The translations under genes were made by a program, and so were the position numbers. Below the pieces are notes generated by a model, which ran no database searches, had not been told where the DNA came from, and worked only from the letters and a program-made list of their open reading frames with translations. From Symbiodinium sp. CCMP2592 (taxonomy: Eukaryota; Sar; Dinophyceae; Suessiales; Symbiodiniaceae): a DNA stretch of 64,000 bases. Shown piece by piece: positions 1 to 64,000 of the stretch; within the stretch, counting starts at the first letter, position 1, and every line of letters begins with the position of its first letter. The DNA lies in contig CAJNDT010006006.1 of assembly GCA_905221615.1 (NCBI GenBank), positions 211,474-275,473 on the forward strand, in the 5' to 3' direction.

Positions 1-784
1 CTACGACAGGATCTTTCATGGTGAATCCAGGAATGTCCAGTCGGGGATCTTTATATCACATCTAATCGATACACTTGAAAAGGCTTCTCATGGTACAATA
101 CCATATGATCCGAAACATACAAAGGTTCGATGAACCCGTATTGATTTGCTTTTTTATTGCGTTTAGATATCAAGACATTCCAGCGGCTAGTTCATGGCAT
201 ACCAAGCCTGTGGCACGCACATGGTCCGCCTCTTGGGCAGCTCCTGCTTCTACATTGCTAACGTGACCATTGGGAGGATCTCGAAAGAAGAAACCCTAAT
301 GTGGAAGCCTATACTACAGAAGGGTACTCGAGTTCTCTATAGGAAGCCCCTTAAAGGAACTCTTTTGGACCCTCCCAACGGTCTGACTTTACGGCTTTGC
401 GTGCTGTTGCAAAGGAGCTCACGAAGCCCTTCTGGAAGTCGCATAAGGCTCTGACAGAACCCCTCAAAAGAGCTATTGGTGCAACACACAGGAATCGTAT
501 CTTGCATCCGAGAAACTTGTCCATAACAACAACATGCAGCAACGGCGGAAGCTGCGGCTGCAATCAGGCGGTGCGACGAGGCGCAGGTCTACACGTCGAT
601 ATGCTACAACCTACACCCAGTCACGACAAACACATTATCAATGTTGTTGATTACTAAGTTTGGCAAGCTCGAAGCTTGAGACAACCACCCCCCCGTAGCA
701 CCTGAACCTGAAACCACAAACAACCTTGAACTCAAGCATACCCTGAACCCCAAATCTGCAAGCCCTAACAACCTAGGACACCCT
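1..784. other. Gene-poor stretch, no supported gene
   Basis: No reading frame here looks like a real protein. At about 294-375 a sequence reading 'cctatactacagaagggtac...' resembles the centre of MITE family A (see 5284-5405) but lacks clear terminal repeats, so it is probably a decayed copy. Confidence 0.5.
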
Positions 785-1040
785 GAACTCAAGAACCAAC
801 CCTAAATCCTAAACCCTAAACCCTGCAAGCCCTAACGGCCTAAACAACCCTGAACCCTAAAGCCTGCAAGTCCTAAGAGCCTAAACAACCCTGAACCCTA
901 AATCCTAAACCCTGCAAAACAACCTAAACAACCCCTGAACCCTGAATCCTACACCCTGTGAGCCCTAACAGCCTAAACAACCCTGAGCCCTAAATCCTAA
1001 ACCATAAACCCCGCAAAACAACCTAAACACCTGAACCCTA
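785..1040. repeat. Degenerate telomere-like repeats (CCCTAAA type)
   Basis: Many CCCTAAACC, CCTAAACAACCCTGAACCC and CCTGCAAG variants follow one another. CCCTAAA/TTTAGGG is the plant and alveolate telomere unit. The copies here are interrupted and mutated, so this is an interstitial or decayed subtelomeric tract, not a functional telomere. Similar tracts recur across the window. Confidence 0.7.
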
Positions 1041-1130
1041 ATAAATCCGGGGGGCGGTGCCTTGACTCCTTCGCGTCGTCTTCGGCGCCAGCTGCACAGC
1101 GAGCAGAGCTGGTCGACTGTACGATGTTCA

Positions 1131-1246
1131 GGCTTAAAATAGCGGTCTTTCATATTTACCAATACTATTTCGGTGGGTTCCTTATTATAGTCATTATAGT
1201 CATAGTATATTGGGCCCCACAACCCTAATCTAATTCCTAAGGCCCC
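1131..1246. mobile_element. MITE family C, degenerate copy
   Basis: Contains the family C core (ttaccaatactattt, ggttccttattatag, gggcccca) and ends in a diverged cctaaggcccc. The left terminal repeat is hard to see. Compare the clearer copies at 5842-5935 and 10238-10330. Confidence 0.5.
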
Positions 1247-1615
1247 GCCATTACCTGAGATCTGGCAAGTAGCTTACACTTTCGAGGTTCGAGCATTGCA
1301 GTACGGTGTCGGGTTTAGGGTCTAGGGTCCGAAGCCCGAAAAACTCAGCCTTACACCTAAACCCTGAACCCTATGATTCTTGGCTACCCGACTCAAGAGC
1401 ATACTCTCGGGGCCTTAGTAAGTAGAAGAGGGTTTTGGGGCCCATTCCACTATATTTATCATAAGGACAGCCAAAACAGCTACTTCTTTCGGCCCCTATT
1501 CTAGTTACTGAGTGTTGCTTTGGGTGGCTTTGTAACTCGGACCCCCAGGAGGATCCAGAAAATGGAACCCCTGCTAAAGTGCCCTAGACTACTGTACTAC
1601 GAAAGCGCATAATAT

Positions 1616-1709
1616 AGGGGATTAACTAATTACCAATACTATTTTCGGGGGTTCCTCATTAAATTCGCAATATAATATACCCCAAAACCCTTTGCTAATT
1701 ATTAAGGCC
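1616..1709. mobile_element. MITE family C copy (next to a family A remnant)
   Basis: Left end ggggattaactaattacc, right end ctaattattaaggcc, with an AT-rich centre and the gggggttcct motif. The ends are inverted versions of GGGCCTTAATAATT. Immediately upstream (1538-1605) lies a truncated family A element starting cggacccccaggaggatcc. Confidence 0.6.
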
Positions 1710-1836
1710 ACTATACTAAGGTCTACGTTCCTGGTAATAGAGACTCTGCGATTGCGTTTGTAGATCAGGGTCTCTTCTTCTCTCAAGCGCTTTGCTGTTC
1801 AGCGGTGCGCCAGTCTTTTGCTGTGCTTCCTTGTCG

Positions 1837-2087
1837 TAGGGACCCTTCGGGGGGGGTAGGGGGAGGGGGGCTAGGGGGCTTTATGCCCATAATGAGGGCC
1901 TGATAAGGCCTACTTAAAGGATCATGGGACTTAGTAACTAGGGTTGTAATTAAGGTAACTGTACTTATAATTACTTATAACCCCATTTAAGGTACTTATA
2001 ACCCTAATTACTAAGTCCCATGATCTTCCAAGTATTTAAGGATTTATAATCCCCTACCCCCCTCCCCCTTACCCACCTAAGGGTCTC
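1837..2087. mobile_element. MITE family G copy split by a nested MITE B
   Basis: The outer arms are agggacccttcgg followed by a G-rich run (1837-1880) and its inverted counterpart cccctacccccctccccc...aagggtctcc (2050-2087). The same arms occur undisturbed at 20500-20632. A complete family B element (1911-2034) sits between them, so family B inserted into an existing family G copy. Confidence 0.7.
1911..2034. mobile_element. MITE family B copy 1 (nested)
   Basis: Inverted terminal repeats: left TACTTAAAGGATCATGGGAC, right ends in GTCCCATGATCTTCCAAGTA. The interior is AT-rich (acttataattacttataa) with no coding capacity. Length is about 124 bp. Confidence 0.8.
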
Positions 2088-2623
2088 CAGAGAGCCCACG
2101 ATTTCTCCTTAATTACATCATAGCAAGAAGCCGAATAAAGCATTCAGGAACACTCCTGAACTAACGGCACTGTGGAGCCAAATATAGTCAGGAAGTATGC
2201 CCCAGACCTTCATAAGAAGCGCCGTGAATTGTTTTTCTTTCATGGGATTTTGGAGTGAGCTCTCAGGGACCTTGCCACGTTTCCGTGACCTGTTGAAATG
2301 TCTGTATGGGCCCTTGCCTTTCCTGTGGCTCATGCGGGCATTCAATCTGTCCAGAGCCCGTGCTCATTCAGAGTAGCTCTAACCTGGCGTGCGATTGAAT
2401 CCTAAACCAGAGACCCCTTGAACCCGAACAGCCTCAATCAAGGCCCTAAACCATAAAGAATGAAGACCCAGAAACCCCTCAAACCCTAAAAGCCTCAAAA
2501 CCCGAAACCCTCAAGCAAAAAGACCCAACAAAAAAAGATGTAGTAAAGCCCGGAGCCATGAACCCACCTGGTAACCTCACATGAAAAGCGACCTGGGGAT
2601 TCCACTCAGAACTTGCGATAACA
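2088..2623. other. No gene seen
   Basis: No convincing coding frame. From about 2395 the sequence is rich in AACCCTAAA-like words, further telomere-derived decay. Confidence 0.5.
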
Positions 2624-2686
2624 TAGGGGCTTGAATAATTACCAATACTGTGTTTGTTTTTTGTTTTCTTCTTTTCTTTTTTATTT

Positions 2687-2717
<31 letters not shown>

Positions 2718-2762
2718 GGTCCTGCTTATAACTATCGTATAATACTATTCTAACCCTTAAAG
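2624..2762. mobile_element. MITE family C copy carrying a poly(T)-poly(G) tract
   Basis: Left end ggggcttgaataattaccaa and right half (ttataactatcgtataatactattctaacccttaa) match family C. Between them lies a T-rich stretch followed by an uninterrupted run of about 23 G (2697-2719), replacing the short 'cggggg' of other copies. The homopolymer looks like an expansion inside the element. Confidence 0.65.
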
Positions 2763-4542
2763 CACTCCAAATACCAACCGAATACGACTCTTCGGGTTGA
2801 GGGATCCCATGAAGGAGCCCGAAATCCCTGATACCTTGAACCGCAAGCCAGAACTCTTCAATTGCTCTGTGAAAACAGACCCGCGCAAGTGTAGTCCCCT
2901 AATCTGGAAACCTATACTACTACAGAAGGGTACAGTATGGGAATCCCCTTAAGGGATCCATTTTTTGGAATTCCCCAGGGCTCTGGGAAATTGAGATGTG
3001 AGCTCGAAGCTCTGGTCGTGTTGCTTGGTTTGGGGCTGAGGAACATGGACGCTACTACAAAAGCCTGAGTTACTGGAAACACCATGCCGTAGGGTTCCCC
3101 GATGCAGTTGAAAAATATTATGCCGCAACACGCTCTCCCTTATGGGTTGCCCAACATAGTTTCAAGTGTCGTTGAAATTCTCAGCAAGACCCTGTACTAG
3201 TTATGAAGGCCCCTCTATTGGAGTTCAGAGTTTCGGGTTCAGGTTCTCAGCAGGTTTAGGATGTCAGTTCTGGTGGTCTACACGTTGTAAGTTCAGGGCT
3301 TTTAGGGTGTTAGGCGTTCAGGGTTTAGGGTCTTGAGGTTTAGTATATTGGATTTGAAAGGTGGGCTTTGCTCTACTGATTACTGCCTAAAATTGTCTTT
3401 GCACTTGTGATCTGTTTCTCCCGCTTAGTGACGGTGACGCGCTTTAAGGGCACTTCTTGGGTTCAACCTGAACTCAGACCTCCCTACACTACTAAAAGTG
3501 GACTTTATTGCAACCGCCCGTTACAGGACCAATCGGGGGTCTGGGATTAATGTTAGGGCCTTAGTACTTCTTCCACCCAAAAGAACTTTGGGAGGGTTCC
3601 TTAGTATGATCTCCGTAAATACGTCCTCAAAAAGAAGGGTTGTTTGGGGTTGATGTAGCAGAGATGAGTCTGGTTAGGGGTATGCTATAAGGTACTTGTA
3701 GTAAGGAGCCGTAGTGAATAATGTGATTTAGTATGCACGCCCAATTTATTCGTGCCAAAACTTGAACACGAAGGGCTCATGCGAAAAAATCCTGGGGATG
3801 CTTATGCTTGGAACTAGCTTCCCGGACCCGCTTAACGGACCTGCAAGCCTGAAACCAGAGCAGCCCCCCCCCGTCCAACTACGCCCCAAAGGCATCCTGC
3901 TCCTGCATGGCTGTATAAGGCTCTTGGTTCTCTTGGAGCCCTTGAAAAACAGGTGTATCCTAACCCATGGCACTCTAGGATACCTTTTCGTGCAAGTTCT
4001 GTTCTTGGAATCCTTCTGAGGGTCTGTCTACTGCAGTGCACCTGTGTTTCGACCTACTGCGAAAGCACCTGAAATCTCAGCCTGAAGCTTGGAAACCTAC
4101 CTGTGGATCCACCCGGCCTAATATGTACCATCTTTGTTAGTGTTTAGGGTTTAAGGCTTCAAGGCTTTATGGGGTCGAAGCCTTCTCTTCCTCGGGGTTT
4201 GAGTCCGAAGGTAAGCTCTGAAGCATTCACTTCACTTCCCAGACCCCCAAAGAAGGATCTAGAAAGTAGATCGTCACCGGAGAATCAAGCGAAGCCCAAA
4301 CCAAAGAATTCGGACATGACTTGCCCTTTTTTTGGGGCTTGGGACCGAAATACCCAAATCCAGACATTTCGCTGTAAGGTTGCTAAAGAGGTACTGTAGG
4401 GGTTGCGGCGGATGCGGTTAGAGTTTCGATAAGGGTCTCGGGTACATAGGGCTGTCATAGGGCTACGATATGGTTCCATTACACGGTCAACCCTGCAATC
4501 TTCGTGCTCGTAGCTAAAGTAGCCCCTAAAGCCGAAGACTCT
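2763..4542. other. Gene-poor stretch with MITE debris
   Basis: No supported gene. Fragments such as gaaacctatactactacagaagggta (about 2908) resemble family A interiors. Short TTTAGGG-like words occur near 3300 and 4140. The small open frames at 3746-4040 and 4169-4400 show no motif and overlap each other on both strands. Confidence 0.45.
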
Positions 4543-4658
4543 AGCCACCCAGAGGTCCTAATACCCCTTAATTAGGTTATATAGCGTAAATCATAATATG
4601 AAGCCCTATATAGTTCAAGCCATATTCCTCAATTAAGGGGTATTGGGCTCTCTGGCCA
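4543..4658. mobile_element. MITE family J copy
   Basis: Inverted ends: left agccacccagaggtcctaat, right attgggctctctggcca, joined to an inner inverted pair (ACCCCTTAATTA and AATTAAGGGGTA). About 116 bp, no coding potential. A half copy of the same family lies at 63474-63516. Confidence 0.7.
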
Positions 4659-4732
4659 CAAAGCAAAGGGCAGAACGCACACGTTGTCGTTGTTTGGCTT
4701 GTCCTGCTAATCCGATTCTCTGAAGCCTACAC

Positions 4733-4806
4733 CCCCAAAACCCCTAAACCCTAAATTCCTAAACCCCTAAACCCTAAATTCCTAAACCCCTAAACCCCCT
4801 AAACAC
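4733..4806. repeat. Telomere-like CCCTAAA tract
   Basis: Repeated ccctaaaccctaaattcctaaacccctaaa units, near-perfect CCCTAAA with inserted C or T. Same orientation as the tract at 785-1040. Confidence 0.8.
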
Positions 4807-4869
4807 TTACAGGGCGCCGAGCCAGGGACCCCAACCCCTAGGTGCAATCATAAAAGCTTGCACTCTGTT

Positions 4870-4992
4870 CCCAGACCCCCTTTGGAGGATCTAGAAAGTA
4901 GATCCCTTAATTTGGGGCCCTATACTAGTAAGGGTACTTTACAGGAACCCCGATTAAGGGATCTACTTTTTGGATCCTCCCAGGGGTCTGGG
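4870..4992. mobile_element. MITE family A copy 1 (minus orientation)
   Basis: Begins CCCAGACCCCC and ends GGGGTCTGGG, with longer inner inverted arms GGATCTAGAAAGTAGATCCC and its counterpart GGGATCTACTTTTTGGATCC. It is the reverse complement of the copy at 5284-5405. About 123 bp, non-coding. No clear target-site duplication. Confidence 0.85.
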
Positions 4993-5092
4993 TTAGTGAA
5001 TGCTTATAGATAGAAGCCTCACCTAGGGTTCCTTGTTATGTCTATAGTTCAATCTACCCCAGAGCCCCGTTATCAATAAGGCCCTCATAGTC

Positions 5093-5229
5093 TACTTGGA
5101 GGGTCGGGGGACTTAGTATATAGTTATTTTAGAGAGTTATAAGTATCGTAACCCCTACTTAGGGTCCCTATTAGGGTACTTATAAGTCTACTCACTACCT
5201 ACTTACTAAGTCCCCCGACCCTCCAAGTA
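5093..5229. mobile_element. MITE family B copy 2
   Basis: Left TACTTGGAGGGTCGGGGGAC and right GTCCCCCGACCCTCCAAGTA are perfect inverted repeats, extended inside by TTAGTA/TACTAA. The interior is AT-rich with TACTTATAAGT-like words. Very well conserved, so probably young. Confidence 0.9.
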
Positions 5230-5283
5230 GGTATGGGAGATCTCCTTTGGGTGCTTTGGGGCCCGCTGGAGCCTCAATTCTTA

Positions 5284-5405
5284 CCCAGACCCCCGGGAGG
5301 ATCCAAAAAGTAGATCCCTTAATCGGGGTTCCTGTAAAGTACCCTTAGTAGTATAGGGCCCCAAATTAGGGGATCTACTTTCTAGATCCTCCAAAGGGGT
5401 CTGGG
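5284..5405. mobile_element. MITE family A copy 2 with 8-bp target duplication
   Basis: CCCAGACCCC...GGGGTCTGGG ends. It is flanked on both sides by AATTCTTA, a perfect 8-bp direct repeat. An 8-bp target-site duplication is typical of hAT-superfamily transposition. The interior includes the conserved block taccc..ttagtagtatagggcccc. It is very similar to the copies at 7481-7602 and 63713-63834. Confidence 0.9.
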
Positions 5406-5461
5406 AATTCTTAGCTGCATCTCTTTTCAAGCCGGTGTGCACGGAAGAAAAAGGGAGTCGG

Positions 5462-5567
5462 CGGTTTAGGGTTAACGGTTAAGGCTTAGGGTTTCGGGTT
5501 TAGGATTTAGGGTTTAGGGTTTAGGGGTTTAGGGTTTAGGGTTTCGGGTTTAGGGTTTAGGATTAGA
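5462..5567. repeat. Telomere-like TTTAGGG tract
   Basis: Runs of gtttagggtttaggg with variants tttcggg and ttaggatt. Opposite orientation to the tracts at 785-1040 and 4733-4806. Confidence 0.85.
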
Positions 5568-5728
5568 AGAGTCATATTTGCGATGGACAAACCACTACTC
5601 TTAAAGCGTACCGAGCGACACGGTCATTGCGGACAAAACAGGTTTCCTGCCTAGCAGCAGCTACCCAAGGCGCGCCTCAAGTGCTTTTCTGTAAGCACGG
5701 TTTTAAGCCAGATCTTTCCTATAAAGAA

Positions 5729-5797
5729 CCGCTTAGTTTAGTAGTATCGGGTCCCACATTAAGGGATCTACTTTCGGGATCCTCCCGGCGGTCTGGT
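5729..5797. mobile_element. MITE family A, right-half remnant
   Basis: Matches the right half of family A (tagtatcgggtcccacattaagggatctacttt...ggatcctcccggcggtctgg). No left terminal repeat is present, so the copy is truncated. Confidence 0.65.
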
Positions 5798-5841
5798 TAT
5801 GAACGGTCGGATGCCAAGTTGAAATTCTTGTCTCTACTATT

Positions 5842-5935
5842 GGGGCTTTAATAATCGCCTATACTATTTTGGGGGTTCCTTGTTATAATTATAGTAAAAT
5901 ATACCTCCAAAACCCCATTAAAATTATTAAGGCCC
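5842..5935. mobile_element. MITE family C copy
   Basis: Left ggggctttaataatcgcc and right aaattattaaggccc form the inverted ends. The core has ctatactattttgggggttcc and ttataattatagtaaaatata. About 94 bp, no coding. Confidence 0.8.
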
Positions 5936-6216
5936 TACTGTAGATCCTCCAGGGGGTCTGGCAAAGGAGGTAACAATGCTGGGCTGGATCCGATGCCCAA
6001 TTTCGGGTGAGTCTTAGACCATAAACCCTACTCACCTACTCCCTGAGCCCTAAGCCCCGAAATCCCTAAACTCGAAATCTCCACGCCGTAAGGGCCCTGG
6101 ACCTTAAACCCTAATCCCTGAGCCACAAACCCCTAAATTCGAAATCTCTACGCACTGAAGACCCTAGGACTGCAAGAATATTGAGTCGGATCTCCGGACT
6201 CGTTCTTGGCTACCGG

Positions 6217-6258
6217 CTTAAGGGATCCTTGAAAGGCACCTTTAAAGGATCCCTTAAG
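6217..6258. repeat. Compact 20-bp-arm hairpin
   Basis: CTTAAGGGATCCTTGAAAGG (6217-6236) is followed after 2 nt by its reverse complement with one mismatch (6239-6258). It could be the collapsed core of a family A/B-like element or an independent foldback. Confidence 0.75.
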
Positions 6259-6577
6259 GGGTTTTAAAAAGTTTAGAGTTTGCTATAGTCCAACAGAAAT
6301 TGTTTTTTGTTCATATGAAAAGCCCAAGGGAATATTAAAACTATTAAATTTATCGTGGTTGCGAGGGGGTATAGCCTGTGCAAAAGCACAGGGGAGCCAT
6401 CTGTCAGATCTTTCCGGGCTCTATGTAAGGTTTAGGGCTGTGTCTCGCCTACACTGCCTAGCTCCGCGCAGAGTCCTGGGTGCATAGCTTCGGCATAGCC
6501 GTCGATTACGGCAACAGCAAAATCATTGGACAGTTTGCAACATGTTGCAAGACATGCAGGCTTCGTTAACTACTGTT

Positions 6578-6669
6578 GATGGACAAAATCCTGCATGACC
6601 TTAAGCACCCTAAATTATGGGGGGTTATGGTATATTCCTTATATTGGGTCATGCAGGATTTTGTCCATC
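6578..6669. mobile_element. MITE family E (single copy seen)
   Basis: A perfect 23-bp inverted terminal repeat starts GATGGACAAAATCCTGCATG at 6578-6600 and has its complement at 6647-6669. The 46-bp interior is AT-rich and non-coding. I found no second copy in the window. Confidence 0.85.
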
Positions 6670-6675
6670 CACCTT

Positions 6676-6784
6676 AGGACCTGAATCAGGCCCTTATTCC
6701 CTTTTTCAGGGTTCTGGTTCCCTTATAGGCCCCTTTAAACCAAAAAGGGCACCCTTTTTATTCCTAGGTTACTCTTGGGTCTAG
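6676..6784. mobile_element. Short repeat family F1
   Basis: Shares an almost colinear sequence with 37737-37835: cccttattccctttt, agggttc, ggttcc, aaaccaa, aagggcacccttttt, cttcctaggttactctt. The ends aggac..tga and ctagt are weakly inverted. Non-coding interspersed repeat. Confidence 0.7.
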
Positions 6785-6862
6785 TTACGCATCCTTTGGC
6801 AGACAGCTCTCTTCCAACTTTAGGCTCCCCTGCTTGGAGGGCCAATGTCTTCACCATAGACC

Positions 6863-6999
6863 CACTTGGAGGGTCGGGGGACTTAGTAAGTAGGTTATAA
6901 GTAGTAGACGTATAAGTGCCTTAAAAGGGACCCTATTTGGGGTTATGGTACTTATAAGTCTCTAAAAGAACTACTTACTAAGTCCCCCGACCCGCCAAG
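6863..6999. mobile_element. MITE family B copy 3
   Basis: Left CACTTGGAGGGTCGGGGGAC and right GTCCCCCGACCCGCCAAG are inverted repeats. The interior ttataagtagtagacgtataagtgcc...acttataagtc is family-typical. Confidence 0.85.
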
Positions 7000-7104
7000 C
7001 AATGCACACAGCGTCCGTGCAGGCGTGCTACCAAGAAGCGCTGCATCTCAACCCGGAGGCACCAAGCTCCCTGAGAATCGCCAAATCTATTCTTGGACTT
7101 AGGG

Positions 7105-7237
7105 TACTTAAAGGATCATGGGAATCATGGGACTTAGTAACTAGGGTTATAATTAGGGTAACGATACTTATAATTACTTATAGCGCCAATTAAGGTACTT
7201 ATAACCCTACTTACTAAGTCCCATGATCCTCCAAGTA
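7105..7237. mobile_element. MITE family B copy 4
   Basis: Left TACTTAAAGGATCATGGGA and right TCCCATGATCCTCCAAGTA. A short internal duplication, atcatgggaatcatggg, is present in the left arm. It is closest to the copies at 1911-2034 and 20195-20314. Confidence 0.85.
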
Positions 7238-7480
7238 TTTAGGGAATGCAAACTTAACGTTGAACTCAGCGTCTCTGATTTATGTTAAGGGCTGGGGAGT
7301 TTGTGCTACTTCATGCTTCAAGCAGACTTTCCAGTGCGGTCGCATGGCTCGTGGTCGTGGTCCTTGCCGAAGTCCGGCGTTTAAGGTTGAAGGGGTGCCT
7401 GCCTAATCTATGCTCCGTGCTGGGTAGTCTTACTATGAGAATGTCGCACTCTGACATAGAAAAAGGATGTAACACGAGTT

Positions 7481-7602
7481 CCCAGACCCTCGGAGGATCC
7501 AAAAAGTAGATCCCTTAAGGCGGGTTCCTTTTTACAGTAACCTTAGTAGTATAGGGCCCCAAATTAGGGGATCTACTTTCTAGATCCTCCCGGAAGTCTG
7601 GG
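7481..7602. mobile_element. MITE family A copy 3
   Basis: CCCAGACCCTCGGAGGATCC...GGATCTTCC-like arms ending GTCTGGG. The interior block ccttagtagtatagggccccaaattaggggatctactttc matches 5284-5405. No clean target duplication. Confidence 0.85.
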
Positions 7603-7793
7603 TTCGCAGAAGCCTGCGAGACCCAGAATTCGTCCCTGTGCACCCCAACAACAGTAGTATACCCTAAACCCCAAACCGTGATCCTTTACGGGACATGGGA
7701 TTCCGAACTCCTGATTATCAGAGGGTTTTGAGTTTGGGGGTGTAGGAGTTTGGGTGTACGAAACATGTTAAAGGCACCCTGTATAGAAACGCT

Positions 7794-7872
7794 GGTCCTA
7801 AATGAGTACCAATACTATTTTGCGGGGGTTCTTGTTTACAACTATTCGATATACATACTGTATGTTACAAAC
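7794..7872. mobile_element. MITE family C, truncated or degenerate copy
   Basis: Has aatgagtaccaatactattttgcgggggttcttgttta and a degenerate right part. The terminal repeats are not fully preserved. Confidence 0.55.
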
Positions 7873-7994
7873 CCTTAACCCTGCAGGCACCGGAATCTCA
7901 AGCCCGAAGCCGTGCACAGCTGACAATGCCAAACCTGACATTGTCAAAACACCTGCACCAGATGCGGACATAGAGGCCTACGTAATCACGAACA

Positions 7995-8071
7995 TTATTC
8001 CTTAAGGTTCCTTGTTATTCCGGTTCCTTATTATTCCTCAAGATTCCTTGTTATTCCTTAAGGTTCCTTAT
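7995..8071. repeat. Short tandem repeat, unit near TTCCTTATTATTCCTTAAGG
   Basis: Four to five imperfect copies of a unit of about 17-18 bp (ttccttgttattcc, ttccttattattcctcaaga, ttccttgttattccttaagg). The word ggttccttattat also occurs in the interior of MITE family C, so the array may have been seeded by a C copy. Confidence 0.7.
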
Positions 8072-8160
8072 TATGACTACTCCATACAGGAGCCCGAAAC
8101 TCTGCTATAGCTATTCAGGTTAGAGGGGCTTCGGCTCGTTTCTGTAGGGTGGAGGGATCG

Positions 8161-8272
8161 CAGACCCCTCGGGAGGATCTAGAAAGTAGATCCCCAGGGC
8201 CTATACTGCTAAGGGTACTTTAAAGGAACCCCCATTAAGGGATCTACTTGTTGGGTCCTCCCGGGGTCTGGG
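8161..8272. mobile_element. MITE family A copy (minus orientation)
   Basis: CAGACCCCTCGGGAGGATCT...GGGTCCTCCCGGGGTCTGGG ends. The interior (ctatactgctaagggtactttaaaggaacccccattaagg) is the reverse orientation of 5284-5405. Confidence 0.85.
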
Positions 8273-8337
8273 ATGTTTAGGGTTGGGGACTTGGGTTTGG
8301 GTTGGGCTTGGGGTTTTCAGGGTAGTGGCAACATGTA

Positions 8338-8390
8338 CTCGGAGGATCGGGGGACTTAGGAAGCTGGTTACAGCTGGGGTTAGGAGTCAC
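8338..8390. mobile_element. MITE family B, left-end remnant
   Basis: Starts tactcggaggatcgggggactta and loses similarity after about 50 bp. No matching right end. Confidence 0.6.
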
Positions 8391-8749
8391 CGAATCCGTT
8401 TCATCCTCAAGGAAATCATAACAACATAAGAAAGGTAGGGTTGTTGCGGTTCAGGTACGGGTTATGATTATGATTCAACTGTTAGGGCATTTGCACTTCC
8501 AAGTCACAGACTTGACATCGTCGCAGGATAAATCTGTGGAAGAGGCGTTCGGCGCTGAGACAGAAGGGGGCGTACAGCATCTGGTTAAAAGACAACGTGT
8601 TTGTCGTTTGCAATTGACCTCCAGCTCCAAGGCCATGGCATACGCATCCATCGGTGCACAAGTCTTTTGATTCACATGTACATTGATGTCATGTGCATGG
8701 TGTGTTCTATGTGTGTATGCAACAGACGTCAGAAGTTGTGTTTGTGTGT

Positions 8750-8850
8750 TTGCGCTTGTATGTGTGTGTGTATATATATATATATGTATGTATGCATATA
8801 TACATATGTGTGTGTGCGGTACGCCATATCTGTAGGTATGTATAAATACA
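8750..8850. repeat. TG/TA microsatellite
   Basis: Alternating tgtgtgtgtatatatatatatgtatgtatg...catatgtgtgtgtg. The long open frames on both strands here are translations of the repeat. Confidence 0.85.
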
Positions 8851-9898
8851 TACGTAAATGCATGCACATAGGCGAAGGTGCACATGCACATCGTTTCAAA
8901 CATAGTCAGGTCAGCTTCCCTCAATATTCAAATGTCTGTGCAAGCAGTACGTGTTCCGAGTCAGCATTGAACTGGTCTCCAAATCCCTTTGGGCCACGGT
9001 GCCTGGTGCCACACCTTATGAGTTCCTGAAACCTTAAACCTGCCCCTAGGCCATACTTACAAGCAGCTGATTGGACATTATAGCACGTCGGGCACGCGTG
9101 GTAAAGCTAGGTGTGTGGCAGTGGGCTTTAACGACTTACTGCCTTCCATGTGCCCTGACCCTGGGACTTTGATTTGCAGAGGGGTGTTGGTGTGTCAAGT
9201 TCGGAAACACACGATACTACAACTCGGTAGGCTCAGGGCGGAGGCCTGACTGTCAGAGGTGCTGGGTTTGTTGCAGCCTTTTGCTGGAGAGCCTGTGAGA
9301 ACGACAAACCCTGGATCATACCCGTACATTCCTAAGCCCAACGCCCCAGATCTTCAAAACCCGGGCGCAGCACCCGAACTGCAAATCCCTAAACCCTGCC
9401 TGTACTCACCGATGCAATTACGTTGAGGGTTGAGGAAAGCATGGCAGTCAAGAGCGGGAACTATGCTTGAAGGGGTAAATAAGGGGCGCGTCACCATCGA
9501 GTCCAGTCATGTCCTGTCAGTGTCTCTCGTGAAAGAGTCGCTGATGCATCATAGGGCCGAATGAGCACTTATTGGCTCATTGGCATTGATCGGGCACCCT
9601 TTGTGAGCTAAGTTCGGCAGCCTTCCAGAGTCCCGGTTCGATTGAAACACCTGTTCTGGAATTGGATCGTCTGCTGGCGATCATACAAGATGTCACGCGT
9701 AGTCGCGTCCACGCTTGCAGGCGAGACCCAAAGTTTGCTACTGCTAGTGGCATCTCCGAAAGGATGAGCTTGATGGTGTCGGAATCAAGGGAAGGGTGTT
9801 CTGATCTTAGGGACGGTCACGATCACCTCAAATGTGGGCCGACTACCGGTGTCACGGACTGTAGCTCCCTTTTTGAACCCAAAACCCATCAAAATCTA
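8851..9898. other. No gene seen
   Basis: About 1 kb without terminal repeats or convincing coding bias. The open frame from 9662 runs into the family F repeat, has no recognisable motif and is not called. Confidence 0.4.
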
Positions 9899-10004
9899 GG
9901 TTCCCCCGTGGTACCCTTTTGCCATTTTTCTTCTTGGGTTCCCGTAATAAATCCAAACAGTAGGAAAAAGAGCCCCTTCGTCGCGAAAGGGCTACTGGGG
10001 AACC
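9899..10004. mobile_element. MITE family F4 (GGTTCC...GGAACC)
   Basis: Left ggttcccccgtggtaccctttt and right aaagggctactggggaacc are imperfect inverted ends. Related copies are at 21834-21930 and 37866-37975. Confidence 0.7.
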
Positions 10005-10149
10005 AAAGCGCCCTACAAAACCTAAACAAATCTGAAGATCCTGCATAGAATCCATCATAAATCCTAAACTTTCCAAACTCTAAGCCTGAACCCGTAAACC
10101 CCTGCAACCCCTAAGCCCTCAACTCTTCAACACTAACCACGAAGCCCAA

Positions 10150-10222
10150 AAAGGCTGGAGCGCTGCCTGCAGCGCAAGCGCGGCGGGGCTCCTACCGGCG
10201 GCGCCGCGGCGCCGTCGCCCAG
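10150..10222. other. GC-rich island with palindromes
   Basis: About 70 bp of very high GC (gcgctgcctgcagcgc, ggcggcgccgcggcgccgtcgcc) in AT-richer surroundings. Both quoted words are self-complementary or nearly so. Its function is unknown and it could be a fragment of GC-rich coding DNA. Confidence 0.4.
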
Positions 10223-10237
10223 GGCCTGCTTAATATA

Positions 10238-10330
10238 GGGGCTTAAATAATTACCTATACTATTTTCGGGGTTCCTGATTATAAATATAGTATAGTGGGC
10301 CCGAAAAACCATTCTAATTGTTAAGCACCC
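10238..10330. mobile_element. MITE family C copy
   Basis: Left ggggcttaaataattacc, right ctaattgttaagcaccc, centre ctatactattttcggggttcctgattataaatatagtatagtgggccc. One of the best preserved family C copies. Confidence 0.8.
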
Positions 10331-10344
10331 TGCAGTTCTGTGGG

Positions 10345-10648
10345 TTCGTTTGGAGGATCCAAAGGTAGCATCCCTTGACGGGGGTTCCTATAAATTGCCA
10401 TTGAGTAGCACACGATCCCAAATTAGGGGTCCTACGGTTGATGATATTAGGGTTCCTTTGAAAGGGGTCCATAAGGGTCTCTCTAAGGGGCTCCATTAAG
10501 GTATCTATAGGGGGTATAGGGTTTAGGATATAAGTCCTGCAGTACCCATGATAAGGAATATACCACAATTCCCCATAGTTGAGGGTCCTTACGGTAATGC
10601 AGGGCTGATATCATCAACCGTACTTTCTGGATCTTCCCGGATGTCTGT
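10345..10648. mobile_element. MITE family A copy interrupted by another element
   Basis: The left part (ttggaggatccaaaggtagcatcccttgacgggggttcc...aaattaggggtcctac) and right part (tactttctggatcttcccggatgtctgtg) together give a family A copy. They are separated by an inserted element at 10436-10619. Confidence 0.75.
10436..10619. mobile_element. Small inverted-repeat element nested in MITE A
   Basis: Ends are GGTTGATGATAT and its exact complement ATATCATCAACC. The host word TAC occurs on both sides (cctac/gtact), suggesting a 3-bp target duplication. The interior (gggttcctttgaaaggggtccataagggtctct) resembles the tandem unit at 39395-39560. Confidence 0.7.
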
Positions 10649-10663
10649 GTGTCGAGGCTCCTA

Positions 10664-10787
10664 TACTGGGAGGATCGTGGGACTTAGTAAGTAAAGTTAT
10701 AAGTATCTTAATTGGGGTTATAAGTAATTGCAAGTATAGTTGCCTGAATTACAACCCCAGTTACTAAGTCCCATGACCCTTTAAGTA
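10664..10787. mobile_element. MITE family B copy 5
   Basis: Left TACTGGGAGGATCGTGGGAC, right GTCCCATGACCCTTTAAGTA, with the AT-rich interior typical of the family. It starts 16 bp after the nested family A copy ends. Confidence 0.8.
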
Positions 10788-11588
10788 GGTTTCTGAAATT
10801 TCCAATAGGTTTGATGAGATTAGGCAGACCCACCAAAGTGAAGCTACAATCGCGGTGCTTTCGTGCAGGGTGTGGCAGATCGGAATGTGTAGGGCTATGA
10901 AACACTAGCAGGATATCCACTATAGTCCCTCATCATATACATATATATATATATGTTGGATGTAGCCTGCGACTTATAACACTGTTCTAGTCGGCTGCTG
11001 CACTGGATGTGGAGAGCACCTGGAGCTACGACCAGGTGCGCTTAGACAGAAATATGGTTTGGGGTGGATACCCCAAAACTCCAAAAGCCCAACAGCCGAC
11101 ACCTTGAAACCCTAAGACCCTCAACGCTGAAGCCTTGAACTACAACACCCTGCTTAAAGACGCTTATTAGACGCCCTCAAACGAGGCCTGTATATCATAG
11201 AGCCTGTCTAGTAACCTTTAATGCAACCCTCCGTAGTTGTGAAGTCCCTTATCCGAACCTTTCGCCGTTGGTGCAACAAATCCCTCTGACACCGTCATCG
11301 AACCGCTACCCTACAATCGAATTCATTAAGAACCCTAAACCCTAATATTCAAATTTATTAAGGCCCTAAACCCTACACCCTATTTCAATTCATTAAGGCC
11401 CCCGAATTGCACCCCTTTCGCGATTCGTGCATCACATCCCTTTGACACGCCAGGGCCACAGGTGACCTCCGCACGGCGGCCATGCCATCACCCGGGTGCC
11501 CTTGGTGTTGTTCTTGTAGGGTTGCTGGAAGGGTTCCTTTTGAAGTGGTCTATAAGGGTTGCTATAAAGATTATGGGGGTTTAGTGTA
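10788..11588. other. No gene seen; telomere-derived words
   Basis: Contains a TA dinucleotide run near 10938-10955 and, at about 11325-11405, imperfect repeats of attcattaag(g)ccctaaacccta. No supported gene. Confidence 0.5.
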
Positions 11589-11672
11589 GGGGCCTAAATA
11601 ATTACCAAAACTATTCCGGGGGGTGGGGGTCCTGATTATAATTATAGTATAATGGGGCCCAATATTTATTTT
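11589..11672. mobile_element. MITE family C copy, right end worn
   Basis: ggggcctaaataattaccaaaactattccgggg...cctgattataattatagtataatggggccc. The right terminal repeat is diverged. Confidence 0.65.
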
Positions 11673-12043
11673 TACACTACCGGGCTTGAACGTTTAAGGG
11701 TTTAGGTTTAAGGGCTTAGGCTTTAAGGCTTCAGGCTTGGTTCCCGCTTTGAGGTTCAGGTTGCCAGGTGACTACTTCATCTGTTGTGGTGTAAAACAGT
11801 GAGGACCCTCAGGCTAGCCCCGATACTTACACACTACACCGGACAAGAATGTGTCGATTATGGCTCGTTAGTGTCGCCTACATTCATGCTGGCACAATGT
11901 TACAGTGCTGCTCGGTCTCTTGGCCCTTCGGGTCCCTTTTCCGAATCAACTTACATGAGAAATTTGTGCACTCCGGCAATTGCAGTCGAATCGTACAGCT
12001 GTTGTTGCATCTCGGTCCGCAGGTGGCCTGCGCAAGGCGCACA

Positions 12044-12243
12044 GATGATGCCTGGGCAGATGATGCCCGGGCAAATGATGCCCGGGCAAGTCATGATGCC
12101 GGGGCAAATGATGATGCCGGGGCAGATGATGCCGGGGCAGATGCTTCCTGGCCAGATGATGCCTGCCGCGCAGATGCTGCCCGGGCAGATGATGCCAGCG
12201 GCGCAGATGATGCCGAGCCAGATGATGCCTGGAGCACAGAGCC
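12044..12243 (+). CDS. Exon-like Met-Pro-Gly-Gln repeat coding segment
   Basis: An open frame (part of a 191-codon frame from 11784 to 12359) encodes about a dozen repeats of Met-Met-Pro-Gly-Gln or Met-Met-Pro-Ala-Ala-Gln, units of roughly 15 bp. It begins right after gcgcacag and ends at gagcacag, both of which could be splice acceptor or donor contexts. Low-complexity Met/Pro/Gln/Gly runs occur in many eukaryotic RNA-binding and scaffold proteins, so no function can be named. A similar Met/Gly/Pro-rich frame follows at 13995, which suggests two exons of one gene, but I cannot show the join. The repeat might also simply be a minisatellite that is open in this frame. Confidence 0.35.
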
Positions 12244-13198
12244 TCAGCTCAACGCAGCGAGGGCAGAAAGAAAGAGAAGACAGAGGGAGGCAGGAAACAG
12301 TACAGGATAGGGGGAAGGGGGAACGGGGTGAGAGGGGGACGCGGAGCGGGACTGGATAGGGGCAGGACTTTGCGAATTCGACGCCTTTAGCTGCAGGCGA
12401 TTAGCACAGTTGTTCTCGTCCTTGTAAGCAGAATCTGTAGGATGCCCCCTGATTATGCTGAGCCTGGTTCCCTCACCCAGGCGATGGATTTCTAAATGCC
12501 GAGTCACGGTAGGTGTGCTTTCGGCAAGTCCCAGGTTCCACTTGTTGCCCCGCAGCATCTGCATAGCTATTGGAGTAAAAATGCTTATCTTGGTTGCAGG
12601 CTTAGGAAGGCAGGGCTGTCATGTTGTTCGCTCGCTTGGTCCCGAAGCATTGGTCATCGTAGGATTAGAACAGTGCGTGTCGGGTTCTGGAACTGTACTG
12701 CTAGGTAGAGCATGTGTGCCCCGCTGGCAGGACTCACCGCAAACCCCACAGTTACTCACTTACCCCAAGCCCAAGTGTTGCACCAGAACTCAGAAAACCA
12801 AGGGCTCTACCTGGGAAGCTAGGAGTCTGAGTGTTCTTAGGACGCCGTTGTATGGTTTTGATCCTTTCGATGTCACTCGCTGTTCAGAGGGACCTGCCGA
12901 GAAGTAGCTTGTTTCTGGCGGTGAGTAGAGGCTGGTACAACTACAACTAGACTACGCACCCGAATCAGAGAAACAGCAATCATGGTCAACAAAACTTGAT
13001 TAATTACAGCATTTAACAATGATGGTGTTGTCACACATGAAGTAGAAAATGATGGGTTCATACCGTAGCCTAAACCCCTAAACCCAAGCCTTGAGAGTTC
13101 TTGAAAAGCGCGCGATGCCAGACAAGTAGTAGGCTTGGGGGGTGTCCAGCTGAAGCTGGGGCTTGGTGCACAGCGTTAGTTTTGGAGGCTTTCATGAC
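12244..13198. other. No gene seen
   Basis: Purine-rich stretch (12245-12360), then sequence with overlapping short frames and no motif. Could be intron if the Met-rich segments on either side belong to one gene. Confidence 0.35.

Positions 13199-13248
<50 letters not shown>
13199..13248. repeat. TA microsatellite
   Basis: About 50 bp of (TA)n with one tatgta interruption. Confidence 0.9.
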
Positions 13249-13249
<1 letters not shown>

Positions 13250-13387
13250 GTATAATGGCTATTAATGGGTTTGACAGTGGGTTTTAAGGGGGTGTTATTA
13301 TCTCTTTTCCTCCATTCTCACGAACCAAAGAAGCACCGACTCATAAAGTGTGGAAACGTATCCCCCATCCACCCACCCCAAACATAG

Positions 13388-13498
13388 TATATGGGTAGTT
13401 GTCAAAAACAGGGTCCCTGTTTGGGTACCCTAAATAGTAGGTGCCGCATTTTATTAAGGATCCAGAAAGGGACCATAGTTTTGACAGCCACTCATATG
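13388..13498. mobile_element. MITE family D copy 1
   Basis: Left TATATGGGTAGTTGTCAAAA and right ttttgacagccactcatat are inverted ends. The centre gtttgggtaccctaaatagtaggtgccgcat matches the second copy at 18818-18920. Confidence 0.8.
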
Positions 13499-13548
13499 GA
13501 TAATCATTCAGACCCCTGAAGAAGGGACTAAGAGTCTGGGAGTTTGAA

Positions 13549-13592
13549 AACGTAGGTTTAGGGATTTAGGGGTTTAGGGTGTAGGGGTTTAG
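13549..13592. repeat. TTTAGGG-like tract
   Basis: ggtttagggatttaggggtttagggtgtaggggtttagggg: short degenerate telomere-type repeat. Confidence 0.7.
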
Positions 13593-13994
13593 GGGCAGCA
13601 AGGGTCAAGGGTGCGAGAATTGGTCGTTTAGGATTTTACTTGAAGGATCAGGGACTTTGTGATAGTGAGTAAGAGTTCATCTTGGGTTAGAGCTATAAGT
13701 TACCTGGGGCGGCCACACTTATAGCATGCACGCGACGTACCCTGGTCTTCAGGCAGCGCGGGGCTTCGGAGCGTAAGCTGCTGTTGACGTTTAGGGGTAG
13801 GGCGCCTCGGCTCACAGAAACTAATAATTAGTATCTAAGGTGTCTAGTCACGTGCGGAGGTGAATGTATTTAGCATTCGGCTGGTAGAGTTTCCCCACGG
13901 CCGCAGCAGCATCTAGACTTCAATAGCCCTTTTGCGTGCGTAGGCTCCCTTATCTTGTTTAGTCAGCCCCTGTGCAGCACAGCCTACCGTAAGG

Positions 13995-14225
13995 ATGGCT
14001 CCAATGGGGCACATGATGGGGCCCGGCGTGCAGACGACCCCTCAAGGCGGGGCAATGGCCAATGCCGGACCCCCGGGGCAGTTTTTAGACGGAAAGTCTC
14101 ATGGAAAAGGGTCCTATATTGCTGTTCTTCTCAGTGCCTTGATTGTTGACGTGTGTCGGGTTGCAGAACTCAGAAGAGGACTCGAACAGGGACTTAAACA
14201 GTCGGATCCTGATAAGGATCCCTAA
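13995..14225 (+). CDS. Exon-like Met/Gly/Pro-rich coding segment
   Basis: Starts at ATG with MAPMGHMMGPGVQTTPQGG and is open for 76 codons. The first 35 residues are rich in Met, Gly, Pro and Gln, resembling the repeat at 12044-12243. After about residue 36 the composition changes to a hydrophobic stretch (SYIAVLLSALIVDVCRVAEL), which may be intron read-through or a real membrane-like segment. It may be part of the same split gene as 12044-12243. No family is recognised. Confidence 0.3.
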   Translation: MAPMGHMMGPGVQTTPQGGAMANAGPPGQFLDGKSHGKGSYIAVLLSALIVDVCRVAELRRGLEQGLKQSDPDKDP

Positions 14226-15288
14226 GCAAGGTGGCACGGACCTAGTTACTGTAGTAGGTTTAATGCAGTAGTTTAGGATTACCGGAACATTGCTATCAAA
14301 TCGAAACAACGGTACTACTTGTACTCATGGTAGTTTGAAATGTGTTTGTGATCGTGGTCTTGGTGCTCCTGCTTAAGGCATACCGATTGAAGATAAAGGC
14401 GGCAAAATCTTCCGGGCTTGGCCCTGGCTACTTGCATTTCCCTGCTGGCGACGTGTCGCTACCACAGCTGCGGACGGAACATCCCCGCACGGGCGAAAGC
14501 AACAGTCACTAGAAAGACCACGACGGGAGACTACGAGCTCAACACGTCACAGGTGATCCTGGCATGTTTTCAATCATTGCCTTGGACTGCTGACACGGGT
14601 TCGTGGCACGTGTAGAAGCCCGCGCTTGCCCATGGATCCACGAAGCTGACAGCCACTGCCGACCCCAAGCTCTGCACTACTTGTAGCTTTGTGCTGTCAG
14701 TACCGTGAGCAGTTTTGCAACATAGTAAACACCTGCTGCCACAGCGTCTCAAGCCATCAAGTCCGCAATCAGATTTTCCGCAGGGAGCCTTGCTATTGCC
14801 ATGCTTGGTGAATGCGGTGGGTGCATCGCCCTCACTTGGCTCTGGTATCTTCTCACCCGACCGAATGAACCCGTCAAAGATCAGAGGCCAGGTTCTATGC
14901 AGGCAACTTCCGCTGGCTCTATCGATAGGCAGGTGAACCGCTCAAGACCTGAAGGCCCGAGTCAGCACGTCCGAGAACAAAGGAGGAAGGTCGACCACTC
15001 ACGACCTCGTGGGCCCATGCAACGTTTCCACGTACAGCGGCCAGATGACATGCAGGCACTTTCTGCAACCTCGTTCATGCTGAACGGCACTACTGTTCGA
15101 AACAGTAAGGTTCCCTTTGAGTATGGCTTCATGCTGGGCAGCACTCGCTCAAGTCGAATGTACCATGCTGGACTGCTGTTCAAGTGTGAATTTGATGTTG
15201 ACAGTGTGAAGTATAGGTTCGCCTCCGCCGATCGAGTTCACGATGGCATTGAGATATACTTCTTCAACACTGAGGAGTCGGCCGATGA

Positions 15289-15594
15289 GATTTCAAGCGG
15301 TTTCAGTGTATCCACGATGGGCAGGACGATCCGTTCACCGACTATTTAGTAAAGTCCTGGTACCAATCCTGGACCCCAGCAGCACAGCTGCACGACTTCA
15401 TATGCACCGAGCTGGCACGCAAGTTTGACATCTTTGGCTTCAAGTACCCTCAGGACTTGGCAAACAAGCAAAAGCTGACAAACTGCATTGCATTCACATG
15501 CCGCGGAGGGGCGGTAATGGCACGTGATGAAGACTGCTTTCTTGCCGACTCCTCTGCGGTAATGGCTCAGCTTTGCGATCGCCGTCGCTCGTAA
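15289..15594 (+). CDS. Exon-like ORF without its own start, unknown protein
   Basis: Frame 1 is open for 101 codons from just after a TGA at 15286 to a TAA at 15592. Around position 15325 it reads DDPFTDYLVKSWYQSWTP, and later LHDFICTELARKFDIFGFKY. This has normal protein composition, with aromatic residues spaced as in a folded domain, unlike the repeat-derived frames nearby. There is no upstream ATG; the neighbouring frame 2 (14801-15349) also reads protein-like (FKCEFDVDSVKYRFASADRV near 15180-15240). Either an intron or a frameshift near 15270-15300 separates the two parts. I recognise no family. It is probably a host exon or a decayed gene. Confidence 0.4.
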   Translation, partial: DFKRFQCIHDGQDDPFTDYLVKSWYQSWTPAAQLHDFICTELARKFDIFGFKYPQDLANKQKLTNCIAFTCRGGAVMARDEDCFLADSSAVMAQLCDRRRS

Positions 15595-15739
15595 TTCTAA
15601 ACTTCGTAATTAATTCTGAGGAACGACATCGCGGAACCTATCACTCCTATCACTGGATTCGGCAACATAAAGATCCTAATAATGACTGGGGGCTTCTTGA
15701 TCAGGTTCGTGCTCGTACTTCCAAATTCGGGGCTAGTGG

Positions 15740-16030
15740 ATGGTACCCATGCTCCGCTCGATCCCGATGCCGTCCGGTTGCAGGACAGTTGCGAAAGGGA
15801 TTTCTCCCACAAGTGGTTTACCCTTGCGCATTGTTCCAGATGTGAAAAGGTTCTGCGAGTTTGCTGCAAGTCTCTCTGTATTCGGTCGCACAGCAATGCA
15901 CTCAAAGCACGTTTGTCGGTTGGCTACTCTGACTCCAAAACAACCGAAGACCTCGACCACAAGTCTTCCCCAGCCAGGTACAGCAACGGCCACGACTACA
16001 ACCTCTGCAGTATGCATCCGGCTCTACTAG
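15740..16030 (+). CDS. Exon-like ORF, unknown protein
   Basis: Open for 96 codons. The first half reads like a folded protein (GLPLRIVPDVKRFCEFAASL around 15820-15880) and the last third is a Thr/Pro/Ser-rich tail. It lies in a different frame from 15289-15594 and overlaps a longer frame (15682-16197) of less protein-like composition. It may be a further exon of the same locus. No known domain is visible. Confidence 0.3.
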   Translation: MVPMLRSIPMPSGCRTVAKGISPTSGLPLRIVPDVKRFCEFAASLSVFGRTAMHSKHVCRLATLTPKQPKTSTTSLPQPGTATATTTTSAVCIRLY

Positions 16031-17404
16031 TTCACAGCGTGGGTCTTTCGGAGTACCGGCTGAGGATTGTGGCACATTGGGTTCCGGAATACTATGGCGT
16101 TGCTGTTTCTTCGTGCTGGAATCCTGGTTGGAACCACGAAAGAACAAGTGCTTGGAAGCGTTTGGCCCGGCTGCTTCGGAGCGCAGTGGAGTGTTAGCGA
16201 TCAGCAGACTCTCGGTACACCATCTGGGCATACAGCGAACACCTGACCGAAGGCGAGACTTCTCATGACCTGACGAGAAGCTACCAAACGTGGAAGCTAA
16301 ACCCTAAACCTCGTTTCTGTCTTGTTTCTGAATCCTAGTCGGCCCATGTGTGGGAAGTAATTACCTTAAGCATGCCTCCAGTGTCCGACTTGGGATGCTC
16401 GTAACATGGGTAGTCCCTCGGATGGGGGTTCAAGATCTCGGGGCCTTGCAGGGTTTCTGAAGGTGTTTCATACATCTCCTTGTATCGACATCCTGACTAA
16501 AAGGAAACCGAAAATGTGCAAGAGGCATTTACACCAGGTTTTGCGGCCACGAAACGTACATGCTAACATGACCCAGAGCTCAAAGGCAGCCACGTTCTGC
16601 TGGTGGCTGGATCCTTTGGTTCCGGAAATCCTTCCCTGAAACTATTCCCGCAGTTTTTCCTTTTAGTATCTCTGGCGCCGGATGTTCTTCTAGACTGCTC
16701 CCATCTACGGAAACTTGGAGCAGAAACAGGGCGAAAGGGTAGAGACGGGAAAGCCATGAGGAGAAGACACGGGGAGCCAAGCAAACCGCAATGCCGCCGG
16801 CCCAAACAGAAAAAGATAACTAGCTGTATACAGCGTCCCAACATGTAGTTGTCAATGTGCATAGCTACGTCACATGCACTACATATAAGCTTTGTCGGTC
16901 GTGGTGCCGACGTCTGTCTATACAATCTGCTGACATAGAGAGAGTTGATGAATTCTCGGGCGCCTCGCATGCCTAGTGCATACCTCTTTCTCTGTGAGAC
17001 TCCTCCGTGGCATGGTGACGTACTGTTGTTTTTCTGTGTGTGAGAGAGAGAGTGTGTTCTACAATAGAACCTATGCAGAACCGTGACAGCACACCTTACG
17101 ACGGTTGATGATCAATACATCATCCATCCTAAGCCTGTAGTCGCACGTAGCTTTGCTTCGTTCCTTTCCTGCAGCAAACTTTTGCAAAGGCATCCAAGAG
17201 AAGTTCTGAGTTAACCCTATGTTTCGGGACGACTGAAGGCTTCGCAGCTGCCCTCTGACCTGAACAAACTCTCAGACAAGGCCTGGAGGGCTTTGTGTTT
17301 ATGCTAGGGCTGCTAGGGATTTGGGGAGACCAGGTTTTTGATCTTTCGGGCTTAATGGCATCAGTTTATAAACCAGGCACAAGCAATGCTTACATCTTCG
17401 CAGC
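16031..17404. other. No supported gene
   Basis: Several overlapping frames on both strands around 16400-16970, none with a motif or clear bias. A short gagagagagtgtg repeat lies at about 17040. Confidence 0.4.
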
Positions 17405-17436
17405 GCTTACTAAGTCCCATGACCCTCCAAGTAGGG
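17405..17436. mobile_element. MITE family B, right-end remnant
   Basis: cttactaagtcccatgaccctccaagtaggg is the right end of family B. No left end is present. Confidence 0.65.
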
Positions 17437-18817
17437 TCTGGGTTTGGGGTTTATTCCGAGGGTCATGGATCGCGGTAGGCAGATTGCTTGTAAAGTTAGC
17501 TCAGTTGCCTTGAACTCAAGACAGTGGGTGGTGAGGGATCCGAGCTCTAATCGGCAAAATAATCTGTAATAATCTGTATAGTTCCTTTATTGGCATGCCC
17601 AACCCACCTCCCCCCCCCCCGCCCGGATACTCATCCTCGGGCAGGCTTGGTGGTCGCCCTCCTTGCAAACCTACATCTCATAGAGGTTTGAGGTGTGTGG
17701 TGTTTGACTTGGGATAAACGATTTGGGCTTGATGTGTAGGGTTTCGGCCTTGAGATTGAGGTTCAGGGCTTTCGGTTTGGATCTCAAGACGCGCGTTTCC
17801 TTGGAAAGTTTGGAGTTTGTGTAGCGCTCGGTCCCCCAACCCTAAGACCCCTAATCAAACTCCTACACCCGGACCAGGAGATGAGGCAGCGACTGGAGGA
17901 AAGTCGCTTGATGCAAATAGGGGAGCCTCCTGTTCAGGGTCAAAGATGGCCCGCGGCAGTTTACCGCGCACCTAGTGTTTGGCGTTTAGGGTGCTTGAGC
18001 TTAGTACTCAAAGCGTTTAGGACGTCTGAATTTCTGGGTTGCTGCTCTGACTTGAAGGATCAGGGGGCGTGGCAAGCCTGAGGGGCTTAGATGCTCTGAC
18101 AGGGTTTTGATGGGGTCCTGAGGGTTGGCTGTTGCAGTCGCTTAAACAGCGCTACAAGTGGGGCTGCAACTAGGACAACCACGCTAATTACAGTCCCATG
18201 ATACTTCAAGTAGCCGGTTAAGTCAAGCTGTCTTGTTTTCTTGCGTATCGGAAAGAGAAATCAGTAGTGTGTCACACAGCCCGACAGCGTTGAGGGCCGA
18301 GGCTGAACGGTTTTCGGGCTTATAGGAATGCTGGAAGAATCCAATAGGTCGATCCTGTGGAGCTCTTGTTAAGTACCCTCCTTGGCTGAATAGTTTACGG
18401 TCTGAGGGTGCGCATGGACGTGCTTCTGAGGTAGGCCCTCGGCTCATCAAATCAGGGAAGACACCGGCCAGCCTCCGACTCAAAACGCTTTAAATTACAA
18501 AGGATGCTGTCATTCAGTGTTCAGATCACTAAAGTGTCCTTGACATCTGGACCCGAACACCGAATCTTGAAAGACCCCCATGTCGTGACCCCAAAATTTT
18601 GAATCGGAAATCCAAGAACCTGAAAAAGGTTGTTTCAAGCATAAGCCAACAAGAAGAAAACTACAGCTGAAACCTGCTTATGATAAGAGTTGGAAAAACA
18701 GCTCCGAGCAACGTGCCGAGAGGTGTCGCCATGCTCTCCGATGAGCAGCTTGACGAAGAGCTGAAAAGTGCAGGAGCAATTTAGGGGCCGGAATACTCGT
18801 GTTTGCGTAGATATCGC
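17437..18817. other. No gene seen; weak MITE remnants
   Basis: Fragments ttgaaggatcaggggg (18050) and cagtcccatgatacttcaagta (18191) may be two ends of one broken family B element with about 120 bp between. Otherwise nothing recognised. Confidence 0.4.
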
Positions 18818-18920
18818 TATATGGGTAGTTGTCAAAATTATGTTTGGGTACTCTAAATATTAGGTGCCGTAGTATAATACGGATTCAATGAGGGACCATA
18901 ATTTGACAACCACCCATATA
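18818..18920. mobile_element. MITE family D copy 2
   Basis: Starts TATATGGGTAGTTGTCAAAA and ends TTTGACAACCACCCATATA, near-perfect inverted repeats. The flanking TA dinucleotides would fit a TA target duplication. Interior as in 13388-13498. About 103 bp. Confidence 0.85.
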
Positions 18921-20194
18921 ACCACAGGGCTATACAGGGTTCAAGTATTTCGAACTATTCAGATTGATTTGGGTGGTCGTAAGGGGTCGTTGTCTTAGAG
19001 GGTCCAGGGCTTTGTGCATTGAAGGTTGGTTTGGATGTGGGGTGTCGGTATTTGGACTCGTCTTATCCGGCATCCTTTCTGAAGCAGCTTGCCAGAGGCC
19101 TTCACGGTAGGAGTCGTTTTGTTCAAGGGCTAAGGTTTATTCCGGAGATTTTCTCAGGGCTGCAAGAAGGTGTGACATGGTTTCATGAAGACAGGTTGTC
19201 ATTGGTTTTGCTTTTGGAGCTCAAGTCACTTGCTCTTTTTTGCTACGTGCGCTACTTCATCTTGCAATACTAGTTACGCTGTCCTCATTTAACTGCTTCT
19301 TTACAGCCTGTGAAAAAGCCAAAAAAGAAAGTGAACGGAATGTTGCCTGGTTTAGGCATGAGTGCTCCTCCTTTAGGATGAGTGGCTCTTAGGGCTTAGG
19401 ATTTATTGATCACGGCGAGCTACCTGTAAGCCAACATTCAAGACAAAGGCCGACATGAGCTTTAGGCTTCAGGGTTTTTAAGCTGTAGGCGCTAGGGCTT
19501 CAGCATGCAGGGGCTTGGGGTTTTGAGTTACGGCAGAGCAGAACCATCATTGGACGGATCCGGAAGAACAGCCAAGGCACTGATGCAGGAAAGCCTTGGC
19601 AAGACCCTCAAACCCGAACCCGATAATCTGAATTGAGTTTGCACTACGAGTCACTATCACGTGGCATACTACACTGTAGGATTATGTAGTAAAGACCACT
19701 CTGAAGCATTGTAGCGCCCCCGCACAATGACGGCAGTGTTCCGCTCTTGTCGGTGTGTAGTTCCGGGCTAGATCGCATGGTTTATGCCACATTCGGTGCT
19801 TCTATCCTTGCTTACGAAGCAACAAAGCCACAGAAGAAGTGCTTCCACATGGAACATGGGACCCTGACAGCTTTGCCACAGAGCCTGGCAGATTCGACGC
19901 TTTGTCACATGCCTTGCGGCTTCGGGTTTCGCCAGTACTTATCGTCACGGAGGTGTAATGTTCTATCGGTTGGGTGCTACTGCTGCATGCCAGGCGTCAC
20001 TTGATGTTCTGGGTTGCCAAGACTGTGGCAACTACTTGCTTCTGTTTGAACCCCCACACTGCTCCCTAGACGAGCTAGGTAAAATAAACTGGAAAGAGTA
20101 TCCTAGCGGCACATGGGTCAAGACAGCTGCAATCACTAGCTCTCAACCCTATGCCCTCAAAGCCGCGAGCTGGAAGTGGTCTTTTCGGGCTTCT
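18921..20194. other. No supported gene
   Basis: Frames at 19747-20004 and 19958-20221 overlap in different phases and contain protein-like words (for example KKCFHMEHGTLTALPQSLAD near 19830). Evidence is too thin to call a gene. They may be decayed coding sequence. Confidence 0.35.
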
Positions 20195-20314
20195 TACAGG
20201 GTCATGGGACTTAGTAACTAGGGTCATAATTAAGGTAGCTATACCTATAAGTGCTTATCGCCCCGATTAGAGTACTTATAACCTTACTTACTAAGTCCCA
20301 TGATCCTCCAAGTA
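20195..20314. mobile_element. MITE family B copy 6
   Basis: Left TACAGGGTCATGGGACTTAG, right CTAAGTCCCATGATCCTCCA followed by AGTA. AT-rich interior. Confidence 0.85.
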
Positions 20315-20499
20315 AGAGCCCTACTTAAACGTTCCGATTTTGGTAAGTGTGTTAGGGGGTTAGTTTGAAACCCATACTTGCAAGACTTTGTGGCCAGGAA
20401 TTCAAGTGCCTGCAGATGCCACCCGAGCAGAGAAGGCTGCAGCCATTGAGGGCTGAAGATGTTCATTATTTTGAGCTTCAGATTTGGGGTTGCTTTAGT

Positions 20500-20632
20500 C
20501 ATAGGGATCCTTAGGGGTGTAGGGGGGAGGGGTGTAGGGGACTATATTTCCTTAAATAGGCCTTATTCGTCCTTATTATGGGCCTTAAGGCCCCCTACCC
20601 CCCCTCCCCCTACACCCGTAAGGATCCCTATG
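20500..20632. mobile_element. MITE family G copy 1, intact
   Basis: Inverted arms of about 34 bp start CATAGGGATCCTTAGGGGTG and end in the complement (CCGTAAGGATCCCTATG). They enclose aggccttattcgtccttattatgggcctt. 133 bp. The arms are strongly purine/pyrimidine-asymmetric. Confidence 0.85.
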
Positions 20633-21833
20633 ATTTAGGCCCAGGACTCCGATTTCAGGTTTACGGTTTACGTTGTCGAGTTTCAGGCTTAGTTTTCGAG
20701 GCTTAAGGTCTGGGTTTCGTGGGTTTTGGGTTTAAAGGTTGGTGTAGACCTGATGCCCCAAAAGACCTACCGCTGTTCGCACGAATAGCTACCCAAGAAA
20801 ACACTCCAATTGTTCAGGCCCAATATTATCCACACCAAGAGCCTTGCAGAACTCTTGCAGACATCTAGAAGAGATGGTACGCTGGCAGCATCGACCCGGT
20901 GAAAGTCATGTCCTGACCTGTATCCCATCTACTCAAAGGCTAGAACCCCCAAAAGACTGCAAAAAGATGTCCTAGAATTATATGCATTAAGATGAGGCCG
21001 TTTGAGGGGCTCTCTTCTTTGGAGTCTTCGGGCAGCCCGCCATTTGACCATCGTGTGGCTCGTCCAGAAAACGGCGAACGCGCAGTGGTCCCCGCAACAA
21101 TGACATGAAGACCGGCAGGACTAACGTTGAACCAATCCTTAGAAAGCCGACTACCGACCTCTGCAATAGCTCATGCCCTCCAAAAAACCCTAAGACCTAA
21201 TCACAGATCCCCATTGGCCCATGAGCAAAGCACTACATAAACTTCGCGATGCCGTGCAAAATCCTATTGACACCCGTTTCAAAGTATTATTGAAGTGCAG
21301 ATGCACAGGTGCAGAAGTATTTGCACATTGACGCACCGCTGAAAGCACCGCAAGTGCCCAAGCAAAGACAAGGCTCTAAGATCCGGGTGGTGTTTAGCAT
21401 TCGCGTTATAAGTTTTGCGGCACAAGGCTTAGACATGGGGTGTACAAGTTTTGAGGTGACAACTGACAATTCAACTCACCCCTCCGTGTGCCTCTCACGC
21501 ATCGACCTGCGATCTATCTGGAATGTTTGCCAACGAGGAGACCCTTCCAACTGATGTAGCCCGTGATTTGTCAACCCACTCCCGTTAAGGGTCTTAATGT
21601 TAATGTTAGGATCCCTGTTAACGACTGCCGCATCGGGTGCTTTTGCTGAAAACTCGGCTCGTGGCACACAGTTCGCATTCAAGTGCCTGGTGCTAAACCT
21701 CACAGGTTTCTGGGTCGTCTTGACAGGAAATTCAGGCGTCGGCATGAATAGGCGTTAAATTCCGTGGTCGTGATCATAGCAGTGAGAATGCCCAAGGCCC
21801 TCTTCTAGTCTTTGAGGCCCCTATACCAGTCTA
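20633..21833. other. No gene seen
   Basis: No supported coding frame or terminal repeats. Confidence 0.4.
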
Positions 21834-21930
21834 GGTTCATGAGTAGTACCCTTTTGCCGCTTAGTCCTTCAGGAAAACCGAAAAAAGAGCAAAAAGGGTA
21901 GCCTCATTATTGCAGGGCTACTCTGGAACC
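21834..21930. mobile_element. MITE family F3
   Basis: Left ggttcatgagtagtacccttt and right gggctactctggaacc are imperfect inverted ends. Related to 9899-10004 and 37866-37975. Confidence 0.65.
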
Positions 21931-22730
21931 GGGACTGAAGGTCAATGTCTAGCCACACGGAAGTCTATGGGTAATGCAAGCTCAGGTTGAAACTCATGAA
22001 AACGAGCTACCTTCGCCAGTCCTACATGCAATTGTCCAGACAGGATTGATTCAGGCATGCCACCTCCCAATTTCCAAGCCCCTACAACCCTAAACCCTTA
22101 AACCCTTGCACCCAAAACCCTATATGCTGGATCCCCGCCACAACGAGGCCTGCGGAGAAGCACCAACCCATCATGGCACGCTACGCCCGATCCTGAAAAG
22201 GGTTGAGGTTGAGGACTTGGGGGTTTGTGCTACCCTACGGGTCACCACCCCAAATACTAGCCTACATGACTGCTATCCTAGTAACCTAATTTACTGCTAC
22301 AAGTAGCAAGCAGGAAAACCCGAATCCTTGCAGCCATAGATAGAGCACACTTACAACGGCGCACGATCCTTGCAATAAACCCAGCTTTACCCTAAACCCC
22401 CAAACCCTAAATCGTTTACACCCTGCAAACAGTACTGCAACCTGATTCCTGTTCCTCTGCAAGAAGTCTTGCTCTGCTTGTAAAGTTTTGACCGCACTCT
22501 ACAACCTCCACACGACCCCTTTAGACAAGCCAAACGAAGACCGAATAGTTAAAACCCTAGAAAGTCTTGCTACTCTAACCCTTGTTAGGGCCGTATCACA
22601 CAGTCTGAAAAAGTATTTTAAACAACGCAAGTATCGCATCAATAAAGCCTTGTGTAAAGTCCTTAACTTTGAAAACTTAATCCTAGACCGAAGCCCGTCG
22701 TGCCAGTCGTGTGACCCGAATCCTCCCACA
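21931..22730. other. No supported gene
   Basis: Contains CCCTAAACC words near 22090 and 22385. A frame pair at 22488-22736 exists on both strands; neither has a motif. Confidence 0.4.
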
Positions 22731-22774
22731 CCCTAAACCCTAAACCTGTAAGAGTTTAGGTTTAGGGTTTAGGG
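22731..22774. repeat. Head-to-head telomere-repeat foldback
   Basis: CCCTAAACCCTAAACCT (22731-22747) is followed by a 10-nt loop and its perfect complement AGGTTTAGGGTTTAGGG (22758-22774). The telomere unit thus points in both directions within 44 bp. Confidence 0.85.
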
Positions 22775-23228
22775 ACCCTCAACCCCAGACCGTTTTTGTT
22801 GAGGACTCCCGTGGGGGAGAGCGCACTCGGGGGGATCGCCTGATGGAGCGTCGGAAGAAGTGGGTCGAGGATCTGTCTAATCCGGGTTTACGGCTTAGGG
22901 GCTTCGGGTTTGGGGTTTACGGCTTAGGGTTTTCTAACCCAGACCCCTTTAAGACACGTCTCAGGGTTCGAGAGCGCGATACGGGGTCTCGGGTCTGGAA
23001 AATCCAGCTGTTCAAGGATGTTTTTGGCGGATATTACGGCATGGTTGTACTCGCGGCAAAAACGGTACATTATGTCTATTGATTTCAAGCCCCGCATTCA
23101 TCCGTGCAATAGAAGAGTTGTGTGTTGACCCCTGCACGGTCTGGGAATAGAAGGGTTCGAAAAGTCTGAATAGCACTTCCGAGGGCTTAGTACAGGCCCG
23201 ACTGTCAGGTTTTCATAGGGCCATATAA

Positions 23229-23354
23229 CCCAGACCCCGCAGGATCTAAAAAGGTAGATCCCCTTGTTTGGGACCCTATACTACCAAAGGCTCTTAATAG
23301 GAACCCCCGTGAACTGATCTACTTTATCTACTTTCTAGATCCTCCGGGGGTCTG
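23229..23354. mobile_element. MITE family A copy
   Basis: Left CCCAGACCCCGCAGGATCTA, right TAGATCCTCCGGGGGTCTG. The right arm has a small duplication (gatctactttatctactttc). Confidence 0.8.
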
Positions 23355-23436
23355 TGAAAGGGTTGCAAGTCATCAGGTGGTTTCTTGGGCTTTTGGGTTT
23401 GCCTTAAAGCCCCCCCAAACACCTAACACGTGATAC

Positions 23437-23543
23437 AGCAACCTGATTAAGAAACCTTGGGCTCTTATGAAGGCTTTGAATATTAGAAATATGTATCCTA
23501 TTATTCTGGTTCATTGAACAAGGGTTTCTGAATCAGGCACCGA
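23437..23543. mobile_element. MITE family H copy 1
   Basis: Left acctgattaagaaacc, right gggtttctgaatcaggcacc, inverted. The same ends occur at 37172-37312. The interior includes ttagaaatatgtatcctattattctgg. Confidence 0.7.
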
Positions 23544-25058
23544 CAGTGGCCCGAAACACCCAACCCCACATGCCAAACGCCAACACAAGCAAACTGAAGC
23601 CCGGATGGTGAGCCTCTGCTTGGACATGTGCCCGCAGAATAGCACCGCTCAGAAATTCGTTTTGGGGATCGAAGGCGATGCTGGGAACAAGTTCTGCATA
23701 CTGTGCCGTTGCTTTCCACAGCACCGAAGATATCCACGACGACGATGATGAGCTTGTGTTTGATATGTTATCCGGTGTGTGCGACTGGCACTGCAGACAA
23801 GAACTTGAGGTATTCACTGACAGAGACAGAAAGCCGGTGCTCCGGGCAAGCGACGGAGAACTAGAATAACTACAATAAGGCGTGTGGCTTCCATTGTCTT
23901 TTATTGGAGCTATGGAATCCTGAGGAATGCTATAAATAGACATACCGATTCCTTAGAAATTGCGACAGGCCACCAGAATCAACTTAGATCCGGACGGGCT
24001 ACTGTTGTCGCAGCAGCTGCCATATAGATCCTAAACCCAGAGAAGCCGAAGCCGCGAGGCTGAGGTCCTCAGTCAGGCACCACTACCCGCCCAGGGTGCT
24101 GCAAATGCCACAATCCGGAGCAGCCCTGAAATAGGTGAGAGAGCAAGTGAGTGGGTAGTGGACGAGTGAATGCATGAATGAGCGGGTACGCCGAGCTTTT
24201 TTGCCACAAATGCACCCATAAGGGCTTTGACAATAACAGTCTACGCATCATTTTCTCGTCCCGGTATCATGACGTGCAGCTAGTGATTCGCTCGCCGTCA
24301 CCGGTGTCGTTACCCTCTTCATCATCTTCGTTGATCAGCGCCACCAATGTCATCGTTCTGAAGGTGCTTGTAGCGCCGGTGTGTAACACGGCAGTGCTGC
24401 CGGGCTTGGTCTGGAAGTCGAAAGTTCGAACTCTCATGCATGTTACAAACAGGTACAGACAGATCTGTATAGGAGGTTTTGCAACTACATAGAGTTGCAG
24501 GCCTGCTGTGCACAGAGTTCCAACACGACTGAAAGTTGACATAGGTTGTAGCAAGCTGAGCTACAAAACCCGAGTCCACCGCGGCATAGCCGAGCAGGAC
24601 AAAATCATTCTTCCATCTTCGGTACTTTTAAGTCTGTGGCACAGCCGAGCAAGTAGAGAAGGCACTTCCGCAGAGGAAAAGCAAACATTGTGAATTGCCA
24701 TGCTGGCTGTGCAATGCCAGCCTGCCTGGCAGTTTGAAACAGACTGTTCCCAGCACGGCCTTGCCGGGCTTGCCCGGCAGCACTGTTTGTAATATCCGTT
24801 TGGGTGGGAGGGGCGGGGCGTCGTTTTGGTAGGAGGACCTTTTGAGTGGACAATCACAAACAAGATTTGTTTTGATCGATCTGAGATTGAAAGTTTTATA
24901 AAAGTTTTGAGAGAGTGTTTCAAGTTTCATGCAGCATGTATCCTTTGAGTCATGTTTGGTGCTGAGAGCACTCACTTACATCGTATATCCTCAGGCTCAG
25001 GAGCAGGGGAAAATTTTGATCGTGTAGGGACTATCTTTCACAAACATCGTTGTGACGC
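23544..25058. other. Unresolved stretch upstream of the DIRS-like element
   Basis: Frames on both strands around 23533-23943 and 24178-24554 have some protein-like words (for example an Asp-rich HDDDDELVFDML on the plus strand near 23735). They overlap antiparallel, and I cannot tell which, if any, is real. No repeats marking the 5' end of the element at 25059 were recognised. Confidence 0.35.
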
Positions 25059-25700
25059 ATGACTGGTCAGCAAACTTGCTTAGCAGCTCCAAACTTCAGG
25101 ACTTTGATCGCGGTAGCCTGGCAGCCTTGCGGCCCATGGACGGCCATGAGTGGCGCAGGTCTCAGCTGGCCCGCACTCGTGCAGCCTTACCGCGGTCGAC
25201 TTGAAGAGTGGTTTGGCACGCCAGAAAAGCTTCATGCGTCCTTTGACACTAGAGAAGAGCTCGTGAAGTTGCTTAGGAGCTGTGATAAAACTTTGCTAGA
25301 AAGCAGTGTGGCCTTGATTGCAGACGCTCTTCTTGAATGGCATACGGACGGTTCCCGCTTGGTAGCCAGTGGGCGCAGGGAAGCAAGGAGGCGCTTGACA
25401 GAGTGCTTGCCCAATGTCCCGGGAACTGGCCTTAGCTTGCATGAGCATTACAATCAGATTGCGCTGCAGAGTCCACTTGCGTTGCTACCGGTGCTTCGCA
25501 AGCGAAAGCTAGCTACTGACAGGGTTGTGGATCGCGGTGCTAGGGCCACGGAGGAGACACGACTTCGGCAGGAGTATGCATTGCGTCTTGCAGCCATCAT
25601 ACAGGATGCGCAGTTGCCGGTGTGCAAGGTGCTTGCAGGGGTCAGCAATGCCGAGGAAGCCTGGCCACGGTTGTTCGGGACCCGCCGCTCCAAGACATAA
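25059..25700 (+). CDS. Tyrosine recombinase, N-terminal part (frameshifted)
   Basis: Begins at ATG (MTGQQTCLAAPNF) and is open for 213 codons. The region is mostly helical and charged, with no catalytic residues. It ends ...GTRRSKT-stop at 25698. The downstream frame (25622-27085) takes up directly at 25701 as RNRFRAWDKFREWLVYSRG, so a one-base deletion at about 25697-25700 explains the break. In tyrosine recombinases the N-terminal part carries the core-binding helices, and the RxRxWxxFxxWL-like helix after the break fits the start of such a SAM-like domain. Alternatives are a programmed -1 shift, for which I see no slippery heptamer. Confidence 0.6.
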   Translation: MTGQQTCLAAPNFRTLIAVAWQPCGPWTAMSGAGLSWPALVQPYRGRLEEWFGTPEKLHASFDTREELVKLLRSCDKTLLESSVALIADALLEWHTDGSRLVASGRREARRRLTECLPNVPGTGLSLHEHYNQIALQSPLALLPVLRKRKLATDRVVDRGARATEETRLRQEYALRLAAIIQDAQLPVCKVLAGVSNAEEAWPRLFGTRRSKT

Positions 25701-27085
25701 GGAATCGCTTTAGGGCTTGGGATAAGTTTCGGGAATGGTTGGTTTATAGCCGTGGCAGAAGCTATCCGGAAGGGGTAGCGGATGTGCTAGACTATGCCAA
25801 TGAAAGATTTCGAGAAGGATGTGGAAAGACTGTGCTCGAAAGCTTGCAAGCATCTCTCAGTGTACTTGAAGGTGTAGGGCGCGTGCCGTCTACGCAGCAG
25901 ATATCTCAGGATCCCACATGGCAGGCACAGCTCAAGAGTTACACAGCGGATTTGATTTCGGCGGCACCGCCGGAGCAGCCAGCCAGCATGCTCACCGTTG
26001 CTATCGTTCTCTCATGTGAGATCTTCATTTGCACGCCTGAGGAGCCAGGTTACTTGAGGGCTTTGGGCTTGGTGTGCTTATTGATGGTTTGGGGCTCACT
26101 TCGAGCCGATGACGTTCAGGGGCTCCTGCCGCAGACCATGATGCTAGACGAGCGTGGGCTGAGCATTGATCTCGCACGGTCCAAGACCACAGGGCCCGAC
26201 AAGAGGACCCACACCGTCAAGGTTTTCGTGGAACGGAGGATCTCGCTGACAGGGCATGATTGGCTGAAGACCGGATATGAATTGTGGAAGGATTTCGATT
26301 TTGAGAGGGATTATTTGGTCTTAAAGGCCAATGAAGGTTTCACGGAACCCCTCGAGAAGTCGGTGCCTGCCTCCACGGTGGCCCTTTATTTCCGCAAGGT
26401 TCTCAGTGAATTGAAGACGCCCAAGCGGGAGGGGCGAACTTGGAAGGCCAATGATCAGCGTCCGCTGCTCCCAGGATACACTTCCAGTCGTTTTACGGGT
26501 CACTCTGCTAGGAACTTCCTTAGCTCGGTCGGAGCGGCCATCGATGTCGACCCCAGGGAGCTGGACTATCTTGGCCGCTGGAAGGTAGGTGGCGAAGGGT
26601 CTGCAACATACATTCGCACTTCTAGGCAGGTTGTGCATCGTCTTCAGAACCACATTGCCTGTTCTCTTGTCAGCGGACAGCCGAAGCACTACATTGAGGT
26701 GGATTCCATCAAGGCTTTGACGGATTATGCAGCTAAGGCTGGAGAGAGCGAATCTCAGGTTCGTCGCCGTCACAACCTCCTCGAGGGAGCAAAAGGCTTA
26801 GGCGGATCGTGGCCGACTCTGGCATTGGAAGTGGGTGTTGAGGCACCTCCGTCTCCAGTCGAGCAGGTCTTGGCATCAGGCAGCCGGGGGGATTATTTCA
26901 TCGTTACCTCTCGCACCACAGGCCTGAGGCGTTTGCACATGTTGGGTCCCGAGAACTGTTACAATGTGAGATTTGTCAATCATGTCGGCGCGGAGGACGT
27001 CGATAACATTTGCAAGGATTGCAAAGCAAGAATGAAGGAGGAATCAGACCCCTCCAGCAGTGACAGTGGAAACGAGTCAATGTGA
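25622..27085 (+). CDS. Tyrosine recombinase, catalytic part
   Basis: Open for 487 codons; real homology probably starts near residue 26 (nt 25700). Catalytic set in order: Arg161 in WGSLRADD, a Lys188 in the SKTTG turn, His294-x-x-Arg297 in FTGHSARNFL, Trp320 in LGRW in the position usually held by His/Trp, and the nucleophile Tyr330 in SATYIRTSR. This is the complete R-K-HxxR-H/W-Y arrangement of tyrosine recombinases, which cut and rejoin DNA through a 3'-phosphotyrosine. In DIRS-like elements the enzyme integrates a circular DNA copy without target duplication. The last 120 residues after Tyr330 are an extension that includes a CKDC pair near the C terminus. It is followed by about 350 nt without a gene before Gag. 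Catalytic residues are intact although the frame is broken upstream. Confidence 0.8.
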   Translation: MQGACRGQQCRGSLATVVRDPPLQDIRNRFRAWDKFREWLVYSRGRSYPEGVADVLDYANERFREGCGKTVLESLQASLSVLEGVGRVPSTQQISQDPTWQAQLKSYTADLISAAPPEQPASMLTVAIVLSCEIFICTPEEPGYLRALGLVCLLMVWGSLRADDVQGLLPQTMMLDERGLSIDLARSKTTGPDKRTHTVKVFVERRISLTGHDWLKTGYELWKDFDFERDYLVLKANEGFTEPLEKSVPASTVALYFRKVLSELKTPKREGRTWKANDQRPLLPGYTSSRFTGHSARNFLSSVGAAIDVDPRELDYLGRWKVGGEGSATYIRTSRQVVHRLQNHIACSLVSGQPKHYIEVDSIKALTDYAAKAGESESQVRRRHNLLEGAKGLGGSWPTLALEVGVEAPPSPVEQVLASGSRGDYFIVTSRTTGLRRLHMLGPENCYNVRFVNHVGAEDVDNICKDCKARMKEESDPSSSDSGNESM

Positions 27086-27435
27086 AGTCAAAAGGTGAGC
27101 ACGCTTGCTGTGTATAGGCCATGCCCTGCAAGTCCTAGTCGGAAGCTGGCGTGAGTCGCATTTTGCAAAGGGCGCCTTGAAGTAGATCCGCAATAACATT
27201 TCATGCTGATTAAGTGCACGTGCTGGTGCTGTTCAAGCAGGAAGAAGTCTCACTCGGCGCAGGCCGTGAGGTGCCGAAGGAAACCGCGTCCAGTCACAGG
27301 CCTCAGGGCGACGGGTGAACCCAGTGCAGTGCAGCCAAAGGCCTCAGGGCGGCTAGCGATCAAAGTCCTACAGGGCCACAGGCGGGAGCGCGGCCTTCGC
27401 ATCAGGTGTAGCTGGAGTTAGTTTCTGTTGTCGCA
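27086..27435. other. Spacer between recombinase and Gag frames
   Basis: 350 nt with no supported coding frame. It could be a promoter/leader for the Gag frame, or the junction between two elements (3' end of one with its recombinase, 5' start of the next). Confidence 0.4.
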
Positions 27436-28008
27436 ATGGCCGCCACAGATGCCGAGAAGCGCGAGCTCATAACTGAAGCAGACAGCGACTTGCAGTTTGT
27501 GCTCGGCGAAGCTGGCTTGTCTCTGGACGCCCAGTATCGAGTGGTGCAGCGACATACGACACTTAGGCGATTCCAGGCTATCGCCGACTCCCGGCAGGAA
27601 GCTGGGGCTGCTGGAAAGGCTGACTTCGGATTGGATGATCAGGCTCCAGAAGGGCGACAACAAATCGCTGGGGTCGTCGCCGCCTGGGAACTAGCGCGCG
27701 ACGTGATCAACAAAGAGACGGAAACGAGAGCAGAGGCGAAGGTGTTAGGCCAGCCGCGCATCTTGCAAGTCACAGAGAGGCAAGCAATGCTTAAGGCGGT
27801 AGCGGCCGTTCACGGGCAGTTGGGAGAATCGGAGACTCCATCATCTGAATACCTCGCTCTCAAGTGCGAGGAATGCGAAGCCAATGAGCCTCAGGCTTCA
27901 ACCTTGGATGCCATAACTTCTAAGAAGAACACTCTTACCACGAGCATCCAGTCCAGCCTTGACGCTTCGGGGCGAATTCATATTTACTCAGCACAAATCC
28001 AAGAGTGA
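27436..28008 (+). CDS. Gag-like protein, N-terminal part (frameshifted)
   Basis: ATG start (MAATDAEKRELITEADSD), 190 codons, Ala/Glu/Gln-rich, predicted mostly helical. It ends prematurely at 28006, and the next coding segment (27959-28234) lies in another frame, so a frameshift falls between about 27960 and 28000. In retroelements this position encodes the structural protein that packages the RNA. I assign it by position and by the downstream basic and Cys/His segments, not by a recognised domain. Confidence 0.5.
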   Translation: MAATDAEKRELITEADSDLQFVLGEAGLSLDAQYRVVQRHTTLRRFQAIADSRQEAGAAGKADFGLDDQAPEGRQQIAGVVAAWELARDVINKETETRAEAKVLGQPRILQVTERQAMLKAVAAVHGQLGESETPSSEYLALKCEECEANEPQASTLDAITSKKNTLTTSIQSSLDASGRIHIYSAQIQE

Positions 28009-28234
28009 GCTTCCGACTACTACTCAAGCTTATCGCAAGGTCCTTCGCGTGGAAGCTTTCACATGGCTATGCATGGCATCCCGCTTCAAATCCAAGCAAT
28101 GGCTTCAGGATCTTAAGCTGTCTGACTTCGACCACTTCGTCAACTACATCCATGGCGAGAAGGTCGCCCAGCTCTCAGTGCCTACGTCTCATCAGCCGGC
28201 CGATGTGCCTTCACTTTCACCCCTTGGGAAGTAG
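27959..28234 (+). CDS. Gag-like protein, middle part (frameshifted at both ends)
   Basis: About 75 codons of meaningful sequence (TQAYRKVLRVEAFTWLCMAS, DLKLSDFDHFVNYIHGEKVA) joining the segments on either side. The frame ends at a TAG at 28232. The next segment reads EVVLAYEHRLRKEAFRLVNE across the same place, so a second indel lies near 28190-28230. Confidence 0.5.
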   Translation: MTLRGEFIFTQHKSKSELPTTTQAYRKVLRVEAFTWLCMASRFKSKQWLQDLKLSDFDHFVNYIHGEKVAQLSVPTSHQPADVPSLSPLGK

Positions 28235-28254
28235 TCTTAGCCTACGAGCACCGG

Positions 28255-28695
28255 TTGCGCAAGGAGGCATTCCGTCTGGTCAATGAGCAGGGTTATACTC
28301 TGACAGGCGCTCTGGCTTCAGTCATTTCTTCAGCAGAGCTTAAGGAGACCTACTTCACGACGCCGCTCGCATTGTCCATCATTGAGCGACCACGCAAGTG
28401 GCTCAAGGGCAAGGGCAAGGACAAATCAGGCAAAGACGGGGGCAAGGCTGGAAAGGGAGGCAAGGGCAAAGACTCCAAGGGGGGCAAGAACGGCAAAGGC
28501 CCCTCGGACCCGGCACTTAAGGGCCTTCAATTGGTCTGGCGCACACCGGAGGGACGCGACATCTGCTTTGCATTCAACTCGCAGAGCTGCACCAATCCAT
28601 CATGCGAACGCTTGTACGTGTGCCGGGTCAAGGGCTGTTACCAGCCCCACTCAGCGACCGAGCACAAGCTTAAGACCAGCAAGCCCAAGGAGTGA
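28255..28695 (+). CDS. Gag-like protein, C-terminal part with Lys/Gly tract and Cys/His cluster
   Basis: The frame is open from about 28230; the first listed codon is a TTG inside it, not a true start. It begins with a helical segment (FRLVNEQGYTLTGALASVIS) and then a Lys/Gly-rich tract at about residues 43-80 (repeated GKGKDKSGKDGGKAGKGG). A Cys/His cluster follows (CFAFNSQSC, NPSC, YVCRVKGC, H), resembling a CCCH-type zinc finger. Both parts are expected to bind nucleic acid in place of the usual CCHC knuckle. It ends in TGA immediately followed by CTA, and the same frame then continues open into the next coding region (see 28693-28698). Confidence 0.6.
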   Translation: MRKEAFRLVNEQGYTLTGALASVISSAELKETYFTTPLALSIIERPRKWLKGKGKDKSGKDGGKAGKGGKGKDSKGGKNGKGPSDPALKGLQLVWRTPEGRDICFAFNSQSCTNPSCERLYVCRVKGCYQPHSATEHKLKTSKPKE

Positions 28696-28698
28696 CTA
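28693..28698 (+). promoter_or_regulatory. Candidate stop-codon readthrough site TGA CTA between Gag and Pol-like frames
   Basis: The Gag frame ends GAG TGA CTA TCG. After the TGA the same frame stays open through 28696-28779 into the methyltransferase-like ORF. UGA followed by CUA is a well-documented leaky context in some cellular and viral mRNAs, and stop suppression at gag/pol junctions is an established retroelement strategy. A second TGA CTA with open frame after it lies at 58085-58090 in an unrelated element. Confidence 0.5.
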
Positions 28699-29900
28699 TC
28701 GCATGATTCGGTTTCTACCATTGAGACATCAGATCACATCGCATACCAGCCTCAGCTGTACAGTCCGAGCGGGCTTTGTGTGCTCTACATTCTCGCGGGG
28801 CCCCATCGCAAAGGTGATGTGGGCTCCTACCTTCAGTCTTTGGGCAATGTCACTGACCTTCTTCAGTTCGATCTTCAGCGCTCCACAGAGCATGACTTGA
28901 CTAAGGAAGGATTGTGGCAGAACATCTTTCAGTTGCTCGGCGAAGGGGATTGGATCCTCATTGCCTCTCCTCCTTGTGAGACATTTTCCAGAGTCCGGCA
29001 CCGACACCCCGGGCCAAAGCCACTACGTTCAGCATATTATCCTCGAGGTTTTCCATGGTTGGGCAATTTGCACGCGCAGCAGGTGGAGCAGGCAAATTAT
29101 TTTCTTGATCAGACCGTGACGGCATGTCAACTTGCATGGCAATATCTCCTTGAACATCCAGAGGATCTCGGTGCGACTCCTGACCAGGAGTTACCAGCTT
29201 CCATTTGGCAGCTACCAGCTCTGCGCGAGCTTCAGGTTTCCACCCGGGCCATCACTTTTGCATTCTTTCAGTGTTGCTTTGAGGCGCCTACTTCTAAACC
29301 TACCCGCATTCTAACTCATCTCACGGCTTTTGTCGAGCAGCCTCCACCTTGTGCTTCATGGCCACGCTTCGACTCCAACGATCGCTACGTGGGGCCGTTG
29401 CCGCCACGTTGCCCGCATGGGAGGCACGACAAGGTACTTGCAGGCCGTGAGGGCAGCCACTGGGCAACCGAGTCATCGGCAGCCTTTCATCCTTTGCTGT
29501 GTGAGTGGTTTGCACATGCTGTGCTCGCTTCCGCTTCGCATGGGGGACTTGGGTCAGCATCGCACAGCTCCGCTCCAGGCGAGGCAGGTCAAGTTCAGGA
29601 GGTGCATCAGGAGTCACGTCAGGAGTCACGTGAGGTACCGCAGGGTTTGCCGCAGGAGGTGCATCAGGAATCACACGAGGTGACGCAGGAGGTGCATCAG
29701 GAGTCACATGAGGTGCCGCAGGGTTTGCTGCAGGTGGTCTCCGATAGGATAGAGGCGGTTACAGATAGGGTAGAGGCGGCTGGTTTGATCGAGTCGGAAG
29801 CCCCTCCAACCACTTTGATGCCGTCACCAGATCCTTCGGTGCAGCCGCAGGCAAAGGCAGGGTTAAGAAACATGTCGAGGCAGAGGAGTTTGCACGCTTC
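28696..29900 (+). CDS. Cytosine-C5-methyltransferase-like domain of the retroelement Pol
   Basis: Same frame as the Gag segment, open to 30048, but protein-like only to about 29900. Counting from the codon at 28780: residues 1-50 form a Rossmann-like start (LYILAGPHRKGDVGSYLQSL, then VTDLLQFDL). Cys66 lies in ASPPCETFSRVR, matching the catalytic PC motif IV of DNA cytosine-C5 methyltransferases. LEHPEDLG at 124-131 is placed like the ENV motif VI, and KPTRI near 176 may correspond to the later Q-R-R strand. A C-terminal patch, GPLPPRCPHGRHD, is Cys/His-rich. From 29590 to 29740 there are tandem repeats of EVHQESHE/VPQGL type. In known biology such captured methyltransferases could methylate the element's own DNA. 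No target-recognition domain is obvious, so the enzyme may be minimal or altered in use. Confidence 0.55.
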
Positions 29901-29984
29901 ATTTCTTCAGCGAGGGCTCCGACTCGGGCCGAGGTTCATGCTCTCTTCAAACTGCTGCCGCATGAGACTCCGCCGAGGTCGGCG

Positions 29985-30812
29985 GTGTCCTCCAATTGGG
30001 TTCCCAGCAGCTTTTCGACAGGCTTGTACAGGAAGGGTGGAGGCTTGATCGGTCTCAGGTCCGCGTGCAAAGGTTTCCCGGCTTCCACTGAGGCATTGGC
30101 CACATTCGTGCACAGCAACATGCCTGGGCACCCTTTTACCACGATTAGCCTTTACCTTAACACTGGTACAAAACCCAATAAAGATTCCAAGAATGCCCCT
30201 TTGCCCAACGGGATAATCGGAGTTACGGACTTCAGAGGAGGTGAGATTTGGGTTGAGGCCCAGGGCGGTGAGTCTGTTCAGATAGTGGACGGTAAACGCT
30301 TGAGTGGTCACCTGCTTCCGATCAGTGAGAAACCCACGTACATACATGCTTACCGCGATCTTCACCTCACAATGCCCTGGAAAGGTAAGAGATTAGTCAT
30401 CATAGCTTTCAGTGTTTCGGAGCACACTCAGGCACGCGATGAGGATCTCGCACTTCTTGGCGAGCAGGGTTTCGTCCTTCCGGGTGAGGAGCACAGTGTT
30501 GATCCTGAGGCGGTCCATTCGGATGAGTCGGAGGTGCTGGAGGGGGGCGAGGCCGAAAGGCCGGAGCCCTTTAAGCATCAGGAGTGCCACAACATCGGGC
30601 TGCCTTTGAGCCTCGAGTGGGACGGCAAAACTCAACCGATCACGGATGGCTTTGGGCTCTGCTCGCCTACTAGGTGGCCTCCTGAAGCCAGGGGAGGCCT
30701 GCTGCCCAAACAGGCTTTGGAATTTGCTACTGCCATGCATCAAGTGCTTCGCGACTTTGTGGCCGAAGTTGTGCCTGATGTCAGGCGCACGGCTATATGG
30801 AGCTTGCACTAG
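29985..30812 (+). CDS. 2OG/Fe(II) dioxygenase-like (TET/JBP-like) domain
   Basis: Coding begins before the listed frame (a shift from frame 1 to frame 0 lies between about 29870 and 29985). Residues 8-140 read like a double-stranded beta-helix: SSFSTGLYRKGGGLIGL, then TTISLYLNTGT. An Asn65-x-Asp67 pair stands where the metal-binding HxD is expected, followed by FRGGEIWVE, His127 in DLHLTMPW and Arg136 in KGKRLVIIAF. The spacing from HxD position to His (60) and from His to Arg (9) is that of Fe(II)/2-oxoglutarate oxygenases, and GGELW-like plus PWxGxR motifs fit the nucleic-acid-oxidising TET/JBP group as I know it. Asn at position 65 (codon AAT) instead of His suggests lost metal binding in this copy. 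The remaining 130 residues are acidic and lead towards the RT. Assignment is by motif only. Confidence 0.4.
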   Translation: MSSNWVPSSFSTGLYRKGGGLIGLRSACKGFPASTEALATFVHSNMPGHPFTTISLYLNTGTKPNKDSKNAPLPNGIIGVTDFRGGEIWVEAQGGESVQIVDGKRLSGHLLPISEKPTYIHAYRDLHLTMPWKGKRLVIIAFSVSEHTQARDEDLALLGEQGFVLPGEEHSVDPEAVHSDESEVLEGGEAERPEPFKHQECHNIGLPLSLEWDGKTQPITDGFGLCSPTRWPPEARGGLLPKQALEFATAMHQVLRDFVAEVVPDVRRTAIWSLH

Positions 30813-31420
30813 GCCGCCTTAAGGAATCACCTTTCTCGCCAGAGATGTTAGGGGGCCTTAGGAAGGAATGGTTTAATTGCATAGAGGCTGCTTCGGGAGG
30901 CAAGTGCACGGATCTTGATGTGATGCCAAGTGGCCAACCGTTCTTCTTGCATGCCGTGTCAGCGACAGCGCGGCTGTTGCAGGACCCAGATTGGAAAGCC
31001 GGTTCTTGCCAGGAGGACTCCTATGTCAGCGGGGTCGCGATCGGGTATGATTGCCCAGCGCCTCACTTGCCACAGGTGTACGAATACAAATACAAGTCCC
31101 GCAAGCTCGATGAATCGGATGCCGAGTGGCATCGTGAGAGCTATTCGTCGGCGAACGAAACATCAGATCAACTTGAAAAGAAGTTTGCAGAGGAAGAGGC
31201 TCTTGGGCGTATGGCGCCCTCCACTTTACCTGTTCTTGAGCAAAGGTACGGGCGGGATAGGGTTAGGATAGCATCTTTAGGTTCCTTGATCAAGCCAGAC
31301 GGCTCCGCGCGGCCATTGCACGATGGCACACATGGAGTGCATGTCAACAATGGTATTAGGCTACTTAATCAGCAATCTAATCCCGGACCCCAGGAAGTAG
31401 TTCACCTTGTGCGTAGTGGC
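30797..31420 (+). CDS. Reverse transcriptase, fingers/palm N-terminal part (frameshifted)
   Basis: Open as 30797-31552, but meaningful only to about 31420. It contains RIASLGSLIKPDGSARPLHDG and THGVHVNNGIRLL. This is the RT motif 1-2 region, where a K-x-D/G-x-x-R-x-x-x-D stretch is followed by VN. The upstream frame ends at 30812 and overlaps by 16 nt, so a one-base shift precedes it. Past 31420 the frame becomes nonsense, while frame 1 reads TFCITGDVTAAHRLFLVREA, giving another break at about 31415-31450, between RT motif 2 and the first catalytic Asp. Confidence 0.7.
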
Positions 31421-32745
31421 GTAGTGCTAAGCAGAGTCAGGAGGCTACGTTTTGCATCACCGGTGATGTTACGGCGGCTCACCGGTTGTTCCTTGTCAGA
31501 GAGGCCGACTGGCCTTTGTTGTGCTGTAAGGTTCGCAGCGACACGCCTGTAGTATGGTACAACAAAGTAGGGACGTTCGGTATTTCGTCATCCGCCTTCC
31601 TCTGGTCTAGACTCTTCGGAATCATTGGCCGCTGCACAGCACGCTTTCTGTTGAACTTGTGGTTCTATCACCTCGTCTTTGTAGATGATGTCCACGCCAA
31701 CTTCGCAGGAAGGGAGAAATTTCATCATTTACTCATGTGGCTAGCGTGCTTCGAGATGTTTGGCACCCCTTTTGCATACAACAAGTTCTGTGGTGGGCTC
31801 ACTTCGGCCTTTGTGGGTTACGCACTTTCTTATCCCGACCAGAGGGTTGGAATTTCGGAGTCGCGGGGCCAATGGCTCTTGAAATGGATCGCTGAGGCGC
31901 GGTCCTCGAAGTTTGTGGTGTCGGTTCGCAAGTTTTCTGAATTCTTAGGTAGACTAGGCTTCGTCGCTCGGCTTTTAGTTTGGCTTAAGGCTCACTTGGC
32001 ACCGCTTTACAGCTGGAGGGCTGCGGTGAACGACAGCTCAGTCGCTCGGATGCCCGACACCGTTATCCTTACTCTTGAGTATCTTGACCTCACGTTCAGG
32101 GACATGACATTCAAGGTTGCCGCGGCCAGGTTAGTCAAGAGAGCAGGCGTGGCCTTCCGCACGGATGCAAAGTGTGCAGACGGGTATGTGGTCCTTGGGG
32201 GCTGGGAATGCTCAGGCACAACCCAGGAGTCCAGGTGGTTCTCACTTCGACTTACTCCTTCAGAGGCCCCTTACCTCTTCGACTCAGAGGGTCATAGTCA
32301 GTGGGCTTCAGCATCGGCTGAACAGTTGGCCACGCTGGCCGCCTTGCACATCTTCGGTCACCTTGAAGCCGGGCCAATTAGGCGCTTGATGACGGTAGAG
32401 GTGTTAGCTCAGACGGATAATAAGTCTAACGAGGGCCTTACCCGCAAGGGCTCGACAACGCGTTGGCCATTACTCATGGTGAACATGCAGCTCACTCATG
32501 TTCTCATGAAGCCCGGGGACGAAAATCAGGAAGCCGATGATTTAACCAACGAAATCTTCGACCGTTTCTCTGAGGAGTTTCGGGTTCCAGTGCAGTACTC
32601 CGAGTTGCCGCTTTCCTTTCTTCACTCGCTTTACGAAGTCAGGCTTGCACAGTTGGGCGCCCGTGAAGCGGAGTCCATCCGTGACACGGTCGGTGGCAGG
32701 CCACGCTTCAAAGGCAAGAGAAAGAGAGAGAAGTCTCCCTGGTGA
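31417..32745 (+). CDS. Reverse transcriptase C-terminal part plus RNase H
   Basis: The frame is open from just after a TAG at 31414. The first catalytic Asp is in ITGDVTAAHR (about 31465) and the polymerase box is FVDDVHANF (about 31680). The connection region has a basic, aromatic character. RNase H-like residues follow in order: Asp in FRTDAKCADG, Glu in SASAEQLATLAALH, Asp in AQTDNKSN and Asp in NQEADDLTN, which is the D-E-D-D set. The last 25 residues are very basic (RPRFKGKRKREKSPW). RT copies the element RNA into DNA, and RNase H removes the RNA strand. The type of YxDD box and the linkage to a tyrosine recombinase place it with DIRS-like RTs rather than copia. No integrase motif follows. 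Confidence 0.75.
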   Translation, partial: WRSAKQSQEATFCITGDVTAAHRLFLVREADWPLLCCKVRSDTPVVWYNKVGTFGISSSAFLWSRLFGIIGRCTARFLLNLWFYHLVFVDDVHANFAGREKFHHLLMWLACFEMFGTPFAYNKFCGGLTSAFVGYALSYPDQRVGISESRGQWLLKWIAEARSSKFVVSVRKFSEFLGRLGFVARLLVWLKAHLAPLYSWRAAVNDSSVARMPDTVILTLEYLDLTFRDMTFKVAAARLVKRAGVAFRTDAKCADGYVVLGGWECSGTTQESRWFSLRLTPSEAPYLFDSEGHSQWASASAEQLATLAALHIFGHLEAGPIRRLMTVEVLAQTDNKSNEGLTRKGSTTRWPLLMVNMQLTHVLMKPGDENQEADDLTNEIFDRFSEEFRVPVQYSELPLSFLHSLYEVRLAQLGAREAESIRDTVGGRPRFKGKRKREKSPW

Positions 32746-33116
32746 CGTGCCGGCCTGCGGAGGAGGGCAAAGGCACACAGGTGCGCCTTCCGACACGTCG
32801 AAGACCGAGATAATTAGATGCCTGCGTGAGCTTGCCGCCGCTCGTTTGGAAAACACTCTGTGGGCGTGTGCTGCGGTTCCTCGCTCTATATATATTGAAG
32901 GAAGCTCTACTATGAGGAATGTATACTCGATTGGAGTCTGCAGGAGCAAGTCGAAGATAAGAGCATTTATACCCCACATAGATATTCGGGGATACCGGAG
33001 GTGCATTTATATTGCCGTTTGTTATATTCACCTTTGCCCAGTATATCTTTTGGGCAATAAAATTTTGGCAAGAAGAACTGAGTTTTGAAAACTTCGCTCA
33101 CAGCACCCTTTCCTAA
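32746..33116. other. 3' flank of the DIRS-like element
   Basis: No supported gene. Open frames on both strands overlap here without motifs. It probably contains the element's 3' untranslated end, but I see no inverted repeat matching the 5' side. Confidence 0.4.
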
Positions 33117-33161
33117 ACAACAGGACGAATAAGGAGAACAGTCGACTATGCAGCTGAAACG

Positions 33162-33749
33162 ATGCTGGTCGTCTTACAGCACGGGAGGGTTCTTGAAGGA
33201 GCCGCCCTGGCACTTTGCCCACTCGGTGTCGTGGTGAAGGAGGTCGGCGCCATACGAGGTCTCGGCGGCAGTTCGGCAATGTTGGCACGTGCCGCATCGT
33301 CTGCTCGTCGCAACGAAGCAGTGAACCTCGTCCTCTCGCCGGTCGACTCGGACACCGCACGCTTTTGGGGCCGTGCTGGCTTCTACCCCTTGCACAGCGG
33401 GTGGCTTGCCTACAACCGTTGCCCCCAGCAAGCTGAGTTGGCCGCGCGGCTTCACCACGAAGCTGACGCCCGCCTTTCGATGGGTTCTGCCTGCAAGCAG
33501 TTTTTCATCTTCATGTGGGTACTCGTTTTGTTAAGGCTTGGGGGGTGCGGCACCTGTGAAGCCACATCGCTCAACAGCAGGCAGCTAAGAAATAGAAATC
33601 TTGCAAAAGACACCATCTTACTCCCGATTACTGAGGAGTTTTATGGTTACACATACGTCAACCCGGGAACCAGATCAGAAACCATCTTAAGCGTAACAAT
33701 ACCCGGGCAGCCCTTTCGGGTGTTCACGCTTGCAACTCAAGGTCTTTAA
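33162..33749 (+). CDS. Possible GNAT-type N-acetyltransferase fragment
   Basis: 195 codons, open upstream to about 33117 in the same frame. Residues 28-90 fit the C-terminal half of a GNAT fold. IRGLGGSSAMLARAASSA resembles motif A (R/Q-x-x-G-x-G/A followed by a helix), which binds the pyrophosphate of acetyl-CoA. NLVLSPVDSDTARFWGRAGF resembles the following strand and the 'FYxRxGF' signature. GNAT enzymes move an acetyl group from acetyl-CoA to an amine. From residue about 108 the sequence changes to a hydrophobic segment (FFIFMWVLVLLRLGGCG) and an unrelated tail, perhaps intron read-through. The N-terminal half of the fold is missing, so this is an exon or a gene relic. It could be chance similarity. 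Confidence 0.35.
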   Translation: MLVVLQHGRVLEGAALALCPLGVVVKEVGAIRGLGGSSAMLARAASSARRNEAVNLVLSPVDSDTARFWGRAGFYPLHSGWLAYNRCPQQAELAARLHHEADARLSMGSACKQFFIFMWVLVLLRLGGCGTCEATSLNSRQLRNRNLAKDTILLPITEEFYGYTYVNPGTRSETILSVTIPGQPFRVFTLATQGL

Positions 33750-36700
33750 CGTGGGCTGGGTGGGGCTTCGAAGACCACCCTGAAGCCTAAAGACGAAGCT
33801 TTGATGGGCCCTAAAGACGTTTAGCCCAAAGAACTTTTGACCATAGACCCGACAGAACCTTAAACTCCAAATCTCAAGACTGAAACCCTACATAACCCGA
33901 AACCCTACACAAGCCTAAACCCGAATGCACCTTAAACCCCTAAACAACCCCAGGCTCAAAACCCTACACTTGAAACCCCGAAACCCTTAACCCTTACAGA
34001 ACTCTCAGCCCCTAAAGAATCCTAAACCCCGAGCCCCAAACCCCCCAGAACCTTAAACAACCCCCAACCCCAACAAAAATACAAAAAGACCCGAAGACCT
34101 AAGCAGGAGTGGAGCACCTGGAGCGAGGACGGAGGGGTTGGAAGGAAGTTTGTCGACGCATTTTTTTGTCGGTCTACGGGCTTCCTTTAACAAGATGCTC
34201 AGTAATATCCTTTTCGATATTTGCTCCTGGATGTTCGTAGTACAGTATAACTAACCCAGAGAAGTACATATTTTCCAGTGGGTTACTGAACAGCGTAGTT
34301 TAGAGTTTTTCTTCAAGGTTTCCGATAAAGTGTTCTGTCGGGTTTAGGTGTTCTGCAGGGTCTGTGTGTTAGGATTTTGGGTTTGGGCTTTTCAGGGTTT
34401 CAGTGAGGTTACGGCTCAGGGATACTATGGCTAGGAACCCTTATGCAGCACTTATCGCAAATCCACGACAGCGAAAATTCTGAGCCATAAAAGCTCTATA
34501 TATAGAGTAACCAATGCACTGTCAAAACAAGGATATTGACTCACCTAAAGGCCCAATCACACTGCCCGAATAAGGTTATGTGGTAGTACATTGGTTTGTA
34601 TTCAAAAACCTTCACGATTCAGCCTTCTGATAAAACGTTTAACATAAGTTTCAAGCCTTAGGGATATAACATTAAATAAAGGGACAGATCCTCTCTTGGC
34701 TTCTCGAGCCAAACGCCCCAAGCTGAGAAAAATAAACCCTAAACCCTAACCCTCCACTCTTAAACCCACCAAAACAGATGTTAGAAAGAAAGCAGCACTG
34801 CAGGAACAACTTCTCCGCCGACTCCTGCGCTTCAACATCGATGCCTCCGGGTTCCCTGCCGGGTTGCTCTTACGGCGTTCGGTGTCTTTCAAAAGGGCTA
34901 TATAGCTATACTGCATTTAGACACCTGCAAAAGTTTTACTTTAGCTGTTTGCTAGGGTTTATAGTAACCAAACTTAAAGAAGGTTTCTAAGTACCCTTAA
35001 GCCTAGTTTTGCTAGGATTATTTTGGGTTTGGGGATTAGGGTTTCAGGAAAAGGGTGTTATGGTGCTGTCAGTTTGAACCTGACAAGAACGATTGCAGAA
35101 GATTTCGAAAGCATGTCGTGGTTTAGGATTCGGATTAGGAGTGGGGCTTGGAAGTCTTATGATGTCTTGGTGTTCGGTGAGAGTTTAGGGGCGAAGGGCC
35201 CTTTACAGACGTTCATAAACAAAACAGATCAAAATAGGTAGATCGATTCATGCGTCTTTGGTGTCGATGTGATGGAGCCTGAGGAGTAGCCTTACTAATG
35301 TGTTCAGGTAACCAAAGCATGAAGCCCTCGTCAGTGAACCGGGTGCCTCGTTCAATGAAGCTTCAGTTTGCCTTGTCTCCTGTTGTGGAGGAGCGCACTA
35401 GACCGGAATCCCTTTACCCTAAACATCACCGGAGTTCTTTGAAAAAGAAGTGTCCACGGTAGGTAACAACATAGTTTCAAATTCCCCCGACTTTGAGCCC
35501 ATATCAACTTAAAGCCCTTAGCCAACGCTGAAAACCCTGCGTTAGAAACTCGTATTAACCTCGTCCACCACCTGATGCTCTGGAGCCGGAGTTCTCAACT
35601 CCAACACCTTCCCGGAGTTCTCAACTCTAACACCTTCCAACACAAAAATCAATGGTGCAAAGAGCTGAGAATCTTGAAAAACGTCTTCCGTGTATACGTT
35701 GTAGCACTTTCTGGGGAAGTGTAGCAAAATGGCGAAATGAAGCCCATGGTCGCCACAGGCAGATAAGATAAACCCTGATTAAAGCGCCCAAAACCCCTAA
35801 ACCGCTAAACCCTAAGCCACAAACCCCCGAACCCCTAAACTCGAAAGCCCCAAACCAAGAAAAAAAAAAACAGCCCTAAACCCCAAAAACCCCAAAGCCC
35901 CAGACCCCTACCCAACAATCACCCTCACGGCAGCCCTCATACAAAACCCTATAGACCCTTTACAGGAACCCTAAACCGGAGGAACCCCAAAGCGGTCTTG
36001 ATCGATCTCCTGCTGGAAGCCGAAACGGAACGAGCCAACAGGCTAGGTTCTTTTGCCCTTTTTGATGAAACATCCGGAAAAATAATACTGGGGAACCTGG
36101 ATTATTCGGCAAGGGTTCCGTCGAGGGTTCTCAAACGGGGGGTCTGAGGGTTCCGTAACATGGATAATGCAGGTTCTGAGTCATTAGTCAAGGGTTCCAC
36201 TCAGGGTTCTTCAAAAGGGTTCTATGCAAGGACCTGAACAAGCACCATTCTTTAGGATTCAGCACGCCTACTTAATACACCAACCTCCTTTCCTAGTCAT
36301 GTAGGCCACCGTATGAGACTGGAACTGCACCTACAGCCCAAGAGGAGCACCCAAACACAGGCCACTAAAACCTACGGACGTGTAGCCTTGGCAGGGATAT
36401 TGCCGAAGAGGCTTTTGCCTAGGTGGTTTGCTGGCTCCCGGGATTTTCTTGACTTGTAGGTCTGGCGGGCATTGTGATGAAGATCTGTTGGCGGTTAGGG
36501 ATGTCCAACAGTGCATGTGCTTTTGCCGCATAAGGGGAGTAAAGCTACGGAGAGAGGTAATGTTCTTCGTGAGACTTCTCGAGTGTTCGAACAACTTCAA
36601 AATCTCCCGCCTCAAACCCATCTCATGGTTGCAGAGTGATTGTTTTGGAAGTGGGTTCGGGACCCAGTCGAAGGGAAATGTTTGAGGCTGATCAGATTAC

Positions 36701-36941
36701 GTCTTTGGTCTGCTCAACCATGTTCAGCTTCTGGGGTTTGGTTGTTGGCGGAACTTCGCGTGACACAGGGGCCGTGCAAATTGCCCATTTTGTTTTGTTG
36801 GCTCCTTATTGTAATCAAAACTTGATATACCCCAAAACCCTATTCCAATTGTTAAGGCCCTTGCATTAAGTCATCAATGCACTGGCAAAGTCAAGTGCCG
36901 CACTTGCAAGCCGTACTTGCAAGAACCCATGAAGCTTCACG
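33750..36941. other. Gene-poor stretch
   Basis: CCCTAAA-derived words at 33870-34080, 34735-34765 and 35775-35960. A worn family C MITE lies at about 36800-36861 (ggctccttattgtaatc...ataccccaaaaccctattccaattgttaaggccc). Small frames at 34778-35241 and 36428-36870 have no motifs. No supported gene. Confidence 0.5.
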
Positions 36942-37130
36942 TAGTAGCTGAGTGAGCACACTTTACACTTTTTGGGATAATGTGCTCTCTTATAGAACTG
37001 AAACTTTACACTTTTTGGGATAATGTGATCTCTTGTAGAACTGAAACTTTACACTTTTTGGGATAATGTGATCTCTTATATTGAGCTGAAAGTATACACT
37101 TTTTGGGGGGCTTATCAACTCAGCAGCTAG
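36942..37130. mobile_element. MITE family I copy 1 with internal tandem amplification
   Basis: Ends tagtagctgagtgagcaca and ttatcaactcagcagcta are inverted. Inside, a 43-bp unit starting tttacactttttgggataat begins at 36962, 37005 and 37048, with a diverged fourth copy at about 37091. The copy at 62381-62480 has only one to two units, so the array grew within this element. Confidence 0.8.
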
Positions 37131-37171
37131 GTTCATGCAGGCTTTCGGGCTTTCCGTCCTGGCCTTTTAAT

Positions 37172-37312
37172 GTAGGAGCCTGATTAAGAAACCTTGGGCC
37201 TTATTAGGGTTCCTTAGGGTTTAGGGTTTACGGTTTAGGGTTTAGGGTTTAGGGTTTCGGGTTGAATCCTATTTTGGTGTTATATGCCCAGGTTTCTGAA
37301 TCAGGTTCCTAC
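37172..37312. mobile_element. MITE family H copy 2 enclosing TTTAGGG repeats
   Basis: Left GTAGGAGCCTGATTAAGAAA and right TTTCTGAATCAGGTTCCTAC are inverted with two mismatches. The interior (37200-37262) holds about seven TTTAGGG-like units. The copy at 23437-23543 has the same ends but no telomere repeats. Confidence 0.8.
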
Positions 37313-37736
37313 GTTACCACCTAGATGCCATCAAGGATCTGAAGAATAGAACCTCTAAACAAGGCCTGTCTTAGACGATCTATCAACAGGATATCTTGAT
37401 GGCTAGTTGATCCTGTAAGGGGCCCGAGCAGCAGCTCTGTTTCATGCACGTCTGGAGTGTTTCTCATGAATCCATGCTAGGGCTTTGCGTTTGGATTCAA
37501 GCTGGTAGTTCGCTTTCCCGTGCTGGTGGCTTGAACTCTCCATTTAACATACCGGCTTGACGCTTTCAAGCTTTCAGTGTCATGCAGTAGTGTTCACAGC
37601 ACAAGCGGCTGTTGCCTCGGTCATAAATCGCAGGCAACAGGACTGCGCCGTGTTTGTCGCTTCATTCTCAGCTTACGGTTGCCCTAAACCCTAAGCCCTG
37701 CACCCTGAACTCTAAACTCTACAACTAGGACCCAGA
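37313..37736. other. No gene seen
   Basis: About 420 bp with no supported coding frame or terminal repeat. Confidence 0.4.
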
Positions 37737-37835
37737 GTAGGCCCTTATTCCCTTTTTTAGGGTTCAGGTTCCATTAGAATCCCCTTGAAACCAAGAAGGG
37801 CACCCTTTTTCTTCCTAGGTTACTCTTAGGTCTAG
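37737..37835. mobile_element. Short repeat family F2
   Basis: Colinear with 6676-6784 (cccttattcccttttttagggttcaggttcc, accaagaagggcacccttttt, cttcctaggttactctta). Non-coding. Confidence 0.7.
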
Positions 37836-37865
37836 ACAATTGTGGTGCTTATTCTATCGTATTTA

Positions 37866-37975
37866 GATTCCTGAGTGGTACCCTGGTGCCCTTGTCAGTT
37901 TACGGTCCCCGTATTAACTAAAACCAAATAGTAAGAAAAGTGGTACCCCAACTATAAAGGGGCTACTCAGGATGC
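37866..37975. mobile_element. MITE family F5
   Basis: Left gattcctgagtggtaccctgg and right aaaggggctactcaggatg are imperfect inverted ends. Same family as 9899-10004 and 21834-21930. Confidence 0.65.
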
Positions 37976-38016
37976 TAGTGGTTCTAGCTTAGAAGACAAG
38001 CCCAATATTATTGCTA

Positions 38017-38095
38017 TGATTATGACTATGATTTCTATAATATGATTATGGTTACTATTATGATTATGATTACGGTTATGATTATGAATTATGAA
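38017..38095. repeat. ATTATG/ACTATG-type microsatellite
   Basis: Imperfect hexanucleotide repeats (atgattatgactatgatt, attatgattatgattacgg). Confidence 0.85.
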
Positions 38096-38581
38096 TACTA
38101 CTATTCCTAAACCCTAAAACCCTAGCCCTAAACCCCAAAAAGCTTTCACACATGCAGGCAGCGATGCACGCCGAAGAGACTCCAATTCTTCGGCCCGCAT
38201 GCCCTGCTAGGGTTTTAGGGTTTTGGGTTTTCGGGTTCAGGTTTTCGGGTTTTAGAGGTGTTTAGGTTTTTGAGATTACGGTTTAGATTCTGAGTTTTAG
38301 GGGGTTATATAGTCTTTTGGGTGCGTAAAGTTTAGGGTTGTGAGGTTTGGGTTGCAGTGTTCTGACAATTTGGGGTTTAAGGTTTAGAGTTGTCGGGTTT
38401 TGGCGCTTCGGGTTGGTCTGGGGGTTAGGTTGAAGGTGTTGGGCTTTGAGGGTTGTTCTGGGTTCCTCGAATGAAGGCCTCCATCTCGTTTTAGGATGTC
38501 GGAGATTAGGTGATTAGGGTTTATCCATAGGAGTCCATGCAAGGTCTTAGAAGGGTTTTGCGGGGTTTGAAAGCAAGATAG

Positions 38582-38989
38582 AATAATAGAAGATACGAGC
38601 GCGCTGCAGAATCCGGGATCGCAGACATAAAGTATCCCAATCATGCATTCGTCGAGGCATTCGGAGACGACCCGGTGACGGGGAACGTTGCTTCCTTCCA
38701 CATTGCCAGCGTGCTGGGTGCCAGAGTACTCGCGGTACCAACCAAGCAGATGATGGAGACGTGACAGGACATGGTAATGATCCACCCACAGATGCCCGCG
38801 GCTGTGGCAATGACTCGTACACTTGCATACTGGTGGCACGTGCTCAGAGAATGCGTGGGGCTACACGGCAGAGGAGTAAGTGAGACTCAGCTGCGGAACA
38901 TACCGGAGAGCATGTGTGAGCCGCAGCCACACAGTTTCTTTACGGCTGTTCTGCAATTGTCACTATTGGCGTTGCAGTGTAGGTTTTAA
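38582..38989 (+). pseudogene. Coding relic of unknown function with one in-frame TGA
   Basis: A single frame is open from 38582 to 38989 except for TGA at 38762-38764. Before the stop it reads GIADIKYPNHAFVEAFGDDP then NVASFHIASVLGARVLAVPT. After it come HPQMPAAVAMTRTLAYWWHV and further protein-like sequence. Both halves have ordinary globular composition, unlike the repeat DNA around them. No ATG lies near the 5' end, so it is an exon or a truncated gene. The TGA may be a decay mutation. No family recognised. Confidence 0.4.
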
Positions 38990-39204
38990 GGTACTTCCAA
39001 ACCCCAAGAATAAGCAAGAAGCCAAACCCTCGAACGAAAGCACCATTTCCTGTAGGGCTACCATGGGCTGCTCAGGCTGCCAAAGCCGCATAGGATTTGC
39101 CAAACCCTGAACACGTTGCAACGACTACAATATGGGTTACGATCGGCATTGGGATAGACTAGGGGAAGATCCAGAAAGTGGATCCCTTAACGGGGGTCCT
39201 ATAG

Positions 39205-39206
39205 AT

Positions 39207-39272
<66 letters not shown>
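39205..39272. repeat. (TAC)n trinucleotide microsatellite
   Basis: About 22 uninterrupted copies of TAC. It follows a truncated family A MITE (39170-39200, gatccagaaagtggatcccttaacgggggtcctata), apparently expanding inside it. It reads as poly-Tyr on the plus strand and poly-Val on the minus strand in open frames that are not genes. Confidence 0.9.
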
Positions 39273-39276
<4 letters not shown>

Positions 39277-39394
39277 CAAAAGAGCGAACTAAAGGCCTGG
39301 CTTGCGTTGGCGCCACGGTGCTTGGCACCTTCGTCACCGTCGGCGCCATCTTCGCGATCGGCCTCTGAGCAAGTGCTCCGAAGGGGGGGGCGTT

Positions 39395-39560
39395 TAGGGT
39401 TCCTTTCAAGGAGTCTATAAGGGCTACTGTACATCAAGGGTTTAGGGCCTTTAGAGTTCCTTTAAAGGAGTCTATGAGGGCTACTGTATATCAAGGGTTT
39501 AGGGTTTAGGGCCTTTCGGGTTTAGGGTCCCTCTGAAGGGGTCTATTAGGGGTTACTGTA
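39395..39560. repeat. Tandem repeat of about 68 bp, 2.5 copies
   Basis: Unit: tttagggttcctttcaaggagtctataagggctactgtacatcaaggg. The third copy is diverged (ggtccctctgaaggggtctattaggggttactgtaaggg). It contains TTTAGGG words. Confidence 0.75.
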
Positions 39561-39584
39561 AGGGTTCCCATAATGGTGATTATA

Positions 39585-39690
39585 GGGCTTAAGGGGTTTA
39601 GGGTTTGGAGGTTTTGGTTTTTCAGGGGTTTAGGGGTTTCGGGTTTTAGGGTTTAGGGGGTTTAGGGTTTAGGGCTTAGGGCGAGCCAGT
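39585..39690. repeat. TTTAGGG-like tract
   Basis: ggggtttagggtttgg...ggtttaggggtttcgggttttagggtttagggggtttagggtttaggg: degenerate telomere-type units. Confidence 0.8.
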
Positions 39691-39840
39691 GCTCCTACTT
39701 GGAGGGTGGAGGGACTGAGCAAGGTTTGGGGCCTTTAGGGTGCACTATTAAGGGTTTCGGGGGTAGGGTCTTGAATAGGCTCCTACAGGGGTCTAGGGTT
39801 TGGGGGGGATCCACGATGGGGTTACTTTTGAAGGTGCTCC

Positions 39841-39976
39841 TACTTGAAGGGTTGGGAGACTCCAGCAAGTAGGTACTAAGTAGACTTACAAACACCCTGA
39901 CTGGGATGTGAATTGGGGTTGTGAGGCTTGTAAGTCTACAAAATAGCTAATAAATAAGTCTTTCGACTCCCGAGTA
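39841..39976. mobile_element. MITE family B copy 7 (diverged)
   Basis: Left TACTTGAAGGGTTGGGAGAC, right TCTTTCGACTCCCGAGTA. Interior gtactaagtagacttacaaac...gtaagtctac is inverted. Older than the copies at 5093 and 6863. A left-end remnant of another copy is at 39698-39720. Confidence 0.7.
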
Positions 39977-41099
39977 GGGGGTGTTAGGGGGCCTATTACA
40001 AGGATTTTGGGTTTAGCCTGCTTTGTGGTTTCAAGGCTTGCGGTTCGATAAAGTCAGTTTTGGATTTAGGTTTCAGGGCTCGGGGTTCCATAAGGTCATT
40101 GCAGGGTTTGGAGCTACGCTTTAGCCCCCTGGCAGAACTCCACGCAGCCATACGAAACTGCGAAACCGTAACCCTATCCTAGCTCCAAGCACTCACAGTT
40201 TAGCAGTAAGTCGTTGCTTATCGACTGATCGGAATTCGAGCATTTGCTCAACGTTCGTGACGCGGCCTGGCGTAAGCCATCCGTCTTTGCATGACAACGT
40301 TATTGTCAGGATTAAGGTCTCTTGTACTTGTGTGACCATGATAACGTAGGTGTTTTTTTCTTAGACAGATTGTTACATGCCTGCCTACCTACCTGCTTAG
40401 CTACCTGAATACCTACCTACCTACCTACCTCCCTGTATGCACGCAATATTATTACATGATATAGACATAAATATGAACAGCTGTGTGTGTGTGCGAAAAC
40501 GCGCATGCAAAGGTGATGCGTACATATGCGCGCCTATAAGATGCAGTAAACATGAGGCTTCACGATGGTTTCCGGGCATCCCAAGTAAGGCAGGAATCGC
40601 GCTGATGCTGAGCTGCAGGGTCCTTGCCTTCGCGTGAACCGCTGGAACCGGCCATAGGCGTTCTCAGAGAGTACACAGACACAAGCAAAACTTGGCCAGC
40701 GAGTTGTTGAGAGGGGCCACATGCGCGTTGCAACGGGAAGGTGCTTAAAAGTGGTCGTTGAAGGTTTCGGTGCTTAGATTCATGAGTCGCACCGGTGCGG
40801 TGTTTAACGGTTCCTACGGTGTCTTGATTCCTTGACTTGTGAGTTGCAAAAGGTTGTCGTCAAAGATATCTCAAAAGGAGTTGTTCACAACGCGGTTTGT
40901 GATTTGTAAGGTTCGGTGCCCAGACCCCTCACTTGTAAGAGCCTGTTGCTTGAAATGCAAAGGTCTGGTGATTTGGCATGTTAGTTTCAAGGTTCGGTGT
41001 CCAGTGTATGTGCCGCCGTCCCAGTCGGTTCAAACTCGAGCTGTTCTTACGAACACTGGAGTCTTTTGTCGCACCATGCAATGCACATGCAGCACCCAC
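39977..41099. other. Gene-poor stretch with a CTAC microsatellite
   Basis: An imperfect tacc/ctac repeat lies at 40383-40432. No supported gene. Confidence 0.5.
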
Positions 41100-41183
41100 G
41101 GAATGCACATTTGCACTTACGGAATGCACGTCCGTATCCTTGGAATGCACATCCGCACGCATGGAATGCACATCCGCATCAAC
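41100..41183. repeat. 21-bp tandem repeat, four copies
   Basis: Unit GGAATGCACATCCGCACGCA with variants, starting at 41100, 41121, 41142 and 41163. Each contains a Tsp-like tgcac core. 21 bp keeps the frame open, so frames here are repeat translations. Confidence 0.85.
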
Positions 41184-42961
41184 GCCAGCGCATGTCCGCG
41201 CCCAGAATCATTTTCGTTTTAGAGTTTAATAGGGCTGTGAAGGGAGAGCAACTGCCATCCATATTCTGTACGTGAACACTGTTGTCGTTAGCTTTTTGTC
41301 CGTGAGCCATGGACCGACTTGTTCTGCTTCTGCTTTCCTTCCTGCGCTGGAAGGTCAGTGGAAATTCATGCCTATCGTGCTTTGCTGTTTTTGGCTGCCC
41401 CGTATAGGGTGCCTGTTGATGACCTGCAAGGCAGGCTAAGTTTCAAGCCACCACGTGCCCATTCCTTAGCGAGTCTTATTAATCATTGTTGTCGCTGTGT
41501 CACGTTGCGGTTGCTACACGGCTTCGTCCTGTTGCTAGTTTGTACCTGTGGCTGCTGCGTCCAGTGGAGTTCTCAAATTAATGTGTGAGTGCATGTGCGA
41601 GTTCATGACTTGGTTATTTGTCGATGTGGCCAGGGATCTGCGTCTGGAGCACATGTCCTTCCCCCTTGGTTTTGGCCTTACGAAAACTGCAAACAGTCTT
41701 GCTCTATTTTGGTGCTGTCGCGGAGATGATGAGTCGCATCTGCGACGCAGTCCGTGTCCAGCGTCCTCGGGGAAGCCAATTGTCCTGTTGCATGTTCGCG
41801 AGGCAATGTCTCGTCGCCGGGCCATGTGATAGTCTCGGCTGCTGGCCTGCAAACGTTACTGCTGCATTTCCATATTCTCGAGGACATGGTGTCCGTAGTG
41901 CAGCCCACCTCCAAAAGTTTCAGGGAAGCCAGTTGTCAGGCAAGGTGTTTTTTGTTGGTTACATAAAAATGCACGACCATTAGGCAATTAGGCAGTTCGT
42001 ATAACTCCGACGACGGATGTTCTTGTCTTAGTTTTTGTTGACGTGTGTAAGTGACTGGGGATGAGTGGAATGCGTTGGCTCCGAGGCTGGCCCCGCCCAA
42101 GTGCATCGCCAAGACAGATGTTTGTTGTTCTTGGTGTGCAAACATACGATACTCAGTTGGTTGGCAGTTCCCTGTCGAGGATCAGGCCTTGCCAAGGAGA
42201 AGGCGTGCCCAGTTTGTTGTTCATCCTTCCGTGAGCAAAAGTACGGCCCTCGAGAGCAGGTGAATCTGTTTGCCTCAGGTCTTTGTTATGTTTTGATTTG
42301 CGATCGCAAATTACAGGTGGGCATTCGTGTTAAGCGTTTGCACCATGCACGTCTCTCAGGCTGCTGAGTTTGTCGTGCTTGGCGTGGTCTATGTGTCACA
42401 AAGCTTTTGTATCGTTTTGCTGTTCCATGTTCCTCGCATGAAGGTGTGATCCTCAGCCACCGCAGTCAAAGCAGCGTGTGTCTCGCATAAACACGATGAC
42501 ACGATGGCAGAGATGTCAAGAAGTTCAAGCAGGGCAGGGCTTTTCTGTGTTATTAGCTGCAGCTGCGAGTACATGTCGATTCTGCTTGTGGTTGATGCGG
42601 TGACGCGCCGGTTTTCTATAGGACTCCGTGGCAGTGATGGCTAACCGGGAACACCTCGTGTGACACTTAATTGAGTTTCTGTTGCGCTTGATGCTGTTGA
42701 GCTGCTCGCCCAGTGCTGAACCCTGGCGGCTTTTGCTTGGTCGGCTTTAGTGTTCGTCGTGCCATTAACAGTTGGTCCCAACCAATTCCAGGCGAAGGTT
42801 TGGACTAAAACAGACGAGTTTTTCCGAGAATAGGGTTCGAGTAAGAATGGGCACAGGATGCCATACTGGTATCATGAGTCCCCCTAATCCAGGAACCTTG
42901 TCTTTTCTGAGTAAGTGAGCATATGAGTTCGCCGGCCTTTGAGAGATAGCCCTAAGCCCTT
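41184..42961. other. No supported gene
   Basis: Overlapping frames of 60-120 codons occur on both strands between 41300 and 42400 without motifs. No terminal repeats were seen. Confidence 0.4.
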
Positions 42962-43072
42962 CCCAGTCCAGAAAGTAGATCCCTTAATGGGGGCTCCTAT
43001 AACGGACCCTTGAGTAGTTTGGGGTCCGAAATTAGCGGATCTGCTTTTCAGATCCTCCGCCGGGGGTCTCGG
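42962..43072. mobile_element. MITE family A copy (ends worn)
   Basis: cccagtccagaaagtagatcccttaatgggggctcctata...gaaattagcggatctgcttttcagatcctccgccgggggtctcgg. The left end has lost the GACCCC block. Confidence 0.75.
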
Positions 43073-43190
43073 TAACCATTCCTGAGCCCGAAGCCCCCAA
43101 GAATAGCTTAGCAATATTATTGAGTAACACACTATTCTAGTGGCACACAAAGCTGTAGCATATTGCGGCTTCGGTCCTCTCCTGTTCCCG

Positions 43191-43358
43191 GGCCCTTGTG
43201 CCCTTGTGCCCTTGTGCCCTTGTGCCCTTGCGCCCTTGCGCCCTTGTGCCCTTGTGCCCTTGTGCCCTTGTGCCCTTGTGCCCTTGTGCCCTGTGCCCTT
43301 GTGCCCTTGTGCCCTTGTGCCCTGGTGTCCTTGTGCCCTTGTGCCCTGGTGTCCTTGT
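43191..43358. repeat. GCCCTTGT octanucleotide array
   Basis: About 20 copies of GCCCTTGT, a few GCCCTTGC and GTCCTTGT. Because 8 is not a multiple of 3, all frames stay open and give Pro/Cys/Leu/Ala ORFs that are artefacts. The same array occurs at 59640-59890. Confidence 0.95.
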
Positions 43359-43449
43359 GCACTGGCATCGGGCTTGTCAAGCTGATATGAAGTTTCGAAC
43401 GCCTCGCTTTCGTTCCTGTTCTTTTGCTGATGATGCCAGGATGCTTAGA

Positions 43450-43586
43450 GCATGTGTATTTATGTTTATATGTGTACATGAATATATTTACCTTTATATG
43501 TATGTGTATATAAGTATGTTTGTATGTATGTTTATATATTTATATGTTTACATGTGTACATGTATGTACATGTATATGTGTACATG

Positions 43587-43615
<29 letters not shown>
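43450..43615. repeat. TG/TA microsatellite
   Basis: tgtatttatgtttatatgtgtacatg...(ta)n. Alternating purine-pyrimidine. Mirrored by 59225-59630. Confidence 0.9.
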
Positions 43616-43617
<2 letters not shown>

Positions 43618-43676
43618 GGAGCGTGGGGGCAGCACCTCACAGTTGCGCGGTGCGTCGGTGCACCGCATGCAGCTCG

Positions 43677-43795
43677 GTTGCGCCGATGCGCCAGCCAGTG
43701 CGCCGTTTCGCCGCTGGAACACGGATGCGCCGATGTACCGGTGCGCCGGTGCGCCGACCCACCACATGGATGCGCCGGTGCGCCGACGCCGGTTG
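43677..43795. repeat. GC-rich GTGCGCCGA-type repeat
   Basis: Degenerate gatgcgccggtgcgccga units, about 9-bp periodicity, joining the microsatellite to the minisatellite. Confidence 0.7.
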
Positions 43796-43827
43796 CACCG
43801 CTTGCGCCAACTGCGCAGCTTGTGGAG

Positions 43828-45395
43828 CCTTGGACTGATGGGGCGCCCCTGATTTTAAAATCAGAACTCTTACCACCCTTGAACTCCGAGGATGGAGCCT
43901 TGGACTGATATGGCGCCCCTGATTTTAAAATCAAAACTCTCACCACCCCTTGAACTCCGAGGATGGAGCCTTGGACTGACGGGGCGCCCTTGATTTTGAA
44001 AAAACAGAACTCTTACCACCCTTGAACTCCGAGGATGGAGCCTCGGACTGATACGGCGGTCCTGCCTTTAGAAGCAGAAGTCTTATCACCTTTGAACACC
44101 CCTGATTTTAAAATCAGAACTCTTATCACCATTGACCTCCGAGGATGGAGCCTGGGACTGATGGGACCCCCTGGGTTGAAAATGAGGATGGAGCCTGGGA
44201 CTGATGGAGCGCCCCTGGCTTGAAAATAAAAACTCTAATCACCCTTGAACTCCGAGGATGAAGCCCTGGCATGATGGGGCATCCCTGATTTCAATATCAG
44301 AAGTCTTATCGCCTTTGAACTCCGAGGATGGAGCCTTGGACTGATGGGGTGCCCCTGATTTTAAAATCAGAACTCTCACCACCCTTGAACTCCGGGGATG
44401 GAGCCTCGGACTGATGGGGCGGTCCTGACTTTAAAACCAGAAGTCTTATCACCCTTGAACTCCGAGGATGGAGCCTCGGACTGATGGGGCGCCCCTGATT
44501 TCAATATCAGAACTCTTATCACCATTGAACTCCGAGGATGGAGCCTGGGACTGATGGGGCGCCCCTGGATGAAAAATGAGAACTCTTACCACCCTTGAAC
44601 TCCGAGGATGGAGCCTCGAACTGATGGGGCGCCCCTGAGTTTAAAATCAGAACTCTTACCACCCTTGAACTCCGAGGATGGAGCCTCGGACTGATAGGGC
44701 GGTCCTGTCTTTAAAACCAGAAGTCTTATCACCCTTGAACACCCCTGATTTTAAAATCAGAACTCTTATCACCATTGACCTCCGAGGAAGGAGCCTGGGA
44801 CTGATGGGACCCCCTGGATTGAAAATGAGAACTCTTATCACCCTTGAACTCCGAGGATGGAGCCTGGGACTGATGGGACCCCCTGGATTGAAAATCAGAA
44901 CTCTAATCACCATTGAACTCCGAGGATGGAGCCTGGGACTGATGGGGCGGCCCTGATTTTAAAATCAGAACTCTTACCACCCTTGAACTCCGAGGATGGA
45001 GCCTTGGACTGACGGGGCGCCCCTGATTTTAAAATGAGAACTCTTACCACCCTTGAACTCCGAGGATGGAGCCTCGGACTGATGGGGCGCCCCTGATTTT
45101 AAAATCAAAACTCTCACCACCCCTTGAACTCCGAGGATGGAGCCTTGGACTGACGGGGTGCCCTTGATTTTGAAAAAACAGAACCCTGACCACCCTTGAA
45201 CTCCGAGGATGGAGCCTTGGACTAATGTGGAGCCCCTGATTTCAGAATCAGAACTTTTATCACCATTGAACTCCGAGGACGGAGCCTCGGACTGATAGGG
45301 CGGTCCTGTCTTTAAAACCAGAAGTCTTATCACCCTTGAACTCCGAGGATGGAGCCTCGGACTGATGGGGCGCCCCTGATTTTAAAATCACAACT
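43828..45395. repeat. 70-bp minisatellite with three palindromes per unit, about 22 copies
   Basis: The unit starts gaactccgaggatggagcct and runs 69-71 bp. Each unit carries CCGAGG-atggag-CCTCGG (6-bp stem), GGGGCGCCCC (palindrome) and CTGATTTTAAAATCAG (16-bp palindrome). Many copies vary in the stems. Some keep pairing (CTGATTTCAGAATCAG near 45236), others lose it (gggcggtcctg). Two copies are shortened near 44090-44190. Open frames on both strands are repeat translations. It ends 360 bp before the copia element's first hairpin. Confidence 0.9.
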
Positions 45396-45752
45396 CTATT
45401 CATGTTTATATGTATACATGTGTACATGTATATGTGTATATGTGTATGGGTAATTTTAACGCTACGCCGCCCGCCTCGGCTGTGTAGCGGCAGGGCGAGG
45501 GGGCAGTCGATGTTTTTTTATGTCTTTGTTTTCCTGCAAACCAGTTAAGGCCTTCCAGCCATGCCGCCCGGAGCAAGAAAAAACAACACAGAAAGAGCCT
45601 GAAAAGAAAGACAGGCAGTGGATTGACGACGCAAAAGCCAATGCGGGGGCGAGGAAGACGAAACGAGGGCGGGGAGAAGAAGTGGGAGCAGGAAAGAGGG
45701 AAGAAAAAGGGGGGGAGGGGGGGGACACCTGTGGAGGTACCCGTTCGGTACT
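45396..45752. other. Microsatellite end and purine-rich leader
   Basis: tatgtttatatgtatacatgtg... to about 45445, then GC-rich sequence and a purine-rich tract (45590-45725) ending in G runs. No supported gene. It may include the 5' end of the copia element, but I could not find an LTR matching the 3' side. Confidence 0.45.
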
Positions 45753-45844
45753 CTCTACACAGGTGGAGGCAACCGGAATACCCGGTGTGCTTCACTCAGG
45801 TGAAGATGACCGGAGTCTCTCCGGCACACTTCACTCAGGTGAAG
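45753..45844 (+). promoter_or_regulatory. Leader hairpin cluster of the copia element
   Basis: Four hairpins in 92 bp: 45753-45768 (CTCTAC-ACAG-GTGGAG, one G-T pair), 45790-45805 and 45829-45844 (both CTTCAC-TCAG-GTGAAG), and 45810-45824 (CCGGAG-TCT-CTCCGG). They lie 47-138 nt before the ATG of the polyprotein, so they would be in the mRNA leader if it begins upstream. Role unknown. Confidence 0.7.
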
Positions 45845-45890
45845 ATAACCGGAAGAGGTTTCTCCCGGGGCTCGATCCAAGAACAGCGCA

Positions 45891-48800
45891 ATGGCTAGCC
45901 ACTCTGCGACTATCTTTGAGCATGAAGGAGGAGATGATGACTACCTCCTCCACGGAAATGAATCTTTCGCGACTAATCATCGTCATCTCAATGAATTACA
46001 CCGTCTTTCAGCTTTCCAGCAGGTGACCACCAAAGTACCTCCATCTTATGATGGTAGAAGCAGTTGGTTTGCCTATGAAGATGCGATCGATGACTGGTGT
46101 GACATTACTGAGCTAGACAATGATAAGCGTGGACCAGCTTTGAGAAATCGGCTAGAAGGTGAAGCAGCAATCCACAAGAGACTTCTCGACAGAGATCGCC
46201 TGAAGGACCCGAACAACGGAGTGAAGTACTTCAAGAGTTTCCTGCGGCCGCTTTTCGTGAAGGGAGCAGCGAATGTTTTTCTCTATCGCTTCCAGCAGTT
46301 CATGAACATGCACCGTGGGAACGGAGACATGCTTCGTTGGATTACCAGGTTTCAACTCTCTGTTCAGAGAATGCAAGAAGCGTGGAACGATACCTATCTG
46401 CCGATCGAGGACCCGAACAATGCAGAGGTCAGAGCTTTCATAGTAGGACTTCCTCCAGAAGAACAAGAAAACCTTACGCCAGCTCAGGCAATGGAGAGAG
46501 CCAACGAACGGCTCAGAGAGCAGCATGCTCGGACCATTCCGATCACGCCCAACCTGGTCGCTTTGATCTTTGTGTCCCTGTCTGATCTGACACAGGATCA
46601 GCGTCAGGTGTTGACATCACTGATGGCGCATCGGAACCGAGTCCTGGCTGACTACAACACGGCCGAGCTTCGCGAAGTCTACCTGGAGATCTTCTGTACG
46701 ACCAAGACTACCGTCGACAATCCACTCCTCGCTCCTTCCGGCCACGGTGGCCGCAAGACCTTCCTTGTGATCGATGAAGGATATTTGAACGATCATGAAG
46801 GCTACTGGGTCGAGGACGAGGAAGATGGCACCGAAGGTTTCCTCGAAGCGGATGAGGACGCCTTCTGGGTCTACGACGACGAGAACTATTCATGGTTCCA
46901 GCGGCGCTTCCAAGGCCGCAAGATGAGGCGCGGATTCAAGGGCCACCGTAAAGGCAAAGGAAAAGGTGGCAAAGGATCCAAAGGAAGGCGCTTCTTCAAA
47001 AGGAAGAAAGGCAGGTCACATCTTGCCGAAGAATCAGAAGCATGGCAAGCAGAAGGACAATGGCAAGATTACCAGTGGAGCGATCAGTCCTGGGATGACT
47101 GGTCCTGGTACGAGTCTGAGGAATCCTATGCAGCCAAAGGAAAAGGAAAGAAAGGAAAGAAGGGCAAAGGAAAGAGCAAGTTTGGCAAGGATGGAAAAGA
47201 TGGAAAGTCCGGAAAAGACGGACAGAGCCAGCTTGCTGATGCTGCCCCGAGCGGCACCACAGCCGCCACAACCTTCTTCGTTGAACATCTCAACACTCCG
47301 AACTTTTCTTTCATGGCCACCGAAGAGAAGATCAATGAGATCGAGGAAGCCTTCATCTCTCAGCCCTTGACGCCGACCGCGATGGTGTTGGACCTGGGAT
47401 GCACGAGAGCAATGGCTTCGAGAGTGGCCGCACAGGACCTCATGGAGTTCTGTGACAAGAACCAGAACTGTGGCATATGGTACACCATTGCTGAGACCAC
47501 TTCTCAGTTCACCTTTGCCAATTCCGAGTCTACCAAATGCAACCAGAAGTTGGTCATTTGCATGTACGACCGGGACTTTGCAGTTCAATCCACAGAGTTC
47601 GACATTGTGGAACAAGGGCATGTTCCCATTCTCATGTCCTTACCTCAGATGCGCAATCTTCGTTTCCAGTTCGAGCTCCATCCGGAAAAGGCCTTGCTCA
47701 GCAGCCCTGTGCTGGGAATCAAGGATGTGAGGCTGAAGGTTGCACCCAGCTCACACTTGGTACTTGATCTTCTTGAACTCAGTCAGCTGATGTGGAATGT
47801 GCGTTTCAGCAAGCATAAGAAGTCGAGCTTCCTCACCTACTTCTCCCACTACGAGTACGGCTTCCATCAGAAGACCGAGGGATGCTGTTCTCATGAACAG
47901 GTACCCGACAATCTCGTGTTGGCGACTGATGATGAATGGGTGATCAACGAAGCCGACATGGAAATGATTCGCATCCACAAGAAGATGAGAAGAGTCAAGT
48001 ACGAACCCAAGGCGGGTTATGTGCCAATTCCGTTGGAGTATCTGGACACCAAGCGCAAGACGATCATGGAGTTCTCCAAGGGAAAGAGCGTTACTCAAGA
48101 AGATGACTGGCGTTCTTCTGAGCTTTCTTCAACAAGAACTACTGACTCTTGGAAAGGCAAGACCATTTTCAAGATTCTGCCTGGTGGCATCGAGAGTAGA
48201 ACCTCGGTGCCAGCCAAGTCCAAGGATCCAACCCGTGGAAAGGTAGGATCTCCAGAGGACATGGTTAGCGCAGGTAAGCCTGAAGACAGCTCGAAGAACA
48301 CAGGAGCATCCGGAAGCTTTCCTCAGGGAAAGGCACCGGCAAAGAGAAGGATTCGAGCCAAGGGAAGCTTTCCACAGGGAAAGGCACCCGAGGAACCGGC
48401 TCCTCCTCCTCTTGCTCCTGAGGATGATCCGGATCTTCAAGAGTACGAACCTTCCGAACCGGGGGATGCAGATTTGCTTCCTCCGAGTCCTCCGAAGGCC
48501 CCAGAGCCACAGTCGCTAGAACCTAGGAGGATCGCGCTTCCGTTGCCAGGCCACGAGGTCTCAAGGGCTTCTCCGCAGTATCAGCGCATGTTGGAAAAGC
48601 TGAACAATGATGTTGAGCTTTACAAGTTGCATGTGAAGCATTACCACATGAGTCCTGCTCAGTTTCGACGCAGGACCAGCATGCTTGGTCTGCCAGGAGA
48701 GATCTATGACAAGTACGACCGCATTGTCAAAGGCTGTCGTGTTTGCAGCACCTCGGTGCCTACGCCTCCGCGAGCCAGAATCGCAGGGTTAAGAGCATCA

Positions 48801-51800
48801 TCCTTCGGTGATCTCATTTTTGTTGATCATGAAGAAATCAAGTTCGGTACTAAAGCCTACTTGGCTTTGGTCATCATTGATGGTGCTTCAAATCTTCTGT
48901 GGGCTACGGCTCTTACAAGCCTGGAAGCGCCAGAGACTCTGGGAGCTTTTAGACAATGGACAGAGGAGAACAACTGCGTTCCTAAGGGAATCGTAGGAGA
49001 TCAAGCATTTTTCACGCCACAGTTCATGTCTTACTACAAGTTCCATGGCATTACTCCGTATCCATGTGGACCACGGACTCCTTGGCCTAATCGAGCTGAG
49101 ACCGCAGTGCGTCTTTTCAAGCGCACCTGGGCAATCATGGCCAAGGCCTTAGCTGATGAGGGTTATGCAGAGAAGGTGACTGTTCGTCAAGCAGTCAAGA
49201 AGGTGGCTTGGGCAAGAAATTGCCAGCTTACCGTCTCAGGCTATTCTCCTTTGGAGATAGCTACAGGAAGACGGCCACCAGACTTGTTTGATGTCGAGAA
49301 CAGTTCTCCTGAACAGCTCTCTGCTGAACCTGCCGAGGAGGATCGAACCACTCTGGAACTCCAGAGGATTGCCATGCGGGCTCATCAAGAGGCTAGACAA
49401 TCACTTGACCTTCGGAAGGACCTTGCACGGAGAGTCATGCCGTCTGATGGTCCTTACTCGAAGGGTGACCGCGTGTTTGTTTGGCATAAGGATGAGTCGA
49501 AGAAGAAGTCTGAAGGAACCTGGGTCAGAGGCATAGTTGTGTCACAGGAAGGTGCCATGGTGTTGGTTGAAGTTCATCGTGCCGTTCTTCGGGTTAATCA
49601 GTCGAAGGTCAGGCGTGATGGAGATCCGTGGCATGATGTGGCCATTCCTCTGAAGAAAGATGAGGTCCCGAGACGCTCTTCTCAGGAAGAGGCACTCGAC
49701 CGCATCGGCGACGATATTCTTGATCGTGCCGGTTCTGGGTTCTGCTATGAGCATGAGATCTGTTACCACACTCTCACTTCAGGCAAGAGCGATTTCGTTG
49801 AGATCACACCTCGCCTCACCGGGCTTACTGCGTGCACAGTCCATTCTGGACTTGATGCGAGTGAACCTGTGTTGTTTGGTGAATGGAGCGCCAAGTCTAT
49901 CCAATCTTCGATTGAGGCCGCTTGGCGAGTGATCTTGAAGGCAGAGCCTAATCACATTTTTATTCATCCTGTCATCCCTGATGGTTGGACCAGGAAGGCC
50001 ACCAATGCCTTCTGGCACTTTTGTGCCGAAGTCTGCCGTTGGCAAGATGACAAGGGTGATGGATACTTCGTGACCATCATGTATCCTTCTCATTGTGGGT
50101 TTTGGCTTTCGCAGAGTAGTCGCTCGCTGAAGTGGAGGAGAGGACTTTCATTCCACACCTTCAAGAACCGTGGTGTACTTCCTTCAGGGGGAGATGACCA
50201 CGGTAAGCGTCAGCATGGTGAGCTTTCTTTTCTCACTAATCTGCCTGATGGATCATTTGGCCGTTTGGAGTCGTTGGAAGAAGGCTATGACTCTGCTAAC
50301 GCACTTGATCCAAGGTTTGCTGTGCTGCTTTCGCAGTGTCTTGTGGGTGATGAACGATCAGATCTCCGACAATGTTACTTGTTCGAAGATATCTTTGAGG
50401 ATTTTGATGATGGAACACTGTGTGCGTTGTGTTTGCGATCAGACCGCAATTCAGAGGCTTTACCGGTTCTTCCGTCAGAAGCAGAGTACTCATTACTCTC
50501 AAACAATGACAAAGGGAAGCTTCCGACACCTCTGAGGTTTGTTGCGCCGCAGCGGTTTGTTACATCGTCTTTGGTCCAGACTCTGTCATATGTTGACAGT
50601 CTCCTTCCAGGTACTGAGTTGGAAGTTCACACGACCACATCGTCTGACGCGGTCGCCTTGCGGCCAATGATTAAGAATGTGCGCGTGCTAACTCTGCCGT
50701 ATCTGGAGTTTGAGTACTGTAACGTCTACAGGGGGACTCAAGGGAAAACACTCCCTTTGGTTCATCGTCATCCTGATGCTGTTGTCATTTTGTGGCAGAA
50801 GGGTGACATGAATCATGTTTTTTTCGTGACGATGGCACAGTTGCTTCCTTGCCTTAAGGATATGCAATCAACGCACTGGTCCATGATAGTGTTCTGGAAT
50901 GAGTCACAGAACAACACTTCCAGACGCGGGCCTGATGTTGGCTTGGACTTCACGGACCAGCCAGCGCCGGCCCCGGTTGCACCGCAACCGCCAGCCACAG
51001 ACGACGATGTGGACAATCCAGGATATGAGGATCCACACGGTGATATGCCTGTGGACGATGAGGAAATGCCACTACAGCATCCAGAGCAGGATTTAGATGA
51101 TAATCCTGTTGAGTTGCATGTCGGTGGTGACCCTCCGTCACAACCTCCTGGAGGCGGTACTCATGTACCGGTACCAGGGGGAGATGATGATTCCGACCTG
51201 GATCACGATCCGGACGGTGATGGACATCCGCCAGGAGGCGGTCCTCAGGGACCGGGACCTGGTTATGGTCCGTCACCGGAAGAGCCTCCTCTTCCGATGG
51301 AGTTTCACGAGGAGTCGCCTCCTCCTGGAGGTCCTCCCGATTCTCCTGGGGCTCCGCCTCAGTTTGCGAACCCGGATCAGGTTCTTAGTCCACCGATGCC
51401 GTGGCCGGCACCACCTTCACCTATTGTTCCTGTTCCAATTCCGCCGCATCCTCACTTTCCGGTGCCACAGAGTATGCGACCGCCGTCGCCTCGCAATGTG
51501 TCTCAGACACGTGCCAGAGGCACACATCCTGAAGATGTGTCTAAGGCCAAGTCACGTACTGTTGTGGGACCTCCGGTTGTGTTGTTGCCTGGGCAGTCTG
51601 CGGGAAAGAAGGATCCCGATCCGTCGGGTGACTTTCCAGGTTTTCACGAACCTGCTTCCTCTTCTTCTGATCCGGCTCCTGTTCCTGGTTTGCCGGTGAC
51701 TGAGGGGGAATGTCCTATCCAGCAAACCCCACTCCCGGAACCCACCCCGGAACCGCCGGTGCCGGAAACTGGTGAGGATACTGATTCGGATGCCACAGTC

Positions 51801-54284
51801 GACTATCGTGATGAAAGCTTGCTTGCCTTAGCTGCTGGCGACGACGACGTTTTGATTCGCCTTCCGTCGGACTTCAAGGTTCCGTCCTTTGTTCCGTTGG
51901 ATGGTGATGGTTTTGCGTCGTGGTTGACTAAACAAGATAAAATCAAGGCAGGTACCCTCACGCCGGAGATGCAGCGCAAGTATGCCGCCGAAATTCGGAA
52001 GGCTAAACTTGAGGAGTTCAAGAGTTACTTGGACAATGATGCAATTCGGCTGACGGACCGTCGCAAGCTTAAAAACGATGTCAATTTTCTTACCGGACGT
52101 TGGGTCCTTACTGTGAAGGTTGACAAGAACGGTTACTTTTCCAAGTTCAAAGCCCGATGGGTTTGTCGTGGGTTTCAGGACAAGTTTGCCTGGGATCAAC
52201 AAACGGACAGCCCTACGGCTACTCGGTATGGTTTCCGTTTGGTTGCGCAGTGCGCTGCCAATCACTATTGGGATCTTTTTCATTTGGATCTTAAGACCGC
52301 TTTCCTTCAGGGGGAACACTACAATCTGTCATCTCGCATGGTTGTGGTTCAGTTGCCTCCTGACATCGGTTTGCCTACCTGGATGGTTGGCCTTTGTCTC
52401 AGACCAGTCTATGGTCTGAACGATGCACCGAGAAGATGGTGGAATCGTTTGGACAAATTCCTCAGGTCTGTAGGCATGGAACCGACCAGAGCTGACCGAT
52501 GCACTTATGTCGCATACGACGGCATAGAAGGCAAGAAGGGCAAGAGCCACCTTGCGGCAGGAAGCTCCTCTCAGGAGGAGGAACCTGAAGCAGGAAGCAC
52601 CTCTCTTGAGGTGGAACCTGCCTACCTCAAGGAGGTTGCCCTTCATGCCATGACATGCTACGCATACGATGAAGGAAACCGTTCTTCCTCCGACCGTGCG
52701 GAGGAGAGATCCTATCTTTCATGTCCCGATATCGCTCAGTGCTTTAACACCGATACCAAGAAGATGGTTGACTATGCTTGGAGGCCTGTGACTGATGACA
52801 AGCTTCTCGGATTCTTGGGCAGTGTTGCTTGTAAGAAAAGAGGTTGGTTCCCTTACGAGAACGGGCATGCTCTCGTTTCTCACAGGGCCAAGGCTCTCCG
52901 TACTCCTGCACCTGTCTATCAGGTCAAGGACTACCCTTATCGAGTTTCCATGATCCTCCGTAAAGGAACATGGTGGATTGTCGAAAGGGCCCATGACCTG
53001 AGGTTGGACAAGGGCGATAAGACCTGCTTCCTTGAAGAAGAAGCTGAGGTCCTAGTCTCCTTGTTCCTTCCAGAGAAGGCTTCATACAAGGTCGAGAGCT
53101 TATCAGAGCTCTCCCCCGAGTTGGTTGATCAGCTTCTTGAACACTTTGTTGACCCTGTGCATGGAAGTCCCAGCAAAGGTCGCAGGACAGTTGGAGTGAT
53201 GAGTCTTCATGTTGATGATCTCATCATAAGTGGAACCCCTGAGTTCCTCACTTGGTTCCTAAAGAAGATCAAGGAACACTTCACTGTCGGCCATGAGGAC
53301 AAGAATGACCTTACGTTCACGGGACAGCGTGTTCGTTGGGTTCTTGATGCACAAGGGAAAAAGAAGTATATCTCGATCGATCAAAAGCTGTGTGTTTCAG
53401 AGCTTGAGGAGATTGTCATACCAAAGCATCTTAAGGATGCAGATGCGTGTGATAAATCTCTTCACACTTCCTATCGCTCTTTGCTTGGTAGCATCAACTG
53501 GCTTCAGTCGAGGACGCAATTTCAGGCATGTTACCAGTTCTCTCGTCTGGCATCAGCATCCGCTGCTCCGACTGTTGGTCACTGCAAGGAGTTGAACAAG
53601 TTGTGTCGACAGATACGCAGTGAGGAAGTAGAGTTGCGGGTGTGGCCAGTGAAGGGATCACCGAGGATTCTTGGAATTCCTGACGCAGCTTTCCGTAACA
53701 ACAGCGACAAGTCCTCACAGAGGGCGATGACTATCTTCATCGCAGATGAAAGGGTCAAGAATCGAAGAGACACCCGAGGCTCATTGGTCTTCTTCGAATC
53801 AACCAAGATTAAGAGAACGACCCTCAGTACCACTGTCGCTGAGCTTTACGCCTTGATGAAGTGTTTTGGTACCTGTCAAATGCTTCGTGGTTTGTGGAAG
53901 GACATTAGTGGTCTGGATGCCGAGATTCACATTCGCACCGATGCTAACAATCTCGTGTCTACCGCTTCTACTACTCACTCACCCGAACAACAGGAAACCA
54001 TTCACATGATTCAAATGCTGAGAAAGGAAGCGTGTTCAGGTGCTATTGCTGATCTTTCCCACGTTCGAACCGAACACTGTCTTTCTGACTGTCTCACGAA
54101 ACGAAGCGCTAATCCTAGAAACCTCCTGAGTTCTGTTCAAACTGGGTGGTTGAAGGAAATTGATTCACATCCTCCTTTTCGTTCCATGATTGAGCACAAG
54201 GCCTTCTTGAACGCCTGGCTCCGTAAGGAGTACGCGGTTTTGAGTGCAGTGCAACATGTCATGTTCATGCAGGAGCGTTTGTGA
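45891..54284 (+). CDS. Copia-type Gag-Pol polyprotein (Gag, protease, integrase, RT, RNase H)
   Basis: 2797 codons without a break; start ATGGCTAGCC. Residues 40-290 are a helical Gag-like region. Lys/Gly tracts at about 347-373 and 414-447 replace a CCHC knuckle. The protease carries AMVLDLGCTRAM, Asp501-Leu-Gly in place of D-T/S-G. Integrase: a zinc site (His914/His919 region, Cys949, Cys952), then Asp979, Asp1037 and Glu1070. An unknown region (about 1330-1680) and a Pro/Asp-rich linker (about 1690-2000) follow. RT starts near 2060 (LTGRWVLTVKVDKNG, KARWVCRGFQDK), with Asp2133 in HLDLKTAFLQGE and polymerase box HVDD at 2440-2443. About 230 residues are inserted between CTYVAYDG (2207) and HVDD, where usual copia RTs have about 15. 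RNase H: Asp2598, Glu2651 in AELYAL, Asp2684 in RTDANN. The protein copies and integrates the element. It is twice the usual copia length because of the linker and insertion. Confidence 0.9.
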   Translation: MASHSATIFEHEGGDDDYLLHGNESFATNHRHLNELHRLSAFQQVTTKVPPSYDGRSSWFAYEDAIDDWCDITELDNDKRGPALRNRLEGEAAIHKRLLDRDRLKDPNNGVKYFKSFLRPLFVKGAANVFLYRFQQFMNMHRGNGDMLRWITRFQLSVQRMQEAWNDTYLPIEDPNNAEVRAFIVGLPPEEQENLTPAQAMERANERLREQHARTIPITPNLVALIFVSLSDLTQDQRQVLTSLMAHRNRVLADYNTAELREVYLEIFCTTKTTVDNPLLAPSGHGGRKTFLVIDEGYLNDHEGYWVEDEEDGTEGFLEADEDAFWVYDDENYSWFQRRFQGRKMRRGFKGHRKGKGKGGKGSKGRRFFKRKKGRSHLAEESEAWQAEGQWQDYQWSDQSWDDWSWYESEESYAAKGKGKKGKKGKGKSKFGKDGKDGKSGKDGQSQLADAAPSGTTAATTFFVEHLNTPNFSFMATEEKINEIEEAFISQPLTPTAMVLDLGCTRAMASRVAAQDLMEFCDKNQNCGIWYTIAETTSQFTFANSESTKCNQKLVICMYDRDFAVQSTEFDIVEQGHVPILMSLPQMRNLRFQFELHPEKALLSSPVLGIKDVRLKVAPSSHLVLDLLELSQLMWNVRFSKHKKSSFLTYFSHYEYGFHQKTEGCCSHEQVPDNLVLATDDEWVINEADMEMIRIHKKMRRVKYEPKAGYVPIPLEYLDTKRKTIMEFSKGKSVTQEDDWRSSELSSTRTTDSWKGKTIFKILPGGIESRTSVPAKSKDPTRGKVGSPEDMVSAGKPEDSSKNTGASGSFPQGKAPAKRRIRAKGSFPQGKAPEEPAPPPLAPEDDPDLQEYEPSEPGDADLLPPSPPKAPEPQSLEPRRIALPLPGHEVSRASPQYQRMLEKLNNDVELYKLHVKHYHMSPAQFRRRTSMLGLPGEIYDKYDRIVKGCRVCSTSVPTPPRARIAGLRASSFGDLIFVDHEEIKFGTKAYLALVIIDGASNLLWATALTSLEAPETLGAFRQWTEENNCVPKGIVGDQAFFTPQFMSYYKFHGITPYPCGPRTPWPNRAETAVRLFKRTWAIMAKALADEGYAEKVTVRQAVKKVAWARNCQLTVSGYSPLEIATGRRPPDLFDVENSSPEQLSAEPAEEDRTTLELQRIAMRAHQEARQSLDLRKDLARRVMPSDGPYSKGDRVFVWHKDESKKKSEGTWVRGIVVSQEGAMVLVEVHRAVLRVNQSKVRRDGDPWHDVAIPLKKDEVPRRSSQEEALDRIGDDILDRAGSGFCYEHEICYHTLTSGKSDFVEITPRLTGLTACTVHSGLDASEPVLFGEWSAKSIQSSIEAAWRVILKAEPNHIFIHPVIPDGWTRKATNAFWHFCAEVCRWQDDKGDGYFVTIMYPSHCGFWLSQSSRSLKWRRGLSFHTFKNRGVLPSGGDDHGKRQHGELSFLTNLPDGSFGRLESLEEGYDSANALDPRFAVLLSQCLVGDERSDLRQCYLFEDIFEDFDDGTLCALCLRSDRNSEALPVLPSEAEYSLLSNNDKGKLPTPLRFVAPQRFVTSSLVQTLSYVDSLLPGTELEVHTTTSSDAVALRPMIKNVRVLTLPYLEFEYCNVYRGTQGKTLPLVHRHPDAVVILWQKGDMNHVFFVTMAQLLPCLKDMQSTHWSMIVFWNESQNNTSRRGPDVGLDFTDQPAPAPVAPQPPATDDDVDNPGYEDPHGDMPVDDEEMPLQHPEQDLDDNPVELHVGGDPPSQPPGGGTHVPVPGGDDDSDLDHDPDGDGHPPGGGPQGPGPGYGPSPEEPPLPMEFHEESPPPGGPPDSPGAPPQFANPDQVLSPPMPWPAPPSPIVPVPIPPHPHFPVPQSMRPPSPRNVSQTRARGTHPEDVSKAKSRTVVGPPVVLLPGQSAGKKDPDPSGDFPGFHEPASSSSDPAPVPGLPVTEGECPIQQTPLPEPTPEPPVPETGEDTDSDATVDYRDESLLALAAGDDDVLIRLPSDFKVPSFVPLDGDGFASWLTKQDKIKAGTLTPEMQRKYAAEIRKAKLEEFKSYLDNDAIRLTDRRKLKNDVNFLTGRWVLTVKVDKNGYFSKFKARWVCRGFQDKFAWDQQTDSPTATRYGFRLVAQCAANHYWDLFHLDLKTAFLQGEHYNLSSRMVVVQLPPDIGLPTWMVGLCLRPVYGLNDAPRRWWNRLDKFLRSVGMEPTRADRCTYVAYDGIEGKKGKSHLAAGSSSQEEEPEAGSTSLEVEPAYLKEVALHAMTCYAYDEGNRSSSDRAEERSYLSCPDIAQCFNTDTKKMVDYAWRPVTDDKLLGFLGSVACKKRGWFPYENGHALVSHRAKALRTPAPVYQVKDYPYRVSMILRKGTWWIVERAHDLRLDKGDKTCFLEEEAEVLVSLFLPEKASYKVESLSELSPELVDQLLEHFVDPVHGSPSKGRRTVGVMSLHVDDLIISGTPEFLTWFLKKIKEHFTVGHEDKNDLTFTGQRVRWVLDAQGKKKYISIDQKLCVSELEEIVIPKHLKDADACDKSLHTSYRSLLGSINWLQSRTQFQACYQFSRLASASAAPTVGHCKELNKLCRQIRSEEVELRVWPVKGSPRILGIPDAAFRNNSDKSSQRAMTIFIADERVKNRRDTRGSLVFFESTKIKRTTLSTTVAELYALMKCFGTCQMLRGLWKDISGLDAEIHIRTDANNLVSTASTTHSPEQQETIHMIQMLRKEACSGAIADLSHVRTEHCLSDCLTKRSANPRNLLSSVQTGWLKEIDSHPPFRSMIEHKAFLNAWLRKEYAVLSAVQHVMFMQERL

Positions 54285-54356
54285 GTCATGTCTGCTTCAT
54301 GTGTGAGCTGTCGGAGCAATTCAATGCATGTGCTTCATGAAGAGTTGTTGGTCTCT

Positions 54357-54373
54357 TTTTAAATTTGTGCCTG
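54357..54373. repeat. 17-nt direct repeat after ORF1 (second copy at 58806-58822)
   Basis: TTTTAAATTTGTGCCTG occurs 73 nt after the polyprotein stop and again, identically, at 58806-58822 after the second ORF. The two copies sit in equivalent 3' positions, so they may be RNA 3'-end or trans-splicing signals, or scars of a duplication. Confidence 0.6.
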
Positions 54374-54421
54374 CATTGCTCAAATCAGCTGGTTCAAAAC
54401 TCAAGTGAGAAAGTAGCCCAC

Positions 54422-54446
54422 AACTTCCTCTTCTTCTGTTACCAGC
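54422..54446 (+). promoter_or_regulatory. Polypyrimidine tract and AG acceptor before the second ORF
   Basis: aacttcctcttcttctgttaccag, followed by one C and then ATG at 54447. A strong pyrimidine run ending in CAG, one base before the start codon, looks like a 3' splice acceptor. Dinoflagellate mRNAs receive a spliced leader in trans, so this could make a separate mRNA for the second ORF. No cis donor is required for that. Confidence 0.5.
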
Positions 54447-55145
54447 ATGGCTGCGGCAGGACCCTCGATGGACACTGGACGCTCCTCTCATGAGGAGGCA
54501 CCATTCCAGGTCTACTGGACACCGACAACGGGATGCAACTTCAAGATTGACGTCCGCACTGGTGTCCCCGACCTGTCCTTGTACCAACAGAGCGCGTCCT
54601 GGGCAAACCGTCGTGTACTCCGAACAGTTGGAGATGGCGACGGTAATGCCAGCTATCCTACAAGGGATCGTCGAGCCTATCCTGCGAGTGCTCCGGTGGC
54701 CTCCCTCAGGATCATCCCAGAAGGTGTTCCACGGTTTTTCCGTCAGCAGGACACCACGGCGTACTTCCCTCAGGGGGAGATGGCCGCGGTGAACATTCTG
54801 GAAGGACAGTTGGCCTTTCTGTCACACGTCCTGCTGTACGAGGAAGCTCACCCTGGGACCCATGTGTTGCAGCGGCACCTCACGTGGAAGTTCGACTTCC
54901 TCCGGTGCTTCCTTGGATGTCTTACCGTCGACGAGCTCACCGAGCTCGATCGTGAAATCTTCAACATTCACCAGATGCGCCACAATCACGGTGGATGGGC
55001 GGTGAAGTCATCCAAACAGCTGTCATCATTGACCAGGCACGACACGAGGGTCACGCCGGGTCGATACATGGAGATCCCGTTGGAGACGATGATGAAGCAC
55101 CCCATCAGGCCTTTCGAGTGGGAGCCCAAGAAGTTCTTCGCCTTC
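54447..55145 (+). CDS. Second ORF of the copia element, N-terminal part
   Basis: Starts MAAAGPSMDTGRSSHEEAPF and is read in this frame to about 55145 (the frame is open to 55313, but the last 55 codons are nonsense). Protein-like to RPFEWEPKKFFAF. The adjoining sequence in the other frame resumes as DGYVREDFQMLVRVINEAYG, so one base was gained or lost near 55140. It carries the hairpins 54482-54497 and 54764-54779. No domain recognised. It forms one protein with the 54995-58087 frame if the shift is ignored. Confidence 0.65.
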
Positions 55146-58087
55146 TTGATGGCTATGTGCGAGAGGATTTCCAGATGCTCGTCCGCGTCATCAATGAGGC
55201 TTATGGAGTGGACTTCTTCTCCTACATCCAGCGCCACGCCGGTGATCTGGAGGTTCGCCGTAAATACACGGTGCGAACCCCTGAGGGCTATTGTCTCTAT
55301 GACAGTACCCTGAAGCAGCCGTTCAACGGCAGCTACCTCCTGGCGGTTCTGGAGAAAGTCTTCGCTGAGTCTGACCAGCGCGATTTCAAGTCGGCTTTCG
55401 CCCGCAAGGCAAAAGCTGATTTAGTGGCGTACGAAGACTTGAAGGCGAAGAAGGAGTCTGAGCTGAATGAGCTCCTCACCCGACCATATGACGACATTAT
55501 GATCGAGGAGTTCATCGAGCGACTCCCATGTCCACAGATCGAGGAGATCGAGGAGCCTCCCGCGGCTACTCAGATGGATACCTCCGAACCGTCGTCTGGA
55601 TCCACGGACTTGCCACAGGGCAAGAAGGTTGATCCGGTTAAGACCGAGCCGACCGATGTGCCAATGGAGACTGAAGCTCCAGAAAGCTCTCCACAGGGAG
55701 AGGCATCTGGGGTTACTGTCGAGCCAATGGAGACGGACGCTCCGGAAAGCTCTCCACATGGGGAGGCATCTGGGGTGGATGTTCCACAACAGAAGACCGA
55801 AGCCACGGAAAGCTCTCCACAGGGAGAGGCATCCGAGGTGAAGGTCGAACCTGATGTGCACATGGGTCAGGAAGGAGGTAAGTCCGAGAACGTCGAAATG
55901 GCTGAGGAAGGCTCACCACAGGGTGAGGAATCCATGCCAGACATTTCTCCCGAGAAGGATGATGAAAGTGAACTTCACGATCAAGGCATCTGGGGGAAAT
56001 GCAAGACTGTTCCGGATCCTGAGTACTACCAGGCCGCGAAGGATGCAGAGGACCAGAATGAGAACGCGTTCGACAAGATGGGCAAAGCAAAGGAAAAGAT
56101 CGAGCTCGTCGATCTCGAAGAGTTCAAACATTTCCTTACGCAGCTCACCGAAATCGAACGACAAAGCCCTATGCGGATGCTCTGCAAGCAGCTGCATGGA
56201 TATGGCTATTCAGGCTTGTATCATACAGGACTTCGTGATCCTGATTACGAGCCCGTTCTCGCCTACAAGGTGCAGCATATGAGTTGGAGGGTAAATGTTC
56301 CAAACCACAAGGGACAGAAATACTCTCTCTCTATGGTGGATCTATTCGACCAACTCAACAAGATGGATCCCATCTATGAGCGTCGTCCCGACAACAAGGA
56401 CGTTGTTTTTCGTTCTGGGGACGTTCGTAGCACCTTGGACGACAAGCTCATGGGCAAGGCCACTGACATCCGAGAATCAGCACTGGAAGTCATGGAAGCG
56501 CTTCTTGATAAGCTGAAGTCCCTGGATGCAAGCGGCAATCCGGCAACTCGAGAAGAACTTTTGAATGCTATGCTTCACTACTTCTTGAGCGCCGGAGTCG
56601 ATGAAGAGGAGATCGGGGACCTCTCTCTTGAGAAGATGCCGAATCCTTACATTCATCGTTTTGGTCTGGCAGAGGACTCCAATGTCCCTATCTTCACCAG
56701 CAAGACCAAGTATGCCGCGCTCATCCTCAATCTCGGCAACATGAGCAGGGGAAGAAAGCGTACCGCTCCTCGCTCCGTTGCTAATCACATTGACTGGGAC
56801 GATGCTACACCATCCAAAGGAGCCTTGATAAAATCGATTGCACAGTCGAAGACGCATTTGTTCATGCTCTGCGAAGCGGCTAAGATCGATGACTCCGAAG
56901 AGGCCTTCCTCAAGTCACGCGGTTGGCAATTCCTTCGTAACGAGTCCAAGGACCTGATGGTGGGAAGTCGTACAAATGGTGTCGGATCTTCGATCACCCG
57001 TCTTGCCGGCTCCACTCTCAGTGGATATGCCCACGAGTCCCTTCCAATAACCTATATGGTCGCGGAAATCGTGTATGGCATGACGTTACCGACCGGTCTC
57101 CAGGGCAGTCGTGGTGATGTTCCAGATGAGTCACTGACCAAGGTCTTGGAGCGAGCTGGATCCGACCGGCTCAGAGTTTGTGTCTTCCACCTCCACAACG
57201 ACGCGGCGGCAGACAAGGTGGCGTTGGCTCATGAAGTGTTGGGCAACATGTTCATCGACTGCTTGCACTACCAAGTCGACCTCATCGGTGGCGACGCCAA
57301 CATGGCCCTCTACCGGGCCACCGGCAGAAAGCAGGAGTCGATGGATATTCGTGGCGGGATGTACCAAAGCCTTCTCGACTACTTCTTGGAGGCATGGTCA
57401 GAAAGCCCAAAGTGCCCACACCTCTGTTCGCCTCGTGCGAGACATGTGTCAGCAAACGCCATGTGGCTTCTGAAACAGTATGAGGACACGCTGGGAATGC
57501 CATACAAGGAAGCTAAGCAACCAGACTGGAATACCTTTCCTGGTTTGGATCCTGTTATGGCTACAGTCATGGAATGGGGACACAGCATGTCGGACGATCA
57601 ATGGGCGGAGTTTCCGTCTTCAAAGACTGAGTTCGACATCCATGTCTCTGAGTGGCTGTTAAACTCCACCAGCGCCGCGTACCTTCTCAACGATCGGGAC
57701 TATGACGCTCACACTCCGCTCCTCATCGAGGTTCACGCGAACCAGTACTCTGGAGGCAGGATGAGAGCGCTCAACCGCAATCCCGACACCATGAAGGAAG
57801 CCGCGGACAGAAGAAAAGAGAGACAGAAGCTGAACAAGGCGCGTGGTTCTGGTTCTACTGGTCCTGCAGCCGCACCACAGGGAGCAAGCTCTTCTCAGGA
57901 AGAGGCAGCTTCTGGTGCTAAAGCTTCTGGTTCTCAACGTCCTCAAGAACCCGCACAACCTCCTGGTGGCAAAGAAGGCGGCAAAGGAGGCAAGTCCTCC
58001 AAAGGAAAAGGCAAGGACGCCGACAAGGGCAAGTCCAAAGGCAAATCCAAGGACAAGTCCAAGGGCAAGAACAAGGGGAAGAACTGA
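54995..58087 (+). CDS. Second ORF of the copia element, main part with EEP-type nuclease-like domain
   Basis: 1030 codons; genuine from about residue 50. Residues 150-330 are acidic with SSPQGEAS-type repeats encoded by hairpins. Residues 340-570 are helical and of unknown type. From about 578 the sequence follows an endonuclease/exonuclease/phosphatase fold: YAALILNLGNMSRG (first strand), Glu627 in LFMLCEA, VCVFHLHNDAAA (732-739), Asp767-x-Asn769 in DLIGGDANMALY, and Asp904-x-His906 in DAHTPLLIEV. These correspond to the E, GDxN and (S)DH metal and catalytic motifs of APE1/DNase I-like enzymes. Two tails follow, one basic (DRRKERQKLNKARGSG) and one Lys/Gly-rich (960-1030). EEP enzymes cut phosphodiester bonds; in LINEs they nick target DNA. 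The role in a copia element is unknown. It ends TGA CTA, with open frame beyond. Confidence 0.6.
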   Translation: MGGEVIQTAVIIDQARHEGHAGSIHGDPVGDDDEAPHQAFRVGAQEVLRLLDGYVREDFQMLVRVINEAYGVDFFSYIQRHAGDLEVRRKYTVRTPEGYCLYDSTLKQPFNGSYLLAVLEKVFAESDQRDFKSAFARKAKADLVAYEDLKAKKESELNELLTRPYDDIMIEEFIERLPCPQIEEIEEPPAATQMDTSEPSSGSTDLPQGKKVDPVKTEPTDVPMETEAPESSPQGEASGVTVEPMETDAPESSPHGEASGVDVPQQKTEATESSPQGEASEVKVEPDVHMGQEGGKSENVEMAEEGSPQGEESMPDISPEKDDESELHDQGIWGKCKTVPDPEYYQAAKDAEDQNENAFDKMGKAKEKIELVDLEEFKHFLTQLTEIERQSPMRMLCKQLHGYGYSGLYHTGLRDPDYEPVLAYKVQHMSWRVNVPNHKGQKYSLSMVDLFDQLNKMDPIYERRPDNKDVVFRSGDVRSTLDDKLMGKATDIRESALEVMEALLDKLKSLDASGNPATREELLNAMLHYFLSAGVDEEEIGDLSLEKMPNPYIHRFGLAEDSNVPIFTSKTKYAALILNLGNMSRGRKRTAPRSVANHIDWDDATPSKGALIKSIAQSKTHLFMLCEAAKIDDSEEAFLKSRGWQFLRNESKDLMVGSRTNGVGSSITRLAGSTLSGYAHESLPITYMVAEIVYGMTLPTGLQGSRGDVPDESLTKVLERAGSDRLRVCVFHLHNDAAADKVALAHEVLGNMFIDCLHYQVDLIGGDANMALYRATGRKQESMDIRGGMYQSLLDYFLEAWSESPKCPHLCSPRARHVSANAMWLLKQYEDTLGMPYKEAKQPDWNTFPGLDPVMATVMEWGHSMSDDQWAEFPSSKTEFDIHVSEWLLNSTSAAYLLNDRDYDAHTPLLIEVHANQYSGGRMRALNRNPDTMKEAADRRKERQKLNKARGSGSTGPAAAPQGASSSQEEAASGAKASGSQRPQEPAQPPGGKEGGKGGKSSKGKGKDADKGKSKGKSKDKSKGKNKGKN
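55609..55927 (+). repeat. Cluster of five 16-nt hairpins inside the second ORF
   Basis: Hairpins at 55609-55624 (CTTGCC-ACAG-GGCAAG), 55687-55702 and 55813-55828 (CTCTCC-ACAG-GGAGAG), 55750-55765 (CTCTCC-ACAT-GGGGAG, one G-T) and 55912-55927 (CTCACC-ACAG-GGTGAG). Stems differ by paired changes while the loop stays ACAG/ACAT. All are read in the same codon phase and give (S/L)PQGE/K peptides. Confidence 0.85.
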
Positions 58088-58090
58088 CTA
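58085..58090 (+). promoter_or_regulatory. Candidate stop-codon readthrough site TGA CTA in the second ORF
   Basis: AAC TGA CTA GGT ends the Lys/Gly-rich tail. The same frame continues open for 81 codons. UGA CUA is a known leaky stop context. Compare the same six bases at 28693-28698 in the DIRS-like element. Confidence 0.5.
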
Positions 58091-58333
58091 GGTTCCGATT
58101 CTTCGGACGTGGATATGGACAATGGTTCTGAAGAAGTTCCTTTGGAACAAGTTGAAGACGTTGCTCCAGATCCACAGATATCGCTACCTAGATCCCCTGC
58201 TGATCCCCGCGGTTACGACCCTGTTCGTCATCAGCCGGTGATGCCGATTCACACTGTCGACATCTACCGTTGGCATGGTGAGGATCATTGGCGTGATAGA
58301 ACCTGGGATGCAGACCTAGAGTTCGTCGACTGA
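58088..58333 (+). CDS. In-frame acidic extension of the second ORF (readthrough product)
   Basis: 81 codons directly after the TGA at 58085, beginning LGSDSSDVDMDNGSEEVPLE and ending ...WDADLEFVD before TGA at 58331. It is strongly acidic, with a middle part rich in Pro and His/Trp. It has an internal ATG at 58109 that could start a separate 74-residue peptide, but lies in the same frame as the nuclease-like ORF with only one stop between. The protein-like composition argues that it was translated as a tail. Alternatively the TGA is a recent nonsense mutation. Confidence 0.5.
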   Translation, partial: LGSDSSDVDMDNGSEEVPLEQVEDVAPDPQISLPRSPADPRGYDPVRHQPVMPIHTVDIYRWHGEDHWRDRTWDADLEFVD

Positions 58334-58357
58334 ACTGGCTGTGTGTTTCACGGAATG

Positions 58358-58478
58358 CTTCTTTCATAAGAAGGTATCCACTTTGAGCATTCGCCATTTC
58401 ATAGGGAGATGCTTTTCTCAGGAAAAGGGACTTCCTAAAGAACTCTTTCTCAAAGAAAGATACTTATCTCAGGATAAG
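58358..58478 (+). repeat. Trailer hairpin cluster of the copia element
   Basis: Hairpins at 58358-58373 (CTTCTT-TCAT-AAGAAG), 58412-58427 (CTTTTC-TCAG-GAAAAG), 58444-58460 (TCTTTC...GAAAGA, loop TCAAA) and 58463-58478 (CTTATC-TCAG-GATAAG). They lie after the last stop codon, so their structure is not explained by a peptide. Stems are AT-richer than the coding copies but keep the TCAG/TCAT loop. Confidence 0.85.
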
Positions 58479-58534
58479 ATACTTCTAATGCCCTTATATA
58501 TTTGCCTTGCCGCAAGATGTCATGCTGGCATCAA

Positions 58535-58551
58535 GTAAAGCTAAGCTTTAC
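58535..58551. repeat. 8-bp-arm palindrome GTAAAGCT-A-AGCTTTAC
   Basis: Perfect inverted repeat with a 1-nt centre, 57 nt after the last trailer hairpin. It could mark the element's 3' end or a transcription/processing signal. Confidence 0.6.
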
Positions 58552-58989
58552 ACCTTTATGTTACAGTATGCTTTCCGCCTGGAGAGGGAACTGAAACACA
58601 AGTGGGCAACTTTCAAGCAAAAGTTTTCAGTTGAAGATCCGTTTGCGTTTCGTGCGTGTTCTGCTCTTTTCATTGAAGCTGTCTTCAGGCTAGAGATGTA
58701 TAGATTCTCTTCAAGTCGCAGATGTAGCTCAATACTCCGCTAATTCGACCAAGAGCAATAACAGGCTTGTAGATTGCCGACTCCACGGCCATGCAGCTCT
58801 ACGTGTTTTAAATTTGTGCCTGGTTGAAACACTGAATGTTACACATCCAGGTGCCTGTCTGTTTCACGTATCACTTGCATGTATCCATGCCTGTTGCTCA
58901 AGGTTCTAGTGCAGTGGACTACAGCTGTGCGCCTGTAGCAAAAGAGACACCTGAGTGCCTGTGTTCCTGTACGCCTAGCGAGGGAATAC
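58552..58989. other. No supported gene
   Basis: Includes the second copy of the 17-nt repeat (58806-58822). A frame from 58507 to 58743 has no motif. Probably 3' untranslated or flanking sequence of the copia element. Confidence 0.45.
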
Positions 58990-59108
58990 ACGTCCAGGTT
59001 ACATCTCAAGGGGGGGGAGGGGGGGAGGGGGGAGGGGGGCAGAAAGGGGTGGAGGAAAAAAAGAGGGGGGAGGAGGCCTGGGAGGGGGCGGGTAGGCCCG
59101 CAAATCAA
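58990..59108. repeat. G-rich purine tract
   Basis: Runs of 6-9 G separated by A (ggggggggaggggggg, ggagggggg), similar in character to the purine/G-rich tract at 45640-45730 upstream of the element. It could form G-quadruplexes. Confidence 0.7.
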
Positions 59109-59224
59109 AGAAAATGAGGGGAGGCCGGGCAAGGGGGTGGCAAACGAGCGCAAAAACAGGGTGTCACCAAACACTTAGGTAACCACCAAAACGCCTGGGC
59201 CTGTGGCCTCGGCGGATTATGTAT

Positions 59225-59388
59225 TCTTGTGTAGATGCATATATTTAGATGTGTATATATGTATATATGTATATATGTATATATGTATATATGTATAAAT
59301 GTATATATGTATATGTGTACACGTGTTTTGTGTATATATGTGTACGTGTACATATGTATATGTGTATGTATGTATGCATGCATGCATG

Positions 59389-59425
<37 letters not shown>

Positions 59426-59630
59426 AAATGTATATATGTACATAAGTAATTATGTGCATGTTTATATACGTATATGTGTATATATGTATAGATGTATATA
59501 TGTACATCTGTACTTTTGTATATGTACATACATATGTATGTTTTATACGTGTTATATGTATATGTGTACATATGTAGAAATGTATACATGTGTATATGTA
59601 TACTTGTATATTTGTATATATGTCTATGTG
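59225..59630. repeat. TG/TA microsatellite
   Basis: About 400 bp of tatatgtatatatg, tgtacatatg and a pure (TA)n block at 59395-59423. Mirrors 43450-43615. Long frames on both strands (up to 366 codons on the minus strand, including the next array) are translations of repeats. Confidence 0.9.
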
Positions 59631-59639
59631 CATTCGCGC

Positions 59640-59890
59640 TCTTGTGCCCTTGTGCCCGTATGCCCTCATGCCCTTGTGCCCTTGTGCCCTTGTGCCCTTG
59701 TGCCCTTGTGCCCCTGTGCCCTTGTGCCCTTGTGCCCTTGTGCCCTTGTGCCCTTGCCGTGCCCTTGCCGTGCCCTTGCCGTGCCCTTGCCGTGCCCTTG
59801 CCGTGCCCTTGTGGTGCCCTTGTGGTGCCCTTGCCGTGCCCTTGCCGTGCCCTTGCCGTGCCCTTGTGCCCTTGTGCCCTTGCGCCCTTT
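59640..59890. repeat. GCCCTTGT octanucleotide and GCCCTTGCCGT 11-mer array
   Basis: First about 14 GCCCTTGT units (to 59750), then about ten 11-bp units GCCCTTGCCGT with two GCCCTTGTGGT variants (59751-59870), then octamers again. Same strand orientation as 43191-43358. Confidence 0.95.
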
Positions 59891-62035
59891 TGCCCGGGAT
59901 CACTGGGGGACCTCTCTCCATATTGCACAGTATTGCCATGGCACGATAAAGATACTGTAGCAATGCCGCAGGAGTACTGAAACGGTAGAAAAGTGAGTTC
60001 GTCAAAGAGACCCTCATCGTGACAGCAACACACATGTCGCCCAAGGCGATCTTATGTTGCGAATGACAATGGCAAGTCCAGCGCGCAGCAAATGTCCGTC
60101 GTTTTTCTAGGTGTCTCAGCAGACTTACAGTCCGGATGGACAAACGGATTAGCTGGTACCATGGATAGATAGTTGCATTCTGACTAAGACGGTCAAAAAA
60201 CCTGCTGCAACCGAATCCTGCCAATATAAAGATTTTTGAAAAGACCATTCTTCCTGGCCTCCGTGTCTTCATCTTAAATCCTTGAACGGACCTGGATTCC
60301 GGGCAACCATTACACATAAGGCATTGTGGTTTTTTGAAGGATGGTACAAAAATCCTTCTTTTCTGAAACTTCTAAGGCCCACAGTTTATGAGGCTCTCAC
60401 TAGTTGTTGCGTAGACTCACGTTTGGTCAGTGTATATATGGCTTCTTCTTGGCCACTGGCGAGCTTGCATTTGGCGTTTGTGTTCAGGGATCCTGCTACA
60501 CAATTTGCCGTCCGCTTCAGCCCTTGTACTTAGTGGCTTCGTAGTCGAATAAGCTGTTTTGCGGTACGGAACCTCTCGTTCCGTAGGACAAGTAAAATAA
60601 CGAGCTGCAACTATGGCCCTAAACCCCCACATCCTCACCCCTCAGCCCGAGGACTTATTCATTTGCGGGTTCCTGGTGGATTTCTAAACAGTTGGCTGCT
60701 CGCGCTGAGAGTGGTGAAATTCGAAGCCCCTGTTGGGTACCTTTACGGGCAGGGTTCTACGAAACTTAAGATATTTCTCAATGTGTTTTGAACATCCCAT
60801 AGTCATTCGGGTTTGAAGTTTTTAGCTTCCTGCCGACTTTGCTGCTGTGACTAGACGCTGCCAGCCAGACAGCCGCACCAAGTCCGGCGATGTTTATGGC
60901 TCGAATTATTCCGGGGTTTGTCTACCCAACCTCTGGTGTGACGCATGGTAAAGAAGAGGGCTTTAACACAAGAGAGGACTGTAAGCACGGCCTCGCGTAA
61001 TAATTATCCGAAAATCCTGAGCTCGGAAACCTATATAGACCCTAAACCGGCGGTAGATGTGAAAAGCCTAAACCGCCAGAATGCGTTTTTTGTTTACTAT
61101 CAGGCACTTTGGTTGGGCTTCTGCAACATAGTATAGGGCCAATAGAGTTTTTGGAGCATACTATACTATAGCTATAGTAAGCAGCCCTGTGAAGCAATAG
61201 CGGTAATTATTGAGGTTTCTACATTACTAAACTTTGCCAGTACTTGAACCAGACGATGCTGTAAGGGACAGTCCAACATTACAACGCTGGTAGTTTTTGT
61301 TCGTATTATTTTGTGGTTATCCGCTATTATGGTTTCTGTTACAGAGATCTGCAAAGTCTGTATATACGCCTACCGGGGTAGAGAGTATTCCTCAAGGTTA
61401 CGTTCCACACTTGAGACGCACCGGGCTCAGGGCACCTGAAGAAGCTCGAATATGTCATGTTTGCGCAGCTCAAACCATTAGACCGGTATCAGGGTGCAAA
61501 GTAAGGCTGACAGGGAACATTAGGGGGATGCTCGATAAAACCCTCATAACTAAGCCCCCAAAAACCCAGTCAAACTATATACTGATATATACCCTCCAAG
61601 AAGATTCTGCAAGCCATTCAGAGAACCGGCATGTTTCAGCGTTGTGGTTTAGGATGCCCGTCCTTCTCCATCTTCAAGCGCTCACACCGTCGCAGCCAAT
61701 CGATGCAACTATGTCTTTTGCAGAGACATGTCTAGCAGCACTGAGATACTAGAGGACCTTAAACTTATGAGTCCAGGAGCATCCTACACCAAGAAGCCCC
61801 AAACAAGACCCACGGGAGGATGTAAAGAACAGCACCCCTGAAGAAGCTGCTTATCTTAAGCTACATACATGAGTCTAGCAGGATACCTTTTTAAAGAGCT
61901 GTGTTTGTTGGGCCTTTTATAAGAAACTACAGGCTTGCTTGGAACTGCATACTGAGCTGTTAGGAAGCTAAGCTGCCAAAAACCTCACGTATCGTGGAGG
62001 TTTGAGTTTTGTAGGATCGCCAAATCGGGGAACCC
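59891..62035. other. No supported gene
   Basis: Longest frame is 151 codons (61297-61752), with unremarkable composition and no motif. At 61125-61190 there is a palindromic AT-rich word (atactatactatagctatagta). No terminal repeats recognised. Confidence 0.4.
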
Positions 62036-62090
62036 AAAACCCCTAAACCCTAAACCCTAAACCCTAAACCCCTAAACCCCTAAACCCCTG
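62036..62090. repeat. CCCTAAA telomere-like tract
   Basis: cccctaaaccctaaaccctaaaccctaaacccctaaacccctaaa: four perfect CCCTAAA units and diverged neighbours. Confidence 0.85.
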
Positions 62091-62242
62091 AAACCCGAAA
62101 CTCGGGCCCCTGAGCCCCTACAACCCTGCAGCCCCGAAGATCTGAAGCAGGCTAAGGCCTTTCAGGGTTGATTTGAGGTTTGAAAGTTCAGGGGCTTTGG
62201 GTTTTGGGGGTTCTGGTGTTAAGGTTTAAGGGTTTAAGAGTC

Positions 62243-62332
62243 TTATTTAGGGGTTACCTACACTATGTTGGGGGATTCCTTATTATACCCTTAGTAGGAT
62301 GGGCCCCCAAAACCCTATTCAAATTAAACCCT
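62243..62332. mobile_element. MITE family C copy
   Basis: tatttaggggttacctacactatgttgggggattccttattataccc...gggcccccaaaaccctattcaaatta. Right end shortened. Confidence 0.65.
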
Positions 62333-62380
62333 CGGGCGCCTGACAGACTCTGATTCATGGAAATGGCACTTCAAAAACCT

Positions 62381-62480
62381 TAGTAGCTGAGTGGATACAC
62401 TTTACACTTTTGGGATTATCTTAAATTGACCACTATAAAACTAAAATGTATACTTTGAGGGGCTTATGAACTCAGCAACC
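62381..62480. mobile_element. MITE family I copy 2
   Basis: Left tagtagctgagtggatacac and right ggcttatgaactcagcaacc are inverted. The interior has tttacacttttgggattatc once and a diverged second half, so it is the unexpanded form of 36942-37130. Confidence 0.75.
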
Positions 62481-62504
62481 TCGAAAACCGAACACAACCT
62501 AATA

Positions 62505-62573
62505 ATATAGAAGCCTGAGTAATTACCGTTGTTAGTCCTTAGGGTTCCGTAGTATAGTTATACTATAAAGGAG
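62505..62573. mobile_element. MITE family C remnant
   Basis: taatatagaagcctgagtaattaccg...ggttccgtagtatagttatactataaaggaggcc. Worn on both ends. Confidence 0.5.
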
Positions 62574-63473
62574 GCCGAAACCCGAACCTTCGCTCACTCC
62601 CAGGCTACATCCCAAAGCCCAGTCTCAAGAAACCGTTTCCTGGGAAACACAGACCTGCATAGTTAGAACAGGGCTGGGGGGGGTATACTATACAGTAGCT
62701 GCGATAAGAGCCCCGAAGAATAAGATTGCTAATTATGGCGACCCCTGAGCTTTGAACCAAGGATTAGCATTGCTACTTGTTCCGACCGAGCTGCTACCCG
62801 ATCTCTGCAGAAGCTTCGTAAGAAGTTGATTGCCACTCTTTCCAGACAGCTCAGGGTTTAAAGGACCGTGATTAAAGACATGAGTTTGGGTGCAAGTGGC
62901 TTATGGCCTAAATACTGCAGGTGGGGTTCTCTACAAGTGCTTCCAGCATGGTTTAGTGGCTCTTTATTGCCTCTACAAGAGACTTCATACGGTCTCTGCT
63001 CGGGCTTTGCAAGGGTTCTGTAAGGGTGCAATACATTGTGTGCCTCTGAGGGTTCCTTTTAATTGCTACTCTTTCGTGGATTTCGGGTTTGGGTAGGGTT
63101 TGGGGCTGAGGGACGAATGCTGTACTGCAGTAATGTTAAGTACCTTCTTTAAAATGGTCACAACCTACTACTTTCCAGGGTTTGGAGTTACAGTTGTTTA
63201 TGAGGTCTTCCATTCTGGATATTCGAATTTAGGATGCAAGGTACAATACGGCATGTGGGCATCTGCTTGGCTCTAAACCCTATCCGTTATCATCAGAAGG
63301 AACCCTAAACCCCTGAATCCCAAGAGTTCGTGGTTGCGTGTCGATGTCGCGGCGCCGCACAGTTTTGAAAAAATGAGCTCGGGCCTGGACTAACCCCAGG
63401 GCATGCACTTACTACTTACCCAGAGCGCCCAAAGATCCTAAGGCCAAAACCGAAGACTACCTGTTTGAATAAG
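62574..63473. other. No gene seen
   Basis: About 900 bp with no supported coding frame. A 68-codon frame at 62890-63096 has no motif. Confidence 0.4.
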
Positions 63474-63516
63474 TAAGGAATATTCGCCAATTAAGGCGTA
63501 TTGGGCTCTCCGGCGC
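63474..63516. mobile_element. MITE family J, right-half remnant
   Basis: taaggaatattcgccaattaaggcgtattgggctctccggcgc matches the right half of 4543-4658. Confidence 0.6.
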
Positions 63517-63712
63517 AACATTCCAGAAAGGACTCATATCGAAAACATACCCCAGGTGCTCTGCATCGTGAGGTTTAGGGCTTAGGGTTGACGGGTTTAG
63601 GGATGTACCTGTGGAAGGAAGGAGTGTTGTTAACCCGACGATCCTTCACAGCTGTGTTTATCGCACCATTCACAGGGACTGAGGGTAGTTACAACCAAAG
63701 CTTAATAGAGTT

Positions 63713-63834
63713 CCCAGACCCCGGCAGAATCCAAAAAGTAGATCCCTTAATGGGGGTTCCTAGAAAGTACCCTTAGTAGTATAGGGCCCCAAATTAGGGG
63801 ATCTACTTTCTAGATCCTCCAAAGGGGGTCTGGG
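63713..63834. mobile_element. MITE family A copy, well preserved
   Basis: CCCAGACCCC...GGGGGTCTGGG. The interior is nearly identical to 5284-5405. Flanks taatagag / taatagtc may be an imperfect 8-bp target duplication if the element is counted from the preceding TT. Confidence 0.85.
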
Positions 63835-64000
63835 TAATAGTCTACCCCAAAAACCTATTCGAATCATTCTCAAACTTTCACCCTAGGCCGTAGACAATCA
63901 ATCCCCAAGCGGGTTTGCTTGAACCCTCAACCCCAGGCCCGCACGCTAAACCGTAAGCCGTAAACCCTCAAACTTGAGCCTTCAACCCTCACCAAGCCTC

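Follow-up and report, generated by a model that had tools for sequence, protein, structure and literature searches.

Dispersed two-stem hairpins with homopurine internal loops in a Ty1/copia-type retrotransposon of Symbiodinium: a candidate plus-sense RNA signal

Results

One LTR retrotransposon hosts all the hairpins

The window, a 64,000-nt stretch of DNA from the dinoflagellate Symbiodinium sp. CCMP2592, contains a Ty1/copia-type LTR retrotransposon on the plus strand, which is the host of all the hairpins described here. Its main features are the following.

45891..54284, plus strand: ORF1, copia-type Gag-Pol, 2797 aa (Pfam RVT_2, E 8.3e-16, residues 2062-2211; alignment)
54447..58087, plus strand: ORF2, disrupted in the window copy, where 1446 nt are deleted at about 55153 (comparison with the copy L011)
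58825..59008, plus strand: 3' LTR, first letters TGAAACAC, last letters CATCTCA

With its RVT_2 domain, TG..CA LTR and PBS-like stretch, the element resembles other Ty1/copia LTR retrotransposons but, unlike typical ones, it has an extra KptA-like ORF2 and the hairpin set, and no Gag zinc knuckle was found. In sister copies an LTR of about 185 nt, of the TG..CA type, stands at each end, and the 5' one is followed by the PBS-like stretch TGGTAGCGGAGC, which we take to be complementary to a tRNA; the window copy has no 5' LTR at its other end. Intact ORF2, as in L011, encodes 1696 aa and includes a KptA/Tpt1-like domain. The Gag zinc knuckle is not universal among Ty1/copia elements. Searched for as CX2CX3-4HX4C by regular expression, it was matched in one of 121 ORF1 proteins, some of which are N-terminally truncated or near-duplicates, and an R/K/G-rich stretch with GRRFF is present in all five ORF1 proteins inspected.

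Counts of homologues are based on 120 listed out of 143 ORF1 matches, and on 13 ORF2 matches among 7980 candidates scored. A protein search of the same genome with P0126 gave 28 scored of 9906 candidates, all 52-53% identical to the query and therefore apparently of the same family as the window element; one of the 28, L030, is 96-99% identical to L011. Viral contigs searched with the RT region, A3 and A1 yielded no relatives.

Inventory of the hairpins

A covariance model, R1, was built on 24 hairpin copies and run unfiltered on the window and on a related element, L029. It has 26 window matches at E<0.02, all on the plus strand between 45744 and 58595. Of these, 24 are the training sequences themselves, whose recovery is built in, and two come from outside the training set, namely 58562-58595 (E 1e-4) and 56611-56644 (E 0.014). 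Elsewhere in the window R1 has no match at E<1, in agreement with a preliminary description of this DNA, which had noticed no such hairpins there. That description had reported about 20 dispersed hairpins in one retrotransposon and listed 21. The set is real but was undercounted: 20 of the 21 are among the R1 matches, the one at 58444 overlaps 58463 and pairs only partly, and six more (47885, 51155, 51239, 54618, 58571 and a weak one at 56620) bring the total to 26. Two further candidates, at 45236 and 52301, were dropped as unsupported by R1. The hairpins run from the leader, just past the PBS-like stretch, through ORF linkers and ORF2 to the 3' UTR ahead of the LTR, as listed below (plus strand throughout, R1 scores in brackets, "new" meaning missing from the earlier list).

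45744..45777, plus strand: 5' leader (34.3 bits; pairing table)
45781..45814, plus strand: 5' leader (38.1 bits)
45820..45853, plus strand: 5' leader (38.6 bits)
47876..47909, plus strand: ORF1, new, CTGTTC/GAACAG (37.3 bits)
48308..48341, plus strand: ORF1 (39.9 bits)
48359..48392, plus strand: ORF1, gone from sister copy L024 (40.2 bits)
49667..49700, plus strand: ORF1 (39.4 bits)
50169..50202, plus strand: ORF1, likely recent gain, codon phase 0 (33.3 bits; alignments)
51146..51179, plus strand: ORF1, new (36.5 bits)
51230..51263, plus strand: ORF1, new (38.3 bits)
52556..52589, plus strand: ORF1 (40.8 bits)
52590..52621, plus strand: ORF1, loop TCTT (26.5 bits)
54473..54506, plus strand: ORF2, 5' part (36 bits)
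54609..54642, plus strand: ORF2, new, codon phase 0 (29.6 bits)
54755..54788, plus strand: ORF2, nearest to 50178 (25/30 nt) (37.2 bits)
55600..55633, plus strand: ORF2 (29.1 bits)
55678..55711, plus strand: ORF2, 63-nt tandem repeat unit 1 (43.2 bits; repeat family D6)
55741..55774, plus strand: ORF2, 63-nt tandem repeat unit 2 (37.6 bits)
55804..55837, plus strand: ORF2, 63-nt tandem repeat unit 3 (42.5 bits)
55903..55936, plus strand: ORF2 (36.2 bits)
56611..56644, plus strand: ORF2, weak/degenerate, new, non-training (17.9 bits, E 0.014)
57880..57913, plus strand: close to the ORF2 C-terminus (40.2 bits)
58349..58382, plus strand: 3' UTR (32.8 bits)
58403..58436, plus strand: 3' UTR (37.7 bits)
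58454..58487, plus strand: 3' UTR (33.4 bits)
58562..58595, plus strand: 3' UTR, loop GCCT, new, non-training (24.7 bits, E 1e-4)

Seven of the 26 copies lie in UTRs, which upholds the earlier argument that leader and trailer copies put the whole set beyond peptide selection. The single codon phase claimed for the coding copies holds for 17 of the 19, the exceptions being 50178 and 54618.

Each hairpin is a two-stem module

The unit is larger than the 16 nt first ascribed to it, since an outer stem and a homopurine internal loop had been overlooked. An outer stem of at least 3 bp is separated by a 3x3 internal loop from an inner stem of 6 bp, which is capped by a tetraloop of the WCAK type. 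The internal loop almost never pairs, its three positions being without a Watson-Crick pair at 27, 26 and 27 of 27 sites, and its two flanking positions are homopurine, A.A or G.G, in nearly all copies, a newly recognised feature. When hairpins were selected by their stems and an NCAN loop, with the internal loop ignored, all 56 distinct units had the same base on both sides at the first of these positions (X1; AA 47, GG 9) and 54 of the 56 at the second (X2; GG 48, AA 6). The rule persists in 15 representatives at least seven changes apart (X1 15/15, X2 14/15; shuffle p 0.003 and 0.002) and, with no loop condition at all, 21 of the 26 hairpins of the element are homo at both positions versus 3 of 142 shuffled ones and none of 50 hairpins from positions 1-43000 of the window.

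The tetraloop is less fixed than the TCAG/ACAG of the preliminary description's title, since the 22 perfect hairpins have not only TCAG (nine) and ACAG (five) but also TCAT (four) and four other loops once each.

The hairpins are in excess and their arms covary

Between 45501 and 58500 there are 22 perfect hairpins with 6-bp stems and 4-nt loops, versus a mean of 3.6 and a maximum of 6 in 20 dinucleotide shuffles. A looser scan of 45725-58837 for two-stem hairpins with unconstrained loops gave 26 (mean 1.42, maximum 5 in 100 shuffles), a set different from the 26 R1 matches and of equal size by coincidence; on the minus strand it gave 19, because Watson-Crick stems read both ways. The excess survives codon-preserving shuffling, a check proposed at the outset: in 200 such shuffles of each ORF, hairpins with two stems and an NCAN loop averaged 0.54 in ORF1 and 0.65 in intact ORF2 (maximum 3 in each), versus 7 and 12 observed. 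When just the inner stem was required and the loop left free, the excess shrank to 20 versus 11.4 in ORF1 (maximum 19) and 17 versus 5.8 in intact ORF2 (maximum 13).

That both arms change together, as the preliminary description had seen by eye, is borne out by the 24 aligned copies, in which 91.3% of cells are paired versus 63.3% after shuffling and the covariation score is 0.778 versus 0.213, values reached in none of 500 shuffles. Both sides change in 11 of 12 pairs, matched by one shuffle in 500, and when the partner is shifted by 1-3 columns only 42-55% of cells remain paired instead of 91.3%. The outer stem pairs less well, in 82.6% of cells.

The architecture recurs in a distant relative

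L029, from another source and with about 40-55% protein identity, is the sole distant relative compared as DNA. It has the same hairpin structure, with nine hairpins versus a mean of 1.97 and a maximum of 8 in 100 shuffles, and follows the homopurine rule in 9 of 9 versus 19 of 197 hairpins in shuffled sequence. Pairing is conserved, but the loop is NNCA; the tetraloop is fixed only inside the lineage of the window element.

At the protein level, peptides encoded by the hairpins occur at matching sites of ORF2 proteins about 50% identical, with coupled changes (LPQGK, SPPGE, LPHGK, SPSGE, SSFEE). Feasibility tests on peptides centred on Q or H were unspecific, control centres S, T, L and G rising equally and the peptides GGQPP and MRQRM accounting for the surplus of the 61% group, and were therefore replaced by a protein-only test of coupling with any centre. 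This is significant in some groups only, namely near ORF1 (p 0.0036 and 0.0012) and the 50% ORF2 group (p 0.023 and 5e-5), and gave p 1.0 and 0.10 in the 61% ORF1 group, 1.0 and 1.0 in the far ORF1 group, and 1.0 and 1.0 in four contexts of S. natans P0134.

Sister copies reveal compensation, a likely gain, and losses

Inner-stem changes among sister copies comprise three double compensations, seven G-U, no A-C and four others; those in the outer stem comprise two compensated, three G-U, three A-C and three others. Since the outer stem shows A-C as often as G-U, it is the inner stem that carries the case for plus-sense RNA. The stem at 47885 is CTGTTC/GAACAG in the window versus CTCTTC/GAAGAG in L024, L026 and L028. 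Six changes affect homopurine positions, three keeping or restoring identity (as where G.A in the window is G.G in copies) and three breaking it.

Comparison of orthologous sites, also suggested earlier, shows that single hairpins differ between copies. At 50178 a unit of exactly 30 nt occurs in nine closer copies but is missing from two more divergent ones spanning the site (L024 and L026), and the corresponding stretch of P0002-P0004 and P0006 lacks it too. It is identical to the hairpin at 54764 in 25 of 30 positions and shares the flanks AACCG..CGGTAA with 54618. The presence/absence and the 25/30 identity indicate that units can be gained by copying, and from the sequence comparison 50178 is likely a recent gain; it is the only clear gain seen, and skipping of a hairpin by reverse transcriptase could mimic one. 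Losses are seen in L024, which is without 48368, and in L012, which is without 51155 (46-nt deletion), and the 63-nt tandem units, with one hairpin each, vary in number between copies.

These observations bear on the alternative of a selfish mini-hairpin, one that spreads within the element and brings it no benefit, its structure being retained solely because the structure is the mobile entity. The 50178 unit, its likeness to 54764 and 54618 and the variable tandem units speak for such a hairpin; the coupled-change peptides of the ORF2 proteins, the keeping of pairing by 10 of 14 inner-stem mutations and the lack of any copy outside the element family in our sample speak against it, and we regard it as rather improbable. 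Mobile hairpins are reportedly represented by the sponge mitochondrial RHE and a yeast mitochondrial mobile DNA family, and Rickettsia palindromic elements are mobile palindromic units. Like these, the present hairpins include a short palindromic unit present or absent at an orthologous site (one exact 30-nt case), here in frame within an ORF; unlike them, they are found in one retrotransposon family only and by the model on one strand, with compensatory maintenance and a lineage-specific loop. A target-site duplication of the MITE type is absent at the one site, where the empty sequence (AACCG followed by CGGT) holds both halves once. The preliminary description had offered a structure-selected motif or a mobile hairpin, and both are jointly supported, the former by compensation and L029 and the latter by the 50178 unit.

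Distribution in the genome

In a genome-wide search of the kind that the preliminary description had proposed, the pattern GCTNNNCTCAGGNNNAGG has 2016 matches versus 97 for its reversed control, and all three variable pairs are complementary in 87 of the 100 matches listed; a single exact 16-mer occurs 612 times in the genome. Outside the reference element, about 56 kb at 20 loci contain 25 two-stem matches, none with an NCAN loop: 10 are the element's own leader hairpin, three come from a copy in the opposite orientation read in mirror image and 12 are simple repeats or single. The one isolated paired match (C111) lies within a diverged member of the element family. Spread beyond the element was thus not found among the 100 listed of 2016 matches, the 56-kb flanks and the isolated match, and the hairpins are, as far as sampled, confined to this element family.

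Rfam gave only two sub-threshold miRNA matches in window positions 45000-59300, at 59231-59299 and 45398-45447, outside the hairpins, and no match in L029. Among the literature matches listed, subscription journals and preprints aside, neither hairpins of this kind nor a dinoflagellate retrotransposon with a KptA domain is described.

Discussion

Compensatory changes, G-U without A-C, plus-only model matches and the same architecture in L029 show that the module is real and that its inner stem is selected as plus-sense RNA. A function at the DNA level is less likely, and a DNA dyad or cruciform was rejected, the internal loop being mirror-like rather than complementary and both the model matches and the G-U tolerance of the inner stem being strand-specific.

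The reading we favor, with belief and doubt in about equal measure, is that the hairpins are a dispersed, protein-recognised plus-sense RNA signal, packaging- or assembly-like and probably read by the basic Gag. On this view a single recognition module, repeated about 26 times along the genomic plus-sense RNA, would act as a dispersed cis-acting binding site. We infer that the reader would be a basic protein encoded by the element, most likely the R/K/G-rich RNA-binding region of Gag, which may bind the groove widened by the homopurine pairs, and that the many sites would jointly mark and condense the genomic RNA, leading to particle assembly. Template switching by reverse transcriptase from one hairpin to another, via short outer-stem homologies, might create new copies, which would be retained if in frame and within a tolerant linker. 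Roles in export, translation or stability would leave identical marks.

A parechovirus study is said to describe dispersed packaging signals, and a paper on STNV reportedly tests whether such signals matter in vivo. Multiple packaging signals are dispersed along the genomes of ssRNA viruses (PMC6281560), and the likeness lies in many stem-loops with a common recognition motif on one genomic RNA. As with such signals, we find many copies of one fold with a loop motif (26) and retention of the fold in L029, with mixed results at the protein level. The differences are the host, an LTR retrotransposon, and the strict two-helix module with its homopurine internal loop. Binding by the particle protein and a need in assembly, which define such signals, are predictions for the present hairpins.

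Going further, and with the balance of probability against it, an algal LTR lineage may have swapped the customary single packaging signal and zinc-knuckle Gag for a distributed code of dozens of self-propagating RNA modules, all of one fold and with A.A/G.G homopurine pairs, in which the loop would change together with the reader protein, and module number and loop type would define the packaged RNAs. Whatever their role, the hairpins would, to our knowledge, surpass those of any other LTR retrotransposon in the density and regularity with which a single structured RNA module is repeated. With many copies per element, many elements per genome and lineages with different loops, the system would be a natural experiment in RNA-protein recognition, and makes testable how elements without a zinc-knuckle Gag choose their RNA and whether dispersed RNA signals can spread by self-copying within a genome.

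A role in RNA stability or nuclear export, in which the hairpins would resemble a Rev response element (RRE) split over many sites and let the long RNA out of the nucleus, is as improbable as the selfish hairpin. In stem IIB of the HIV RRE, G.G is exchangeable for A.A. G.G and G.A pairs there are described in PMC4488727 as widening the groove for an arginine-rich peptide, Rev, and purine-purine pairs within a stem, likely a groove-widening site for a basic peptide, are what the present module has in common with it. The RRE, however, is a single compact multi-stem element, whereas here about 26 modules are dispersed across 13 kb (45744-58595).

Less probable again is that the hairpins are substrates for RNA cutting and healing, in which case the KptA/Tpt1-like 2'-phosphotransferase domain predicted in ORF2 would clean the ligated junctions at them. 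PF01885 matches L011 ORF2 with E 3.4e-5 and is precomputed for 12 of 13 ORF2 homologues, the motifs RH, RxxIH/VH and NGV occur in order in L011 and five of six homologues checked (P0122 being without its N-terminus), and a profile search against solved structures is topped by tRNA 2'-phosphotransferase, at only E 0.048. The L011 match, at 24.4 bits, is nevertheless below the Pfam gathering score of 26, and the AlphaFold model of one ORF2 homologue (pLDDT 38.6) is unusable. Finally, accidental self-complementarity of low-complexity linkers rich in S, P, Q, G, E and K, through peptide selection or chance, would fit the codon phase common to 17 of the 19 coding copies but is exceedingly improbable given the UTR copies, the codon-preserving shuffles, the homopurine rule and an unrelated gene (L033) with SSQEE that has no two-stem hairpin at this peptide.

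As a separate observation, when L011 ORF2 was searched by sequence against solved structures, proline-tRNA synthetase was the only match, over 48 residues (E 0.0017).

A larger, covarying hairpin unit

The 16-nt hairpins of the preliminary description do exist, but they are only the tip of a larger unit composed of an outer stem, a 3x3 internal loop, a 6-bp inner stem and a tetraloop. In an alignment of 27 candidate sites, the three bases on either side of the inner stem lack a Watson-Crick pair at 27, 26 and 27 of 27 sites, while the next three positions outward are Watson-Crick paired at 23, 26 and 23, often with further pairs beyond. In an alignment of 24 copies, all cells of the inner helix are paired (100%), as are 82.6% of the outer-helix cells. 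Since these copies were picked by their stems, their pairing is partly by construction, and fairer tests are covariation, the internal loop, sister copies and a distant relative (L029). That both arms change together, as originally noticed, is borne out by 11 of the 12 pairs, which vary on both sides, a count as high in 1 of 500 shuffles; the remaining covariation measures were matched by none of the 500. A covariance model built from these copies (R1) finds 26 members in the window, all of them on the plus strand; no other match in the window has E<1, in agreement with the earlier remark that no such hairpins had been noticed in the rest of the window. The host is a Ty1/copia-type LTR retrotransposon:

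45744-58595, plus strand: extent of the 26 hairpins in the element
45891-54284: ORF1, 2797 aa, RVT_2 domain
54447-58087 (minus strand of sister copy L011, 3891-8981): ORF2, KptA/Tpt1-like RNA 2'-phosphotransferase domain (PF01885)

Homopurine positions flank the stems

Gathering hairpins by their stems and an NCAN loop, with the internal loop left free, gave 56 distinct units. The base adjoining the outer stem equals the opposite base in 56/56 (A.A in 47, G.G in 9), as does the base adjoining the inner stem in 54/56 (G.G in 48, A.A in 6); the middle position is mixed (T.T in 20, A.C in 9, G.T in 8, and others). Watson-Crick pairing gives no reason to expect both bases to switch jointly from A.A to G.G. 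The reverse exchange, from G.G to A.A, is known from the HIV RRE. With the tetraloop also left free, 21 of 26 element hairpins are homo at the two flanking positions, compared with 3 of 142 shuffled-sequence hairpins and none of the 50 from window positions 1-43000. This same loose scan also returns 19 hairpins on the minus strand of the element because Watson-Crick stems read both ways. Sister copies show six changes at homopurine positions: in three, the window has G.A and the copies have G.G; the other three break the rule.

Changes were also counted over 222 gap-free orthologous rows of sister copies (52 distinct variants). Inner stems show three double compensations, seven G-U, no A-C and four other changes, and outer stems two, three, three and three, respectively. 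Selection on the other strand or on DNA should produce A-C and G-U changes equally often. The inner stem points to selection on plus-sense RNA; the outer stem favours neither side.

A distant relative obeys the same rule

Scanning prokaryote assemblies yielded one contig, L029 (WTIT01000146.1), from an archaeal (Euryarchaeota) MAG, which encodes a related element whose ORF1 is 55% identical to homologous protein P0009 and, in aligned blocks, 40-55% identical to P0001. Because this contig bears a dinoflagellate-type copia element, the MAG looks contaminated. L029 has nine strict two-stem hairpins on its plus strand versus a shuffle mean of 1.97 (maximum 8, 100 shuffles), and five on its minus strand. 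Both homopurine positions are obeyed in 9/9 of its hairpins versus 19/197 in shuffles, and R1 detects five hairpins (E 0.02-0.23). Under relaxed criteria, three hairpins appear beyond the last listed ORF, resembling the 3' UTR cluster of the window element. The L029 loops end in CA (GTCA, ATCA, GCCA, AGCA, TTCA), whereas CA is mid-loop in the window element; the tetraloop is hence similar within a lineage and different between the two compared. The fixed loop proposed initially thus holds for the window lineage, while L029 has another, NNCA-type loop.

Protein-level coupling, gains and losses of units

In copies read in the main codon phase, pairing in the stem ties residues together: F/L with K, S with E, P with G, and S with E. 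In a five-residue frame centered on Q or H, 33 of 38 matches are fully coupled in ORF1 and ORF2 proteins (P0001-P0008, L011 ORF2, P0122, P0131). An any-centre test is significant in near ORF1 proteins and the 50%-identity ORF2 group, gives 0.061 and 0.0044 for P0122 with P0131, and is non-significant in the 61% ORF1 group, the far ORF1 group and P0134. Corresponding ORF2 sites show joint peptide change (e.g., LPQGK, SPPGE, LPHGK, SPSGE, SSFEE).

Comparing single hairpins between copies, as had been suggested, revealed a 30-nt unit that is present or absent among sister copies. At 50178 (hairpins are named by the start of their tip), the two more divergent sister copies spanning the site (L024 and L026, ~90-91% identity) read AAGAACCG followed directly by CGGTGAGC, while nine closer copies have 30 additional nt. 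Matching residues are absent from P0002-P0004 and P0006; the gap at this place is longer in P0005. The unit is identical to the 54764 hairpin at 25/30 positions and has AACCG...CGGTAA flanks in common with 54618. Parsimony favours, on these sequence comparisons, an in-frame gain by copying; a new unit would arise by reverse transcriptase template switching through outer-stem homologies. No target-site duplication is present at 50178, the one site checked. Units are also lost, 48368 being absent in L024 and 51155 in L012.

Confinement to the element family, as far as sampled

Across the genome assembly (1.098 Gb, 5383 contigs), the pattern GCTNNNCTCAGGNNNAGG occurs 2016 times versus 97 for a reversed control, and among the matches listed (100 of 2016), 87 have all three free pairs complementary. 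One isolated paired match that was fetched lies inside L032, a diverged member of the family that has three hairpins, and one unpaired match (L033) within an unrelated gene. Outside the reference element, 56 kb at 20 loci contain 25 two-stem hits, and in no case is the loop NCAN. Ten correspond to a further leader hairpin directly after the PBS-like stretch, with an ACTT loop, which is cut off in the window copy; the others are three mirror reads, from a copy in the opposite orientation, and 12 simple repeats or single hits.

A putative protein-docking site

The plus-sense RNA module is best read as a putative protein-docking site, given its ~26 copies, their placement (beside the PBS-like stretch, within linkers of ORF1 and ORF2, and ahead of the 3' LTR), the two homopurine pairs that change jointly and the uniformity of its loop. 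In the HIV RRE, G.G and G.A pairs make the groove wider, to the benefit of the Rev peptide (PMC4488727). An R/K/G-rich stretch with GRRFF, seen in 5/5 ORF1 proteins inspected, would be the natural candidate reader, and the KptA-like domain of ORF2 a second candidate partner; a zinc-knuckle motif occurs in 1 of 121 ORF1 proteins, some truncated. Packaging or assembly would be the likeliest use, a role in RNA export or stability being possible. Neither the element nor L029 matches an Rfam family, and no description of the hairpin set was found in the literature searched. Dispersed RNA signals are a kind already known from ssRNA viruses; as far as searched, the homopurine two-helix module, its density, in-element copying and host are all new.

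State of the host element

The named relatives of ORF1 are Symbiodinium natans proteins P0007 (79% identity) and P0008 (77%), from which a Symbiodinium-like dinoflagellate host was assumed. Sister copies in the same genome have a complete layout: LTR (~185 nt, TGAAACAC...CATCTCA), PBS-like stretch (TGGTAGCGGAGCTCCCGGG), leader, ORF1, ORF2, 3' UTR and 3' LTR. The window copy is without the 5' LTR and PBS region (at 45725), and its ORF2 has a 1446-nt internal deletion at 55153 of a segment present in ORF2 relatives. ORF2 is 1696 aa long in L011 and stop-free in 27 of 28 scored matches elsewhere in the genome. No description of such a KptA/Tpt1-bearing retrotransposon was found in the literature searched. 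By eye only, a GGDxN stretch in ORF2 recalls endonuclease/phosphatase folds. LTR flanks in L009-L028, also by eye, have G-rich tracts at 8/8 3' flanks and ~8/10 5' flanks (...ggggTGAAACAC upstream, CATCTCAgggg... downstream), which suggests preferential integration or an effect of assembly. A 70-nt tandem repeat array (44114-45484) adjoins the element, and 55660-55848 consists of three 63-nt tandem units with one hairpin each, L025 having one unit fewer.
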